From: Acholeplasmatales bacterium
GTDB lineage: Bacteria > Bacillota_I > Bacilli_A > Acholeplasmatales > Anaeroplasmataceae
Direction: 5' to 3'
Assembly: GCA_017462645.1 (NCBI GenBank)
Contig: JAFTQR010000011.1
Coordinates: forward strand, 1-48,433
Length of the DNA: 48,433 nucleotides
Part shown: positions 1 through 48,433 of the stretch, in pieces
How the letters are laid out: each line of letters opens with the position of its first letter
How positions within the stretch are numbered: position 1 is the first letter of the stretch
Program-made: the position numbers and the translations under genes
The notes under the pieces: model-generated
The model's database searches: none
Seen by the model: the letters and a program-made list of their open reading frames with translations, nothing else
What the model was told of the DNA's origin: nothing

Positions 1-1
1 A

Positions 2-166
2 AAGAATCTAAGATGGTTTTTAGATACACCAACCTATAAAGTAGATAATTATATTGGTAAAACTAAGAAAGAAATTAAAAATACTTCATTTTTTAATTAT
101 GTATATTATGGTGATGGAGATACTGTAATATATCAATCACCAGATCAAGGTGAGAAGATAAAATAA
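2..166 (+). CDS. Penicillin-binding protein, C-terminal PASTA end (5' end outside window)
   Basis: Only the last 54 codons are visible. The frame encodes a PASTA-like tail (YKVDNYIGKTKKEIKN, then YGDGDTVIYQSPDQGE), which in class B transpeptidases of the PBP2x/SpoVD type follows the catalytic domain and is extracytoplasmic. It is nearly the same as the end of the truncated copy at 2569-3000, but a one-base insertion and a substitution give a TAA four codons earlier. Because the 5' part is not visible, I cannot say whether this is the intact gene or another fragment. The stop is followed at once by the first copy of a 25-bp sequence that recurs at 2993 and 4203. Confidence 0.75.
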   Translation, partial: KNLRWFLDTPTYKVDNYIGKTKKEIKNTSFFNYVYYGDGDTVIYQSPDQGEKIK

Positions 167-171
167 GGAGA

Positions 172-196
172 TACTATAATGCTATATATGGGATGA
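172..196 (+). repeat. 25-bp repeat, copy 1 of 3
   Basis: Starts TACTATAATGCTATATAT and ends GGGATGA. It is identical over 25 bases to 2993-3017 and 4203-4227. Here and at copy 2 it follows a PBP gene end. Sequence similarity to the other copies stops right after GGATGA, so it behaves like a junction. The 80 bases that follow hold only a possible 27-codon ORF from 193 and an imperfect 12-base direct repeat (212 and 244). Confidence 0.85.
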
Positions 197-291
197 TTAA
201 ATCATTTGGTTTTGAAAAAGAGGACATTTTAAATGAAAAAACGTTGAAAAAGAGGGCAAAACTATATATAATATAATTGGAGTTGATGCAT

Positions 292-1647
292 ATGCTATGG
301 AGAAAAAAACAAAAAGATATTGTAGAATGGATTCGTAAAGAAAAAAAAGCATTATTAATTACTGGTGCTAGACAAATAGGCAAAACATACATAATTAGAG
401 AAATGCTTAAACAAGAAAATTGTGATTATGTTGAATTCAATCTTATTGAACAACCAGAAATGATAAAGGTTCTTGAAGCAGTTACAAATAACAACTCTCA
501 AGCCTTTATTGAAAGGTTATCAATTGCTACAAGTCATAAGCTCGTTAAAGGAAAGACAATAATATTTTTCGACGAAATTCAAGAGTACAAAGAAATAGTC
601 ACTAAAATTAAATTTTTAGTAGATGATGGTAGTTTTAAATATGTTTTCAGTGGTTCTTTACTTGGTGTGGAGCTAACAGGATTGAAATCAGCACCAGTGG
701 GATATTTAAATACTATTGAAATGTTTCCTCTTGATTTTGAAGAATATTCAATTGCATTAAATATAAAAAAAGAAACACTTGAAAGGCTGTATAAAGCATT
801 TGAAGAAAAAAGAACTGTAGATGACTTTGTTCATGAAAAAATGCTTGAAGCATTTAGAAGTTATCTTTTGGTTGGTGGAATGCCTGAAGCAGTTAATTCT
901 TATGTTAACGATCATGATTATAATGAAATATATAAAATTCATCTTAATATAATAGAACAATATAAGTTGGATTTTACAAAGTATGAAAAAGAAAAACGAT
1001 TAAAATTAAAAAGCATTTATAATCTCATTCCTTCAGAGCTTGCTGATAAGAATAAAAGATATATTTTTAAAGATATTGATCCTAATATTAAATTTGATAG
1101 ATATGAAAATAGCTTTAATTGGTTAATTGATGCAGGTGTTGCAATTCCAGTATATAATGCAACTGAGCCTAGGTTACCTCTTGAAATTAATAAAAAGAGT
1201 AATTTGTTTAAACTATTTTTATCTGATATAGGTTTATTAACTAGCTTATACGGCAAAGCCACTCAAATGGCAATTATGAATCAAGATTTATCACTTAATT
1301 GTGGAGCCATCTATGAAAATGTGGTTGCGCAAGAATTAAATTCACATGGTTATGATGGCTATTATTTTAATAGTCATAAACAAGGAGAGTTGGATTTTGT
1401 TATAGAATATAAAAACCATATTGTACCTATTGAAGTAAAAAGTGGAAAGGATTATAGAAAACATTCGGCTTTAGATAATGTTGTAAACAATAAAGATTAT
1501 GGTGTGAAAGAAGCCTTTGTTTTTTCTAATGCTAATATTTCAGTTGATGATAAAATAATTTATTATCCAATTTATATGATAATGTTTGTCAATGAAGAAA
1601 TGATTGAAATTCCGAAATTGAAAAAGATAGATTTATCTATCATATAA
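292..1647 (+). CDS. AAA+ ATPase with DUF4143 C-terminal domain
   Basis: A 451-residue protein of the AAA_14/DUF4143 group. Walker A is GARQIGKT (residues 25-32), Walker B is IIFFDEIQE (about 90-98), and GSLLG near 125 is a sensor-like loop. The C-terminal third has ELDFVI followed by VPIEVKSG, the DUF4143 end that resembles a PD-(D/E)XK nuclease core. Such proteins are common in mobile and accessory gene sets, and their substrate is mostly unknown. I chose the ATG at 292 because GGAG at 279-282 lies nine bases upstream; an in-frame ATG at 286 would be too close. It stands alone between two PBP gene ends, so it was probably acquired by insertion. Confidence 0.85.
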   Translation: MLWRKKQKDIVEWIRKEKKALLITGARQIGKTYIIREMLKQENCDYVEFNLIEQPEMIKVLEAVTNNNSQAFIERLSIATSHKLVKGKTIIFFDEIQEYKEIVTKIKFLVDDGSFKYVFSGSLLGVELTGLKSAPVGYLNTIEMFPLDFEEYSIALNIKKETLERLYKAFEEKRTVDDFVHEKMLEAFRSYLLVGGMPEAVNSYVNDHDYNEIYKIHLNIIEQYKLDFTKYEKEKRLKLKSIYNLIPSELADKNKRYIFKDIDPNIKFDRYENSFNWLIDAGVAIPVYNATEPRLPLEINKKSNLFKLFLSDIGLLTSLYGKATQMAIMNQDLSLNCGAIYENVVAQELNSHGYDGYYFNSHKQGELDFVIEYKNHIVPIEVKSGKDYRKHSALDNVVNNKDYGVKEAFVFSNANISVDDKIIYYPIYMIMFVNEEMIEIPKLKKIDLSII

Positions 1648-1721
1648 TCAAAAGAAGATATAGAAAATATGTAGTTTTAGCTATTGTTATTAAGATTATT
1701 GAATAAATGAGGTTTGTCCAT

Positions 1722-2462
1722 ATGAAAACTAAAATTATAAATATAACAATTTGTATATTAATAGGTATTTTTGTAATCCTATTTCCAGTTATATCAGGAA
1801 TTATAGTAGGAATAACAAAAATGGAAGGAGCTAGTATATTATTTTTACAAGCCTTTTTTATGTTGTTACCTATAATTATATTTATAATATTAATTCTATT
1901 AAAAAAGATTAATGGAAAAGATATTAGACTTGTAACAAATGTTAATAAAAAGAATTATTTATATTATTTACCTGTTGTTCTAGTATATATACCAGTATTA
2001 ATAGGTGGATTTGTTTGGAAGGGGAGTGCCTATTTTTTTGGCAACTTATTATTGTATTTAGCGGTTGGTATTGCAGAAGAATTATATTTTAGAGGTATAA
2101 TACCACATTTGCTTGAAAAGGATTTTAAAAAGGAACCTGTCATTTTAATTTCTTCATTAATATTTGGGTTAGGGCATGCTGCTAGTGCATTTGCAAATAA
2201 TAATCCAATAGTTGTTGTATTAACAATATTAAATGCTTTAATATTTGGCTTTTTAGCTATATGCTTGCTTTACAAGACTAAGACTATTGTGCCGCTAATG
2301 ATTATCCATTTTTTATTTGATTTTGAAACAAAATTTATTGCATTAGAAGGTAATGACTTAAGTATTGCTGAAGGAGTTAGAGGATCAATAATGCTCATAT
2401 ATGCGATTATTTTATTTGTGTTAATTAGAAAAACTTCAAAATCAGAAGTTATGGGGAACTAG
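1722..2462 (+). CDS. CPBP family intramembrane metalloprotease
   Basis: A 246-residue, mostly hydrophobic protein with about seven or eight membrane segments. The CPBP/Abi (CAAX protease-like, PF02517) motifs are present in order: EELYFRG (Glu119, Glu120, Arg124), FGLGH (His151) and HFLFDF (His196), which are the expected metal-binding and catalytic residues. In Firmicutes these proteins act in bacteriocin self-immunity, peptide processing or signalling; the substrate cannot be told here. An ATG at 1707 is in frame, but the start at 1722 has a better-placed AGG and starts directly at the charged end before the first membrane helix. It follows the DUF4143 gene by about 70 bases and ends just before an IS-like remnant. 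Confidence 0.88.
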   Translation: MKTKIINITICILIGIFVILFPVISGIIVGITKMEGASILFLQAFFMLLPIIIFIILILLKKINGKDIRLVTNVNKKNYLYYLPVVLVYIPVLIGGFVWKGSAYFFGNLLLYLAVGIAEELYFRGIIPHLLEKDFKKEPVILISSLIFGLGHAASAFANNNPIVVVLTILNALIFGFLAICLLYKTKTIVPLMIIHFLFDFETKFIALEGNDLSIAEGVRGSIMLIYAIILFVLIRKTSKSEVMGN

Positions 2463-2467
2463 ATATA

Positions 2468-2568
2468 AAATGAACTGCCCCTTGTCAAGTAGACACGGTA
2501 AATAAAAAATAAAAAATAAAAAATGGCTTAGTTAAGCCGAAAAATGAACAGAAATCTCCTGCCCGATA
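2468..2568. mobile_element. Probable remnant of an IS3-family insertion sequence end
   Basis: The segment begins ATGAACTGCCCCTTGTCA and continues AAGTAGACAC, which resembles the terminal inverted repeats of IS3/IS150-group elements (TGAACTGnCCC...TAGACA type). It is followed by a 7-base tandem run (AATAAAA, three to four times) and an unexplained, comparatively G+C-rich stretch. No transposase is present and no second end was found. It lies at the point where the truncated PBP sequence begins, so an IS may have mediated that rearrangement. The family call rests on resemblance only. Confidence 0.4.
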
Positions 2569-3000
2569 ACGTTAGTCTTAGGTAAAACTGGAACAGCTCA
2601 GGTAATATCATCAACAGGTGGATATGAGTCTGGTCATTACATTTTATCATTTTTAGGTATGGCACCTATGAGTGATCCAGAGATACTTTGTTATCTTGCA
2701 ATAGGTAAACCACAAAATTGTGTACAATATGGTGGAACTGTTGCAGCACCACTTGTTGGTGAAATAATGGAACAATCACTTACCTATTTAGGTATAAATA
2801 GAGATTATGATAATCAAATAGAAAAGAATTTAAGATGGTTTTTAGATACACCTACCTATAAGGTAGATAATTATATAGGTAAAACTAAAAATGAAATAAA
2901 GAATACTCAATTTTATAATTATGTATATTATGGTGATGGAGATACAGTAATATATCAATCACCTGATCAAGGAGAGATGATAAAAGAAGAGATACTATAA
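2569..3000 (+). pseudogene. 5'-truncated penicillin-binding protein gene (transpeptidase end plus PASTA)
   Basis: The reading frame opens abruptly at the third transpeptidase motif: LGKTGTAQ at 2578-2601 corresponds to the KTG box of class B PBPs. It continues through the end of the catalytic domain (GGTVAAPLVGEIM) into a PASTA-like tail and stops at 2998. The SxxK and SxN motifs and all upstream sequence are missing and no start signal fits, so this is a fragment of about 144 codons and not a working enzyme. Its last 165 bases match the PBP end at the start of the window almost base for base. It is followed by the second 25-bp repeat and a complete hairpin at 3009-3030. This is probably the ancestral 3' flank. 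Confidence 0.85.
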
Positions 3001-3017
3001 TGCTATATATGGGATGA
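2993..3017 (+). repeat. 25-bp repeat, copy 2 of 3
   Basis: Identical to copies at 172-196 and 4203-4227. Only in this copy do the last nine bases (ATGGGATGA, 3009-3017) pair with a following TCATCCCAT (3022-3030), forming a hairpin with a four-base loop. The other two copies keep only the left arm. The breakpoint between copies therefore lies at the loop of this hairpin. Confidence 0.85.
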
Positions 3018-3030
3018 GTTTTCATCCCAT
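3009..3030. terminator. Terminator-like hairpin after the PBP end
   Basis: A nine-base-pair perfect stem ATGGGATGA/TCATCCCAT with loop GTTT. The following sequence is A+T-rich, but the U run is weak on both strands. It separates the plus-strand PBP end from the minus-strand DUF1016 gene that ends at 3034. Confidence 0.5.
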
Positions 3031-3033
3031 TAT

Positions 3034-3999
3034 TTAAATTCCATTTAATTTTCTTTCTAAATATTCAGGTAATTCCTCTATAAATTTATATTTTGATATT
3101 GCTAAAGGCTGAGATAAGCCTTGGAGAGATATCTTACATATAATATTATCTGCATCATGACATAAAAGTAAACCAATGGTTGGATTATCTATATTATCCT
3201 TTAAGAAAGTATCAACAGCATTAACATAAAAAATTAGTTGGCCTATATTTTCTGGTTCAAATTTTGTAAGTTTTACTTCAATAACGACAAATGAGTGAAC
3301 TTTAAAATTATAAAATAATAAATCTATTCTTCTTATTGAATCTCCTATATTTAGTTCATATTCTTTTCCTACTAACGCAAATCCCTCACCAAGGTCCTTT
3401 AAAAATACTACTATGTTTTCTAATAGTTTATTTTTAAATTCATATTCGTTATTGTTTTTACTTATTCCTGGATAATCAATAATATAAGTATCTTTAAACA
3501 TGTTTTCAATAGGTAAATTTATTTGGATGGAATTATTAGTGTTAGATAATTGTAATAGATATGTTCCTTTTTTAATTTCTCTTTCAACTTCAGGTCTAGA
3601 TAGTCTATTATTATAAGCATAATTAATATACCACATAACTTCCTCATGTGAGGAACACTTATGAATTATGCTCAGAATTGTTGCCCAAGGAATTTGGCTC
3701 ACAGGCTGTGAGCTAATTTCATAATATGAAAAAGTTTTAGCAAATAAAGACATTCGTTTCAAATTAGCTAATGACATCCCATGATAACCTTTTAAATCAA
3801 GAGCTAATTTAGTTAAAAATTTATTTCCCCATTGTTTTTGTTGATTTATTATTGTGCCTATTTCATAATAAGTCATAATCATAGTGCTATTAACAACAAC
3901 CATAGCTTTAGCTTGATTGGAACTTAGAGTGCTCTTGATTTTTTCTAATTCTTTTAAATAATCTTTCTCAATAATTGTAATTTCTTTTGTTTTAGTCAT
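3034..3999 (-). CDS. DUF1016 (YhcG-type) PD-(D/E)XK nuclease domain protein
   Basis: 321 residues. The N-terminal half (about 20-150) fits the DUF1016 N domain, with VNSTMIMTYYEIG and IPWATILSII. The C-terminal half has a PD-(D/E)XK core: RIDLLFYN (Asp226) followed by VVIEVKL (Glu241, Lys243) and IGQLIFYVN. Proteins of this type are putative endonucleases found on genomic islands and beside restriction or defence genes. The start is set at the ATG at 3999, which has AAAGGA eight bases upstream; an in-frame TTG at 4023 overlaps the attenuator U run and is unlikely. Expression probably depends on the leader/attenuator at 4014-4129. Target and physiological role are not known. Confidence 0.85.
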   Translation of the reverse strand: MTKTKEITIIEKDYLKELEKIKSTLSSNQAKAMVVVNSTMIMTYYEIGTIINQQKQWGNKFLTKLALDLKGYHGMSLANLKRMSLFAKTFSYYEISSQPVSQIPWATILSIIHKCSSHEEVMWYINYAYNNRLSRPEVEREIKKGTYLLQLSNTNNSIQINLPIENMFKDTYIIDYPGISKNNNEYEFKNKLLENIVVFLKDLGEGFALVGKEYELNIGDSIRRIDLLFYNFKVHSFVVIEVKLTKFEPENIGQLIFYVNAVDTFLKDNIDNPTIGLLLCHDADNIICKISLQGLSQPLAISKYKFIEELPEYLERKLNGI

Positions 4000-4029
4000 A
4001 GTAATTTTCCTTTCTTTTCTCAAAAATAA

Positions 4030-4059
4030 AAGCCTTACCGCATTTTAGCGATAAGGCTT
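4030..4059 (-). terminator. Intrinsic terminator/attenuator of leader copy A
   Basis: A twelve-pair stem (one G-U pair), six-base loop, then TTATTTTTG on the minus strand. It lies between the promoter and the DUF1016 start, so it would stop transcription unless opened. Confidence 0.85.
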
Positions 4060-4095
4060 ATTGTTCATATTAAGTTGGAATATTTGTAATATCAT
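4045..4095 (-). CDS. 16-residue leader peptide (attenuator ORF)
   Basis: Encodes MILQIFQLNMNNKPYR and ends with TAA inside the loop of the attenuator hairpin at 4030-4059. It has a well-placed AAGGAG. Its codon positions overlap the ascending terminator stem, the arrangement seen in translation-coupled attenuators of Gram-positive bacteria. Whether the peptide itself senses a drug or an amino acid is unknown. The ORF is destroyed by a single change in the second leader copy. Confidence 0.65.
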   Translation of the reverse strand: MILQIFQLNMNNKPYR

Positions 4096-4202
4096 AATTA
4101 CCAACTCCTTAGATAACTATATTATAGCAAAATCTCTGTTTCGAATCTATAATATTTTATCCATTTATATATTTCTAACTATTTATGTATTTATTATACG
4201 CT

Positions 4203-4227
4203 TACTATAATGCTATATATGGGATGA
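4203..4227 (+). repeat. 25-bp repeat, copy 3 of 3
   Basis: Identical to 172-196 and 2993-3017, but here with no PBP sequence next to it. It begins right after the promoter-distal spacer of the DUF1016 leader and ends two bases before the stop of the broken RhuM gene. It therefore sits at the 3' end of that minus-strand gene, as copy 2 does for DUF1016. Confidence 0.85.
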
Positions 4228-4228
4228 T

Positions 4229-5141
4229 TTAGTCTAAATATCTATTTAATAAATCATCAATATCAATACTTTCTAATTTAGATATTTGACTTATCTTTTT
4301 ACCTATATCGTTTATAGATGAACCAACATTATATAATTCATCATCTATTACTATGAATCTATCATGATACTTATTAGTTCTTACAATAGTTAAATCATGA
4401 TTTTGTTGAAATAAATTAATTTCTCTATTAGTTATAGGACTAGATGGATAAATGTAAATTGTTATAGATATAACAATACCCATTAACATTTCTAATACAG
4501 AATAATCATATAATGATTATTCTGTATTTTGCTGTATTAAATAAATTTTTAATAAAAGAATATCCTTCAAACATTTCCCCATTATAAAATATCTTATCTT
4601 TAAGTATATCTATAGAATTAATACTATCTAATCTTAATTCAACATTAGTTAATCTATTATTAAAATTAGTAATAGTAGAATTTATTTGATTAATAGCATT
4701 ATTCATTTGAATTATATTATCACTATGAGCTGTACATCTTGATTTATTAATAACATATCCATTCAGTAGATATTGTTTTAATATTGAATTAGCCCAACGT
4801 CTGAATATTATGCCTCTTTCAGATTTAACTCTATAGCCCACGGATATTATTATTTCTAAATTATAATAAGATATTTCTCTTTCTACATATCTATTACCTT
4901 CAAGTTGAACTATCGCAAATTTTGCGACAGTTGAATTTTTACATTCTTCATTTAATGCATTGTTAATATGTTTAGATATTGTTTTAATATCTCTATTGAA
5001 GAGTAAAGATATTTCGTTTCTATTCAACCAAACAGTTTCTTCATTAGGTGAAACATTAACATCTAATTCAAAATCACCATCTTTAAATTTAATTAATTCA
5101 TAATTTTTCTCAATCTTTTCAATTTTATTATTATCGTTCAT
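4229..5141 (-). pseudogene. RhuM-family virulence/DNA-binding protein, frameshifted
   Basis: The N-terminal part (start ATG at 5141, AAAAGGAAGG upstream) reads as a RhuM family protein: LDVNVSPNEETVWLNRNEIS, ISKHINNALNEE, STVAKFAIVQLEGNRYVERE, YYNLEIIISVGYRVKSERG, then FRRWAN. It stops at a TGA near 4512, in the phrase TAKYRIIII. The expected C-terminal part continues in another frame (SPITNREINLFQQNHDLTIV, then KYHDRFIVIDDELYNVGSSI), a phospholipase D-like HxxxxxxD region, and ends at 4229. The break coincides with a 35-base palindrome. A small deletion is the simplest explanation. The gene uses the second copy of the leader, which is itself damaged. Confidence 0.8.
4494..4528. repeat. 35-base palindrome at the RhuM lesion
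   Basis: AATACAGAATAATCAT, three bases (ATA), then its exact reverse complement ATGATTATTCTGTATT. It sits exactly where the RhuM reading frame breaks. No U run follows, so it does not look like a designed terminator. Confidence 0.85.
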
Positions 5142-5155
5142 AATATTTATCCTTC

Positions 5156-5271
5156 CTTTTCTCAAAAATAAAAGCCTTACCGCATTTTAGCGATAAGGCT
5201 TATTGTTCATATTAAGTTGGAATATTTATAATATCATAATTACCAACTCCTTAGATAACTATATTATAGCA
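5156..5271 (-). promoter_or_regulatory. Promoter plus damaged attenuator leader of the RhuM gene (leader copy B)
   Basis: Matches leader copy A (4014-4129) in 115 of 116 bases: extended -10 TGCTATAAT, AAGGAG, leader ATG (5237) and hairpin 5172-5201. The single difference (A at 5228 on the plus strand instead of G) turns leader codon 4 from CAA into TAA, so only three codons remain before a stop. An internal ATG could still give MNNKPYR but has no good ribosome binding site. If leader translation is needed to open the terminator, this copy should be switched off. Confidence 0.8.
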
Positions 5272-5333
5272 TATCTACACTCTGATTTCTATACGAGAGA
5301 TATTTTGAAAATAAGAATTTTATGGTAAAATAA

Positions 5334-5352
5334 AAGTATCGTTAAGTATCGT
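5334..5352. promoter_or_regulatory. Tandem repeat AAGTATCGT x2 before the XRE gene (possible operator)
   Basis: AAGTATCGT occurs at 5334 and 5344, spaced by ten bases, one helical turn. It lies about 50 bases upstream of the start of the membrane-bound XRE regulator, just after a poor TTGAAA/TAAAAT promoter-like stretch. Autoregulation is plausible but only inferred. Confidence 0.35.
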
Positions 5353-5397
5353 GACTTTTATTAGATTATTTATTATCATATGGGTGAGGTGATATAA

Positions 5398-6327
5398 ATG
5401 TTTAAGGATAACTTAATAGAGGAAAGAAAAAAACATGATGATACTCAGGATTCCTTAGCTTTAAAGCTTAATGTATCAAGAAGCCTAGTTGCTAAATGGG
5501 AGCAAGGCAGATCATTTCCCTCTTTAGATGATATAAATAAAATATGTGAGATTTATTCTTTAGAATTTGATAATTTATTATCTAAAGCTGAATTAAAGGA
5601 AAGATATGGAGTAGTTGAAAAGAAAAACAAAAGAAAAAATATTATAATTACCTCAATTATAATAGGTGCATCATTGTTTATTATTACATTAAGTATTATA
5701 TTTTTTATTATAAGTATTGGGACAACAGGTGCTTATTATAAGAGTCGAATTAAAGATTCATTTACTAGTAATTATGAATTTAAATTGCCTTTTGAGGCTA
5801 ATAATATGACCTTTGCAGGAGATTATTATTTTGATAATGATATATCATTTGATGAAATGGAAGTAGCATTAGAGAATAATGGCCATGTGGTTGAAAGAGG
5901 AAAATATGAGAATGGAGATGAATATTTAATATTAAGCTTCTTTTATGAGGATAGATTTGCTCCAATGTTTATAATATATGAAATAAATGCTGATAGATAT
6001 TGTGTAGCTGAATTAACTGACTATATTGATTATTGTACTTATTCATCACCACTTCATTTTATAGATAAAGAAAGAACGAATAATTATAATCTACAAAATG
6101 AAACAACAAATTATCTAGCAATTAATATAGACTTTGATGAGTTAGTTAGCTTTTATGAGAAGTCAGTATCTGGAATTATTAAAATTGATGTTGATAATAA
6201 AATAATATATGTTAAAGCTAAATCTTCTAAATTAGGAGATTCAATTAATTCAGTTATGAAAATCGAATATATGGAATTAGCTGATGGTAATTATATTGAG
6301 GTTAATAAGGTTTCTAGCTTTGATTAA
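5398..6327 (+). CDS. Membrane-anchored XRE-family regulator with extracytoplasmic domain
   Basis: 309 residues. An N-terminal helix-turn-helix of Cro/CI type (about residues 5-62: TQDSLALKLNVSRSLVAKWE, then GRSFPSLDDINKICEIY) is followed by a basic stretch KKNKRKN and one strong membrane helix (about 80-108). About 200 residues outside the membrane follow, with no recognised domain. This layout suggests a one-component sensor that reads a signal at the cell surface. It starts a probable operon with the lipoprotein at 6348 (20-base gap, GGAGG) and the DUF6440 gene at 7082. The start is supported by GGTGAGGTG upstream. The signal and the regulated genes are unknown. Confidence 0.75.
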   Translation: MFKDNLIEERKKHDDTQDSLALKLNVSRSLVAKWEQGRSFPSLDDINKICEIYSLEFDNLLSKAELKERYGVVEKKNKRKNIIITSIIIGASLFIITLSIIFFIISIGTTGAYYKSRIKDSFTSNYEFKLPFEANNMTFAGDYYFDNDISFDEMEVALENNGHVVERGKYENGDEYLILSFFYEDRFAPMFIIYEINADRYCVAELTDYIDYCTYSSPLHFIDKERTNNYNLQNETTNYLAINIDFDELVSFYEKSVSGIIKIDVDNKIIYVKAKSSKLGDSINSVMKIEYMELADGNYIEVNKVSSFD

Positions 6328-6347
6328 ATAACTGAGGAGGTATTTTA

Positions 6348-7079
6348 ATGAGAAAAATATATTATATCTTTATGATAGCATTATTACTTATGCTTGCGTC
6401 ATGTAATTTAGATGATGTAGGACTTAATAATAAAATTTTTTATTACGAAAAAATAGATGAAGAATCTATTGCTATCGGAAATGTTATAGAAATTCCAGAA
6501 AATGGTGCTGTTTTTATACCATATCAGATAGATAGTTATAATGTGTCAAAATTAGGTTTTAATTCAGGCTTAGGTTTTGGTGGTAATGGGTATTTATCAC
6601 AAAATAGTACCGAAAATATGTTTACTAGATGCTATATTCCATGTTCGGTTAATAGTGTAATGGGAGGTTACTTTAAGTTTGTAAATCATACTAAGATCTT
6701 TTATGGTGGAAAAGCATTTGATTTAGAGTGTTTTAATAACTTAAGAGAAGGAAATGAATTATATGTATTACCTAGTGAATATGATTCTTTTTGTGAAATT
6801 TATGATGATAAATGGCATCAATCAATACATAAAGCAAATGTTATTTATCACTTAAATAATGATAGTTTTGAAGATAATGTATATTATCTTGATTACTATA
6901 ACGACAATGAGTTAATAACATATATTCCACCAATACCAAATAGAGATGGGTTTACCTTCAAAGGCTGGTATATGGAGGAAGAATGTATAAATGAATGGGA
7001 TTTTGAAAATAGTAAGCCTTCATTTAATACATCAGATTATAAGTTGGTATTGTATTCTAAATGGATAAAGGAGAAATAA
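6348..7079 (+). CDS. Lipoprotein with C-terminal InlB B-type (Flg_new) repeat
   Basis: 243 residues. The signal peptide ends in a lipobox (LMLASC, Cys19), so it is predicted to be a surface lipoprotein. The C-terminal 75 residues resemble one Listeria/Bacteroides InlB B-repeat: VIYHLNNDS... IPNRDGFTFKGWYMEEEC ... LVLYSKW. The middle part is not recognised. B-repeats are beta-rich modules found in surface and adhesion proteins. It follows the membrane XRE regulator with a good GGAGG site, so the two products could meet at the membrane; whether they interact is inference. A DUF6440 gene starts two bases after its stop. Confidence 0.7.
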   Translation: MRKIYYIFMIALLLMLASCNLDDVGLNNKIFYYEKIDEESIAIGNVIEIPENGAVFIPYQIDSYNVSKLGFNSGLGFGGNGYLSQNSTENMFTRCYIPCSVNSVMGGYFKFVNHTKIFYGGKAFDLECFNNLREGNELYVLPSEYDSFCEIYDDKWHQSIHKANVIYHLNNDSFEDNVYYLDYYNDNELITYIPPIPNRDGFTFKGWYMEEECINEWDFENSKPSFNTSDYKLVLYSKWIKEK

Positions 7080-7081
7080 AT

Positions 7082-7261
7082 ATGGCTGATGATAAAAGAT
7101 TTGAAAAGGTATATTCACAAGGAATATCTAGTGTAGTAGAAATTTGGGTAGATAAAAAAACAGGTGTAAATTATCTTTTTCGTATTAGTGGATATGCTGG
7201 TGGATTAACACCACTTCTTGATAAAGATGGTAATGTTGTTGTTACCCCAATTAAAAAATAA
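7082..7261 (+). CDS. Small DUF6440-type protein
   Basis: 59 residues, with the pattern RFEKVY...GVNYLFRISGYAGGLTPLLDKDGNVVV that I associate with the DUF6440 family of short cytoplasmic proteins. The function of the family is not known to me. The ATG at 7082 has AAAGGAG eight bases upstream, inside the end of the lipoprotein gene, so it is probably the last gene of that operon. Directly downstream begins a new promoter (TTGACA at 7267) and a riboswitch. Confidence 0.65.
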   Translation: MADDKRFEKVYSQGISSVVEIWVDKKTGVNYLFRISGYAGGLTPLLDKDGNVVVTPIKK

Positions 7262-7266
7262 ATATA

Positions 7267-7295
7267 TTGACATTTTATTAAAAAATTAATATTAT
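7267..7295 (+). promoter_or_regulatory. Promoter of the S-box-like leader
   Basis: TTGACA (7267-7272), 17-base spacer, TATTAT (7290-7295): a near-consensus sigma-A promoter. Transcription would start near 7302, at the first bases of the aptamer. Confidence 0.75.
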
Positions 7296-7300
7296 TAAAT

Positions 7301-7388
7301 TACCATAAGGAGAAGACGAGAGACAAGCTCTATGACTCTTCAGCAACCTGCAATATGTAAGGTGCTAAAGCTTGAATGATGGGATATA
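7301..7388 (+). promoter_or_regulatory. S-box-like (SAM-I/SAM-IV group) riboswitch aptamer
   Basis: The core ACGAGAGACAAGCTCTATGA, then CTCTTCAGCAACCTGC ... TAAGGTGCTAA, matches the S-box pattern (GAGGGAcugGCCCuAUGA, then CAGCAACC ... AAGGUGCUAA). A short P3 forms between ACC and GGT around an AATAT loop. An A+T-rich P1 may form between 7291-7306 and 7378-7395. The helix that normally follows GGTGCTAA (P4) is absent or very short, so this may be a reduced variant. The 3' strand GATGGGA can pair with the terminator arm TCCCAT, as expected of an antiterminator switched by ligand. Confidence 0.7.
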
Positions 7389-7405
7389 TTAATTACTAAT
7401 AATAC

Positions 7406-7434
7406 ACTCCCATTGCGATGGGAGTTTTTATTTT
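7406..7434 (+). terminator. Riboswitch-controlled intrinsic terminator
   Basis: ACTCCCAT, loop TGCG, ATGGGAGT, followed by TTTTTATTTT. Its left arm can alternatively pair with GATGGGA at 7378-7384 in the aptamer, giving a choice between terminator and antiterminator. Confidence 0.85.
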
Positions 7435-7465
7435 CTTCTTGTGGAATATTTTAGGAGGAAATAAA

Positions 7466-7627
7466 ATGGATAATAAATTAGAAGAAATTGTACCTAATAT
7501 TTTATATAAATATAAGGGTATATTAATTAGAAGGATAGGAGAGCGTTATATTTGTACTATTGATGGTGGTACATTTATATTTAACGAGCTTGACCTAATA
7601 ATTGGAATTATTGAGGCTTTAGTATGA
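7466..7627 (+). CDS. 53-residue protein, first gene after the S-box-like leader
   Basis: Encodes a short, non-exported protein starting MDNKLEEIVPNILYKYKG, with TAGGAGG five to six bases before the ATG. Its TGA overlaps the ATG of the next gene (ATGA), so the two are translationally coupled. I do not recognise the sequence; it is compact, has no Cys or His pairs and no membrane helix. Its position suggests it is a partner or regulator of the amidohydrolase-like enzyme that follows. Confidence 0.65.
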   Translation: MDNKLEEIVPNILYKYKGILIRRIGERYICTIDGGTFIFNELDLIIGIIEALV

Positions 7628-8280
7628 AAATATTATTACATATGCCTCATACAAGCCTAAGGCTTCCAAAAGCCTTTTATAAAGGCTTATTAATAGATAA
7701 AAATCTATTAAATAAATATAATTTATTAATGACTGATTTAGGTGTAGATACTCTTTTTAAAATCTTTAAGGCTAAAATAATAAAGCCTAAATATTCTAGG
7801 CTTTATTGTGATTTAGAAAGATTTAAGGATGATAGCTTAGAAATAATGAGTAAATATGGACAAGGTGTTATATATACTCATACCTATGATGGATTATTAT
7901 TTCATCAGCATGATGAAAAATATAAAAGAAAAGTATTAAAATATTATGATAAATACCATAAAAGACTAGATAAAACAGCTAAAAACCTATTAAAAAAGGA
8001 TGATACTTTATTAATATTAGATTGTCATAGCTTCTCAGATAAAATGGCGTCATATTTAAATAATGAGCCATTTCCTGATATCTGTATAGGTATAGAAAAA
8101 GACTATTATGATGAGAAAATATTAAATAATATAATTAATAAAATAAAAGAAAAAGGATATACCTATCAAATTGAATATCCATATAAGGGAAGCTTAGTTC
8201 CTAATTATATTTATAACAATAAGGTAAATGGTAAGGTTATTTCTATAATGCTTGAAATAAATAAAAGAATTTATTTATAA
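7624..8280 (+). CDS. N-formylglutamate amidohydrolase-like hydrolase
   Basis: 218 residues that fit the FGase family (PF05013): MPHTSLRLP near the start, then TDLGVDTLF, RLYCDLERF, GQGVIYTHTYDG, ILDCHSFSD, YPYKGSLVPN and the end SIMLEINKRIYL. The Asp, His and Glu residues in these motifs are the likely zinc ligands and catalytic residues. Classical FGase removes formate from N-formylglutamate in histidine breakdown, but no histidine genes are near, and shorter members like this one may act on other N-acyl amino acids or peptides. Control by an S-box-like leader instead suggests a link to sulfur, methionine or one-carbon metabolism, which is inference. Confidence 0.75.
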   Translation: MKILLHMPHTSLRLPKAFYKGLLIDKNLLNKYNLLMTDLGVDTLFKIFKAKIIKPKYSRLYCDLERFKDDSLEIMSKYGQGVIYTHTYDGLLFHQHDEKYKRKVLKYYDKYHKRLDKTAKNLLKKDDTLLILDCHSFSDKMASYLNNEPFPDICIGIEKDYYDEKILNNIINKIKEKGYTYQIEYPYKGSLVPNYIYNNKVNGKVISIMLEINKRIYL

Positions 8281-8317
8281 AATATGCTCATTTTATCAAG
8301 TATATATTATTAATATA

Positions 8318-8326
8318 TGCTATAAT
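8318..8326 (+). promoter_or_regulatory. Extended -10 promoter of the methyltransferase
   Basis: TGCTATAAT about 20 bases before AAAGGTGAT and the ATG at 8346. No clear -35 is seen, as is usual for extended -10 promoters. Confidence 0.55.
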
Positions 8327-8345
8327 CATTAAAGGTGATAATTAT

Positions 8346-8936
8346 ATGGATTTAGAAGTAGAACTAGATAAAATTCTTAAAATCAAAACTAGTGGTAGAG
8401 ATGATTCAAAATCAAATTATATCAATTTTCCATATGAGCCTACTCCCTATTGTGTATTACAGGAATTATCTAATAGTGGATATATTACTAAGGCTGATAA
8501 GATAATTGATTATGGTTCAGGCAAGGGAAGAGTTGATTTTTATTTAGCTTATAGTAATAAAGCTAATATGATTGGTGTTGAATATGATATAAGGTTATAT
8601 AATAAAGCATTAGATAATCATAAAAATTCAATTAGCTCAGGTAGGGTTCAATTTGTTAATTGTAATGCTTTAGATTATGAATTCCCTGATGATGCTACTG
8701 GAGCTTATTTCTTTAATCCTTTTTCTATAAAGATGTTAGAAGAGGTTATAAAAAGTATTAGATTATCTAAGAAAAGAAATAATAGGGAAATAAAATTATT
8801 TTTCTATTATCCATCTAAGGAATATATATCATTTTTAAAGGAAAATGATGATATTATTTATTTAGATTATATTAATTGTATGGATTTGTTTAGACAGGTT
8901 GATAAAAAGGAATGTATCGCAATATATAAGCTATAA
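8346..8936 (+). CDS. Class I SAM-dependent methyltransferase
   Basis: 196 residues with a Rossmann-type SAM-binding motif IDYGSGKGRVDFYLAY (about residues 49-64), an acidic strand end IGVEYD (about 77-82) and a later loop VNCNALDYEFPDDATGAYFF, where NPFS may correspond to the (N/D)PP(Y/F)-like catalytic site. The substrate is not evident; the length and motif order resemble small uncharacterised methyltransferases of Bacilli. It has its own promoter and a good AAAGGTG site and is followed by a terminator, so it is probably expressed alone. Confidence 0.75.
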   Translation: MDLEVELDKILKIKTSGRDDSKSNYINFPYEPTPYCVLQELSNSGYITKADKIIDYGSGKGRVDFYLAYSNKANMIGVEYDIRLYNKALDNHKNSISSGRVQFVNCNALDYEFPDDATGAYFFNPFSIKMLEEVIKSIRLSKKRNNREIKLFFYYPSKEYISFLKENDDIIYLDYINCMDLFRQVDKKECIAIYKL

Positions 8937-8939
8937 TAA

Positions 8940-8968
8940 GAAATAGAGTTTATCTATTTCTTTTATTT
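8940..8968 (+). terminator. Terminator after the methyltransferase gene
   Basis: GAAATAGA, loop GTTTA, TCTATTTC, then TTTTATTTATT. Confidence 0.75.
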
Positions 8969-9021
8969 ATTAATATTTGGTGTTATAATATTAATGTTAT
9001 TTTTGGAATAGAGGGATTATT

Positions 9022-10185
9022 ATGAAGTCATTTTCTAAATTATTAGATAGCTTTGGAGAAGGTATTTTTAAAAAATTAAATGATAAAAAAATAGAATTAG
9101 AAAATCAAGGTAAGGAAATACATGATTTATTTGTAGGTACTCCTGATTTTGAGCCTAATTATAGAATTATGAAGGTATTAAGTGATGCATGCTTAAATAG
9201 CGAGGATTATAAATATTCATTAAGGGTTTTACCAGAGCTTAAGGATGAATTTATTAATTATTATAAAAAAAGATTTAATGTAGAATTAAATCATGAACAA
9301 ATTACAATGTGTAATGGCACTCAAGAGGGTATGTGTCATATTGGTATGTGTGTATGTAATGAGGATGAATATTGCCTATTACCTAATCCAGGCTATCCAG
9401 CATTTACCTCTAGCGCAAAGCTTGCTAAGGCTAATATTTATTATTATCCCTTATTAGAGGAAAATGATTTTATGCCTAGATTAGATTTAATAGATGAGGA
9501 AATATTAAGGAAAACAAAATATGTTATTATTTCCTATCCATCAAATCCAACGGGTGGTGTAATAACAAAGGAAAGATATAAGGAAATTATTGCGTTAGCT
9601 AAGAAATATGATTTTATTATAATAAATGACAATGCATATTCTGATATAGTATTTGACGGATTTGAGTCATTTTCATTCTTAGAGCTTGATGGTGCAATTG
9701 ATGTAGGTGTTGAGTTTTATTCATTATCTAAATCTTTTAACACTACTGGTGCTAGAATATCATTTTTATTAGGTAATCCTGATATTATTAAAGCATTTGA
9801 TAAATTAAGAAGCCAATATGATTTTGGAATGTTTATTCCAATTCAAAGAGCAGCTATAGAGGCATTAAGGCTTGATAGAAGCTTTGTTTTAAAGCAGCAA
9901 GCAATTTATCAGGAACGAAGAGATGCCTTATGTGATGGTCTTACTAGCATTGGCTGGAGGGTTAGAAAATCTAAGGGTACAATGTTTGTTTTTGCGAGAA
10001 TTCCAGATAAATATAATGATGGTATGGAATTTTCTATTGAATTATTGAATAAGGCCAATGTATTAGTTACACCAGGTATATCGTTTGGTCCGCTTGGTGA
10101 TAAATATGTTAGATTTGCGTTAGTAAAGGAAAAGGAAGAATTATTAAGAATAGTAGATATTATTAAAAAATCTGAAATATTATAA
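9022..10185 (+). CDS. PLP-dependent aminotransferase, class I/II
   Basis: 387 residues, a fold-type I aminotransferase. GTPDFEP at 39-45 and YPSNPTGGVI at about 172-181 are substrate and cofactor-loop motifs; INDNAYSDI (about 201-209) carries the Asp and Tyr that contact the pyridine ring; SLSKSFN holds the Schiff-base Lys at 237; and the C-terminal RFAL Arg should bind the substrate carboxylate. Length and motifs fit aspartate/LL-diaminopimelate-type enzymes, but the amino acid partner cannot be decided. An extended -10 (TGTTATAAT, 8981-8989) and GAGGG before the ATG support independent expression. A bidirectional terminator follows. Confidence 0.9.
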   Translation: MKSFSKLLDSFGEGIFKKLNDKKIELENQGKEIHDLFVGTPDFEPNYRIMKVLSDACLNSEDYKYSLRVLPELKDEFINYYKKRFNVELNHEQITMCNGTQEGMCHIGMCVCNEDEYCLLPNPGYPAFTSSAKLAKANIYYYPLLEENDFMPRLDLIDEEILRKTKYVIISYPSNPTGGVITKERYKEIIALAKKYDFIIINDNAYSDIVFDGFESFSFLELDGAIDVGVEFYSLSKSFNTTGARISFLLGNPDIIKAFDKLRSQYDFGMFIPIQRAAIEALRLDRSFVLKQQAIYQERRDALCDGLTSIGWRVRKSKGTMFVFARIPDKYNDGMEFSIELLNKANVLVTPGISFGPLGDKYVRFALVKEKEELLRIVDIIKKSEIL

Positions 10186-10192
10186 AAAAGAA

Positions 10193-10216
10193 GAAGGTAG
10201 CAAAATTGCTACCTTC
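10193..10216. terminator. Bidirectional terminator between convergent genes
   Basis: GAAGGTAGCAA/TTGCTACCTTC nearly perfect stem, with T-rich sequence on the plus side and A-rich sequence (T-rich on the minus strand) on the other. Confidence 0.85.
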
Positions 10217-10224
10217 ATATCTTT

Positions 10225-10887
10225 TTAATAACCTATTTTGTTTTCTTTAGTGTTAATTACTAAATCAGCTTCAGTTATTTTTTCACCAAAGCCACTGTCG
10301 ATACCGATAGTAACGAAACCATGCTCCTTACCAATTGCTAAATACTTATTAACGTCCTCGAATAATACTACTTCCTTAGGATTAGCATTCTTTAAAATCT
10401 TCATAATTTCTACATAATAATCAGATTTCACCGGATGAGCCTCATCACAGAAGAATGAATTTCTTTCGTTAAAGTAACGATAGAATTCCCATTTCTTCAT
10501 AATCTTTAGCGCAACGCCTTTATTTTGTGCAGATACTAAGAATACCTTAATACCTAAACCAGCATCAGATAATACATCTTGAATAAACTTAAATGGTCTA
10601 GATTCCTTTAAAATAATTTTAATAGCTAACTTAGCTCTCTTTTTAGAATATTTTTCCTTATCTTCAATTACGATATTATAATCCTTTTCGATTTCACCTA
10701 AGAATACCTCTTCAGGCTTACCTAAATAAGATAAAATATGCTCATGATCAACCTCGATACCATATTCCTTCTTTAATATTTCATTATGAGCCACCCAGTG
10801 TAGTCTTTCTGTGTCAGCTAAAGTACCATCTAGGTCGAAAATGAAACATCTTTTGTTGTCTAACAGCTTTTTAATTTTTTTGTACAT
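10225..10887 (-). CDS. HAD-superfamily hydrolase, beta-phosphoglucomutase-like
   Basis: 220 residues. Motif I is FDLDGTLADTE (nucleophile Asp18 and Asp20), a helical cap follows (about 25-90), motif II is FLVSAQ (Ser/Thr strand), motif III Lys lies in HPVKSDYY, and motif IV is VVLFEDV. This is the subclass I cap type, which includes beta-phosphoglucomutase and phosphoglycolate phosphatases. The phosphorylated substrate is unknown. The ATG is preceded by GGAGGGTGA. The gene is transcribed away from the MATE gene; the 240-base gap between them holds T-rich spacer and the MATE promoter. Confidence 0.88.
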   Translation of the reverse strand: MYKKIKKLLDNKRCFIFDLDGTLADTERLHWVAHNEILKKEYGIEVDHEHILSYLGKPEEVFLGEIEKDYNIVIEDKEKYSKKRAKLAIKIILKESRPFKFIQDVLSDAGLGIKVFLVSAQNKGVALKIMKKWEFYRYFNERNSFFCDEAHPVKSDYYVEIMKILKNANPKEVVLFEDVNKYLAIGKEHGFVTIGIDSGFGEKITEADLVINTKENKIGY

Positions 10888-11131
10888 AAAGTCACCCTCC
10901 TAAATTTGTTTAAATATTATTCAATTTTTCATTGTATTTTGTAAAGGATTGAAAGAAAAAAATGAAAAAAAACCAAAATACATATTAAAATAGAACTGTT
11001 ATTTATATCTTTATTTTACTAATTAATTTGAAATATGTCAACTTTTATATTTTTATTTGTGCAAAATGTACAACAAAATGTGAAAAATGCTGTATAATAC
11101 AAGAAAATGAATGAAAAAGGAGGGGAATTGC

Positions 11132-12469
11132 TTGAGGCAGGAAAATAAAACATTTTTTAAAGAATTAAATAAGCTAATGCTGCCAATAGCCTTCCAAACA
11201 TTCATGCTAGCTGCTGTTGCAGCATCAGACTCTATTATGCTTGGCTTGGTAAGCCAGGATTCATTAGCGGCTGTATCATTAGCCTCTAAAATCCAATTTG
11301 TACAAAATATTGGGCTTGCTGCGTTAGTAGGTGGTGGTAGTGTATTAGCCTCTCAATATTTTGGGAAAAATGATTTTAAAAAGGTAAGTAGCATTTTCTC
11401 ACTTGTTTTAAGATATTCAGTAATTATATCAATTATTTTTTGGGCGATATCATTATTTATCCCAGAGGAATTAATGAGAATATTTACTGATGATATAAAT
11501 ATGATTAATATAGGTAGTAAATATTTAAGGGTATCATCATGGTCATATTTAATTGTTGGAATCACTCAAACGTATTTATGTATGCTAAAGGTTTCTAATA
11601 AAGCATATTTAAGTGCGATAATAAGTTCTATTGCAGTTGTATTAAATATATTATTAAATGCTGTATTTATATTTGGGTTAATAGGATTTAGTGAAATGGG
11701 GGCTGAGGGAGCTGCCCTAGCTACTGTAATAGCTAGAATTATTGAATTAATTTTATCTATTATAATAGTAATGGCTTATAAAATTAAGCTTGATAAAAGA
11801 AATATCATATCCTTTGAAGGTACTATAGAAAAGGAATTTTGGAAAATATCTAGTCCGATTTTATTGAATGAAGCAATTTGGGGAATTGGTGTTACTATTT
11901 ATTCTATAGCCATCGGTCATTTGGGAAGTGATGCTACAGCGGCAAATTCGATAGCTTCAGTTGTTAAGGATTTAGTAACAAGCCTATGTAGAGGAATAGG
12001 CGTAGGTGGAGGAATATTACTTGGCTATAAGCTTGGTAGTAATAAACTTGATGAGGCTAAAAGCTATGGCAATAAGCTAGTTAAGCTATCTATTATAGGT
12101 GGTATTATTTGTGGTTTAATAATTTTAGCAACAATGCCTATAGCTCTACAAATGGATTTAAGTAATAATGCTAAGGATTATTTAACTATTATGTTAATAA
12201 TTTGTGCATTTTATATGGTTTCAAAATCAATGAATGTTGCAATAATAAATGGAATATTTTATGCAGGTGGAGATTCTAAATTTGATACATATTGCATAAT
12301 AACGACAATGTGGTTTATGATTATCCCCCTTGCTCTAATAGGAACATTTGTTTTTTCTTGGCCAGTTTTGGTAATATATCTTATTATTAGCCTAGATGAG
12401 GCAATTAAAATACCGTTTGTTCTTGCAAGATATAAAAAATATAAGTGGTTAAAAAATTTAACAAAGTAA
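11132..12469 (+). CDS. MATE family multidrug/cation antiporter
   Basis: 445 residues with about twelve membrane helices in two homologous halves, as in MATE (NorM/DinF-type) exporters that use a sodium or proton gradient to expel organic cations. Typical stretches are LMLPIAFQTFMLAAVAASDS, MLGLVSQDSLAAVSLA and, in the second half, INGIFYAGGDSKF. I place the start at the TTG at 11132, with AGGAGGGG six bases before it; an ATG at 11111 is in frame but lacks a site. TGctgTATAAT at about 11088-11098 may be the promoter. The closing hairpin at 12471 is shared with the convergent gene. Substrate unknown. Confidence 0.9.
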   Translation: MRQENKTFFKELNKLMLPIAFQTFMLAAVAASDSIMLGLVSQDSLAAVSLASKIQFVQNIGLAALVGGGSVLASQYFGKNDFKKVSSIFSLVLRYSVIISIIFWAISLFIPEELMRIFTDDINMINIGSKYLRVSSWSYLIVGITQTYLCMLKVSNKAYLSAIISSIAVVLNILLNAVFIFGLIGFSEMGAEGAALATVIARIIELILSIIIVMAYKIKLDKRNIISFEGTIEKEFWKISSPILLNEAIWGIGVTIYSIAIGHLGSDATAANSIASVVKDLVTSLCRGIGVGGGILLGYKLGSNKLDEAKSYGNKLVKLSIIGGIICGLIILATMPIALQMDLSNNAKDYLTIMLIICAFYMVSKSMNVAIINGIFYAGGDSKFDTYCIITTMWFMIIPLALIGTFVFSWPVLVIYLIISLDEAIKIPFVLARYKKYKWLKNLTK

Positions 12470-12470
12470 A

Positions 12471-12492
12471 AAAGGCTCTTTTTGAGCCTTTT
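12471..12492. terminator. Bidirectional terminator
   Basis: AAAGGCTC, loop TTTTT, GAGCCTTT with T run on one side and A run on the other, between the convergent MATE and dehydrogenase genes. Confidence 0.8.
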
Positions 12493-12493
12493 A

Positions 12494-13387
12494 TTATTTT
12501 AAGTATTCAATTATATTATTTAATACCTTTTCTCCAAGTCTTACATATGCCTGATATGATTTTCCACCAGCAGATCTATTAATAGTAAATGTATTTTGTA
12601 AATCCCAAATAGAATTATCACCCGCAGTAGCTAATGTATCACCAAAGAAGAAGTGATTATCCTCCTTAAGCCATTCCTTTAATGCTTCAACATTAAAGCC
12701 TGGACCAATTGAGGTGTTAAATAAAATTCTTTTACCCTTCATTAAATTAAATTGCTCCTTTTGAAGCAATAATACATTTTTATTTAATGCAAGGAAAATT
12801 GCCTCACTTTCACTACAAAGTGTATTTAAATCCTTATATTTAATATCCTCATTATTTTCAACATCATATTTTCTAGTACGACTATAATATGATACATCTG
12901 CCTTAAAGAATTTTAACGCTCTAGCAATTAATGTACCACTAGTACCTAATCCGATAACACCACACTTTAATCCTGTTATTTCATGTGCTATATTATCCCA
13001 TTTGAATTCCTTATAGCCTTGAAGGAATTCAACTAGCTCATGAATAATATATTCAGCAACACCCTCATCACCATAATCTCTAATACCCTTTACGATAATA
13101 CCAAGCTCCTCGGCTTTAGTAATATCTACATTTGCTGATTCCTTAGAATATAATGAACAGCACATTCCAACATATTTTAGATTTTTAGCATTTTCTAATA
13201 CATAAGCATTAATTGCTGATGTAAAGGATAATAATACTGCATCTGCATCATCTATTCTTTTTAATATTTCATTGTCATTAGTAGGAATATCCTTATAATA
13301 GATAACCTCCTTAGCATATTTATTTAATTCCTCAACATGCACATTAAGCATATTTATAGGTTCTATAATTACTAATTTATTAAACAT
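12494..13387 (-). CDS. D-2-hydroxyacid dehydrogenase-related NAD(P)-binding protein with altered active site
   Basis: 297 residues. The N-terminal catalytic-domain half, the dinucleotide fold VIGLGTSGTLIARAL (Gly-rich loop near 148) and the second part follow the 2-hydroxyacid dehydrogenase layout. The usual N-x-x-R-G segment with the catalytic Arg reads instead NTSIGPGFNVEAL, and no H-I-A/G catalytic His is seen near the end (TINRSAGGKSYQAY). It may therefore be a divergent oxidoreductase or a non-catalytic binder. I use the ATG at 13387 with AAGGAG nine bases upstream. It is transcribed divergently from the aspartate dehydrogenase-like gene, 67 bases away, which suggests shared control. Confidence 0.7.
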   Translation of the reverse strand: MFNKLVIIEPINMLNVHVEELNKYAKEVIYYKDIPTNDNEILKRIDDADAVLLSFTSAINAYVLENAKNLKYVGMCCSLYSKESANVDITKAEELGIIVKGIRDYGDEGVAEYIIHELVEFLQGYKEFKWDNIAHEITGLKCGVIGLGTSGTLIARALKFFKADVSYYSRTRKYDVENNEDIKYKDLNTLCSESEAIFLALNKNVLLLQKEQFNLMKGKRILFNTSIGPGFNVEALKEWLKEDNHFFFGDTLATAGDNSIWDLQNTFTINRSAGGKSYQAYVRLGEKVLNNIIEYLK

Positions 13388-13454
13388 TGCAAAACACTCC
13401 TTATTTGTTATAATATTAATATTAAATGAAATAAAAGTCAAGGAGAGTAGTATT

Positions 13455-14231
13455 ATGATAAGACTAGGATTATATGGTTGTGGCAGATTAAATAAAATTG
13501 TTGTTGATTGTTATAAAAAGGGATTGCTAGATGGCTTTGAAATAGTAGGCTGTTATAGTAAAACTAAGGAAAGCAGAGAAGAAATGGCTAATTCACTAAA
13601 TATTAAGCCATGTGATACATACGATGAATTATTAAAAAGAAATATTGATTATTTAGTAGAAGCTGCTAATCCTTTAGCTACTAAAGCTATATTAGAAAAA
13701 ACAATAAATAATAAGGTTAATATAATCTTATTATCTATTGGTGCCCTAGCAGATGAGGGTTATTATAAAAATATAATTAATCTTGCTAAGGAAAATAATG
13801 TTAGAATACATTTAGCTAGTGGTGCTATTGCAGGATTCCAGGTATTACGTACAGCTAACATTATGGGCTTAACTAAGTCATCACTTACTAATACTAAGGG
13901 ACCTAGAGCTCTATCTAAAACTACATTGTATAAAAAAGAAATGGAAGTTGATAATGTAGTTGCGTTTGAAGGTAGTGCATATAACGCAATTCAAAATCTT
14001 CCTACAGGTATTAATGTCGGTGTAGCTACAGCTCTAGCCACAATGGGTGTACATGATACAAACATATTAATACAGTCAAAGCCAGGCTTTATTGGTGACA
14101 GTCAATGCATAGATATTGAATGTGGAGAAGAAATTAAAGCCCATTTAGATGTATATAGTAGAACTAGTGATATTGCAGGATATAGTGTAGTAGCATTATT
14201 ACAAAATCTAATTAGTCCAATTGTATTCTAA
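13455..14231 (+). CDS. Aspartate dehydrogenase-like NAD(P)-dependent oxidoreductase
   Basis: 258 residues. The N-terminal Rossmann domain starts LGLYGCGRLNKI and continues VEAANPLATKAILEK and LLSIGALAD; the C-terminal domain has HLASGAIAGFQVL and the NLPTGINVGVATALATMGV segment that aligns with the DUF108 domain of L-aspartate dehydrogenase. Such enzymes convert aspartate and NAD(P)+ to iminoaspartate or oxaloacetate plus ammonia and can feed NAD synthesis, but no nad genes are visible here. Start and AAGGAG spacing are good. A terminator follows at 14235. Confidence 0.75.
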   Translation: MIRLGLYGCGRLNKIVVDCYKKGLLDGFEIVGCYSKTKESREEMANSLNIKPCDTYDELLKRNIDYLVEAANPLATKAILEKTINNKVNIILLSIGALADEGYYKNIINLAKENNVRIHLASGAIAGFQVLRTANIMGLTKSSLTNTKGPRALSKTTLYKKEMEVDNVVAFEGSAYNAIQNLPTGINVGVATALATMGVHDTNILIQSKPGFIGDSQCIDIECGEEIKAHLDVYSRTSDIAGYSVVALLQNLISPIVF

Positions 14232-14234
14232 AAT

Positions 14235-14258
14235 AAGCCCTTTTTAGGGCTTTATTTT
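14235..14258 (+). terminator. Terminator after the aspartate dehydrogenase-like gene
   Basis: AAGCCC, loop TTTTTA, GGGCTT, followed by TATTTTAATTT. Confidence 0.75.
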
Positions 14259-14292
14259 AATTTATAAGAATATAATTACATGGTGATTCAAT

Positions 14293-14598
14293 ATGGAAAA
14301 GAATCCTATTCAAAACTTTGTTAATTATTTCTTTTCTTTAAGTCCATATGAATTCTCTATTTTAGCCAATCTAATTGGTATTTTTTTGACTATTCCATTA
14401 GATGTTAATCAGCAAAATTCATTAGGTAATTTTTTTGAACTAATAGGGCAGCAAATATTAACTATTCAAGCACAAAATTACAATATAAATGATTCTATAA
14501 ATATAAATTTTAATGAAATACTTAAACAGATTAATTTTAAATTTGAATATTTAGAGGAGCTAATTAATTATCTTATGGCTTTTAAAGATAAAAAATAG
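14293..14598 (+). CDS. Conserved-looking hypothetical protein, 101 residues
   Basis: Not assigned to a family. The protein has a central hydrophobic segment (YEFSILANLIGIFLTIPL, about 19-36) followed by DVNQQNSLGNFFELIGQQIL and a charged helical end. The pattern (an SPxEFxxLAxxIG segment, then QNSLGNF..IGQxxxTIxAQ) reminds me of short uncharacterised proteins of clostridia, but I cannot name a role. GGTGAT lies before the ATG. It precedes the DUF1893 and reductase genes by about 50 bases and could be the first gene of that group, although TATA-rich sequence between leaves room for a separate promoter. Confidence 0.6.
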   Translation: MEKNPIQNFVNYFFSLSPYEFSILANLIGIFLTIPLDVNQQNSLGNFFELIGQQILTIQAQNYNINDSININFNEILKQINFKFEYLEELINYLMAFKDKK

Positions 14599-14648
14599 TA
14601 TAATTAAAATATATGTTTCTATTTATTTTAAGATATAAAAGGTGATTT

Positions 14649-15050
14649 ATGTTTGATATTTTTAAGAATGAAGGATTAACCTGTATTGTTTATAAAGATA
14701 ATATTATTTATAAAAGCAAGGATAGAGGAGTTAAACCATTATTAGAGCTTGTTAATAATAACATTAATGTTAATGGCTATAATTCAATAGATAAGGTTAT
14801 AGGTAAGGCTGCAGCATTTTTATATATAATATTAGGAGTTAATAATATATATGCTGAAATAATAAGTGAGCCAGCCTATAAGTTGCTATTAGAAAATAAT
14901 GTTAACATTAAATATGAAGTCCTAGTACCATTTATTATTAATAGAGCCAAAAATGGTAGATGTCCAATGGAAGAGGCTGTTTTAAATATAAATGATAAGA
15001 ATGAAGCATTAGCTGCAATTAATAAAAAAGTTTTAGAATTGAGGGGATAA
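14649..15050 (+). CDS. DUF1893 domain protein
   Basis: 133 residues that fit DUF1893: SLVVYKDNxIxxSxxxGVxPLLEL-like start (TCIVYKDNIIYKSKDRGVK), GKAAAFLYIILGVNNIYAEI in the middle, and RxxxGxCPMEEAVL (RAKNGRCPMEEAVLNI) towards the end. The family has a deaminase-like fold but no proven activity known to me; the conserved Cys near 111 may be functional. The stop is separated by one base from the ATG of the aldo/keto reductase, so they are very likely co-transcribed and the protein may assist that redox enzyme. Confidence 0.8.
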   Translation: MFDIFKNEGLTCIVYKDNIIYKSKDRGVKPLLELVNNNINVNGYNSIDKVIGKAAAFLYIILGVNNIYAEIISEPAYKLLLENNVNIKYEVLVPFIINRAKNGRCPMEEAVLNINDKNEALAAINKKVLELRG

Positions 15051-15051
15051 T

Positions 15052-16161
15052 ATGTTTGATAATATAAAAAAGAATTTTGGTTTTGGAATGATGAGATTAC
15101 CAATGAATGGTGATATGGTAGATTATGATGAAACATGTAAAATGATTGATACATTTATGGATAATGGATTTAATTATTTTGATACTGCTCATGGCTACTT
15201 AGATGGTAAAAGTGAAATTGCAATAAGAGAATGCTTAGCTAAAAGATATGATAGAGATAAGTATATATTAGTTAATAAGCTTACTAATGATTTTTTTAAT
15301 AAGAATGAAGATATTATTCCTTTCTTTAATAGTCAGCTAGAGGCTTGTGGTGTAGAATATTTTGATATTTATTTAATGCATGCTCAAAATGCTGAATATT
15401 TTGAAAAATATAAAAAATGCAAGGCATATGAGACTGCATTTGAACTAAAAAGAAAAGGCTTAGTTAAGCATGTAGGTATATCTTTCCATGATAGCTCAGA
15501 GGTATTAGATCAAATATTAACTGAATATCCTGAAATTGAATGTGTACAAATTCAATTTAATTATGTTGATTATTTAGATCCAGGAATTGAGGGAAAGAAT
15601 TGCTATGATGTATGTGTTAAGCATAATAAGCCTGTTATAGTAATGGAACCAGTAAAGGGTGGAAGTTTAATTAATCTTCCGAAAAAGGCTCAGGATATTT
15701 TTGATAGCTTAAATGGTGGTAGTAATGCAAGCTATGCTATTAGATTTACAGCAAGCTTTGATAACGTAAAAATGGTATTATCTGGAATGAGCAATATGGA
15801 ACAAATGCTAGATAATATTAGCTATATGAAGGATTTTAAAGCCTTAAATGAAAAAGAATTTAAGGCTATAGAGGATGTTTGTAAAATATTTAAGGAGCAG
15901 GATTTAATCCCATGTACAGCATGTAAATATTGTGTTAAAGGCTGTCCTAAGAATATTTCTATTCCTGAACTATTCTCTGATTATAACGCTAAAAAGGCTT
16001 ATAATGATTGGAATAGTGACTGGTATTATAGCATTCATATTCAAAATAAAGGTAAGGCTTCAGATTGTATTGAATGTGGTAAATGTGAGAATATTTGCCC
16101 TCAGCATTTACCAATTAGAAGTCTATTAAAGGATGTATCTAAAATATTTGATAAAAAATAA
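15052..16161 (+). CDS. Aldo/keto reductase with C-terminal 4Fe-4S ferredoxin domain
   Basis: 369 residues. Residues 1-270 form the TIM-barrel reductase: FGFGMMRLPM at the start, FNYFDTAHGY with the catalytic Asp and Tyr, NKL with the catalytic Lys, and DIYLMHAQN with the His. The C-terminal 90 residues hold two Cys clusters, CTACKYCVKGCP and CIECGKCENICP, for iron-sulfur clusters. Proteins of this layout are common in anaerobes and may take electrons from ferredoxin-like donors; the substrate is unknown. It is coupled to the DUF1893 gene and closed by a terminator at 16169. Confidence 0.9.
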   Translation: MFDNIKKNFGFGMMRLPMNGDMVDYDETCKMIDTFMDNGFNYFDTAHGYLDGKSEIAIRECLAKRYDRDKYILVNKLTNDFFNKNEDIIPFFNSQLEACGVEYFDIYLMHAQNAEYFEKYKKCKAYETAFELKRKGLVKHVGISFHDSSEVLDQILTEYPEIECVQIQFNYVDYLDPGIEGKNCYDVCVKHNKPVIVMEPVKGGSLINLPKKAQDIFDSLNGGSNASYAIRFTASFDNVKMVLSGMSNMEQMLDNISYMKDFKALNEKEFKAIEDVCKIFKEQDLIPCTACKYCVKGCPKNISIPELFSDYNAKKAYNDWNSDWYYSIHIQNKGKASDCIECGKCENICPQHLPIRSLLKDVSKIFDKK

Positions 16162-16168
16162 TTCGACT

Positions 16169-16198
16169 TGGAAGGTGTTTACACCTTCCATTTATTTA
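16169..16198 (+). terminator. Terminator after the aldo/keto reductase
   Basis: TGGAAGGTG, loop TTTA, CACCTTCCA, then TTTATTTAAT. Confidence 0.8.
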
Positions 16199-16220
16199 AT
16201 GTGTCAAAAATATTAAATAA

Positions 16221-16263
16221 AATGTCATTTATAGTTGACATTATGTAATTTATATCGTATCAT
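16221..16263 (+). promoter_or_regulatory. Promoter with overlapping inverted repeat (probable autoregulator operator)
   Basis: TTGACA (16235-16240), 17-base spacer, TATCAT (16258-16263). The inverted repeat AATGTCA/TGACATT (16221-16227 and 16236-16242) covers the -35 box. A small XRE repressor encoded as the second gene of this operon is the obvious candidate to bind it. Confidence 0.6.
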
Positions 16264-16283
16264 ATTAGTGGAAGGTGATTAAG

Positions 16284-16895
16284 ATGAAAAAATATTTAGG
16301 ACTTATTATTACAGATGTATTTTTAGTATTAGGAGTGATAGCGTTTATTATTTTAAATGCTATATTCGGAGATTTATATTATCCGCTTGGGTTTATGTGT
16401 GGAATTACAACAGTAGCTATTGTGATTACAATTATTAAAATTAAGGCAAAGGATGAGCCTAAGCCAGAATATGATGAGCGTCAGCTTAAGGCTAGAGGTG
16501 AATGCTTTCAAATTTCTTTCTTTGCATTAATTGTAATGCTTATTTTAGATGGCTTTATAAGACAATCATTAGAATATGATTGGTCTAGCTATTTATTAGG
16601 TGTTTCTATTACGATGATTGCTTCAGTCACAATATTCTGTGTACTAGCTATAATAAAGGATGCATATATAGGTATTGGAAAGAATATGTTAAAGTTTGGT
16701 ATTCTTATGCTAGTAATTGGAATAGTTAATGTTGTATTAGGAATTCTTTCTGGATTTGAAGAAGGATTTTTAGTTAATGGTATGGTTAATGAATACTCTT
16801 TAAATTTAGCTGTTGGTGGAATGTGCTTGGTTATTGGAATAACATCAATCATTAAAAATGCATTAAACAAGAAGGAAGAACTGATTGAGAAATGA
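16284..16895 (+). CDS. Membrane protein with DERQ motif, partner of the small XRE regulator
   Basis: 203 residues with about six membrane helices: two before and four after a cytoplasmic segment EYDERQLKARGECFQ (about 67-81). This DERQ/ARG motif between helices is typical of Firmicutes membrane proteins encoded just before a 60-70 residue Cro/CI-type regulator. The TGA overlaps the regulator ATG by four bases. I start at the ATG at 16284 with AAGGTG upstream; an in-frame GTG at 16275 lies inside that site. The role is not known; with its partner it may form a membrane-linked regulatory switch. Confidence 0.7.
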   Translation: MKKYLGLIITDVFLVLGVIAFIILNAIFGDLYYPLGFMCGITTVAIVITIIKIKAKDEPKPEYDERQLKARGECFQISFFALIVMLILDGFIRQSLEYDWSSYLLGVSITMIASVTIFCVLAIIKDAYIGIGKNMLKFGILMLVIGIVNVVLGILSGFEEGFLVNGMVNEYSLNLAVGGMCLVIGITSIIKNALNKKEELIEK

Positions 16896-17086
16896 AAAAT
16901 TTAAGATTGAAGGCTGCTAGAGCTGAGCGTGATATGTCACAGGCAGAGCTTGCAAAGCTTGTTGGAGTAACAAGACAAACAATAAATCAAATAGAAAGCG
17001 GAGAATATAATCCAACAATAAAGCTATGCATGTCTATATGTAAGGCATTAAATAAAACATTAGATCAATTGTTTTGGGAAGAATAA
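16892..17086 (+). CDS. Small Cro/CI-type helix-turn-helix regulator
   Basis: 64 residues, nearly all one HTH_3 domain: RAERDMSQAELAKLVGVTRQ and TINQIESGEYNPTIKLCMSI, ending LDQLFW. This short form, the YgzD/YozG type, binds DNA as a dimer. It starts within the stop of the membrane protein (ATGA) and so is translationally coupled to it. A likely operator is the inverted repeat at 16221-16242. A strong terminator (17085-17108) ends the operon. Confidence 0.9.
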   Translation: MKNLRLKAARAERDMSQAELAKLVGVTRQTINQIESGEYNPTIKLCMSICKALNKTLDQLFWEE

Positions 17087-17117
17087 AACCTCGAAAATTC
17101 GAGGTTTTATTTCTTTT
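17085..17117 (+). terminator. Terminator of the membrane protein/HTH operon
   Basis: AAAACCTCGAA, AA, TTCGAGGTTTT stem followed by ATTTCTTTTT; it overlaps the regulator stop codon. Confidence 0.85.
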
Positions 17118-17149
17118 TCTGAATAAAATTTCTTGTAAAAAATAAAAAC

Positions 17150-17178
17150 TTGAATAATTTTCGATATAATTGTATAAT
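17150..17178 (+). promoter_or_regulatory. Promoter of the AGCS symporter
   Basis: TTGAAT (17150-17155), 17-base spacer, TATAAT (17173-17178). Confidence 0.65.
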
Positions 17179-17209
17179 TAAATAGAATTAGTCATTTTGG
17201 GAGTATATT

Positions 17210-18649
17210 ATGGATAAGATAATTGAATTTTTTAATTTTTTAAATGATAATATCTTACAACCAATTGTTATGATATTAATACTTGGTGTAGGTATTTTAT
17301 TAGCAATTAAAATGAGATTTTTGCAAGTAAGAAAATTCGCTTATAGTTGTTCGATGACTGTTGGTAAATCTTTAAAGGCATCATTTAGTAAAAACAAGAT
17401 TAAGGAAAAAAACAAGATTTCGCCATTCGCAGCCTTTGCTACCGCAATTGCAGGAACTGTAGGTGTAGGTAATATTGTAGGCGTTGCTACAGCATTAACT
17501 ATGGGTGGTCCAGGCGCAATATTTTGGATGTGGGTGTCAGCATTTTTTGGTATGCTGACAAAATATTCTGAAACAGTATTAGGTATTTTCTTTAGAAAAA
17601 AGAATGAAAATGGAGAATATCGTGGTGGTGCCATGTATTACATTTCTAGAGGAAATAAATTGAAATGGCTAGCCACTATATTTGCAATATTTTGTGTATT
17701 TGCATCATTTGGTTTTTGTTTAGTTCAATCTAATAGTATTTCATCTACAATTGTAAGTTCAATTGATGGAGCTAATCCTGATGTTTGGAATTTAGTTATT
17801 GGTCTAATTGTTGCATTAATAGTTGGACTTGTTATTATGGGTGGTATCAAAAGAATATCATCAGTAGCTTCATATATTGTACCTTTTATGGCATTACTAT
17901 TTATATCACTTGCATTAATTATAATAGGTATGAATATAGAAAACATACCTAATGTATTTAAGGCAATTTTCCAAGAAGCCTTTTCATTTAAGAGTGCAGG
18001 ATCTGGTATAACAGGCTTTGTTATAGCTAAGGCTATGCGTTATGGTATTGTTAGAGGAATATTTTCTAATGAAGCAGGTTTAGGTAGTTCTGTTATGGCT
18101 CATGCAAGTGCCGATGTAAAGGAGCCTGTTGAACAAGGCTTTTGGGGTATTTTTGAGGTTTTTCTTGATACTATTGTTATTTGTACTTTAACTGCCTTAT
18201 TGCTAATGACATCAGGTGCTTATGGTACAGTAAATAGTAGTGGTGAATTATTAACAGGTGCTGAAATGGGTCTGTTTGCTTTTAAAGATAATCTTGGAAC
18301 ATTTGGTGTTATGATGTTTGCGTTAATATTACCTCTATTTGCATTTACAACAATAGTCTCTTGGAGCTATTATGGAGAAACCGCAATAGAATACTTATTA
18401 GGTAAAAAAGCTATATTTATATATAAAATCATTTTCATTGTTTTAATAGTTGTTGGCTCTATTGTTGAGCTTGCATTAGTATGGGTTATTGCAGATACAT
18501 TTAATGTGCTAATGGCAATTCCAAATCTAATTGCTTTAGTAATGATGTCTGGTTTAATTACTAAGATAACTAAAAATTATTTTGCTAGAAAAAAAGGTAT
18601 TAATGTAAAACCATTGTTAAATGAAGAAGACATATTAGAAGATATCTAA
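17210..18649 (+). CDS. Alanine/glycine:cation symporter (AGCS family)
   Basis: 479 residues with about eleven membrane helices. The family signature lies near 80-115: AGTVGVGNIVGVATALTMGG, then PGAIFWMWVSAFFGM. RGGAMYYISRG, FSNEAGLGSSVMAHA and WSYYGETAIEYLLG are further conserved AGCS stretches. Members import alanine or glycine with Na+ or H+. The gene has its own promoter and a GGGAG site before the ATG. It lies at the head of a block of ion-coupled transporters, but a riboswitch with its own terminator separates it from the next gene, so it is not in the same operon. Confidence 0.93.
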   Translation: MDKIIEFFNFLNDNILQPIVMILILGVGILLAIKMRFLQVRKFAYSCSMTVGKSLKASFSKNKIKEKNKISPFAAFATAIAGTVGVGNIVGVATALTMGGPGAIFWMWVSAFFGMLTKYSETVLGIFFRKKNENGEYRGGAMYYISRGNKLKWLATIFAIFCVFASFGFCLVQSNSISSTIVSSIDGANPDVWNLVIGLIVALIVGLVIMGGIKRISSVASYIVPFMALLFISLALIIIGMNIENIPNVFKAIFQEAFSFKSAGSGITGFVIAKAMRYGIVRGIFSNEAGLGSSVMAHASADVKEPVEQGFWGIFEVFLDTIVICTLTALLLMTSGAYGTVNSSGELLTGAEMGLFAFKDNLGTFGVMMFALILPLFAFTTIVSWSYYGETAIEYLLGKKAIFIYKIIFIVLIVVGSIVELALVWVIADTFNVLMAIPNLIALVMMSGLITKITKNYFARKKGINVKPLLNEEDILEDI

Positions 18650-18732
18650 AAATCTTGTAGAAATAAAAGGATTTTATTTTTAAATGTTGAATAAAATGTA
18701 AATAAATGATAAATTAAAAATAATTAAAGACT

Positions 18733-18823
18733 CATAAAAGGGAGTAGAAGCCATTTTACATGGAATGTTCTCGTCAATACAGTGTTGTACACTCGGGCTC
18801 ATTTTAAATTTCAAGACTTTTAT
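18733..18823 (+). promoter_or_regulatory. yybP-ykoY (Mn2+) riboswitch before the CaCA exchanger
   Basis: AAAAGGGAGTAG is followed by hairpin CCAT/ATGG, CGTCAATAC, hairpin AGTG/CACT, and CGGGCTCATTTT, in the order found in yybP-ykoY aptamers. P1 forms between ATAAAAG (18734-18740) and CTTTTAT (18817-18823). Since this P1 3' strand is also the left arm of the terminator, metal binding should block termination and switch the gene on. A second copy at 19911 shows compensating changes in the hairpins. Confidence 0.85.
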
Positions 18824-18842
18824 CGATAATAAGAGTCTTTTT
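18813..18842 (+). terminator. Riboswitch terminator before the CaCA exchanger
   Basis: AAGACTTTTAT, CGATA, ATAAGAGTCTT stem with G-U pairs and a TTTTT run. The left arm overlaps the P1 3' strand of the aptamer. Confidence 0.8.
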
Positions 18843-18865
18843 AATTGAAAGGAGAATAGAAGGGT

Positions 18866-19819
18866 ATGTTTATGGACATATTTTGGTTAGTAGTTGGTAT
18901 GATACTATTAATCAAGGGCGCGGATTGGTTTGTAGATGGTGCAAGTAGACTTGCAAAGGCTATGAAAATCCCATCATTAGTAATTGGTCTTACTTTAGTA
19001 TCTATTGGTACAAGTATGCCAGAGTTAAGTGTAAGTGTTACTGCTTCAATCAATGGATTAAATGATATGAGTTTCGGTAATATTATCGGATCTAATATTT
19101 TTAATACATTCTTTGTTATTGGAGCAAGTGCTATTTTCACTACATTAGTTGTTACAAAAAGCTTAAAGAAATATGATATTCCATGTTTAATAGGTATTTA
19201 TTTAGTATTAATACTATTTTCATTTGTTATCACACCAAATATGCTTGAGCGTTGGGAGTCAATTGTTATTTTTGTTTTAACTATTGTATATACTGCATTC
19301 TTATTAATTAGAAGTAAGAATGAGCCTCAACCAGAGGAAAATGAAAATGAAGAAAAGAAACCCTGGTATATTAGCTTATTCTTTGTAGCTATAGGTTTAA
19401 TTTCTATTGTTGGCGGTGGTACATTAACTGTAGATTCTGCTGAGGTTATAGCTTTAGAGCTTGGTATGTCTGAGTTATTAGTAGGTTTAACAGTAGTAGC
19501 AGTTGGTACATCTTTACCAGAGCTTGTAACAAGTATCGTTGCTGCTAAGAAGGGTGAAAATGATATTGCAGTTGGCAATGCACTTGGTTCTTGTATTTTC
19601 AATGTAATTTTAATTCTAGGTCTTTCAGGTACTATTAGACCTATGGGTATTGCATGGTCAAGCATGATTGATGTATTAGTAATGCTTGCGAGTGCTGTAA
19701 TTATTCTAATTATGTCTATTGGCAAGGGTACAATTGATAAGAAGAAGGGATTAATCCTAATTCTTATTTATGTTGTTTATCTAGCTGTTATCATAATGAG
19801 AGATACTGGTGTATTTTAA
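18866..19819 (+). CDS. CaCA-family sodium/calcium (or Mn2+) exchanger, YrbG-like
   Basis: 317 residues with about ten membrane helices and two inverted alpha-repeats: GLTLVSIGTSMPELSVSV (about 49-66) and GLTVVAVGTSLPELVTSIVA (about 205-224), each followed by an (A/G)N..GS.(I)FN element (FGNIIGSNIFN and VGNALGSCIFN). The Glu in each repeat binds the cation. CaCA exchangers expel Ca2+ in exchange for Na+ or H+; control by a yybP-ykoY riboswitch suggests Mn2+ export as a main or second role. An acidic loop lies at about 152-163. The start at 18866 has AAGGAG eleven bases upstream; an ATG at 18872 is possible. Confidence 0.9.
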   Translation: MFMDIFWLVVGMILLIKGADWFVDGASRLAKAMKIPSLVIGLTLVSIGTSMPELSVSVTASINGLNDMSFGNIIGSNIFNTFFVIGASAIFTTLVVTKSLKKYDIPCLIGIYLVLILFSFVITPNMLERWESIVIFVLTIVYTAFLLIRSKNEPQPEENENEEKKPWYISLFFVAIGLISIVGGGTLTVDSAEVIALELGMSELLVGLTVVAVGTSLPELVTSIVAAKKGENDIAVGNALGSCIFNVILILGLSGTIRPMGIAWSSMIDVLVMLASAVIILIMSIGKGTIDKKKGLILILIYVVYLAVIIMRDTGVF

Positions 19820-19828
19820 TAGTTAATT

Positions 19829-19856
19829 AGGAGCTTCTGCATGAAGCTCCTTTTTG
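19829..19856 (+). terminator. Terminator after the CaCA exchanger
   Basis: AGGAGCTTC, loop TGCAT, GAAGCTCCT, then TTTT. Confidence 0.85.
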
Positions 19857-19862
19857 CATTTG

Positions 19863-19890
19863 TTGACAAAATTAATAAATGTGATATAAT
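19863..19890 (+). promoter_or_regulatory. Promoter of the second Mn2+ riboswitch
   Basis: TTGACA (19863-19868), 16-base spacer, TATAAT (19885-19890): both hexamers are consensus. Confidence 0.8.
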
Positions 19891-19910
19891 ACGATTGGTA
19901 ATAAAAAACC

Positions 19911-20001
19911 TAAAAGGGAGTAGAAGCCATTATAGTGGAATGAGATACGTCATTACAGTGCTTATGCATTCGGGCTCATTTTAAATTTTCGAGACTTTTA
20001 T
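19911..20001 (+). promoter_or_regulatory. yybP-ykoY (Mn2+) riboswitch before the trkH operon
   Basis: Same order as the copy at 18733: AAAAGGGAGTAG, hairpin CCAT/GTGG, ACGTCATTAC, hairpin AGTGC/GCATT, CGGGCTCATTTT. AATGAG pairs with CTCATT around the core. The differences from the first copy keep the pairing, which supports a folded RNA and not just a repeated DNA. P1 is AAAAG/CTTTT and overlaps the terminator left arm. Confidence 0.85.
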
Positions 20002-20022
20002 TAAGGATAAAGGTCTTTTTTT
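19992..20022 (+). terminator. Riboswitch terminator before the trkH operon
   Basis: AGACTTTTAT, TAAGG, ATAAAGGTCT, then a run of seven T. Confidence 0.85.
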
Positions 20023-20043
20023 ATTACCAAAGGAGGTAATCTT

Positions 20044-20061
20044 TGTTTAATATTATTTAAA
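20044..20061 (+). CDS. Possible five-codon leader ORF before trkH
   Basis: A strong AAAGGAGGT site stands six bases before a TTG, giving MFNII and then TAA. It lies directly after the riboswitch terminator and about 65 bases before the real trkH start, which has its own site. It could be a leader peptide or the remains of a lost gene. A TGCTATATT box near 20088-20096 may be a second promoter for trkH. Confidence 0.3.
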
Positions 20062-20126
20062 TTATCACAAATTACGACATTTCCTTATGCTATATTGAAG
20101 ACAAATATAGTAATTGGAGGGTAATA

Positions 20127-21425
20127 GTGATAAATTTTATTAAAAAACAATCACCGGGTAGAATTATAGCCTTAGGCTTTCTATTAGTAATATTATTAGG
20201 CTCTTTATTATTAATGATGCCTTTTAGTGTTAAGGATGGAGTAAAGCTTAGTTATATTGATTCTTTGTATACATCAACTAGCGCTGTATGTGTTACAGGC
20301 TTAATTGCGGTTGATGCTGGTGATACCTTTACTGCAGCCGGTCAAATTATTTTAGCATTATTGATTCAGGTTGGTGGCTTAGGTGTTACTGCAATAGGTG
20401 CAGGAGTTATTATAGCTATAAGAAAAAAGATTAATTTAAAGGGAGTTAATCTTGTTAAGGAGGCTATGAATTTATCATCAGGTAATGGTACAAAAAAGTT
20501 CATAAGAGACATATTTATTACTACATTAGTTATTGAGCTTATTGGTGCTATTTTAAGCTTTATTGTTTTTGTAGATGATTATCCTATATTAGACGCAATA
20601 GGGATAAGCATGTTTCATTCAATTGCGGCATTTAATAATTCAGGCTTTGATGTGTTAGGTAATCTACAAAACCTAATACCATATCAGGATAATGTATTAT
20701 TAAATTTAACAACCTGTGGTCTTATTTTCTTTGGTGGAATTGGATTTTTAGTAATTAAGGAAATGTGGACTAAGGGCCTTAAATTTAAAAAATATTCTAT
20801 GCATGCAAAGGTTGTTTTATTAGTAAGCCTAGTATTAATTATTTCAGGAACAGTGTTAATTAAATGTACAGAGGATATATCATGGATGGGTGCATTTTTC
20901 TTTAGTATATCTGCTAGAACAGCAGGATTCTCTACCTATTCACTTGCAGAATTTAGAGAAGCTGGGCTATTTGTATTAATTGTATTAATGTTTATTGGTG
21001 CATCTCCAGGCTCAACCGGTGGTGGTATAAAAACAAGTACGTTTTTTATATTACTACAAGGTATAAAATCATCAGCAACTAATAAGCAGGAGAAGGCATT
21101 TAATTACGCAATACCTAAGGATGCTTATAAAAAGGCATCAGTAATTTTTACACTTGCAATAATGATTGTTATTATTGGCACTTATATAATGGTTATTTTA
21201 GAGCCTAATATAAGGCTTATTGATGCCTTGTTTGAAATAACTAGTGCCTTTGGTACGGTAGGATTATCTACAGGTATAACACCTAATCTAACAATAGGTA
21301 GTAAGCTTTTATCAATTCTAATTATGTATATTGGAAGGCTTGGGCCATTAACAATTGCATCACTTTGGTATTTTAAAGCGTGTGAAAGGGTATCATACCC
21401 TGAGGGTAATATAGCGATAGGCTAA
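20127..21425 (+). CDS. trkH: TrkH/KtrB-type potassium (sodium-coupled) transporter membrane subunit
   Basis: 432 residues with the four pore-loop repeats of the TrkH/KtrB/HKT family, each with its filter Gly: TSTSAVCVTGL (near 50), FNNSGFDVLG (near 171), SARTAGFSTY (near 270) and TSAFGTVGLSTGI (near 376). It forms the K+ channel-like subunit in the cytoplasmic membrane and needs the RCK subunit encoded next. The start is the GTG at 20127 with GGAGGGT six bases upstream. The operon trkH-trkA-CorC lies behind a Mn2+-type riboswitch, which is unusual for K+ uptake. Confidence 0.93.
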   Translation: MINFIKKQSPGRIIALGFLLVILLGSLLLMMPFSVKDGVKLSYIDSLYTSTSAVCVTGLIAVDAGDTFTAAGQIILALLIQVGGLGVTAIGAGVIIAIRKKINLKGVNLVKEAMNLSSGNGTKKFIRDIFITTLVIELIGAILSFIVFVDDYPILDAIGISMFHSIAAFNNSGFDVLGNLQNLIPYQDNVLLNLTTCGLIFFGGIGFLVIKEMWTKGLKFKKYSMHAKVVLLVSLVLIISGTVLIKCTEDISWMGAFFFSISARTAGFSTYSLAEFREAGLFVLIVLMFIGASPGSTGGGIKTSTFFILLQGIKSSATNKQEKAFNYAIPKDAYKKASVIFTLAIMIVIIGTYIMVILEPNIRLIDALFEITSAFGTVGLSTGITPNLTIGSKLLSILIMYIGRLGPLTIASLWYFKACERVSYPEGNIAIG

Positions 21426-21438
21426 AAGGAGGATAAAT

Positions 21439-22110
21439 ATGAAAAAGAAATTATCTTATGGAATTATAGGCTTAGGTAGATTTGGAACATCATTGGCATA
21501 TGAGCTTTCATCTATGGGAGCTGAAATATTAGTATTAGATAAGGATGAAGAAAAAATACAAAGCATTAGAGAAATTACAGAGCATTCTCTAATTGTCAAG
21601 TCATTAGATAAGAAAACATTATTAGAAACAGGTATCCAAAACTGTGATGCGGCTATTATATGTATTGGTGAAGAGGCTGATACCTCAATACTTGCAGCCA
21701 TGAATTTAATAAATATTGGAGTACCTAGAGTTATTGCCAAGGTTACAAGCCTTGAGCATGGTGAGGTATTAGAATATTTAGGTGCAGAGGTTGTATATCC
21801 AGAGCGTGATATGGCAATAAGGCTTGCTAATAGATTAGAGGCAAGCACTGTTATAGATATTGTAAAGCTTAGTGAAAAAATAAATTTTACTAAGTTTATC
21901 GCTCCAAAAGCATATATAAATAAAACAGTTTTAGATATTAACGTTCGCAAGCAATTTGGATTAAATATTATCGCAATAGAAAGTAATGGAACAGTAATTA
22001 ATTCAATTACTCCTGATTATCAAATTAAAGAAAATGATTTAATCTTTTTAACAGGTAGTAAAAAGGGCTTAATGAAATTATCCTTATGGCTTGAAAAACA
22101 AGAAAAATAA
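21439..22110 (+). CDS. trkA: TrkA/KtrA-type RCK regulatory subunit
   Basis: 223 residues with one TrkA-N Rossmann domain (YGIIGLGRFGTSLAYEL, acidic end VLDKDEEK near 31-38) and one TrkA-C domain (about 140-220). A single RCK unit of this size is the KtrA type, which binds ATP/ADP or NADH and gates the TrkH/KtrB pore; the TrkA-C domain may also bind cyclic di-AMP. It follows trkH by 13 bases with AAAAGGAGG and is followed closely by a CorC-type gene. Confidence 0.93.
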   Translation: MKKKLSYGIIGLGRFGTSLAYELSSMGAEILVLDKDEEKIQSIREITEHSLIVKSLDKKTLLETGIQNCDAAIICIGEEADTSILAAMNLINIGVPRVIAKVTSLEHGEVLEYLGAEVVYPERDMAIRLANRLEASTVIDIVKLSEKINFTKFIAPKAYINKTVLDINVRKQFGLNIIAIESNGTVINSITPDYQIKENDLIFLTGSKKGLMKLSLWLEKQEK

Positions 22111-22134
22111 AAATATAGGAGATATTTAAAAAAT

Positions 22135-23469
22135 ATGTTTATTACAGGAGACCCCGGGTCGGGTAACATAACTACACAATTAGTAATTATAGCATTATTA
22201 ACCTTAGTTAATGCTTTTTTAGCAGCCTCAGAGCTAGCTATTTTATCAGCGAATCCAAATAGAATTAATATACTTGCTGAAAAGGGTAATAAAAAGGCAA
22301 AGCTGGTTCAAGCCTTAAAGGACAATGAAACAAAATTCCTATCTACAATACAGGTAGGTATCACACTTGCAGGTTTCTTTTCAAGTGCTACCGCAGCTGT
22401 ATCATTATCAGAGGGGCTTGCAGATACATTTATTAAATTAGATGTACCTATGGCAAGTGAGCTAGCATTAATTATAGTTACATTAATCTTATCTTATTTT
22501 ACATTGGTATTTGGTGAGCTTTTTCCAAAGCGTATCGCTTTAAGATCACCAGAGGCAATTGCTATGGCATTTGCGAGACCTGTAAATGCAATTAGAATAA
22601 TATTTAAGCCAATAGTTTTTTTATTATCTGGTTCATGTGAGCTATTAGTTAGGATTTTCAGATTGAAGCCTAAGAATGATGATAAAATCACAGAGGAAGA
22701 GGTAAAGGCTTTAATATCTACATGTGTTACTGATGGTACATTAGATATAGATGATAAAGAGATTATTGATGGTGTATTTACATTTAGAGAGTTAAGTGTC
22801 AGAGATGTTATGACTCCTAGAGTAGATGTATTTATGATCAACATAGATGATAGTATTAATAAAATACTAAGAGAATTAAAAAGAGAAAAGTATACAAGAG
22901 TACCTGTTTATAGAGAAACTAAGGATAACGTTATTGGTATTTTAAATGTAAAGGATATATTATGGAGCTTAAATAAAAACTATAATAATAGTGATTTAGA
23001 GTCTATATTAAGAAAACCTCATTATGTATCAGAAAGCATGAAGGCTGATAATTTATTTAAGGAGCTACAAAGCACAAAAGATCACTCAGCAATAGTAATT
23101 GATGAATCTGGTAGTATATCAGGTTATGTAACTATGGAGGATTTAATTGAAGAGGTAATGGGTAATATCTATGATGAATATGATGATGTTGAAGCTTTAA
23201 TATCTAAGGTGGATAATGATACATACATTATAGACGGTTCATTATCTATTCAAGACATAAATAAGGAATTAGATTTAGAAATAGATAAGGATTCAGAGCA
23301 ATACACAACTATTGCAGGATTAATTACCTATACTATGCAGGTGATTCCTAATGTTTATGACGAGGTTGTTATTCGTTCATTTGACATAAAGCTAAAGGTA
23401 TTAGAAATAGAAAATAATAGAATAACTAAGGTAAGTTTAACAAAATTAAATAAGGAAATTGAAGAATAA
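22135..23469 (+). CDS. CNNM/CorC-type hemolysin-family transporter (DUF21-CBS-CorC_HlyC)
   Basis: 444 residues: DUF21/CNNM membrane domain (about 12-195, including FLAASELAILSANPNRI and LVFGELFPKRIAL), a CBS pair (about 215-345, with VRDVMTPRVDVFMI and GIVxYGYVTMEDL-like stretches) and a CorC_HlyC domain (about 365-440). Bacterial relatives export Mg2+ or related divalent cations. It is the third gene of the trkH-trkA operon (24-base gap, AGGAGA) and so shares its riboswitch, which makes divalent-metal efflux the likely reason for that control. Confidence 0.9.
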   Translation: MFITGDPGSGNITTQLVIIALLTLVNAFLAASELAILSANPNRINILAEKGNKKAKLVQALKDNETKFLSTIQVGITLAGFFSSATAAVSLSEGLADTFIKLDVPMASELALIIVTLILSYFTLVFGELFPKRIALRSPEAIAMAFARPVNAIRIIFKPIVFLLSGSCELLVRIFRLKPKNDDKITEEEVKALISTCVTDGTLDIDDKEIIDGVFTFRELSVRDVMTPRVDVFMINIDDSINKILRELKREKYTRVPVYRETKDNVIGILNVKDILWSLNKNYNNSDLESILRKPHYVSESMKADNLFKELQSTKDHSAIVIDESGSISGYVTMEDLIEEVMGNIYDEYDDVEALISKVDNDTYIIDGSLSIQDINKELDLEIDKDSEQYTTIAGLITYTMQVIPNVYDEVVIRSFDIKLKVLEIENNRITKVSLTKLNKEIEE

Positions 23470-23470
23470 G

Positions 23471-23494
23471 GAGCTATCATTTGATAGCTCTTTA
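23471..23494 (+). terminator. Terminator of the trkH operon
   Basis: GAGCTATCA, TT, TGATAGCTC stem, then TTTAATTT. Confidence 0.75.
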
Positions 23495-23555
23495 ATTTGC
23501 TTATTTAAAAAAATAATGCTATACTAAACTAAAGAATACGATTTGGGGTAGTTAT

Positions 23556-24392
23556 ATGTATTATTTTTTATATAATGAAAAAAGTAATCATGGCAAATCC
23601 ATAAAAAAAGCTATGAAATACGTAAAAAAATTTAATAAAAAAGGAATATCGTCTGAAAAGATTAATCTTTTTACAATTAATGAGCGTGATTTTATATCTA
23701 GATTAAATGCTGATGATGCAGTAGTATTAATAGGTGGAGATGGTACATATCATCAATTCTTTAATCATATATATCCATTAAAACCAAAATGTAGGGTCTT
23801 TGCATTATCATGCGGTAGAGGAAATGATTTTGCAAGAGATTATAAAAAGAAGAAGATGTTTGAAATTACACATTTAATTAATGATTTACCTACTATTAAT
23901 ATAAACGATAAGGAAAGCTATTTATTTGTTAATGGAGTTGGAATGGGTGTTGATTCTATGGTATGTCATTATCAAATAGAAAATGCTATAAATAATAAAA
24001 AGGAATCATATTTTAAAATAGCCCTAAAGGTATTTAAAAAATTTAAACCGTATTCTCTAGATATTAATGTAGATGGTGTAGATTATCATTTTGACCACGT
24101 ATGGTTTTTTGTTTGTAATAATGGTAAATATTTTGGCGGTGGTATGAAAATAACACCTAAGGCTATAAGAGAGGATGATCACCTTAATATATGTGTTGTT
24201 AATAAGGCTAAGCTTTGGAAGCTTATCCTAATATTTCCATCAATATTTTTAGGTATTCATACCTTCTTTGGAAGAAAATATATAACAATGCTGAAAGGAA
24301 AAAGCATTTCTGTAAATAATATAGAATGTGATATCCTCCAAAGAGATGGAGAGGTATCATATAGTGTTAATAAAATTACAATTGAAAGATAG
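23556..24392 (+). CDS. Diacylglycerol kinase-type lipid kinase
   Basis: 278 residues of the DAGK_cat superfamily (DgkB/YegS-like). The nucleotide-binding motif VVLIGGDGTYHQF lies at about 56-68, SCGRGNDFARDY at about 86-97, and VNGVGMGVDSMV at about 126-137; VFFVCNNGKYFGGGM near 187 completes the typical order. These cytoplasmic, membrane-associated enzymes phosphorylate diacylglycerol or similar lipids, important for recycling lipid after teichoic acid synthesis. The RBS (TTGGGG) is modest. It lies between the trkH operon and the asparaginase gene. Confidence 0.88.
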   Translation: MYYFLYNEKSNHGKSIKKAMKYVKKFNKKGISSEKINLFTINERDFISRLNADDAVVLIGGDGTYHQFFNHIYPLKPKCRVFALSCGRGNDFARDYKKKKMFEITHLINDLPTININDKESYLFVNGVGMGVDSMVCHYQIENAINNKKESYFKIALKVFKKFKPYSLDINVDGVDYHFDHVWFFVCNNGKYFGGGMKITPKAIREDDHLNICVVNKAKLWKLILIFPSIFLGIHTFFGRKYITMLKGKSISVNNIECDILQRDGEVSYSVNKITIER

Positions 24393-24440
24393 TGGCTATT
24401 AATATATAATTAATTAAGCTTAATCATTAAGGAGTTACAT

Positions 24441-25439
24441 ATGAAAAAGGTATTATTAATTACGACAGGTGGTACAATCGCATCAATAAAAACAGATGAA
24501 GGATTAGTTCCTTCACTTGATGGTAATAAGCTTTTAAGCTTTTTACCAGGAATAAAGAATTTATGTGAGGTCGATGTTAAGCCACTATTTAACCTAGATA
24601 GTACAAATGTCTATTACAAGCATTGGCTAATGCTTGCTGAGGAAATAAAGAATAATTATGATAAATACGATGGTTTTATTATTACACATGGTACAGATAC
24701 TATGGGATATACTGCTAGTGCCTTATCATATTTAATCCAAAACTCTAAAAAGCCTATTGTTTTAACAGGTGCACAAAAGCCTATTAATCTTGAAATATCT
24801 GATGCTAAAACAAATTTATTAGATAGCTTTATTTATGCATCATCAGATATTGCAAGAGGTGTTGTATTAATATTTAATGGTAATGTTATATTAGGAACTA
24901 GAGCTAGAAAAACAAGAAGTAAATCATTTGCTGCATTCTCATCTATTAACTATCCTAAGGTAGCTATTATTCAGGATGGACACATTATTCCTTATATAAC
25001 TAATTTAAGTGATGATACTAAATTCTATAATAGCCTTAACCCAAATGTAGGTTTACTTAAGCTTATTCCAGGTACAGATGATTCAATTCTAGAATTTATG
25101 CTAAAAAAATATGATGACTTGGTAATTGAATCATTTGGTGTTGGTGGAGTACCTCAATATGATGGAACAAGATTTAATGAAATAATAAATAAATACACTG
25201 AATTAGGTAAGGTTATTATAATGACTACTCAGGTACCTAATGAGGGTAGTGATATTGCCATATATAATGTAGGTCATTATTTAAAACAAAACCCTAAAAT
25301 ATTAGAGGCCTATGATATGACTACTGAATCAGTTGTTACAAAGCTAATGTGGGCATTAGCTAATATGAATGATGAAAGAGATATTAAAAAGCTTTTTTAT
25401 AAAACAATCAGTAATGATATATTATTTAGAAACAAATAG
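24441..25439 (+). CDS. ansA: L-asparaginase, type I
   Basis: 332 residues. The first catalytic block is LLITTGGTIASI (about 4-15, Thr nucleophile), the second is IITHGTDTMGYTASAL (about 79-94, with Thr, Asp, Lys set completed by KPIVLTGAQKP). No signal peptide, so it should be the cytoplasmic enzyme that splits asparagine to aspartate and ammonia. A good AAGGAG precedes the ATG and a strong terminator follows, so it is probably transcribed alone or with the lipid kinase gene. Confidence 0.93.
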   Translation: MKKVLLITTGGTIASIKTDEGLVPSLDGNKLLSFLPGIKNLCEVDVKPLFNLDSTNVYYKHWLMLAEEIKNNYDKYDGFIITHGTDTMGYTASALSYLIQNSKKPIVLTGAQKPINLEISDAKTNLLDSFIYASSDIARGVVLIFNGNVILGTRARKTRSKSFAAFSSINYPKVAIIQDGHIIPYITNLSDDTKFYNSLNPNVGLLKLIPGTDDSILEFMLKKYDDLVIESFGVGGVPQYDGTRFNEIINKYTELGKVIIMTTQVPNEGSDIAIYNVGHYLKQNPKILEAYDMTTESVVTKLMWALANMNDERDIKKLFYKTISNDILFRNK

Positions 25440-25461
25440 GATGAAAATCCTATTTTTTTTT
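25435..25461 (+). terminator. Terminator after the asparaginase gene
   Basis: AATAGGAT, loop GAAA, ATCCTATT, then eight T. Confidence 0.88.
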
Positions 25462-25489
25462 ATTTGAAAATAATATATAATCTATAAAG

Positions 25490-25622
25490 TAAATAAGATG
25501 TAAGGGAATAATGTTTAAATCATTAGCTGTGCCCGCAACTGTGATGTGGATTATCTATTATTATGTCATTGGGAAACTGAGAAGACTATAGGTGTGTGAA
25601 GCTAAGCCAGGAGACCTATCTA
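25490..25622 (+). promoter_or_regulatory. Cobalamin (B12) riboswitch
   Basis: Conserved cobalamin-aptamer elements appear in order: AAGGGAA near 25502, AAATCATTAGCTGTGCCCGC and AACTGTGA (25517-25544), GGGAAACTGAGAAGAC (25571-25586), and the B12 box AAGCCAGGAGACCTAT (25604-25619). No U-run terminator lies between it and the ATG at 25653, so control of translation through the site at 25641 is more likely than termination. B12 should repress the following uptake genes. Confidence 0.9.
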
Positions 25623-25652
25623 TTTACAAAAAAATATAAGAAGGAGAAAAAA

Positions 25653-26861
25653 ATGAAAAAGAGAATAATTTCAAGCTTCTTGATTTTATTTTGTATGATC
25701 TTTGTTGCGGGATGTTCGACAAATGATGATGTGAATAAATCAGATGCTAATACTAGTAAGTATTCTATTAAGGTTACTGATATTGATGGTGAAGAAATTG
25801 GATATAAGGAAATCAATATTAATGCATATGATACCCTAATAGATGCTTTAAATGCTGAATTTGAAGTTGTATCAACAAATTCAGAATGGGGAACTACTTT
25901 AATATCAATTAACAGTAGTATTACTGATCCAAATTATTATTTAGCTATTTATGAGAATGGAGAATATGCTCTAACAGGAGTTGATGGCTTAATAATAGAT
26001 GCAAATGATTCATTTGAATTTGTAGTAGAATGCTTTAATACTATTGAATCAGGCTATGGTACATTAGATGAATATGATTTATTAGTGGATAAATTAATAT
26101 ATAATTATGCTAAAAATTATATGCAGGATTCATTATCTAATTCTAACTCATATACAGATTCTATATACTGGGATATGATGTCAATTAATCTAATGCTTAG
26201 CTTTAGTTATGATAAAAATGCATTTAATACAAATTCAGTAACTAATGAATTTATTAATAGTTTAAATAATACTGATTTTAGTACTTTAGATGGCGCTAAC
26301 ATAGGTAAATATTATTATGCTGCATCAGCATTAAATTTAGATTTAAATGAATTTAAGAGTTTTTATGAGGATTATATTACAAATACCATTAGTGAAGAAT
26401 ATTCTGAATGGACAATGCCATTTATTATGTCGCCAGCAAAAAAATTAGGATTAACAAGTGATAAGCTAAATGCTTTAATTAATACTGATTATCTTGCGGC
26501 TACTACATGGGGTATTGATGGTATAGCTTGGCAGGCTACAAGCCTACAGCTATTTGATAAATATAATACGGATATTTTAATAAATTTTCCTGCAGCTGAT
26601 TATGGTAATGGTGCATCTACAGCCCTAGCGTTATTACCATATGCTGCATTAAATGAAAATGTCAGAGATTCTAAATACGAGCAAAACAGCTCGGATTTAA
26701 TTGAGATTTTAATTGATAATTATTATGATGAAGAATTATGCTTATTAAAGTATAGTAAAAATGATACTGCAGTTAATATGTCTACTAATCAAATATATGC
26801 AGCCTTAATGGCATATAAGGCTCAAAGAGATTATAATAAGGCAGCTAATATCTTTGCGTAG
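25653..26861 (+). CDS. Lipoprotein with DUF4430 and alpha-helical toroid-like domain (transcobalamin-like)
   Basis: 402 residues. A signal peptide ends in a lipobox (FVAGC, Cys21), so the protein is lipid-anchored outside the cell. Residues about 33-115 fit DUF4430, the transcobalamin C-terminal-like beta domain (YDTLIDALNAE, TTLISI, YYLAIYENGEYALTGVD). The remaining 280 residues are helical, with motifs like those of prenyltransferase/terpenoid-cyclase (alpha6/alpha6) barrels: WGIDGIAWQATSLQLF, GNGASTALALLPYAALN and, at the end, STNQIYAALMAYKAQRDY. Mammalian intrinsic factor and transcobalamin combine the same two folds in reverse order. With the B12 riboswitch directly upstream, a role in capturing B12 or a related corrinoid is likely. 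The start at 25653 follows AAGGAG. Confidence 0.8.
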   Translation: MKKRIISSFLILFCMIFVAGCSTNDDVNKSDANTSKYSIKVTDIDGEEIGYKEININAYDTLIDALNAEFEVVSTNSEWGTTLISINSSITDPNYYLAIYENGEYALTGVDGLIIDANDSFEFVVECFNTIESGYGTLDEYDLLVDKLIYNYAKNYMQDSLSNSNSYTDSIYWDMMSINLMLSFSYDKNAFNTNSVTNEFINSLNNTDFSTLDGANIGKYYYAASALNLDLNEFKSFYEDYITNTISEEYSEWTMPFIMSPAKKLGLTSDKLNALINTDYLAATTWGIDGIAWQATSLQLFDKYNTDILINFPAADYGNGASTALALLPYAALNENVRDSKYEQNSSDLIEILIDNYYDEELCLLKYSKNDTAVNMSTNQIYAALMAYKAQRDYNKAANIFA

Positions 26862-27960
26862 TAATATAACAAAGGCTATAATTGCTATCATTCTTTTCAT
26901 CATATTAATATCAACTATTATATTTATTAACACTGGAGACAGTGCTAATAATAATGGGTATATTACCGTAATTATTAATAATAAAAATAACCAAATTGTA
27001 TCACAGGAAAGAATTGCCTTTGAAAAGGGTGATACCCTTTTTGATGTTATTGATGAAAATTATGAATTAACATGTGATAATAGCGCATATGGTCATTATA
27101 TTTTAGGTATAAGTGGCAAAGATTTTATGATTATGACTGAAGGAAATACCAGTTCCTGGATATGGTTTGAGGTTGCTTATTTAAAGGATGGTATAGAATA
27201 TTCTAATAATTTAAACCTTGATGATTATAATCAAATTGAGGTTAATAGTGGAATAGATAATATTGAATTAAAGGATAATATGATATTTGCGATTAATGAG
27301 CGTGATAATAATCATGCTAGTAGTGTGTTTAATCAAGATATTAGCTTTAATGATAATAATAATGATATTATAAAAATTATTCTAATTATTTTATCTATTG
27401 TTTTAATTTCTTTAATATGTATTTGGCTTATTATTAAAATAAATCATAAAAAGACTAGAATAACCATAAAGCAATTAGCTATTTTAGCCTTTATGACCTC
27501 AATATTATTTATTCAAGAACAATTATTAAGCTTTATTCCAAATGTACAGTTCACATTTATGCTAATAGCATTATATACAAGTGTATTTGGCTTAGGTAAA
27601 GTATCTATAATTATATTTGCTCATGTATTATTAGATAATTTATTTATGAGCAGTATAAATCCAATTGTTATTATGCCAATGCTTATAGGTTATCTAATAT
27701 ATGCAATATTAGTGAATTTTGTTAAAAATAAAAGCTTAGTATTTATAATTATTTTTGCTGTAATAGGCTCTATAATATATTGTCTATGCTTTTTAGTAGC
27801 TAATGCATTATTCCTAGATATAAACATATGGGCTTATTTTATTGCTGATATACCTTTTGAAATAATCCTAGTTATTTCAACTATAATTACTATAATGTAT
27901 GCATATAGACCACTTGAAAAAATATTAAAACCAAGATGGGATGATTATAACAAGCTATGA
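26854..27960 (+). CDS. DUF4430-ECF transporter S component fusion (probable cobalamin uptake)
   Basis: 368 residues. One N-terminal membrane helix (about 7-26) leads to an outside DUF4430 domain (about 35-130: ERIAFEKGDTLFDVIDENYE, ILGISG, SWIWFEVAYLKDG). A second helix (about 174-196) is followed by a five- or six-helix ECF S-component core (KQLAILAFMTSILFIQEQLL ... PNVQFTFMLIALYTSVFGLG). S components bind a vitamin and work with a shared EcfA/EcfT module, which is not in this window. It begins at a TTG that overlaps the lipoprotein stop by eight bases, so reinitiation is likely; the site is weak. Context says cobalamin. The fused binding domain could pass ligand from the lipoprotein to the channel (inference). 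Confidence 0.8.
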   Translation: MRSNITKAIIAIILFIILISTIIFINTGDSANNNGYITVIINNKNNQIVSQERIAFEKGDTLFDVIDENYELTCDNSAYGHYILGISGKDFMIMTEGNTSSWIWFEVAYLKDGIEYSNNLNLDDYNQIEVNSGIDNIELKDNMIFAINERDNNHASSVFNQDISFNDNNNDIIKIILIILSIVLISLICIWLIIKINHKKTRITIKQLAILAFMTSILFIQEQLLSFIPNVQFTFMLIALYTSVFGLGKVSIIIFAHVLLDNLFMSSINPIVIMPMLIGYLIYAILVNFVKNKSLVFIIIFAVIGSIIYCLCFLVANALFLDINIWAYFIADIPFEIILVISTIITIMYAYRPLEKILKPRWDDYNKL

Positions 27961-27977
27961 GAATAGCTTGTTTTTCT
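27951..27977 (+). terminator. Terminator of the B12 operon
   Basis: CAAGCTAT, loop GAGA, ATAGCTTG, then TTTTTCTTT; it overlaps the last codons of the S-component gene. Confidence 0.85.
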
Positions 27978-28005
27978 TTACTTTGGACATATTATATTTT
28001 ATAAT
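27977..28005 (+). promoter_or_regulatory. Promoter of the amino-acid ABC operon
   Basis: TTTACT (27977-27982), 17-base spacer, TATAAT (28000-28005), about 25 bases before the start codon. Confidence 0.6.
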
Positions 28006-28029
28006 AAGAATAATGTTTTGGAGGATTTT

Positions 28030-28836
28030 ATGCGTAGACATTTAAAACTTTTTTTAATATTATTTTTAGGAATATCAATATTTTTAACTAGCTGTGGTGG
28101 CAGATCAAGATCATTAGATGATATCAAAAAGGCTGATAAGATAGTTGTAGCATTAAATGCAGAATTCCCACCATTTGAATATAGAGATGGTAAGAATATA
28201 GAAGGAATTGATGTTGATATTATAAAGGCATATGCTGATTATATTGGTGTAAAATGTGTGATCAATGATATGGATTTTGATGCTACATTCTTATCTGTAT
28301 ATAGTGGTAAGGCTGATGTAGCTATATCTGGAATTACAGTAAATGAAAAAAGAAAGCGTTCATTTACCTTTACAGAATCATATTACAATTCATCACAGGT
28401 TGTTATTGTAAGAGATGATAGTGAATATGCTAATGCTGCAAGCCTTGATGAGTTATTAGAATTATTATCAAGAAATGAAGCTTCAATAGGTGTTCAAAGA
28501 GGAACTGTAGGTGAATATTATTCATCTGGTGATGAATCATGGGGATTCAGTGGTATTCCTAATACAGAAACTATATCTTATGATAATGGAGCTTTAGCCT
28601 TTGAAAAGCTTAGTAATAATGCTTTAGATGCGGTTATTTTAGATGAAGCACCAGCTATAATGATTGCGAAAAAATATAATAATGTTCAGGTTTTAGATTA
28701 TATTTTAACAGAAGAAGAATATGCAATTGCTGTTCAATTAGGAAATGATTCATTATGTGAGTCATTAAATGAGTTTATAAATAAAATAAAATCTGATGGT
28801 ACATTAGATAGTATATTGGAGAAATATTATGAATAA
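28030..28836 (+). CDS. Amino-acid ABC transporter substrate-binding lipoprotein
   Basis: 268 residues. Signal peptide with lipobox FLTSC (Cys19), then a type 3 extracellular solute-binding domain: VVALNAEFPPFEYRDGKNIE, GIDVDIIKAYADYIGV, FDATFLSVYSGKADVAISGI and a C-terminal IKSDGTLDSILEKYY. This matches polar amino-acid binding proteins (His/Gln/Arg/Cys types); the exact ligand cannot be told. I start at the ATG at 28030 with GGAGG five bases before it. It overlaps the permease gene by eight bases, so it is the first gene of a three-gene operon. Confidence 0.92.
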   Translation: MRRHLKLFLILFLGISIFLTSCGGRSRSLDDIKKADKIVVALNAEFPPFEYRDGKNIEGIDVDIIKAYADYIGVKCVINDMDFDATFLSVYSGKADVAISGITVNEKRKRSFTFTESYYNSSQVVIVRDDSEYANAASLDELLELLSRNEASIGVQRGTVGEYYSSGDESWGFSGIPNTETISYDNGALAFEKLSNNALDAVILDEAPAIMIAKKYNNVQVLDYILTEEEYAIAVQLGNDSLCESLNEFINKIKSDGTLDSILEKYYE

Positions 28837-29611
28837 AAAGAAAATAACAATAACGAAATCTATATTTTATAGTGTTATATTTTTAATAATACTAATAATT
28901 ATGCTTGTTAATAAGGATAGTATTTATGATAGCATTAAATATAATTTTTTAGAATCAAATAATATGGATATGCTATATGAAGGCTTAGGAAATACAATTA
29001 TTATAACTATATGTGCATTTTTATTGGGTTTATTAATCGGTCTTATTACCTGCTTAGTAGAGGGTATGAGTGATAAAAATCCTTTTAACATTATTTTAAA
29101 GCAACTATTTAAAATTTATGTGAGTGTTTTTAGAGGAACACCTGCAATAGTACAATTATTAATTATTTATTTTATTATTTTTAGAACTGCATCTGCTGAT
29201 TATTCAATTGCAATCGCAATATTAGCATTTGGTCTAAATTCTGGTGCATATGTATCAGAAATTCTAAGAGGTGGTATAAATGCTGTACCACAAGGTCAAA
29301 TAGAGGCAGGAAGAAGCTTAGGTCTATCTTATCCTACTGTAATGATTAAAATAGTTTTCCCGCAAGCTATAAGACATGCGTTACCAAGCTTAGGTAATGA
29401 GTTTATTACATTAATTAAAGAAACATCAATAGTAGGCTTTATTGGTGCGTATGATTTAACGCTTTCCTTCCGTAAGCTTGCAAACGCAACATATGATTAC
29501 GCTACAGTATATATTGTTATGGGTATTACATATTTCATAATAATATTATTTATAACATATTTATTTACATTAATAGAAAGGAAGCTGATTAAGCATGTCA
29601 ACACAAAGTAA
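28829..29611 (+). CDS. Amino-acid ABC transporter permease
   Basis: 260 residues with about five membrane helices after a charged N-terminus. The HEQRo/His-Glu-Gln permease features are present: GLGNTIIITICAFLLGLLIG in the first core helix, SVFRGTPAIVQL, GAYVSEILRGGINAVPQGQI and the EAA loop EAGRSLGLSYPTVMIKIVFP that contacts the ATPase. GGAG lies nine bases before the ATG, inside the binding-protein gene. It overlaps the ATPase gene by 17 bases. Confidence 0.93.
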   Translation: MNKKKITITKSIFYSVIFLIILIIMLVNKDSIYDSIKYNFLESNNMDMLYEGLGNTIIITICAFLLGLLIGLITCLVEGMSDKNPFNIILKQLFKIYVSVFRGTPAIVQLLIIYFIIFRTASADYSIAIAILAFGLNSGAYVSEILRGGINAVPQGQIEAGRSLGLSYPTVMIKIVFPQAIRHALPSLGNEFITLIKETSIVGFIGAYDLTLSFRKLANATYDYATVYIVMGITYFIIILFITYLFTLIERKLIKHVNTK

Positions 29612-30335
29612 TGAAATTATGATAGAATTAAAAAATGCTACAGTTTCATATAAAGATAAATGTGTATTAAGTAATATTAATTTACAAATTAAAAAAGGTG
29701 AAATTGTATGTATTATTGGTCCATCAGGCTCTGGTAAATCTACATTAATTAGAACAATTAATAGATTAGTTGTTCCTGTATCAGGTGAGGTTTTATTTAT
29801 GGGTCAAGCCTTAAATGATAAAAACATAAATAAAATAAGAGAAAAAATGGGAATGGTATTTCAACAATTTGAATTATTTCCACATTTAACAGTATTACAA
29901 AATATGATTTTAGCTCCTGTTCATTTAAAGAAAATGACTAAGGAAGCGGCTATAGTTAAGGCTAAGGAGTTATTAGAAAGAGTTAATTTATCAGATAAAA
30001 TCAATTCATATCCTGAACAATTATCAGGTGGTCAAAAACAAAGAATTGCGATTGTAAGATCTCTTATAATGGAGCCAGAGGCTCTATTATTTGATGAGCC
30101 AACAAGTGCCTTAGACCCTGAAATGGTTAAGGAGGTATTGCAGGTAATTAAGGACTTAGCTAATACAGGTATTACTATTTGTATAGTCACTCATGAAATG
30201 AAGTTCGCCAAGGAGATATCTGATAGAATCCTATTTGTAGATGAAAAAACTATTTTAGAGGATGATAATCCTAATGAAATATTTGATAATCCTAAAACAG
30301 ATAGATTAAAGGAATTTTTATCTAAGGTTTTATAA
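29595..30335 (+). CDS. Amino-acid ABC transporter ATP-binding protein
   Basis: 246 residues. Walker A is GPSGSGKST (about 43-51), the Q-loop MVFQQFELFP follows near 93, the signature is LSGGQKQR (about 142-149), Walker B with the catalytic Glu is LLFDEPTSALDPEM (about 163-176), and the H-loop is VTHEM (near 202). This is the GlnQ/HisP class. It ends the operon; the stop overlaps a strong terminator. Confidence 0.95.
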   Translation: MSTQSNEIMIELKNATVSYKDKCVLSNINLQIKKGEIVCIIGPSGSGKSTLIRTINRLVVPVSGEVLFMGQALNDKNINKIREKMGMVFQQFELFPHLTVLQNMILAPVHLKKMTKEAAIVKAKELLERVNLSDKINSYPEQLSGGQKQRIAIVRSLIMEPEALLFDEPTSALDPEMVKEVLQVIKDLANTGITICIVTHEMKFAKEISDRILFVDEKTILEDDNPNEIFDNPKTDRLKEFLSKVL

Positions 30336-30361
30336 CGGAGAGAAATCTCCGTTTTCTTTTT
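30335..30361 (+). terminator. Terminator of the amino-acid ABC operon
   Basis: ACGGAGA, loop GAAA, TCTCCGT, then TTTCTTTTTG. Confidence 0.88.
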
Positions 30362-30407
30362 GACTTTATTTACTTAATATAATAAAATCAAATTAGAGGG
30401 TAGTAGT

Positions 30408-31643
30408 ATGAAGAAGTATTTATTAGAATCATTCAAAATAATTTTAATAATTTTATTTGTAGCCTTATTTATAACAATGTTTCAATATATTGGTCATGAG
30501 GTAATTCATAAGTCTGAACAGCTATTGAATGATCATTACTTAATTGTTATCTTAACAATAATTACTGCAGCTGTAGGCTATATAGGAATATATCTATTAA
30601 ATAGATTGATACCTGGATATTATGGTAGTGGTATTTCACAAATAGAGGCCTATTATAGAGGATGGTATAGCTTTTCGCCATATAAGATGCTAGTATTAAT
30701 TATTATTAATTCATTTTTTGCCTTTTTTACAGGCTTCCTGCTTGGAAGTGAGGGCCCATCTATCAGTATTGGAACAAGTATCGCAAGAATAGGAAATGAT
30801 ATTTTTAAAAGTGATGATAAGGAAATAGAAGCATGTGGTGGAAGCGCAGGCTTTGGCTGTGCCTTTATGTCACCACTGGCTGGCTTATGTCATTTAATAG
30901 AGGAAAATAGACATATGCTAAGCATATCATTATTAATTAAAGGATTTATTACTATTTCATTATCCTTTATATTATGCTATTTTTTATACGACCATAGTCT
31001 ATTACCTTATTTTGAGGTAGATTTCTTACCATTTAGATATTATCTTTTATTATTACTTTTAATTCCTATATGTATAGCTATAGGTAAGCTATATATTTAT
31101 TTAATAGTAAAGGTTAAGGATATATCTAAAAAATATAAAATAATGATTTATCTTACTCCATTATTAATGATTTTATTTATGCTATTAAGAAGATTTTATC
31201 CAATTCTAGTAGGCAATGGATCACTATCATTAGAGCTTGGAGTATTAGACTATAGCTTAATAGTAATTTTATTAATATTACTATTTAGATTAATATTTAC
31301 AGCTATAAGCGTTTCGTCAAATGTATCAGGTGGTGTTGTATTACCTATGCTAGCAGTAGGTGCTTTATCAGCATTTGTTTTAGTAAAAACATATTCTTTA
31401 TTAGATTCTGAAATATTAGAATACACACCATTATTTATTATTTGTGGGATGCTAGGAGTATTTGCGGTAGTTACAAAGGCCCCATTAACATCAATAGTAT
31501 TAGGCCTTAAATGTGCACCAATAAAGGTAATTATATTACCATTATTATTAGTAATATCTTTATCATATTTAGTTGTTCATATATTTAAATGGGAAAATAT
31601 ATACCATCAATTAGAAAAAAGATTACCAGGCTATAAGCACTAG
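30408..31643 (+). CDS. ClC-family chloride channel/antiporter
   Basis: 411 residues, ten or more membrane segments. The ClC selectivity motifs are GSGISQIEAYY (about 76-86), GSEGPSISIGTSIAR (about 115-129, with the gating Glu at about 117) and GGVVLPMLAVGA (about 306-317). No C-terminal CBS domain. Bacterial members without CBS usually exchange chloride or fluoride for protons. AGAGGG precedes the ATG. It is followed after eight bases by a small Cys-rich gene, so both are likely on one transcript. Confidence 0.9.
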   Translation: MKKYLLESFKIILIILFVALFITMFQYIGHEVIHKSEQLLNDHYLIVILTIITAAVGYIGIYLLNRLIPGYYGSGISQIEAYYRGWYSFSPYKMLVLIIINSFFAFFTGFLLGSEGPSISIGTSIARIGNDIFKSDDKEIEACGGSAGFGCAFMSPLAGLCHLIEENRHMLSISLLIKGFITISLSFILCYFLYDHSLLPYFEVDFLPFRYYLLLLLLIPICIAIGKLYIYLIVKVKDISKKYKIMIYLTPLLMILFMLLRRFYPILVGNGSLSLELGVLDYSLIVILLILLFRLIFTAISVSSNVSGGVVLPMLAVGALSAFVLVKTYSLLDSEILEYTPLFIICGMLGVFAVVTKAPLTSIVLGLKCAPIKVIILPLLLVISLSYLVVHIFKWENIYHQLEKRLPGYKH

Positions 31644-31651
31644 GAGGAAGA

Positions 31652-31849
31652 ATGAAAAAATATTCACAATGTCTTTTATGTAAATATGTTTTTGGAAGAA
31701 CATGTAAATTTAATAATAAATATATAAATGATGAAATATATAATAATGAAATAAAATGTGAATTCTTTAAATCATTACAGGATGAAGAATTGGACTGTGA
31801 TGATAAATGCTGTAGTGAGTCTAAGGAATTTAGCTATTATAATAATTAA
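31652..31849 (+). CDS. Small Cys-rich protein, 65 residues
   Basis: Not recognised. The sequence has eight Cys: CLLCKYVFGRTC in the N-terminal part (a possible zinc-binding CxxC...C pattern), KCEF in the middle and CDDKCC near the end. AGGAGGA lies before the ATG, and the terminator right after the stop supports a real gene at the end of the ClC transcript. It may be a metal-binding cytoplasmic protein; no more can be said. Confidence 0.65.
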   Translation: MKKYSQCLLCKYVFGRTCKFNNKYINDEIYNNEIKCEFFKSLQDEELDCDDKCCSESKEFSYYNN

Positions 31850-31870
31850 CCTCTTTAATAGAGGTTTTTT
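31847..31870 (+). terminator. Terminator after the small Cys-rich gene
   Basis: AACCTCT, loop TTAAT, AGAGGTT, then TTTT. Confidence 0.85.
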
Positions 31871-31930
31871 CATTGAATTTTAAATATAAATAGTATAAAA
31901 TATTTGTATATTTTTGTAGGAGTGATTATG

Positions 31931-33676
31931 ATGAACATTACATTTGATAATGTATCATTTAAATACATAGAAAGAAAAATATTAGACTCTGTTAATTTTT
32001 CAATTACTGATAATGATAAAATAGGTATTGTAGGAGTAAATGGTACTGGTAAAACTACATTATTAAAGCTTTTTATGGAAATAGAAAAGCCTAATAGTGG
32101 TAGTATTATTAAAACAGGTGGAATTAAAATTAATTATCTTCCACAAGACCCAGTATTCCCTAATGATAAATCATTATTATCGATAGTAATGGAGGAATCA
32201 ACTAAGGAGCACCCTATCTTAGAATATGAGGCTAAATCTATTTTAAGTAAAATGGGTTTTAATGACTATGATATAAATGTTACTAATTTTAGTGGAGGAC
32301 AATTAAAAAGATTAGCTTTAGCTAAGGTATTAGTTACATATTGTGATATTTTAATATTAGATGAGCCTACTAACCATTTAGATAATGAGCTTATTATATG
32401 GCTTGAAAAGTATTTAATTAAATGGAAAAAGGGATTATTAATGGTAACCCATGATCGTTATTTCTTACAAAGAGTATGTAATAAGATGATGGAAATAGAT
32501 TTTGGTAAGATTTATTTATATGATGCAAATTATGAAGCATTCTTAAGCCTAAAGGCTGAAAGATTAAATAATCAGCATGAACAACAAAAAAAGCTTAAAT
32601 CAATTCTTAAGCATGAGACTGAGTGGATGAATAGAACAGTTGAAGCTAGAAGAACTAAAAGTAAAAGTAGAATTGAAAGATTTGAACAGCTAAGTAAAAT
32701 AGAATTTAATGAGCATGCTGAAATGGAGTTTTCTTCTATTTCAACTAGACTAGGTAAAAAGCTTATCAGCATGCAAAATGGATTTAAGGCATTTGGAGAT
32801 AAAAAGCTATTTAATGATTTTTCTTTTGATTTAAATAGAAATGATATTATAGGTATTGTTGGTGATAATGGTGCTGGTAAAACAACATTATTTAAAATTT
32901 TATTAGAAGAGGAATCATTAGATTCTGGTATTTTAGATAAAGGAGAAACCTTGAAAATAGGTTATTTTTCTCAGCATTTAGAGCTGATAAACCCGGAAAT
33001 AAGAGTTATAGATTATATTAAGGATTATGTCGAGGAAATAGAAACATTAGATGGTACAATAAGTGCTTCAAAGCTTTTAGAAAAATTCCTATTTACATCT
33101 GAGTTACAATATTCAAAGGTTAAAATGCTATCAGGTGGAGAAAAAAGAAGATTACAGCTTGTAAAAGTGCTAATATCTAATCCTAATGTATTATTATTTG
33201 ATGAGCCGACTAATGATTTAGATTTATATACGTTAGAAATATTAGAGGATTATTTATTAGATTTTAAGGGCCCAATTTTAGTTATTAGCCATGATAGATA
33301 TTTTTTAGATAAGATTTGTAATAAGCTATTTGTTTTTAGAAATGGAAATATAATTGAATCTAATAAATCATTTAGTGAATTCTTAGATTCGGAAAATATT
33401 ACTATTTCTAATTCTAATAAGCAGGATAATAATATTAGAAGAAATAATAAAATGCCTGCTTCATTGAGAAATGAATTAGAGAAAATTACAAATGATATGC
33501 CTAAGCTTGAGGCTGAAATAGAACAGCTTAAAATAGATTTAAGCAAGGAAGCAACTGATTATAGAAAAATATTAGAGCTTCAACAAAGCATTGAGGATTT
33601 AAATAATAGCCTTGAGAAAATGATGGAAAGATATTTTGAGCTTGAGGAAATTAAGGAATCATATAAAATAAAGTAG
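31931..33676 (+). CDS. ABC-F family ATPase
   Basis: 581 residues with two ABC cassettes and no membrane domain. First cassette: GVNGTGKTT (about 35-43), FSGGQLKRLAL and LILDEPTNHLD. An arginine- and lysine-rich linker (about 215-265, TVEARRTKSKSRIERFEQL) follows, as in the P-site tip region of ABC-F proteins. Second cassette: GDNGAGKTT, LSGGEKRRLQL and LLFDEPTNDLD. A coiled-coil end of about 75 residues resembles the Uup-type C-terminal domain. These proteins act on the ribosome, in translation quality control or antibiotic protection. I prefer the ATG at 31931 (GGAG eight bases upstream) over 31928. Confidence 0.92.
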   Translation: MNITFDNVSFKYIERKILDSVNFSITDNDKIGIVGVNGTGKTTLLKLFMEIEKPNSGSIIKTGGIKINYLPQDPVFPNDKSLLSIVMEESTKEHPILEYEAKSILSKMGFNDYDINVTNFSGGQLKRLALAKVLVTYCDILILDEPTNHLDNELIIWLEKYLIKWKKGLLMVTHDRYFLQRVCNKMMEIDFGKIYLYDANYEAFLSLKAERLNNQHEQQKKLKSILKHETEWMNRTVEARRTKSKSRIERFEQLSKIEFNEHAEMEFSSISTRLGKKLISMQNGFKAFGDKKLFNDFSFDLNRNDIIGIVGDNGAGKTTLFKILLEEESLDSGILDKGETLKIGYFSQHLELINPEIRVIDYIKDYVEEIETLDGTISASKLLEKFLFTSELQYSKVKMLSGGEKRRLQLVKVLISNPNVLLFDEPTNDLDLYTLEILEDYLLDFKGPILVISHDRYFLDKICNKLFVFRNGNIIESNKSFSEFLDSENITISNSNKQDNNIRRNNKMPASLRNELEKITNDMPKLEAEIEQLKIDLSKEATDYRKILELQQSIEDLNNSLEKMMERYFELEEIKESYKIK

Positions 33677-33687
33677 AGGTGATTAAA

Positions 33688-34290
33688 ATGTTTATGTTAA
33701 ATGTTAATGCAAGAAAATCAATAATATTACCTATAATTACAATAATCCTAGGAGCATTCTTCGCGTTTGTTCCTTATAATATTATTAAGGATGTATTATT
33801 TATTTTTATGGGAATAGTTATTATTTTCTTAAATTTATTACCTTGTGTAATTAATTTTAAATTAGCATCACAAAATCCAAAATATTATGTAAATGCTATA
33901 TTTTCCCTATTAGGTGTAATCCTGGGCTTTTTATTAATTTTCAATCATGGCTTAGCTACAAGCATAGTGATTGCGGTATATTTAATAATTATGCCATTAA
34001 TTAGAATATCAACATCTGATAATAAAACTAATCAATTAAAAAGTGAGCTACCACTTTTTATATTAGCTGCTGTTTTATTATTTACTCCATTAGAAGCAAT
34101 ATTTAGAATTGTATTAATTATATTCGGTATAATTTTAATTGTTATAGGTGGGGTTAATTTAATTCTAACGATTTCTTATAATTCTAAGAATAAGAAGGAT
34201 TTTGATGATTTTAATGGTTTTAAGGATGATAGTGATAGACCAATTTCAAATAAGGACTCTATTATTGATGCAGAAGTAAAAGAATTGTAA
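33688..34290 (+). CDS. DUF308/HdeD-like membrane protein
   Basis: 200 residues, six predicted membrane helices in three pairs, followed by an acidic soluble tail of about 35 residues (KKDFDDFNGFKDDSDRPISN). The helical repeat pattern (GAFFAFVPYNIIKDVLFIFM ... LGVILGFLLIFN ... GIILIVIGGVNLIL) fits the DUF308/HdeD group, which has no firm role in Firmicutes. The ATG at 33688 has AGAGGTGAT upstream. It follows the ABC-F gene by eleven bases and may share its transcript. Confidence 0.65.
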   Translation: MFMLNVNARKSIILPIITIILGAFFAFVPYNIIKDVLFIFMGIVIIFLNLLPCVINFKLASQNPKYYVNAIFSLLGVILGFLLIFNHGLATSIVIAVYLIIMPLIRISTSDNKTNQLKSELPLFILAAVLLFTPLEAIFRIVLIIFGIILIVIGGVNLILTISYNSKNKKDFDDFNGFKDDSDRPISNKDSIIDAEVKEL

Positions 34291-34297
34291 AACTAAT

Positions 34298-34326
34298 TTG
34301 ACATTATAATAGTATTTTGTTATAAT
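34298..34326 (+). promoter_or_regulatory. Consensus sigma-A promoter of degV
   Basis: TTGACA (34298-34303), 17-base spacer, TATAAT (34321-34326): a perfect match to both hexamers. Confidence 0.9.
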
Positions 34327-34359
34327 TTTTGTTAGTTTGAGGTATGAGGTAGATTATTT

Positions 34360-35247
34360 ATGGCAAAAGTTGCGGTTATGACAGACAGTAATAGTGGTAT
34401 AACACAAATGGAAGCTAAGGAAATGGGTATTAGAGTAATACCTATGCCATTTACTATTGATGGTGAGGAATACTTAGAGGATATCACTCTTACACAAGAA
34501 GAATTTTATGATAAGTTAATTTCAGGTGCTGATGTATCAACATCACAGCCTTCAATTGGATATGTTAATTCAGTATGGGATGAGGTATTAACTGAATATG
34601 ATCAAATAGTATACATTCCTATGTCATCTGGTTTATCTAAGTCTTGTGAAAGTGCGATGCTTTCTGCAGAGGCTAATTATAAAGGGAAAGTTTTTGTAGT
34701 TGATAATCAAAGAATATCAGTTACTCAAAGATCATCAGTTAATGATGCATTATATCTTGCAGAAAAGGGATATGATGGTGAAAAGATTAGAGAAATCCTA
34801 TTAGAAAATAAGATGCAATCTGATATTTATATCATGGTTGACACTCTTAAGTATTTAAAGAAGGGTGGAAGAATTACACCTGCTGCGGCAGCTGTAGGCT
34901 CTTTATTAAAGATTAAGCCTGTTCTATTAATTAAGGGTGAAAAGCTTGATAAATTTAGAATGATGAATAGAACTTTAGAAAATGCTAAGAGAATTATGAT
35001 ATCTGCATCAAAGGAAAATGTAGAAGGATATATGAAGGAAATTGATGGAAGAACTGATAATATTCATTATGCAGTTGCGTATACAGGGACTGATAATTCT
35101 GAGGCATTAAAGCTTGTTGAGATGATTAAAGAGGAATTTGGTTGTGATCATGTAGAATGTAATCCATTATCATTATCAGTTTCTTGTCACATTGGTACAG
35201 GCGCAGTCGCTATGGCTGTAACAAAAAAGATTCCAGATAGTTTATAA
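34360..35247 (+). CDS. degV: DegV family fatty-acid-binding protein
   Basis: 295 residues. VAVMTDSNSGIT (4-15), VIPMPFTIDGEEY, VSTSQPSIG (about 65-73), YIPMSSGLSKS (about 89-99) and TLKYLKKGGRI (about 162-172) are the DegV family motifs; the Ser in STSQP and the conserved SSGLS loop hold the fatty-acid head group. Such FakB-type proteins present acyl chains to the FakA kinase, which is not in the window. It has a perfect promoter and a terminator right after the stop, so it is expressed alone and probably strongly. Confidence 0.92.
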   Translation: MAKVAVMTDSNSGITQMEAKEMGIRVIPMPFTIDGEEYLEDITLTQEEFYDKLISGADVSTSQPSIGYVNSVWDEVLTEYDQIVYIPMSSGLSKSCESAMLSAEANYKGKVFVVDNQRISVTQRSSVNDALYLAEKGYDGEKIREILLENKMQSDIYIMVDTLKYLKKGGRITPAAAAVGSLLKIKPVLLIKGEKLDKFRMMNRTLENAKRIMISASKENVEGYMKEIDGRTDNIHYAVAYTGTDNSEALKLVEMIKEEFGCDHVECNPLSLSVSCHIGTGAVAMAVTKKIPDSL

Positions 35248-35277
35248 AATGGTTCGTTTGAACCATTTTTTTATTTT
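35247..35277 (+). terminator. Terminator after degV
   Basis: AATGGTTC, loop GTTT, GAACCATT, then TTTTTATTTTTTTT. Confidence 0.88.
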
Positions 35278-35282
35278 TTTTT

Positions 35283-35312
35283 GAATTAAAAGGGCTAACC
35301 CTCCACATAATA
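35283..35312 (+). promoter_or_regulatory. Sigma-G/F-type (forespore) promoter of the ger operon
   Basis: GAATT (35283-35287), exactly 18 bases, then CATAATA (35306-35312). This fits the forespore consensus GHATR-N18-CATWMTA at all but one position. No sigma-A promoter was seen in the same gap. GerA-type operons of Bacillus are under sigma-G, so site and gene function agree. Confidence 0.6.
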
Positions 35313-35331
35313 AGCATGGTGGTGAGATATT

Positions 35332-36348
35332 ATGTATAAAAGAATATCGATGGTTAGTCTTTTTTTCTTTATATTAAGCTACAACTATATATGGCTAAGG
35401 ACAACATTATTCCCTCATTTTTATAATACCTATGGTGTTAATGGTATTTTCTATATTCTTTTTATAGCAATGGTGATTGGTCTTTTCTTTCTTATTCTCC
35501 CAAAAGCCCTCTATAAAATAGAATACAAGGAATATGAAAAATCAAAATATAAAAATTTTTTAAATGCTATTTTATTTATAAGAATAGCTTTAGGAATAGC
35601 TATTGTAGGTGTAATCTTATATACCCTTTTCTTTTATGATTATCCATTAATAATGAGTATTATTGGTATAGTATTAGTTATATTAATAATTTCAAATTCA
35701 AAGCCAAGTGATATTATTCAAATATCAACATTATTTGGAATTATTGGCTTATTATTATATTTCTTTTACCTATATCAATTTATTGAATTAGATTTTAGTC
35801 TTATATCATTTGATTTTAAATTAGATAATTATATTTTATATATATTATTAGCCGCCTTAATTTTTGATAATTTAATATATTTAATTACAGATAAGGAAAA
35901 ACTTAAAATTACAAAAAAAACAGTAATAATTGGAATTATGATTTCATTTTTATTATTACTGTTTGAATATTCATTTCTTACTTTATCATCTGGAGATGAG
36001 TTATTTAAAAATAGTCCATTATCAGGCTTTCAAGCTTTATCTATAGAGCCTATTACAAGATTTAATGGTAATTTTGATTATATTTATATTGTGCTTATAA
36101 TAACATCAATAGTTTTTAAAATGTCTTATTTTTTAAGCATTATTAAGAATTCCATTAAATCTAGATTTGGAAGAATTAAAGAAATGTTATTATTACTAAT
36201 TTCCTTGTCAGCGCTTATTTATATTTTCTATATAATAAATGAAAATAATGTAGCTATAAGCTATTCCTTGTCAGTTATTTTATTTTTATTATGTGGTAGT
36301 ATATTAATTTGGTTTATTTGGGTGGTAAAAAATGCTAAAAAGGCTTAA
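35332..36348 (+). CDS. Spore germinant receptor B subunit (GerAB-like permease)
   Basis: 338 residues with ten predicted membrane helices and short loops, the layout of GerAB/YndE proteins of the APC superfamily that form the germinant-binding membrane subunit. Sequence identity to known motifs is low by eye, and the call leans on context: the next two genes are clear GerAA and GerAC homologues. Stretches such as KNFLNAILFIRIALGIAIVG and LLSGFQALSIEPI-like loops fit the family. GGTGGTGAG precedes the ATG. It overlaps the gerAA-like gene by 17 bases. Confidence 0.75.
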   Translation: MYKRISMVSLFFFILSYNYIWLRTTLFPHFYNTYGVNGIFYILFIAMVIGLFFLILPKALYKIEYKEYEKSKYKNFLNAILFIRIALGIAIVGVILYTLFFYDYPLIMSIIGIVLVILIISNSKPSDIIQISTLFGIIGLLLYFFYLYQFIELDFSLISFDFKLDNYILYILLAALIFDNLIYLITDKEKLKITKKTVIIGIMISFLLLLFEYSFLTLSSGDELFKNSPLSGFQALSIEPITRFNGNFDYIYIVLIITSIVFKMSYFLSIIKNSIKSRFGRIKEMLLLLISLSALIYIFYIINENNVAISYSLSVILFLLCGSILIWFIWVVKNAKKA

Positions 36349-37711
36349 GAATAATTCTGATGTTATCTATAAGGAAACTAAAGGTAATTGTGTGATTTGT
36401 TATCAGGAGCAGTTATGTAATATATTAGAATTTATGAAGGATTTTTATCCTAGGATAGAATCGCATATCAAAAGTGATTTAGATGATTTATTCCCAGGTA
36501 TTTGTAAGAAAATAGATCCTAATTATGAGTTTATTGAGCAGCTTGTATTTTCTGGACTATTAGTAGCCTATAGAAATTTTCAATATTATGCCTTTGATAT
36601 TTCAAAGGCTCCATCAAGAGCTATTTCTGATTCTATTACTGAGGCTGAAAGTGCCTTTCAGGCTAGAGATGGATTTGTTGAAAATTTTAAGGATAATATT
36701 GCATTAATTAGAACTAGAGTAAGAGATTCAAGATTAAATATTAAAAATATAATGGTTGGTAGAAGAAGTAAAACTAACATATCTATTTTATCAATAAATG
36801 ATATTCATAATAAGGAAATAGTTAATAGAGTTATTGAGGAAATAGAGAAAATAGATATAGATGCGATTATAAGCATGGATGATTTAACAAGCTATATTCA
36901 AAGGGGAAAATTATTCCCTACCTATCAATACGTAGGAAGTCCTGATTTAGCTTGTAAAAGGCTATATAATGGTGAGGTTGTAATAGTTATTGATAGGGTT
37001 TCATGTGTACTTGTTTTACCAGTTACCTTATCAATATCCTCTAGATTATCTATAGACAATCTAAATATTCCGTTCTTTTCTTTATTCGAACGAAGCTTTA
37101 TATTGCTGGCGTTTTTAATTTCAATCTTATTTTTAGGGTTGCTAATAAGCTTTACAACATATCAAAGTGATTCATTATCACTCAGATGGTTATCTATATT
37201 AAAGGTTACTCAAAAGGGAGTTGTTTTTCCTATTTTTTATGAGGTAGCTATTATTATAGCTTTATTTGAATTGTTTTATCTAATCGGCTTTAGGCAATCA
37301 AAATTTACTATTTCCTCAACTGTTGTTTTAATAGGTGGATTAATAATTGGTGAAAATCTTGTAACAAGTGGTGTTACAGGTGTGTTTATTATGACATTTA
37401 CAGCTATAACCTTCCTAATGACCTTTGTAGTAAGCAGTAATGTAACAATATTGATGTCTATTAGTGTTGTTAGAATATTGATAATGATATCGTCCTTTTA
37501 TTTAGGACTTTATGGAGTTATTTTAGCAGCAATATTGCTTGTGTATCTAATGTATAGACAAACAACCTTTGGTGTGCATTATTTTTATCCCTTTATTCCA
37601 TTTGATGTTAGTGGAATAAAAAAATTCTTTACCTCTAGCTCATCATTAAAAAATAATACAAGGGATGAGCCTCTTAAGGTAAAGAATAAATATAGGAGGA
37701 GTATAAGATGA
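36332..37711 (+). CDS. Spore germinant receptor A subunit (GerAA-like)
   Basis: 459 residues. The soluble N-terminal half has the GerA family signature near 94-125: SKAPSRAISDSITEAESAFQ, then ARDGFVENFKDNIALIRTR (corresponding to P-x-R-x-x-x-E...GPR-x-GF-x-E). The C-terminal half has about five membrane helices, with LPVTLSISSRLSIDNLNIPF and GLIIGENLVTSGVTGVF. In Bacillus this subunit forms an oligomeric channel in the inner spore membrane that responds to nutrients. The stop overlaps the next ATG (ATGA). The gene order B-A-C differs from the Bacillus order A-B-C. Confidence 0.88.
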   Translation: MLKRLKNNSDVIYKETKGNCVICYQEQLCNILEFMKDFYPRIESHIKSDLDDLFPGICKKIDPNYEFIEQLVFSGLLVAYRNFQYYAFDISKAPSRAISDSITEAESAFQARDGFVENFKDNIALIRTRVRDSRLNIKNIMVGRRSKTNISILSINDIHNKEIVNRVIEEIEKIDIDAIISMDDLTSYIQRGKLFPTYQYVGSPDLACKRLYNGEVVIVIDRVSCVLVLPVTLSISSRLSIDNLNIPFFSLFERSFILLAFLISILFLGLLISFTTYQSDSLSLRWLSILKVTQKGVVFPIFYEVAIIIALFELFYLIGFRQSKFTISSTVVLIGGLIIGENLVTSGVTGVFIMTFTAITFLMTFVVSSNVTILMSISVVRILIMISSFYLGLYGVILAAILLVYLMYRQTTFGVHYFYPFIPFDVSGIKKFFTSSSSLKNNTRDEPLKVKNKYRRSIR

Positions 37712-38376
37712 AAAGGCTAATTATTATTTTTATTCTTATAATGGCTTTATCAAGCTGTCAAAATAAAACGGATATATATGAAAGCCTTTATATTGCCTCA
37801 ATGGGAATAGAAAAAATAGAAGATGAATATCAAGCCCATTTTTTACTTCCTAGCAGCATGGATGTCGGTTCTAATAAATCAGAGAGTAATGAAAGTGATG
37901 TAGCTAAAATAAAGGCTGATAATCTTAAGGATTTAATTGAAAATATAAAGGATTCATCTCTTTTAACTATAAATTTAAAGCATATTTCCTCATTTATACT
38001 TCATACAAGCATTTTAAATGAAAAGGATTTAAAAGTTTTGATTGATTTAATAAAGGATTCAAAAGATTTTGATTATAATTTTTATATGTTTACTACTGAG
38101 GAAAATATAGAAAAAATATATAAAATAAAGAATCCAAATCAAGAAAGTATTGTTTATACAATGCTTGTTGAACCTAATGAATCTGAATTTTTACTTAAGA
38201 ATAGTAAGCCAGTCCATTTTTTAAATATGTGTAGAGATTTTTTAGATAATAAGGAAATTAGGCTTCCCTATATAGAACTAGCTAGTGTTTGGGATGAAAA
38301 CGACAGTATAAGATGTGAATATAATCTTATATATCATAAAAACAATTTTGTATTAAAAAAAATAAAAAAAGGATAA
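37708..38376 (+). CDS. Spore germinant receptor C subunit (GerAC-like lipoprotein), short
   Basis: 222 residues. A signal peptide ends in a lipobox (ALSSC, Cys17), as in GerAC proteins. Early residues (YESLYIASMGIEK) match the start of the family, and TINLKHISSFILHTSILNEK fits domain 1, where the position of HxxxxxFxxxL is conserved. Usual GerAC proteins have about 360-400 residues, so the C-terminal domain is absent; the frame ends cleanly at a TAA followed by a terminator. It may be a naturally short form in this lineage or a decayed gene. Confidence 0.8.
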   Translation: MKRLIIIFILIMALSSCQNKTDIYESLYIASMGIEKIEDEYQAHFLLPSSMDVGSNKSESNESDVAKIKADNLKDLIENIKDSSLLTINLKHISSFILHTSILNEKDLKVLIDLIKDSKDFDYNFYMFTTEENIEKIYKIKNPNQESIVYTMLVEPNESEFLLKNSKPVHFLNMCRDFLDNKEIRLPYIELASVWDENDSIRCEYNLIYHKNNFVLKKIKKG

Positions 38377-38397
38377 TTTGCATTATCCTTGTTTTTA
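38369..38397. terminator. Bidirectional terminator between the ger operon and tRNA-Trp
   Basis: AAGGATAAT, loop TTGC, ATTATCCTT, T-rich on the plus side (GTTTTTATT) and A-rich before it, so it also suits the minus-strand tRNA. Confidence 0.85.
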
Positions 38398-38403
38398 TTA
38401 GAC

Positions 38404-38478
38404 TGGCAGGGGCAACAAGATTCGAACTCGTACCAAAGGTTTTGGAGACCCGTGTGCTACCATTGACACCATGCCCCT
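38404..38478 (-). tRNA. tRNA-Trp (anticodon CCA)
   Basis: On the minus strand, acceptor AGGGGCA/TGCCCCT with encoded CCA end, D-arm with AATGGTAGCA, anticodon loop CTCCAAA giving CCA, and T-loop GTTCGAATC. Length 75. It closely follows the known Firmicute tRNA-Trp pattern. The gene runs against the ger operon and against the giant gene. Confidence 0.95.
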
Positions 38479-38625
38479 ATGAACAATGATAAGTATATCA
38501 TAATAAAATATTAAATTCAAGTTATATTTTGAAATATTTTATTGACTATAAATATTATAATATTTATTTACTATTGTAAAAATATCATAAATTATGTAAA
38601 ATTAATATATAAGCATCGATTTAAA

Positions 38626-38633
38626 GGGGGGGG
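38626..38633 (+). promoter_or_regulatory. G8 homopolymer serving as Shine-Dalgarno of the giant gene
   Basis: AAAGGGGGGGG stands seven bases before the ATG at 38641. An uninterrupted run of eight G in such AT-rich DNA is exceptional, and changes in its length would change spacing and strength of the ribosome binding site. Upstream, TTGACT (38542) and AT-rich boxes near 38556-38570 may form the promoter. Confidence 0.6.
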
Positions 38634-38640
38634 TAACCTT

Positions 38641-41600
38641 ATGAGTTTAGAGAAGATTATTGATATAGCAATACTTTGGGGACCAACTATTTTTTTAGTT
38701 GTTTCTTTAGTATTAGGAATTATATGGGGATTAATTAGAGGCTTTAGAAAGAGCGTTATTTTATTTATACAAGCTATTGTCGCATGTATTATATGTACTA
38801 TTGCATATAGTATTGTTGTTAATATGGACAGTATAGATAGAGATATGGTTTCCATGATAAATAGTTTTATGGGTTCAGAATATGCATTGCAGGAGGAGCT
38901 TGAAGTAAGTCAAAGCTGCCTTACAATGAGGGATATTCTTGTAGAATTCATTCCAAAGAATATAGATTATGGCGATGGTATTGCTTTGATTGTAAAGGAG
39001 AATGGTCAATATTTAGCTACTTTAGTTGATATGGCTTATCATTTGATTTGGGCATTAGTATTCGTTGTAATTTATTTTATCTTAGTATTTGTATTCTATA
39101 TTATTTACCTAATATTCTATCCAGAGGGAAGATATAGAAGAAGAAAAAATAGAAAATATAGACAATTACAATCTGAAAAGCCATATAGAAAGCGCCCATT
39201 ATTAGGAGCTTTAGTCGGTGGAGGAAGATCTATAATTACATCTTTAGTTGTTTTATCTTTTGTTGGTTCATTATTCTTTATTTTAGCTGGTGGTGAAGGA
39301 AATAGAGAAAAGGATGATTATGAATTTGGAGATAAGGATGCTGATTTAGTATATTCTATCTATCAATCTATTGGTTCATATGGTACTGAGGGTATTTTTA
39401 AAATTTTAAATACTGTTAAGGACAGTGATGATGTACCATATTACTTATATGCTGCTGACTTAGTATTCCAAGGAGATTTAAATGATCCTGACAGAGGCAT
39501 AAATGAAAATGTTAATTTTAGAAATGAGCTTGCAGCATACGTAGGCTTTACAGAGGATACATTAGATTTATTACTTAAGTATGGTGGAGATCAAATCAGA
39601 GATATAGTTTTAGATAGAACTGATGAAGAGGTGTTAGATATTCTTGTTGAAATTATGGCTAAGCCAGAATTCCAAGAGGATTTCGGTATAATTATTGATG
39701 AGTTTGATGGTCAAACATATTTTATTAACTTTAGCTTATCTTTAGTTGATTCTATTGTAAATCATTTAGATGAAACTGATTTTGCAGATGATTTAGGTAG
39801 TGATACAATTGAATTAATTAATATTTTATTTAAGAAGGGCTATTTATCAGATAGTATTCCTTCTGAAAAGCAATTAAAGGAAGAATTAGCTAATAATCCT
39901 AATGCTAATCCTGAGGATTATACATTAGCTTATATTAATCCAACATCTTTATTAACTAAAGAGGATACAAAGGAATTAGTAAAACTAGTATTAGCAATAT
40001 TACAAATTGATGATGAGCAGGATGAGGTAGAACTAATTAGTGATTATGCAGATTTTGTTGTTCCTGCAGTTGAAAAGCTTTCTATTTTATCTGATAGCAG
40101 AAAGGACGAAATCAATCCTGTATTAAGTAGATTATATCAATATTTAGAGGCTACATTAATTGAAGACTCTAATGAAGAGGTCACATTATCATATACTAAA
40201 ACTACATTATCTAATGGTGATGAAACATTAGATTTATCAAGTGTAGATTGGATTAAAGAAATTAATATGCTATTAGATATAGCATTTGATGTTACAACAA
40301 TTGTAGATACAGCATATGATAAGGATGCTGAATATTATGAATTATTCTTTGATATATTTAAAGAGGGTAATGAGGCTGCAGCACAAAGCTATGATAATAT
40401 AGTAGATTGCTTAGCTAATTCTGAGCTTTTAGGCTTAGTGCTATCATCAAAGTATGTTGATGATGCATTAATTGATGCCATACCTAATATATATATTTCT
40501 GATTCTATTACATATTTGAATAAATATGATGAGCAAGGAAATGTAACGGAATATGGAGAATTATATAATCTATTAACTGCTATAAGAGTTATAGGTGCTA
40601 ATCAAGATAATAGAGAAATTGTTTCAAAGCTAATGGATTCTGATTCTTTAAGTGATGCAGAATTATTAGAAACTATTAGTGATGCAGTTAGAAGTATTAC
40701 ATCTGGTGATGATAATGCATTAGGCTATGTATTAGATTCTAAGCTAGTATTATCAATTGCTTCAGCATATATTATTGAAAGTAAGGATATAGCTGAAGGA
40801 TTTGAGATGTATATTCCTGATTCTGTATTAGAACGTAACGGAAATGGTCAGGCTATTAATATCATTAAGAGAAGTGAGTTGGAGCCTGTATTATATAATG
40901 CTGCAAATGTTTTAGATGTGGTTATCCCATATTTAGATAAGGATAATCCTGAAACATATAATAAGATTACACCATTAGTTAATAGCTTAACTGAGGGTGG
41001 AGATAATAGCATTATTAATAAAATATTAGATAGTACAATTATTCAAGGTACTGTAGTTATTGTTATTGCTGATACATTAACAGATGAATCAGTTAAGGAT
41101 TATATTACAATGCCTGATGGATATATGAGCAATGATTCTGCAAATGTAGAAAAGTGGATTGAGGAACAAGAATTATCAAAGCTTGTAAATGCTATTTCTG
41201 TAAGTGGATTAGATATTGATGCGTTTATGGTTGAGGGCGAAGAAGAGCAGCAGGATGCTATTCTAGAACAAATTAAGCTACTAGGTGAGAAGGAAAATTC
41301 TACTGATGAAAGTCAAAGACCAATTGTACAACTATTAAAGTCAAAGGTTTTACATTATACATTGTCTGGCCTATTAATCACTGAAGACGGTGAAAAACCA
41401 TTAGTTGAGGGTGTAACTATTGTTGTACCTGATGATTCTAAGGAAAACGGAAAACTAATTAAGGCTGATGAAATTTCAGGAGTTGTTAAGGTTCTTCCAG
41501 ATTTATTAGAGGCAATTGATCCAGTATTAGAGGATTCTGAAAATCTTGATATTGATTTATTAATATCTAATTTAGCTAGTAAATCTAATGGAGAATCTGT

Positions 41601-44600
41601 AGTAGACAGATTATTAAATAGCAATATTATTCATTATACTCTAGCCGGTACATTATCTGATTTACTAAGTGAAGATGATTTAAGTGATTTTGTTGCGTTA
41701 CCTGAGGATTTATTAAATCCAGATGGAAGTGCAAATTTAGATGCATGGGTTGAAAATGGTGAAATTTCAAGCTTTATAAACGCTGTGGTTGAAAGCAATG
41801 TAAGCTTTAATGCACTTGCCGGTGATTATGAAACATCAGGTGAGCAAACAGATGCTATCTTAGATGAATTAACTAAGGAAGAAGCTAATTTAGGTTCATT
41901 ATTAGATTCTAGAATACTGCATTATACAGTTTCTAGTCTATTAATCACTGAAGATGGCGAGGAATCTTTAATTGAGGGAATAACAATTGTAGTTCCATCT
42001 TATGAAAATGATAATGGATATATTAACAAGTCCACTTTGATCCATTTAGTGGAAAATATTACTGTATTATTACCAGATTCAAGTATTTCTACTGATAGTG
42101 ATGAATATACAAATACGTTAGTTTTAAATGCTATAAATAATAGAGATGATTTATTAGAAAATACAATTTTATCTGCTACTATAGTTACAATTCTAAATGA
42201 TGGTGTAACATTACCAGAGGATGTAAGAGAACTAATTACAATTCCAGCAAATTTAGAAGAAGCTAGTAAGGATGTTGATACTATTGGTACTATTAATAAT
42301 CCGTGGACTAATGAGCTTCCAGCTGTATTTGATGCGTTAGATGAACTATTAGGTATTACAGGTAATGATGATTTTACATTTGATAATCCTAATTTAGCTG
42401 ATGATGTTTTAGCTAACGTTTCTACATTAAATGAAGCTAGTGCTGTTGGCGAAGGCACTAAGCTAGATGTATGCTATGAATCAATTATCATTAAGCATAC
42501 ATTAACTAATCAAATTATTAATAATGAGGATATTACTAGTACAATATCAATTCCTAGTGATGTAATAGTTGATGATGTTTTAGACAAGGAGGAAATTAAA
42601 TCATTAATTTCAGCCGTAAATGAGCTTGAAATTGATTTAGCAAATCCTAGTATTGAGGCTTTACCACTAACAACAATTAATGAAGAGGTTATTTCATCTT
42701 CAGTAATTATTAGAGCTACTTTATACAAGCAATTAAATACAGAGTCATCTGATTTAGTTATTCCAAATTCAGCATTAGAAAATAATGATAGAATAGCTGC
42801 TGAAGAAATGAATATTCTATTTGCAATATTAAAGAATAATGCTAGTCTATTATTTGGCGAGGCAGACTCTAATGGAAAATATAATATTAATAATGTTTCA
42901 TTAAATCAATTATCAGTTAATAACATTAAGAATTTAAATACAGGCTCTATTATTTTAGAGGCAACAATTATTAATCAATTAGCTATAAATGAGAGTATTA
43001 CCGAAACTGTAAGTATTCCTTTAGATTATAATGAAGCTGCAGAAAGAACTGTATTAATCAATACATATGGTGATAATAATATTTGGAATCAAAAGAATGA
43101 ATCAGGAAATGATGAATTAGATAGCTTAATTAATGCTTTAGGCTATTTAGTAGATTCTGATGCTAATCTAATGGATTCAGCAAACATTTCACAAGATATG
43201 ATTATGAATAATGTATTAAGCTTAAATGAAGAGGCTAATGCTGAATCAACAAAACTTGAGCTAGCATATGAGTCTATTATTGTTAAATCTACATTAAGAG
43301 ATACATTAGCTAATGATGTAGAGGGTGTATATGTTCCTGATGCTGCGTATACAGAAGATTCTTATGTTGATATAAATGAGCTTTCAACATTAATTGATGC
43401 GGTTAATGATTTAGAGCTTGATTTAAACAATGTAAGCCTTGAGGAATTACCTTTAAAGGAAATTAATTCTGAAATAGTTTCAAAGTCTAAAATCTTAAGC
43501 GCAACTATTTATGCTAGTTTGAGTGTAAATGACACACTTGTTATTCCTAATGCTGTTGTTACCTTAGATAATAGTAATAATTATTTAAGTCAAGTTGAAA
43601 TGCAAAGCCTATTAGATGCGTTAAAGACTAATGCTGATAGCTTCTTTGGCACACCAATTATTAAAGATAATAAGGAATACTATAATATTACTAATGTCAG
43701 CATTAGTAGTCTAACAGTTAATGATATCAATAATATGAGAACAGCTTCAATAATATTAGAAGCTACAATTATTAATCAATTAGTTGTTAATGAAGGTCTA
43801 AGTGGCACTATATCAATGCCTTTAGAATACAAAAATGATGCTGAAAGAACTCAATTAATTAATACATACGGCAATAATAATATATGGAATTATGAAAATG
43901 AAGGTAATAATGAGCTAGATAATTTAATTAATGCTTTAGGCAATTTAGTAGGCTATGATGTGGATTTAATGGATTCTACTAATATGTCAGAGGAAACATT
44001 AATGAATAATGTTTTAACATTAAATGATGATCAAACTAAGCTTGATGAAACATACGCATCAGTTATTATTAAGTCTACATTAACAGATAATATTAAAGAA
44101 TTAGAGGCTATTAATGTTCCAGCTGTAGCATATGATGATCAATATATTTCTAAGCAAGAGATATATGATTTAATAACAGCGATTGAGGAATTAGGCGTAG
44201 ATATTAATAATCCTAATTTAACATCATTACCGCTTGCTGATATTGATGCGAATATGGTTGCTCCATCATATATTATTAGAGCGACATTATATGTTAAATT
44301 TAATGAAAATGCTAGTAATACATTAATTATCCCAACTGCTGTAGTAGAGGATGATGAATATAATGACTATATCACTACTGATGAAACTATTTATTTATTA
44401 GAAGCATTACAAATGAATGCAAATAGCTTCTTTGGCACACCAACAGTTAATGGTGAAAAGGAGTACTACGATATTACGAATGTTTCTATTTCTAGCATAA
44501 GCATTAATATGATTAAATCTATTAAGGAAGATTCAATCATTATGCAGGCTACAATTATAAATCAATTATCTACTAATACTACTATAAATGCACAAATTAC

Positions 44601-47600
44601 TATGCCAAATGAATATATCGATGATGCTACAAGTGATAGTTTAAAAGCTACATATGGTAATGATAATGTATGGAGTACTAATAATGAGTTAGATAATTTA
44701 ATTCAAGCATTAGAATATATTCTTGGTGAAGAAAATTCAGATAGTAATTTATTAGCAGATGGTGTATTAACAGAGGATGTTATTGTTGATAATGTTCTTA
44801 ATTTAAATGTATTAGTTAATGATTATACATCTGATACAAAACTTCATGTGTCTTATTATTCTGAGGTATTTAAGGCAACAATTACTAACAAACTAGCTAA
44901 TATGACTGATTCTGGTATTTATGTACCAAAGGCAGCATACGATGGTGATTATATTAATGAGGCTGAAATGTCTAATTTAATCGTTTCTGCAAATAAGCTA
45001 GGAATTAATCTAACAACAGAAATTAGTTATCTTGCATTAGATTATTTAGATGATGATGCTTCTGATATATCTAAATCAATTATTATAAGAGCTACATTAT
45101 ATGCTCAATTTAATGATTTAAATGAAATGGTAATTCCTGATGCAGCAGCAATTATCCCTAATGATGCTGATGATTATAGTTATTTAAAAACTGATGAAAC
45201 TACTGTTTTATTACAAAGATTAAAGGAAAATAAGGATACTTTATTTGTAAGTAATTCTGAAGGCTTATATGATGTAACAAGTGTTAATATTACTGAAGGT
45301 TTATCAATTAATTTAATTAATAATCTAAAGAAGGATTCTTTAATTTTACAAGCTACAATTATCAGTAATATTATTACTCAAGGTACTATAAGTCTACCTA
45401 CTGATTATTATAATGAAGACTTAGTGGCTAATTATGGTACTGAAAATAGTATTTGGTATAGTACAAATGAATTAGATAATATGATGATAGGCTTATCACA
45501 TTTAGTTGATCCTAATGCAAATATTACTGAGCTTGATACAACAACTTTACAAGATAAAATCACTGATTTAAATAATGAGGGTGTAAATGGTACTAAGCTA
45601 GATGATTGTTATTTATCAGCTGTAATTAGTATGAATTTAACTACTGAGTTAGATAAGGTTTTAGCTGATAAGGTTGATTCTAATGTAATAGAATCTGTAA
45701 AAACTAATGGCATTTATAATAAGCAAGAGGTATCGGCATTAGTAAATGCAATGAATGAGCTAGATTTAGATTCTTCAATGGATACATCTAATATTAGTTC
45801 TAATGTCACAAGTATAAATGATCAAAGTACTGTTGTTGAAGACTCTACAAAGCTAGATGTATTATATACATCAATAATTATTCAAAATATTTTAACAGAT
45901 GAAGTTGATTTAATCCTAACATCTGAAATAATTATAGAAATCGTAAGAGATGAAGCCAAGGATAATAACATTTATATTAAGGAAGAGGTTGCTGCATTAA
46001 TTGATTCTATGAATATTTTAGGATTAACTAATGAAATTGATACTCAAGCTGTTTCAAATAAGGTATTAGATTTAAATAATGATGATTTGACAATTATTTA
46101 TAAATCTACAATCGTTAAATATATTTTATCTGATGAAGTAAAAACAGCGTTAACAGGTAATATTAATGCTGAATATGTTGAATATGTAGGTGTTCAAGAG
46201 CTAATAGTAAAGGATGAAACAAATAATATAAATTACTATAATTATATCCAAAGTGAAATTCTAGGCTTAATTAATGCATTAAATGAAATATTAGCTGATG
46301 GACAAACATTAGATGATATTAATAGTGATGTTATATCAAATGCTATATTTAATGCTAACATTGATAATTTATATGGTTCATTCATGATAAGAAATGAATT
46401 ATCTGAACAATTAGCTTCATCATTAGCACCTCAAAACATTAGTTCAGAAATTAATTCTGCTTCAATGGAAAAAGATATTAATGAAAAAGATATTTATAAG
46501 TCTATAGAGGTTCAATATCTAATTAATGCTTTAAAGGCAATTGGTGTTGATAGTAGTGATTCACTAGAGACTAAAATCGATATTGACTTAAATACAATAA
46601 AGGATAATTTAGATACGATTTACCTATCAAATATTGTTGTTGATATTTTAACAGCTAAGATTGATACAAAGCTAGAAGGTAAGGCATATGAAATTGATTA
46701 TAGACCATATGCTAAGGAGCAATTTAATAATACTAATGTATGGTTATTTAAGAAGAATGAAATTACTAATTTAATTAATGTATTAACAAATTATGATTTT
46801 GATACATTAGATGTAGCTTCATTATCAATTGAAGAGGTTTCAGCTATGGTTAATGGTTCTGTTGTAATTCAAGCTGTTGCATCTAAGACTATCGTTGATA
46901 ATGATCAATTAATAGTTCCTACATCAGTTAAGGATACTACTAATACTATTGAAAACTCATTTATGATTGAAATTGATCATATTAATGCATTATTAGAATT
47001 CTTAAATGTTCATGTTTCAGACGACGGATTAAACACATTAAATATTACTAAATTCAACCCAACATTAACAGCTGATGATATTGAACTAATTGGAGCATCT
47101 GTAATCTTAAATGTAACAATAGCAAATGAAATTTATGCAAATGAATTTGTTTATGCTCCTATATCTGTAAAGGAAATGACAGATAACGTAGAAAGAGCAG
47201 TAGTAGATAATGTGGTAGAAAATGAAGCTATAGATATTATCTCTATTAAATCTACTGAGGTAATTGCATTTATTGATGCGTTAGTTACAGGCTTAAATGT
47301 ATCTAATATTAGAAGTATTGATAATACAGTATTAAATACTATGGGTGATTTAACAGCCGAAAAGGAAAAGGCAATTACTGAATCTAAGATTTTAAATGCT
47401 ACTATTACTAATAATCTATCAATTAGTGAAGAAGGATTGATTATTTATGCATTAACTGATACAATCTATGAGGTAAATGCAGAAAATGAAAATACATATG
47501 TATTTATGCTAACTGATACTGAGCTAATTAGCTTAATTGAAGCAATAAAGGTATTTAGCTCTGATTCTGAAGAACAATCATTCGAGGTTGATTTATCATT

Positions 47601-47844
47601 TGATAATCTAACTAATATTGCAAGTTCTAATGGCGAGGACTTTGATAAGGCCTTAGAATCTAATGTGATTAGATTAGTGGTGACTCAGGTATTAATTAAT
47701 AAGTATGGCACAGCTGCTTTAGGTATTATTGACCAGGTTAGTGCTTATAATATTCAAATTAATGATACTGAACCTGTGATAACTGATGTTAACTCAATTT
47801 CTAAAGAACAAATATCATCTAAAATAAAAATGGCGAGAGCGTAA
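38641..47844 (+). CDS. Giant CvpA-like membrane-anchored protein with extracytoplasmic tandem modules (3067 residues)
   Basis: Residues 1-218 have four membrane helices (about 10-28, 36-58, 127-158, 186-216). GIIWGLIRGFRKS near 22-34 and LLGALVGGGRSII near 187-199 resemble CvpA-family proteins. Basic loops after helices 1 and 3 place the long remainder outside the cell by the positive-inside rule. From about residue 590 the protein consists of some 28 divergent modules of 70-110 residues: an S-[IV]-[IV]-x-x-x-T-[IL] strand-like start, a ([IV]-x)-[IV]-P turn, and a helix such as NELDNLINALG. Three module types repeat as a higher unit of about 264 residues. It is acidic and has no LPXTG or other wall signal. 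In-frame codons upstream of 38641 lack a site. Function is unknown; adhesion or envelope scaffolding is only a guess. Confidence 0.85.
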   Translation: MSLEKIIDIAILWGPTIFLVVSLVLGIIWGLIRGFRKSVILFIQAIVACIICTIAYSIVVNMDSIDRDMVSMINSFMGSEYALQEELEVSQSCLTMRDILVEFIPKNIDYGDGIALIVKENGQYLATLVDMAYHLIWALVFVVIYFILVFVFYIIYLIFYPEGRYRRRKNRKYRQLQSEKPYRKRPLLGALVGGGRSIITSLVVLSFVGSLFFILAGGEGNREKDDYEFGDKDADLVYSIYQSIGSYGTEGIFKILNTVKDSDDVPYYLYAADLVFQGDLNDPDRGINENVNFRNELAAYVGFTEDTLDLLLKYGGDQIRDIVLDRTDEEVLDILVEIMAKPEFQEDFGIIIDEFDGQTYFINFSLSLVDSIVNHLDETDFADDLGSDTIELINILFKKGYLSDSIPSEKQLKEELANNPNANPEDYTLAYINPTSLLTKEDTKELVKLVLAILQIDDEQDEVELISDYADFVVPAVEKLSILSDSRKDEINPVLSRLYQYLEATLIEDSNEEVTLSYTKTTLSNGDETLDLSSVDWIKEINMLLDIAFDVTTIVDTAYDKDAEYYELFFDIFKEGNEAAAQSYDNIVDCLANSELLGLVLSSKYVDDALIDAIPNIYISDSITYLNKYDEQGNVTEYGELYNLLTAIRVIGANQDNREIVSKLMDSDSLSDAELLETISDAVRSITSGDDNALGYVLDSKLVLSIASAYIIESKDIAEGFEMYIPDSVLERNGNGQAINIIKRSELEPVLYNAANVLDVVIPYLDKDNPETYNKITPLVNSLTEGGDNSIINKILDSTIIQGTVVIVIADTLTDESVKDYITMPDGYMSNDSANVEKWIEEQELSKLVNAISVSGLDIDAFMVEGEEEQQDAILEQIKLLGEKENSTDESQRPIVQLLKSKVLHYTLSGLLITEDGEKPLVEGVTIVVPDDSKENGKLIKADEISGVVKVLPDLLEAIDPVLEDSENLDIDLLISNLASKSNGESVVDRLLNSNIIHYTLAGTLSDLLSEDDLSDFVALPEDLLNPDGSANLDAWVENGEISSFINAVVESNVSFNALAGDYETSGEQTDAILDELTKEEANLGSLLDSRILHYTVSSLLITEDGEESLIEGITIVVPSYENDNGYINKSTLIHLVENITVLLPDSSISTDSDEYTNTLVLNAINNRDDLLENTILSATIVTILNDGVTLPEDVRELITIPANLEEASKDVDTIGTINNPWTNELPAVFDALDELLGITGNDDFTFDNPNLADDVLANVSTLNEASAVGEGTKLDVCYESIIIKHTLTNQIINNEDITSTISIPSDVIVDDVLDKEEIKSLISAVNELEIDLANPSIEALPLTTINEEVISSSVIIRATLYKQLNTESSDLVIPNSALENNDRIAAEEMNILFAILKNNASLLFGEADSNGKYNINNVSLNQLSVNNIKNLNTGSIILEATIINQLAINESITETVSIPLDYNEAAERTVLINTYGDNNIWNQKNESGNDELDSLINALGYLVDSDANLMDSANISQDMIMNNVLSLNEEANAESTKLELAYESIIVKSTLRDTLANDVEGVYVPDAAYTEDSYVDINELSTLIDAVNDLELDLNNVSLEELPLKEINSEIVSKSKILSATIYASLSVNDTLVIPNAVVTLDNSNNYLSQVEMQSLLDALKTNADSFFGTPIIKDNKEYYNITNVSISSLTVNDINNMRTASIILEATIINQLVVNEGLSGTISMPLEYKNDAERTQLINTYGNNNIWNYENEGNNELDNLINALGNLVGYDVDLMDSTNMSEETLMNNVLTLNDDQTKLDETYASVIIKSTLTDNIKELEAINVPAVAYDDQYISKQEIYDLITAIEELGVDINNPNLTSLPLADIDANMVAPSYIIRATLYVKFNENASNTLIIPTAVVEDDEYNDYITTDETIYLLEALQMNANSFFGTPTVNGEKEYYDITNVSISSISINMIKSIKEDSIIMQATIINQLSTNTTINAQITMPNEYIDDATSDSLKATYGNDNVWSTNNELDNLIQALEYILGEENSDSNLLADGVLTEDVIVDNVLNLNVLVNDYTSDTKLHVSYYSEVFKATITNKLANMTDSGIYVPKAAYDGDYINEAEMSNLIVSANKLGINLTTEISYLALDYLDDDASDISKSIIIRATLYAQFNDLNEMVIPDAAAIIPNDADDYSYLKTDETTVLLQRLKENKDTLFVSNSEGLYDVTSVNITEGLSINLINNLKKDSLILQATIISNIITQGTISLPTDYYNEDLVANYGTENSIWYSTNELDNMMIGLSHLVDPNANITELDTTTLQDKITDLNNEGVNGTKLDDCYLSAVISMNLTTELDKVLADKVDSNVIESVKTNGIYNKQEVSALVNAMNELDLDSSMDTSNISSNVTSINDQSTVVEDSTKLDVLYTSIIIQNILTDEVDLILTSEIIIEIVRDEAKDNNIYIKEEVAALIDSMNILGLTNEIDTQAVSNKVLDLNNDDLTIIYKSTIVKYILSDEVKTALTGNINAEYVEYVGVQELIVKDETNNINYYNYIQSEILGLINALNEILADGQTLDDINSDVISNAIFNANIDNLYGSFMIRNELSEQLASSLAPQNISSEINSASMEKDINEKDIYKSIEVQYLINALKAIGVDSSDSLETKIDIDLNTIKDNLDTIYLSNIVVDILTAKIDTKLEGKAYEIDYRPYAKEQFNNTNVWLFKKNEITNLINVLTNYDFDTLDVASLSIEEVSAMVNGSVVIQAVASKTIVDNDQLIVPTSVKDTTNTIENSFMIEIDHINALLEFLNVHVSDDGLNTLNITKFNPTLTADDIELIGASVILNVTIANEIYANEFVYAPISVKEMTDNVERAVVDNVVENEAIDIISIKSTEVIAFIDALVTGLNVSNIRSIDNTVLNTMGDLTAEKEKAITESKILNATITNNLSISEEGLIIYALTDTIYEVNAENENTYVFMLTDTELISLIEAIKVFSSDSEEQSFEVDLSFDNLTNIASSNGEDFDKALESNVIRLVVTQVLINKYGTAALGIIDQVSAYNIQINDTEPVITDVNSISKEQISSKIKMARA
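42481..45615 (+). repeat. Four copies of a 264-residue (about 790-base) super-repeat in the giant gene
   Basis: Units start at 42481, 43273, 44059 and 44860 and the last ends at 45615, with lengths 264, 262, 267 and 252 codons. Each holds three modules: type a (SIIIKxTL, then helix ELxxLIxAxxELxxDLNN), type b (S-x-IIRATLY, then VIP and FFG) and type c (SIIxxATIINQL, then TYGxxNxIW and NELDNLINALG). The copies have diverged at the DNA level, so this is old duplication kept by selection. Confidence 0.8.
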
Positions 47845-47865
47845 TTGCTCTCGCTAGTTTTATTT
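47833..47865 (+). terminator. Terminator of the giant gene
   Basis: GCGAGAGC, loop GTAATT, GCTCTCGC, then TAGTTTTATTTT; the left arm overlaps the last codons. Confidence 0.88.
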
Positions 47866-47870
47866 TATTA

Positions 47871-47896
47871 AAAAAATAAAGCCCGATTTCTCGGGC
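47871..47896 (-). terminator. Terminator of tRNA-His
   Basis: On the minus strand: GCCCGA, loop GAAA, TCGGGC, then TTTATTTTTTT. Confidence 0.85.
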
Positions 47897-47909
47897 TGAA
47901 TTATTAAAA

Positions 47910-47986
47910 TGGGGCGCATAACGCGGTTCGAACGCGCGAATGTCGGAGCCACAATCCGATGTGTTAACCACTTCACCATATGCGCC
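47910..47986 (-). tRNA. tRNA-His (anticodon GTG)
   Basis: On the minus strand: acceptor GGCGCAT/ATGCGCC with encoded CCA, D-arm GTGAAGTGGTTAACAC, anticodon loop TTGTGGC giving GTG, T-arm CGCG with GTTCGAAC. Length 77. It faces the giant gene from downstream, as tRNA-Trp does from upstream. Confidence 0.95.
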
Positions 47987-48121
47987 ATTTTTAACGTTTA
48001 TTTCAAACGTGCAATAAATATTATACACATTTTAACTCATTTGTAAAGACTAAGTGTTGAAAAAAAATTAAAAAATGATACAATTGTGTTGGTAGGGAAT
48101 TAACTATGAAAGGAATTTAAT

Positions 48122-48433
48122 ATATGAGAACAATTTTAAAGGTGCTATATGTAGCATTTGGTATTGTAATTGCGTTTGTTGTTGCAATTGCATCATATAA
48201 TGTTAATGCATATGATCATATTGTAAGTCTTACAAATGATGGTATAAAAACTAAGGAATATTATAAGGTTGCCATGGTTCATGGTGGAGTATTAGATAAG
48301 GATAGTTTAATTACTGAGCAAAATTCTAAGCTTGATATGGCTATATATCCATCATTTACATTATCTAGCTATAGCTATACTGAAAATGATGAAACTGTAA
48401 AATATGAACAATATGATAAATCATATTATAGTT
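48122..48433 (+). CDS. Exported or membrane-anchored protein, cut by window end
   Basis: 104 residues visible, no stop. AAAGGA lies eight bases before the ATG. One N-terminal hydrophobic helix (about 5-25: LKVLYVAFGIVIAFVVAIAS) with a basic residue before it works as signal anchor or signal peptide; the following sequence (NVNAYDHIVSLTNDGIKTKE and YYKVAMVHGGVLD) is polar and shows no family I know. It follows the giant gene after tRNA-His and may belong to the same envelope-related set. Confidence 0.7.

Follow-up and report, generated by a model that had tools for sequence, protein, structure and literature searches.

We analysed a 48,433-nucleotide stretch of DNA (the window), which is the entire contig C41 of a 1.0 Mb, 65%-complete Acholeplasmatales genome in 47 contigs (G000), presumably a metagenome bin. 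A 25-mer, TACTATAATGCTATATATGGGATGA, is present exactly at positions 172, 2993 and 4203 (none expected from shuffles), with no additional copy at up to three mismatches in the rest of the window; the three exact repeats described in the original prediction were therefore recovered, and nowhere else in the window. The 25-mer (172–196, 2993–3017 and 4203–4227, all forward strand) closes with ATG CTA TAT ATG GGA TGA, the last three bases of which are the stop codon of a spoVD-like PBP gene; the copies have a common right edge because this TGA is the spoVD stop, and their neighbours differ past it. Copy 1 ends the gene itself (1–196, forward strand; the upstream part is probably on contig C25), and copy 2 ends a displaced 3′ fragment of ~438 bp that runs from the KTGT motif (2580–3017, forward strand). 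The gene-end stretches of these two copies, which the first reading had found to be alike, are 90% identical (positions 1–167 versus 2823–2989), and both longer copies are broken, copy 1 by a premature TAA at 164–166, and copy 2 by a frameshift, with termination at the TAA at 2998–3000. Copy 3 appears, judged against intact counterparts in G021 and G007, to be the remnant of an 80-bp gene-end copy that lost ~50 bp through an internal deletion.

The cargo of the array consists of a DUF4143/AAA_14 ATPase gene (277–1647, forward strand; PADLOC PDC-S01 candidate), a CPBP (Rce1-like) CAAX protease gene (1707–2462, forward strand), a DUF1016/YhcG PDDEXK nuclease gene convergent to spoVD (3034–4023, reverse strand; PADLOC PDC-S02 candidate), and a RhuM-family gene (4229–5165, reverse strand; PADLOC PDC-S05 candidate), which a frameshift splits into two ORFs (4229–4489 and 4506–5165). 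All four genes, named earlier as the accessory content between the copies, lie where they had been placed. A second repeat pair on the reverse strand (3958–4129 and 5100–5271, 90% identical) forms the leader of the DUF1016 and RhuM genes; the DUF1016 leader holds a small upstream ORF and a terminator-like hairpin, and the RhuM leader marks the right edge of the array. The leader matched no known RNA family in Rfam at gathering thresholds. As a separate observation, an attenuator-like leader is common to DUF1016 and RhuM genes in the Anaeroplasmataceae family, and DUF1016 genes with the same leader are also found at other loci that have no gene-end repeats. We considered DUF1016/RhuM units as elements that generate flanking direct repeats, and rejected this, since no such repeats were seen around single-copy DUF1016/RhuM genes at other loci of the family.

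We then compared the locus with that of relatives, searching for the gene end in 40 relatives, and then in all 27 of the Anaeroplasma-like genus (one genome per species; events are inferred between divergent species, not among strains). The spoVD gene end was found in five species (G000, the window's own genome, and G007, G015, G017 and G021), with one copy in G015, two in G017, five in G021, and five in G007, where contig C51 probably holds a decayed sixth. The array is therefore present in four of the five spoVD-bearing species of the genus, G015 being array-free; the assemblies are fragmented, and several contig ends fall inside repeats, so that the order of the arrays is known only in part and errors of short-read assembly are possible. 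In other genera of the family, 13 genomes each carried one spoVD end and no array, and neither DUF1016 nor RhuM was found downstream of the single end in G015 and the seven of these 13 genomes inspected. Single-copy sites therefore exist, and the array is confined to the genus among the genomes searched. Read in the orientation of spoVD, the layout is the full gene, cargo, and spoVD 3′ fragments, with DUF1016/RhuM genes convergent against most of the stops. The cargo following the full gene differs: DUF4143 and the CAAX protease in G000, relBE-like cargo in G021, Fic in G017, and DUF1016 in G007. A DUF234-like gene also belongs to the cargo that varies among the four array genomes. In G021 and G007 an extra 51–81 bp spoVD end, of which the window keeps 25 bp, lies ~50 bp beyond each leader. 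All gene-end copies are in direct orientation, and they range from 25 to 907 bp. The repeat had no exact match in viral_contigs and no phage match, and its plasmid matches were weak and unrelated.

PADLOC assigned the DUF4143, DUF1016, RhuM, Fic and DUF234-like ATPase genes to single-gene families with a candidate or known role in defence, and the families represented at the locus across genomes are PDC-S01, S02, S05, S27 and SoFic-like; the defence function of these PDC families is mostly unproven (PMC12988326, PMC13356809). Candidate genes are clustered at one locus, contents vary at a conserved flank, and empty, single-copy sites are present, in agreement with the earlier proposal that the PBP 3′ end is a recurrent acquisition point whose units carry gene ends. 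The locus is a defence hotspot of unusual form, at which protection against phages is predicted for the candidate genes. It resembles defence islands in its dense, lineage-specific candidates beside a conserved gene, but differs in that copies of the 3′ end of the flanking gene itself lie between the units. A literature search for DUF1016, RhuM and DUF4143 together, or for gene-end duplicates at defence hotspots, found nothing directly relevant in the collection of papers searched.

The flanking gene was identified as spoVD-like from its homologue in G021, which has transpeptidase, dimerisation and PASTA domains and scored 642 bits against TIGR02214 (cutoff 688). In G000 this gene is interrupted on C25 (reverse strand, bases 1–16000), where the 5′ part stops at 4341 and the 3′ part restarts at 15425. 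The ~11 kb insert encodes three recombinases, one an XerC/D-like tyrosine enzyme and two of the large serine type; its junctions have ATGTAAT in common, and AAGTGGATTA is inverted near both of its ends. C25 and C41 probably adjoin, because the last base of C25 corresponds to spoVD position 1625 and the window starts at 1728. On C41 itself, profile searches returned no PF00589 or PF00239 match, in line with the absence of an integrase from the window reported at the outset. The recombinase gene that was to be sought elsewhere was found on the C25 element, but this element sits at spoVD codon ~351, ~0.9 kb upstream of the stop, and not at the repeats. Genome-wide, G000 encodes an XerC/D-like and three serine recombinases, the 65%-complete genome holding two tyrosine recombinases (on C25 and C11); of these two, the C25 enzyme was typed, and scored 121 bits against an integron integrase cutoff of 265. 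The array resembles integron cassette arrays and XerC/D pdif modules, in which a repeated sequence likewise stands between small gene units, some of them toxin-antitoxin genes. Here, however, an integron integrase is probably lacking, no folded attC-like site was recognised, and the repeats are gene-coding and ragged in length; pdif modules have 28-bp sites in alternating orientation, whereas all copies here are direct and span 25–907 bp.

We examined the borders of the units for evidence of an attachment site. Copy 2 carries a perfect 9-bp hairpin across the spoVD stop (ATGGGATGA-gttt-TCATCCCAT, 3009–3030; −12.7 kcal/mol, z −4.1), read as a terminator between convergent genes, and the full hairpin expected at this copy is thus present. 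Copy 1 was expected to end exactly at the loop; instead, its sequence continues past it as TTAAATCAT, forming a weak palindrome (−4.7 kcal/mol). The right border of the copies is the spoVD stop or its terminator-like palindrome, and this is the only edge that is nearly constant; the left borders (G021 gene positions 1018, 1450, 1485, 1573, 1627, 1652, ~1843 in four copies, and 1899) are ragged. The palindrome GATGATTWAATCAT is retained beside several different neighbours, its extent varying on the right side, whereas the relBE and Fic neighbours adjoin the spoVD stop without it. No precise, constant attachment core surrounds each unit, and the clean breakpoint proposed in the hairpin, or at the GGATGA base, was not supported, given the ragged left borders, the unequal retention of the palindrome, and tracts of identity that cross the stop.

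These borders bear on a site-specific mechanism, in which the palindrome over the stop would be the core of an attachment site and a recombinase acting from elsewhere would insert cassettes, as PAISt does in Streptomyces turgidiscabies, where it integrates at the bacA 3′ end with a tyrosine recombinase of its own and a site of 8 bp (PMC4057263). The two systems are alike in their position at a chromosomal gene's 3′ end, in having a palindrome, and in repeated sites that make modules (PMC4057263), and the constant right edges, the palindrome kept beside different neighbours, and the recombinases encoded by G000 all speak for such a mechanism. The repeats here are nevertheless 25–907 bp long, the array yielded no recombinase (none on C41, and none in the array stretches of relatives examined), and the element that does carry recombinases lies at codon ~351. 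Furthermore, the gene fragments of variable length (51–907 bp) to the left of the site would be unexplained, the exchange tracts described below cross it, and two kinds of neighbour follow the stop without any palindrome. We consider site-specific insertion unlikely.

Over the last 40 codons, the full-length spoVD genes showed synonymous differences of 0.13–0.17 among the array species, the comparisons of which are non-independent, and 0.37–0.40 versus the array-free G015, with most bins in the rest of the gene at 0.26 to 0.6; the lower divergence at the gene end could partly be constraint on the DNA. Window copy 2 is a mosaic: left of ~−290 it preferred G017 over the spoVD of its own genome at 22 of 23 informative sites, and right of this point it matched G021 better than G017 (16:5). 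A G021 fragment is likewise G007-like first (19:6) and G021-like afterwards (23:8). The DUF1016 units of G000, G007 and G021 are 92% identical at the nucleotide level (over 1.1 kb between G000 and G007), whereas the spoVD bodies of the array genomes are only 70–77% identical (70–75% among G000, G007 and G021, and 70% between G000 and G007). The G000–G007 tract of high identity runs from ~−300 to +1100 around the stop; that between G017 and G007 crosses the stop and extends to ~+80, within DUF1016, with a second rise in identity at the leader. In G007 the genome's own gene end is also duplicated perfectly over 907 bp; identity is lost ~10 bp past the stop codon, as would be seen at a site-directed boundary, and this counts against homologous exchange.

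A purely vertical history without exchange between species, in which a single ancestral tandem duplication of the spoVD end with DUF1016 later decayed and took up unrelated insertions, would account for the unit spacing of 1187–1236 bp, which resembles that of tandem DUF1016 arrays elsewhere, and for the leader/spoVD-end junction, which is the same in G021 and G007. It is hard to reconcile with DUF1016 units that are far more similar than the spoVD bodies, and with fragments closer to other species than to the gene of their own genome; we regard it as quite unlikely. The mosaic fragments, the low synonymous divergence of the last 40 codons, and the 92% identical DUF1016 block all point towards exchange of the RecA type via the copied gene ends. 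The mechanism had been left open in the original prediction; homologous exchange fits best, and neither a site-specific recombinase at the repeats nor a hairpin breakpoint was supported.

The nuclease gene itself offers a homing-like alternative, in which the DUF1016/YhcG (PDC-S02) PDDEXK nuclease would cut spoVD ends that lack DUF1016, and repair would copy the gene in while converting the 3′ end of the relative's spoVD, the displaced ends then serving as landing or exchange sites for other defence genes. Mobile ORFs of this kind, free-standing homing endonuclease ORFs, displace gene C-termini in the mitochondria of the fungi Allomyces and Glomus (atp6, cox2, nad3) (PMC3630166), and the organisation is parallel: duplicated C-terminal ends, displaced ends, a nuclease ORF between them, and horizontally acquired ends. 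In G000, G007 and G021 the nuclease gene lies between copies of the target-gene 3′ end, these ends are more similar among carriers than with the non-carrier, and a D...E-V-K motif is present in the window's DUF1016 protein. The present locus differs from the mitochondrial case (PMC3630166) in being bacterial, with several units, a convergent nuclease gene without in-frame fusion, and mixed non-nuclease cargo, and cleavage is hypothetical. Moreover, RhuM, which is no recognised nuclease, occupies the equivalent position, PADLOC classes DUF1016 as a defence candidate, and mobile ORFs are usually inside their target gene, whereas same-leader DUF1016 genes, and single-copy DUF1016/RhuM genes elsewhere in the family, lie at loci without gene-end repeats. 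Homing is accordingly the least probable of the explanations, and we consider it very improbable.

We favour, with a probability of about 0.62, the reading that the locus is a hotspot of accretion and shuffling, where candidate single-gene defence genes gather at the 3′ end of spoVD and units are moved by homologous exchange. Anaeroplasma-like species appear to have traded blocks of gene end plus defence gene through homologous recombination of the ordinary kind. The first extra gene end could have come from tandem duplication of a spoVD-end/DUF1016 segment, or from single-crossover integration of DNA with a spoVD end; the former is plausible because DUF1016 forms mosaic tandem arrays elsewhere in G007, tandem copies being found at other loci without spoVD. 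From then on, RecA-dependent crossovers would use the repeated ends and leaders as homology to add, lose and swap units, and a dedicated recombinase would be unnecessary.

Little is known of how single-gene defence candidates come together and move in bacteria with small genomes. Here the repeated end of a flanking gene appears to act as built-in homology, through which such candidates could be added and swapped simply and without a recombinase. Furthermore, the locus supplies natural presence/absence contrasts for PDC-S01, PDC-S02 and PDC-S05, families whose functions are mostly unvalidated.

We observed one leader common to the DUF1016 and RhuM genes throughout the genus and the family, and compared the two copies in the window (3958-4129 and 5100-5271, both on the minus strand) with those at loci L016, L018, L019 and L070-L088. 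A promoter-like TATAAT and a ribosome-binding site precede a short ORF, in which QLN and a terminal KPYR are frequent; a terminator-like hairpin and T-rich sequence come next, then the gene, and both arms of the hairpin vary in concert from species to species. The leader found no match in Rfam. It resembles an attenuator of transcription, shared by two candidate defence families that are otherwise unrelated. The window also carries SAM and cobalamin riboswitches (7300-7385 and 25478-25637, respectively).

In the related species G007, DUF1016 genes and gene pieces stand in tandem (L069, contig C39, 2876-8153); their N-terminal modules are mosaic, which suggests that recombination between the copies varies their sequence.

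A short stretch (window 2463-2579) ahead of the displaced second copy of the end of the PBP gene spoVD resembles an insertion-sequence end (TGAACTGCCCCTTGTCAAGTAGACA). In G021 (L036, contig C159, 226-2517) a transposase (rve/IS481-like), an AAA ATPase and a small ORF lie directly upstream of a spoVD fragment. In the window's genome (G000), spoVD itself is split by an 11-kb element on contig C25 (L091, reverse strand, 4341-15425) encoding one XerC/D-like and two large serine recombinases.

Across the Anaeroplasma-like genus, the penicillin-binding transpeptidase domain is present in only 6 of 27 genomes, suggesting that cell wall loss falls within the span of this genus.

Follow-up and report, generated by a model that had tools for sequence, protein, structure and literature searches.

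A gene in the genome of a gut bacterium of the Acholeplasmatales raises the question of what a protein of 3,067 residues, with membrane helices at its N-terminus and a very long repetitive tail, does at the cell surface and whether it depends on the cell wall. In this bacterial class, the peptidoglycan wall has been lost several times. A first-pass annotation of the locus had proposed a giant surface protein anchored by a CvpA-type head. We analyzed the gene in its window, i.e., the whole stretch of 48,433 nucleotides, and compared it with related genomes of the class.

The frame was read from the ATG at 38641 to the stop ending at 47844 and had no internal stop, in agreement with the giant protein first described. 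The G+C content of the gene was 28.6%, against 27.9% for the window. The gene is flanked by tRNA-Trp and tRNA-His genes, and a spore-germination (gerA) operon encoding GerA and GerAC domains lies upstream (36332-38376). Three terminator-like sites were found in the region, where 0.3 were expected. The source genome, a fragmentary assembly of 1.0 Mb, encodes transpeptidase domains of PBPs and has a murA-like gene. Separately, positions 2575-2772 (+) of the window matched the C-terminal end of a PBP transpeptidase domain (E 1.8e-11) within a 150-residue frame; this is either the remnant of a gene or the result of a break in the sequence. The features of the locus are summarized in Table 1.

Table 1. 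Features of the giant gene and its surroundings in the window (aa, residues of the giant protein).
Feature	Position	Strand	Basis
Ribosome-binding-site-like G-rich run, GGGGGGGG	38626..38633	+	Direct reading; 7 bases 5' of ATG
CDS of the 3,067-residue giant protein	38641..47844	+	Frame read; homologues on open frames in 52/100 relatives
CvpA-like membrane head, helices aa 9-27, 42-60, 140-158, 198-216	38665..39288	+	Hydropathy, charge, profiles
Conserved juxtamembrane region, predicted outside, aa 231-~590	39331..40413	+	Homologue identity, model
Tail, composed of divergent modules (27-28), aa ~592-3042	40414..47766	+	Module profiles
Two-module repeat, copy 1, aa ~781-954	40981..41502	+	Chunk self-comparison
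Two-module repeat, copy 2, aa ~977-1146	41569..42078	+	Chunk self-comparison
Super-repeat 1, aa 1273-1536	42457..43248	+	Module profile; AlphaFold2-modelled
Super-repeat 2, aa 1537-1798	43249..44034	+	Module profile; AlphaFold2-modelled
Super-repeat 3, aa 1799-2065	44035..44835	+	Module profile
Super-repeat 4, aa 2066-2318	44836..45594	+	Module profile
Terminator-like hairpin and T-rich run, overlapping the stop codon of the giant gene	47831..47856	+	11 pairs
Conserved neighbour gene, truncated by the contig end to its first 103 aa	48124..48433	+	Loci of relatives

Hydropathy analysis of the whole protein indicated four strong hydrophobic segments, all N-terminal, and none strong beyond residue 216. 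The head also carries the motif GxxRGFRKS (residues 30-38), a basic loop (159-188), and the motif GxxxGxxR (189-196). In the search of its own genome, the window head scored 14.5 bits (E 0.018) against PF02674 (Colicin_V), below the gathering cut-off of 29.3, and hmmscan gave no Colicin_V match for it. When 24 family heads from across the class were compared with Pfam, 11 matched Colicin_V, with a best E value of 2e-4. Alignment of the head profile to a profile of bona fide CvpA proteins using hhalign yielded a probability of 96% (E 5e-9), compared with 4.5% for the reversed control and at most 0.1% for column-shuffled controls. An alignment of CvpA proteins was needed for this result, as the single E. 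coli CvpA sequence gave 9% and no convincing match. These results indicated that the four-helix head and CvpA proteins are homologous at the profile level, and the four CvpA-type helices named in the first-pass annotation were thus supported. Since the profiles match and the window head itself stays below the cut-off, the term "CvpA-like head" is justified and the term "member of PF02674" is not.

The topology was predicted from the charge distribution in 22-23 aligned homologues. Lysine and arginine amounted to 2.3 and 3.4 per 10 residues in loops 1 and 3; for loop 2 and the tail, the values were 0.5 and 0.9, respectively. According to the positive-inside rule, this crowding of positive charge in loops 1 and 3 places the tail outside the cell; both ends of the helix bundle would then be extracellular, consistent with the outside part of about 2,850 residues that had been proposed.

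This outer part had been described as a chain of modules throughout. That description holds from about residue 592 onward, but residues ~231-590 form a conserved juxtamembrane region that does not consist of typical modules; it includes residues 231-420, where conservation is highest in the whole protein (mean identity to homologues, 45%). Using a profile built from the protein's own modules, we detected 27 copies at E<0.05 and a weak 28th between residues ~592 and ~3042. An iterated profile of family modules also detected 27 copies in the window protein, and it gave no hits in shuffled and reversed control sequences. The family consensus of about 66 residues, LLESKILHATISNKL...LVIPDSAL...YIKKDELKNLLDALNVLGI, comprises two helices, the first around S-x-I-[IL]-x-x-T-[IL] and the second around E-[LI]-x-x-L-[IL]-x-A-[LV], and between them a short strand whose last residue is P. 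The start motif originally assigned to about 28 modules, S[IV][IV]xxxT[IL], occurs in the tail nine times, against 0.1 expected from shuffled tails; the number of modules was right, but the exact motif is restricted to these nine occurrences and the consensus is looser.

Three modules of about 73, 82, and 109 residues compose a super-repeat present in four tandem copies (residues 1273-2318). The copies measure 264, 262, 267, and 253 residues and share 36-52% pairwise identity, which corresponds well to the fourfold unit of about 264 residues reported in the first-pass annotation. Self-comparison of the protein in 90-residue chunks also revealed a two-module repeat, absent from that annotation, at residues ~781-954 and 977-1146. 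Self-BLAST of the whole protein returned only the trivial full-length match. The tail of about 2,850 residues has a calculated pI of 4.05 and a net charge of -354; no LPxTG-like sorting signal was found in the last 300 residues, nor was there a strong C-terminal hydrophobic segment. Hence, the acidic character and the missing wall-sorting signal noted earlier were both reproduced.

Structure models were generated using AlphaFold2 for two segments, the first 773 residues and residues 1273-1798. The latter, comprising two super-repeats with six modules, was predicted with confidence (pLDDT 88.3, pTM 0.82), so that the structure prediction suggested for this unit in the first-pass annotation could be obtained; short helices and short strands alternate regularly in the model. 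The model of the first 773 residues was weaker (pLDDT 80.7, pTM 0.66). The modules may be stacked as an extended rod. Comparison of the tail model with the PDB and viral models by Foldseek and VIA-align gave no significant counterpart (best E 0.5-1, best Z 2.8), and the same was true for the model of the first 773 residues; because large models may mask single-domain matches, this result does not prove a new fold.

Sequence searches with the whole protein against Pfam, NCBIfam, and PDB sequences returned chance-level matches (SAMP2, rplA_mito) or nothing. Using hmmscan against Pfam with E values up to 1, we obtained a single chance-level match and no protease, FIVAR/GA, or wall-binding domain. 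Thus, as had been stated, the tail has no relative in these three databases, and none of them provided a strong match of the modules to a known family. A literature search found no paper describing this giant CvpA-headed repeat family.

We searched for the family in other genomes using the first 500 residues and the module profile. The former gave matches in 52 of 100 relatives, and nearly all of the matches were single frames longer than 1,000 residues. The named relatives are for the most part metagenome assemblies from gut and rumen. The module profile matched 87 genomes in a sample of 394 from the class (45 of 195 genera), distributed over the families f1, f3, f5, f12, f16, f19, f21, f23, f24, and f32 in our numbering, of which f1 is most likely Anaeroplasmataceae. 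In its iterated form, the profile detected 798 copies in 68 of 78 family members. Head and modules were present on one open frame in the loci read, both among relatives and across the class. The proteins are about 1,100-3,900 residues long across the class and 1,181-3,067 within f1. The search for long CvpA-fused proteins in Bacilli that the first-pass annotation had suggested thus yielded a class-wide family, present in about ten families of organisms with or without a cell wall and missing from Pfam and NCBIfam. In several species, the giant protein is possibly the largest of the cell.

The family includes proteins of putative Acholeplasma laidlawii (L176; PMC2408644), putative A. brassicae (L173; PMC4221730), and putative Xianfuyuplasma coldseepsis zrk13 (L129; PMC8397711). 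In the reference copy L176 (putative A. laidlawii PG-8A), the head is split in the region ~4340-4560, and its first helix lies in a different reading frame from the rest of the gene, owing to either a frameshift in the gene of this strain or a sequence error. Distant members (L074, L075, L114, and L127) have kept the head on a tail with few or no modules recognized by the profile; the frame L114:1-18147 (-), from family f9, stays open for at least 6,049 residues and has a CvpA-like head motif but no module by profile. Other CvpA proteins, with tails of about 400-500 residues and Colicin_V matches above the cut-off, were observed in f12 and f16 (L149, L153, L163, and L165); they carry no module of the giant family, and no other Pfam domain was detected in the three that were scanned.

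Neither head nor modules were matched in four genomes of the same genus as the source (G003, G004, G008, and G010), two of which are 98% complete, indicating that the protein is not essential in that genus. The module profile also gave no match in nine small genomes (0.6-0.9 Mb) of one sister genus, which are probably those of intracellular phytoplasmas. This absence fits a role outside host cells, but a reduced genome might by itself account for it. The head and the region near the membrane were 41-45% identical to homologues, the parts further out 25-28%; this outward fall, together with the freely varying length, is the pattern expected of an exposed stalk.

Based on these results, we propose that the protein is a CvpA-anchored extracellular stalk whose length evolves through duplication of modules and whose action at the surface does not depend on peptidoglycan, a reading that we consider rather probable. 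The CvpA-like four-helix bundle would be embedded in the cytoplasmic membrane, its two ends facing outward, followed by the conserved juxtamembrane region and then by an acidic, alpha-rich chain of modules, each packed on the next. Such a stalk or fibre would be held by the membrane alone and not by peptidoglycan. Module duplication, in the source species of three-module units, would set its length, which may vary freely as long as the membrane-proximal part is kept under constraint. The stalk shape is predicted from sequence features. The most likely job, suggested less firmly, is that of a surface coat or an adhesive fibre of extracellular Bacilli, possibly acting together with the product of a neighbouring gene.

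This neighbour was located downstream of the giant gene at 19 of 38 testable loci. In relatives (e.g., L038:4477-5709 and L042:4554-5777), it encodes a protein of about 400 residues with two predicted membrane helices, one close to the N-terminus and one C-terminal; a predicted outside domain of about 260 residues lies between them, and the second helix is followed by a charged tail. A Pfam search gave no family above chance. In the window, a terminator and a tRNA gene lie between the two genes, so they are not clearly co-transcribed. The two-helix protein is the best candidate for a partner of the giant protein. In family f24 (L113, L117, L118, L121, L124, and L131), two CvpA-headed giant genes, one long and one shorter, often stand in tandem beside a Trypsin_2 protease gene in divergent orientation, and several of the giant proteins share a similar C-terminus, FLTxxGIxxVLTHYG.

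A protein with such a neighbour could also be a sensor or regulator, the head and the two-helix protein relaying an outside signal inward and the tail serving as the receptor. The conservation being greatest in the head and the membrane-adjacent region is consistent with this function, as are the charged and presumably cytoplasmic tail of the neighbour, the protease gene adjoining the giant genes of f24, and the protease borne by a four-helix head in MarP (PMC4992679). We regard it as unlikely, since the giant protein has no cytoplasmic signalling domain, its tail varies in length to an extent unusual in receptors, and the neighbour is missing at half of the loci.

The remaining alternatives concern the wall and the spore. 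Within f1, nine genomes had PBP transpeptidases, and all nine carried the giant protein; of the 26 genomes that had none, 22 carried it. The median lengths in the two groups (1,691 and 1,741 residues) did not differ significantly (p=0.57). For the most part, the PBP-positive genomes were also the ones in which Spo0A exceeded the cut-off and murA matched strongly, which agrees with the published suggestion that Anaeroplasmataceae include walled, spore-forming species beside wall-less ones (PMC10868615). Thus, neither the wall nor sporulation explains the protein. Its retention despite the loss of PBP genes, its occurrence in wall-less cultured members, and its very large, acidic sequence with alpha-rich modules in a confident model would suit an exoskeleton in which many copies form a membrane-stabilizing layer on wall-reduced or wall-less cells. 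However, PBP-positive relatives carry a protein of the same length, and it is missing from G008 and G010, two genomes of the same genus that are PBP-negative and nearly complete. In addition, we know of no surface lattice in Acholeplasma. We thus judge such a layer to be decidedly improbable.

The first-pass annotation had suggested a fibre or scaffold spanning the cell wall, by which the tail would cross the peptidoglycan and tie the membrane to it. The tail is long enough to do so, and the PBP domains and the murA-like gene indicate that the source organism is probably walled. This proposal was not upheld: f1 homologues are equally common and equally long in PBP-negative genomes, homologues occur in putative A. 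laidlawii (PMC2408644) and X. coldseepsis (PMC8397711), which are described as wall-less, and the protein has neither an LPxTG signal nor a Pfam wall-binding domain. There is little chance that it is correct. A spore or germination function, conceivable from the position behind the germination genes here and at some of the compared loci, is hardly credible and was rejected as a general function, because the neighbours differ at the remaining loci and the protein is carried by relatives without an over-cut-off Spo0A match (most of the genus), by acholeplasmas, and by Izemoplasmatales.

The proposed membrane-held stalk, in turn, bears on how the surface is organized after wall loss, as the family is present on both sides of this transition. 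A wider and tentative possibility, to which we give rather less credence than to the stalk itself, is that these proteins are an undescribed, class-wide system of membrane-anchored giant fibres with a module fold absent from the PDB, constituting a main surface structure of Bacilli en route to wall loss and kept when peptidoglycan and sporulation are lost. The occurrence in putative A. laidlawii, a classic cultured membrane model, makes location and role directly testable.

Compared with known systems, the head shares with CvpA (Colicin V production protein, PF02674) the four N-terminal helices and the motifs GxxRGxxK and LLGxxxGxxRG, whereas ordinary CvpA members have about 160-250 residues and no giant tail. 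Gli349 and Gli521 are giant membrane-anchored "leg" proteins for gliding in the wall-less relative Mycoplasma mobile. They resemble the giant protein in size and in its predicted anchoring and surface location; to our knowledge, gliding is not known in organisms bearing the present family. Unlike LPxTG wall-anchored proteins, the giant protein has no C-terminal sorting signal or helix. Embp of Staphylococcus epidermidis (PMC7587433), with helical modules, and Giant1-5 of Apilactobacillus kunkeei (PMC12863079) are likewise very long, modular surface proteins. The present protein differs from them in having a membrane head and in lacking a signal peptide, a sorting signal, and Pfam repeats; the FIVAR/GA modules of Embp/Ebh were not matched in it by hmmscan.

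The same layout occurs in mycobacterial MarP, whose head belongs to the Colicin_V family. MarP (Rv3671c) carries a serine protease outside the cytoplasm on a four-helix head, and its periplasmic domain has been characterized experimentally (PMC4992679); this layout was overlooked in the first-pass statement that no described family has a CvpA-like anchor with such a tail. In both proteins, four N-terminal helices carry a C-terminal part outside, by prediction in the case of the giant protein. The trypsin-like protease of MarP comprises about 200 residues, whereas the repeat tail is more than 10 times longer and contains no Pfam protease. CvpA-like heads, on which few extracytoplasmic domains are known, would gain a repeat fibre as a further type of cargo.
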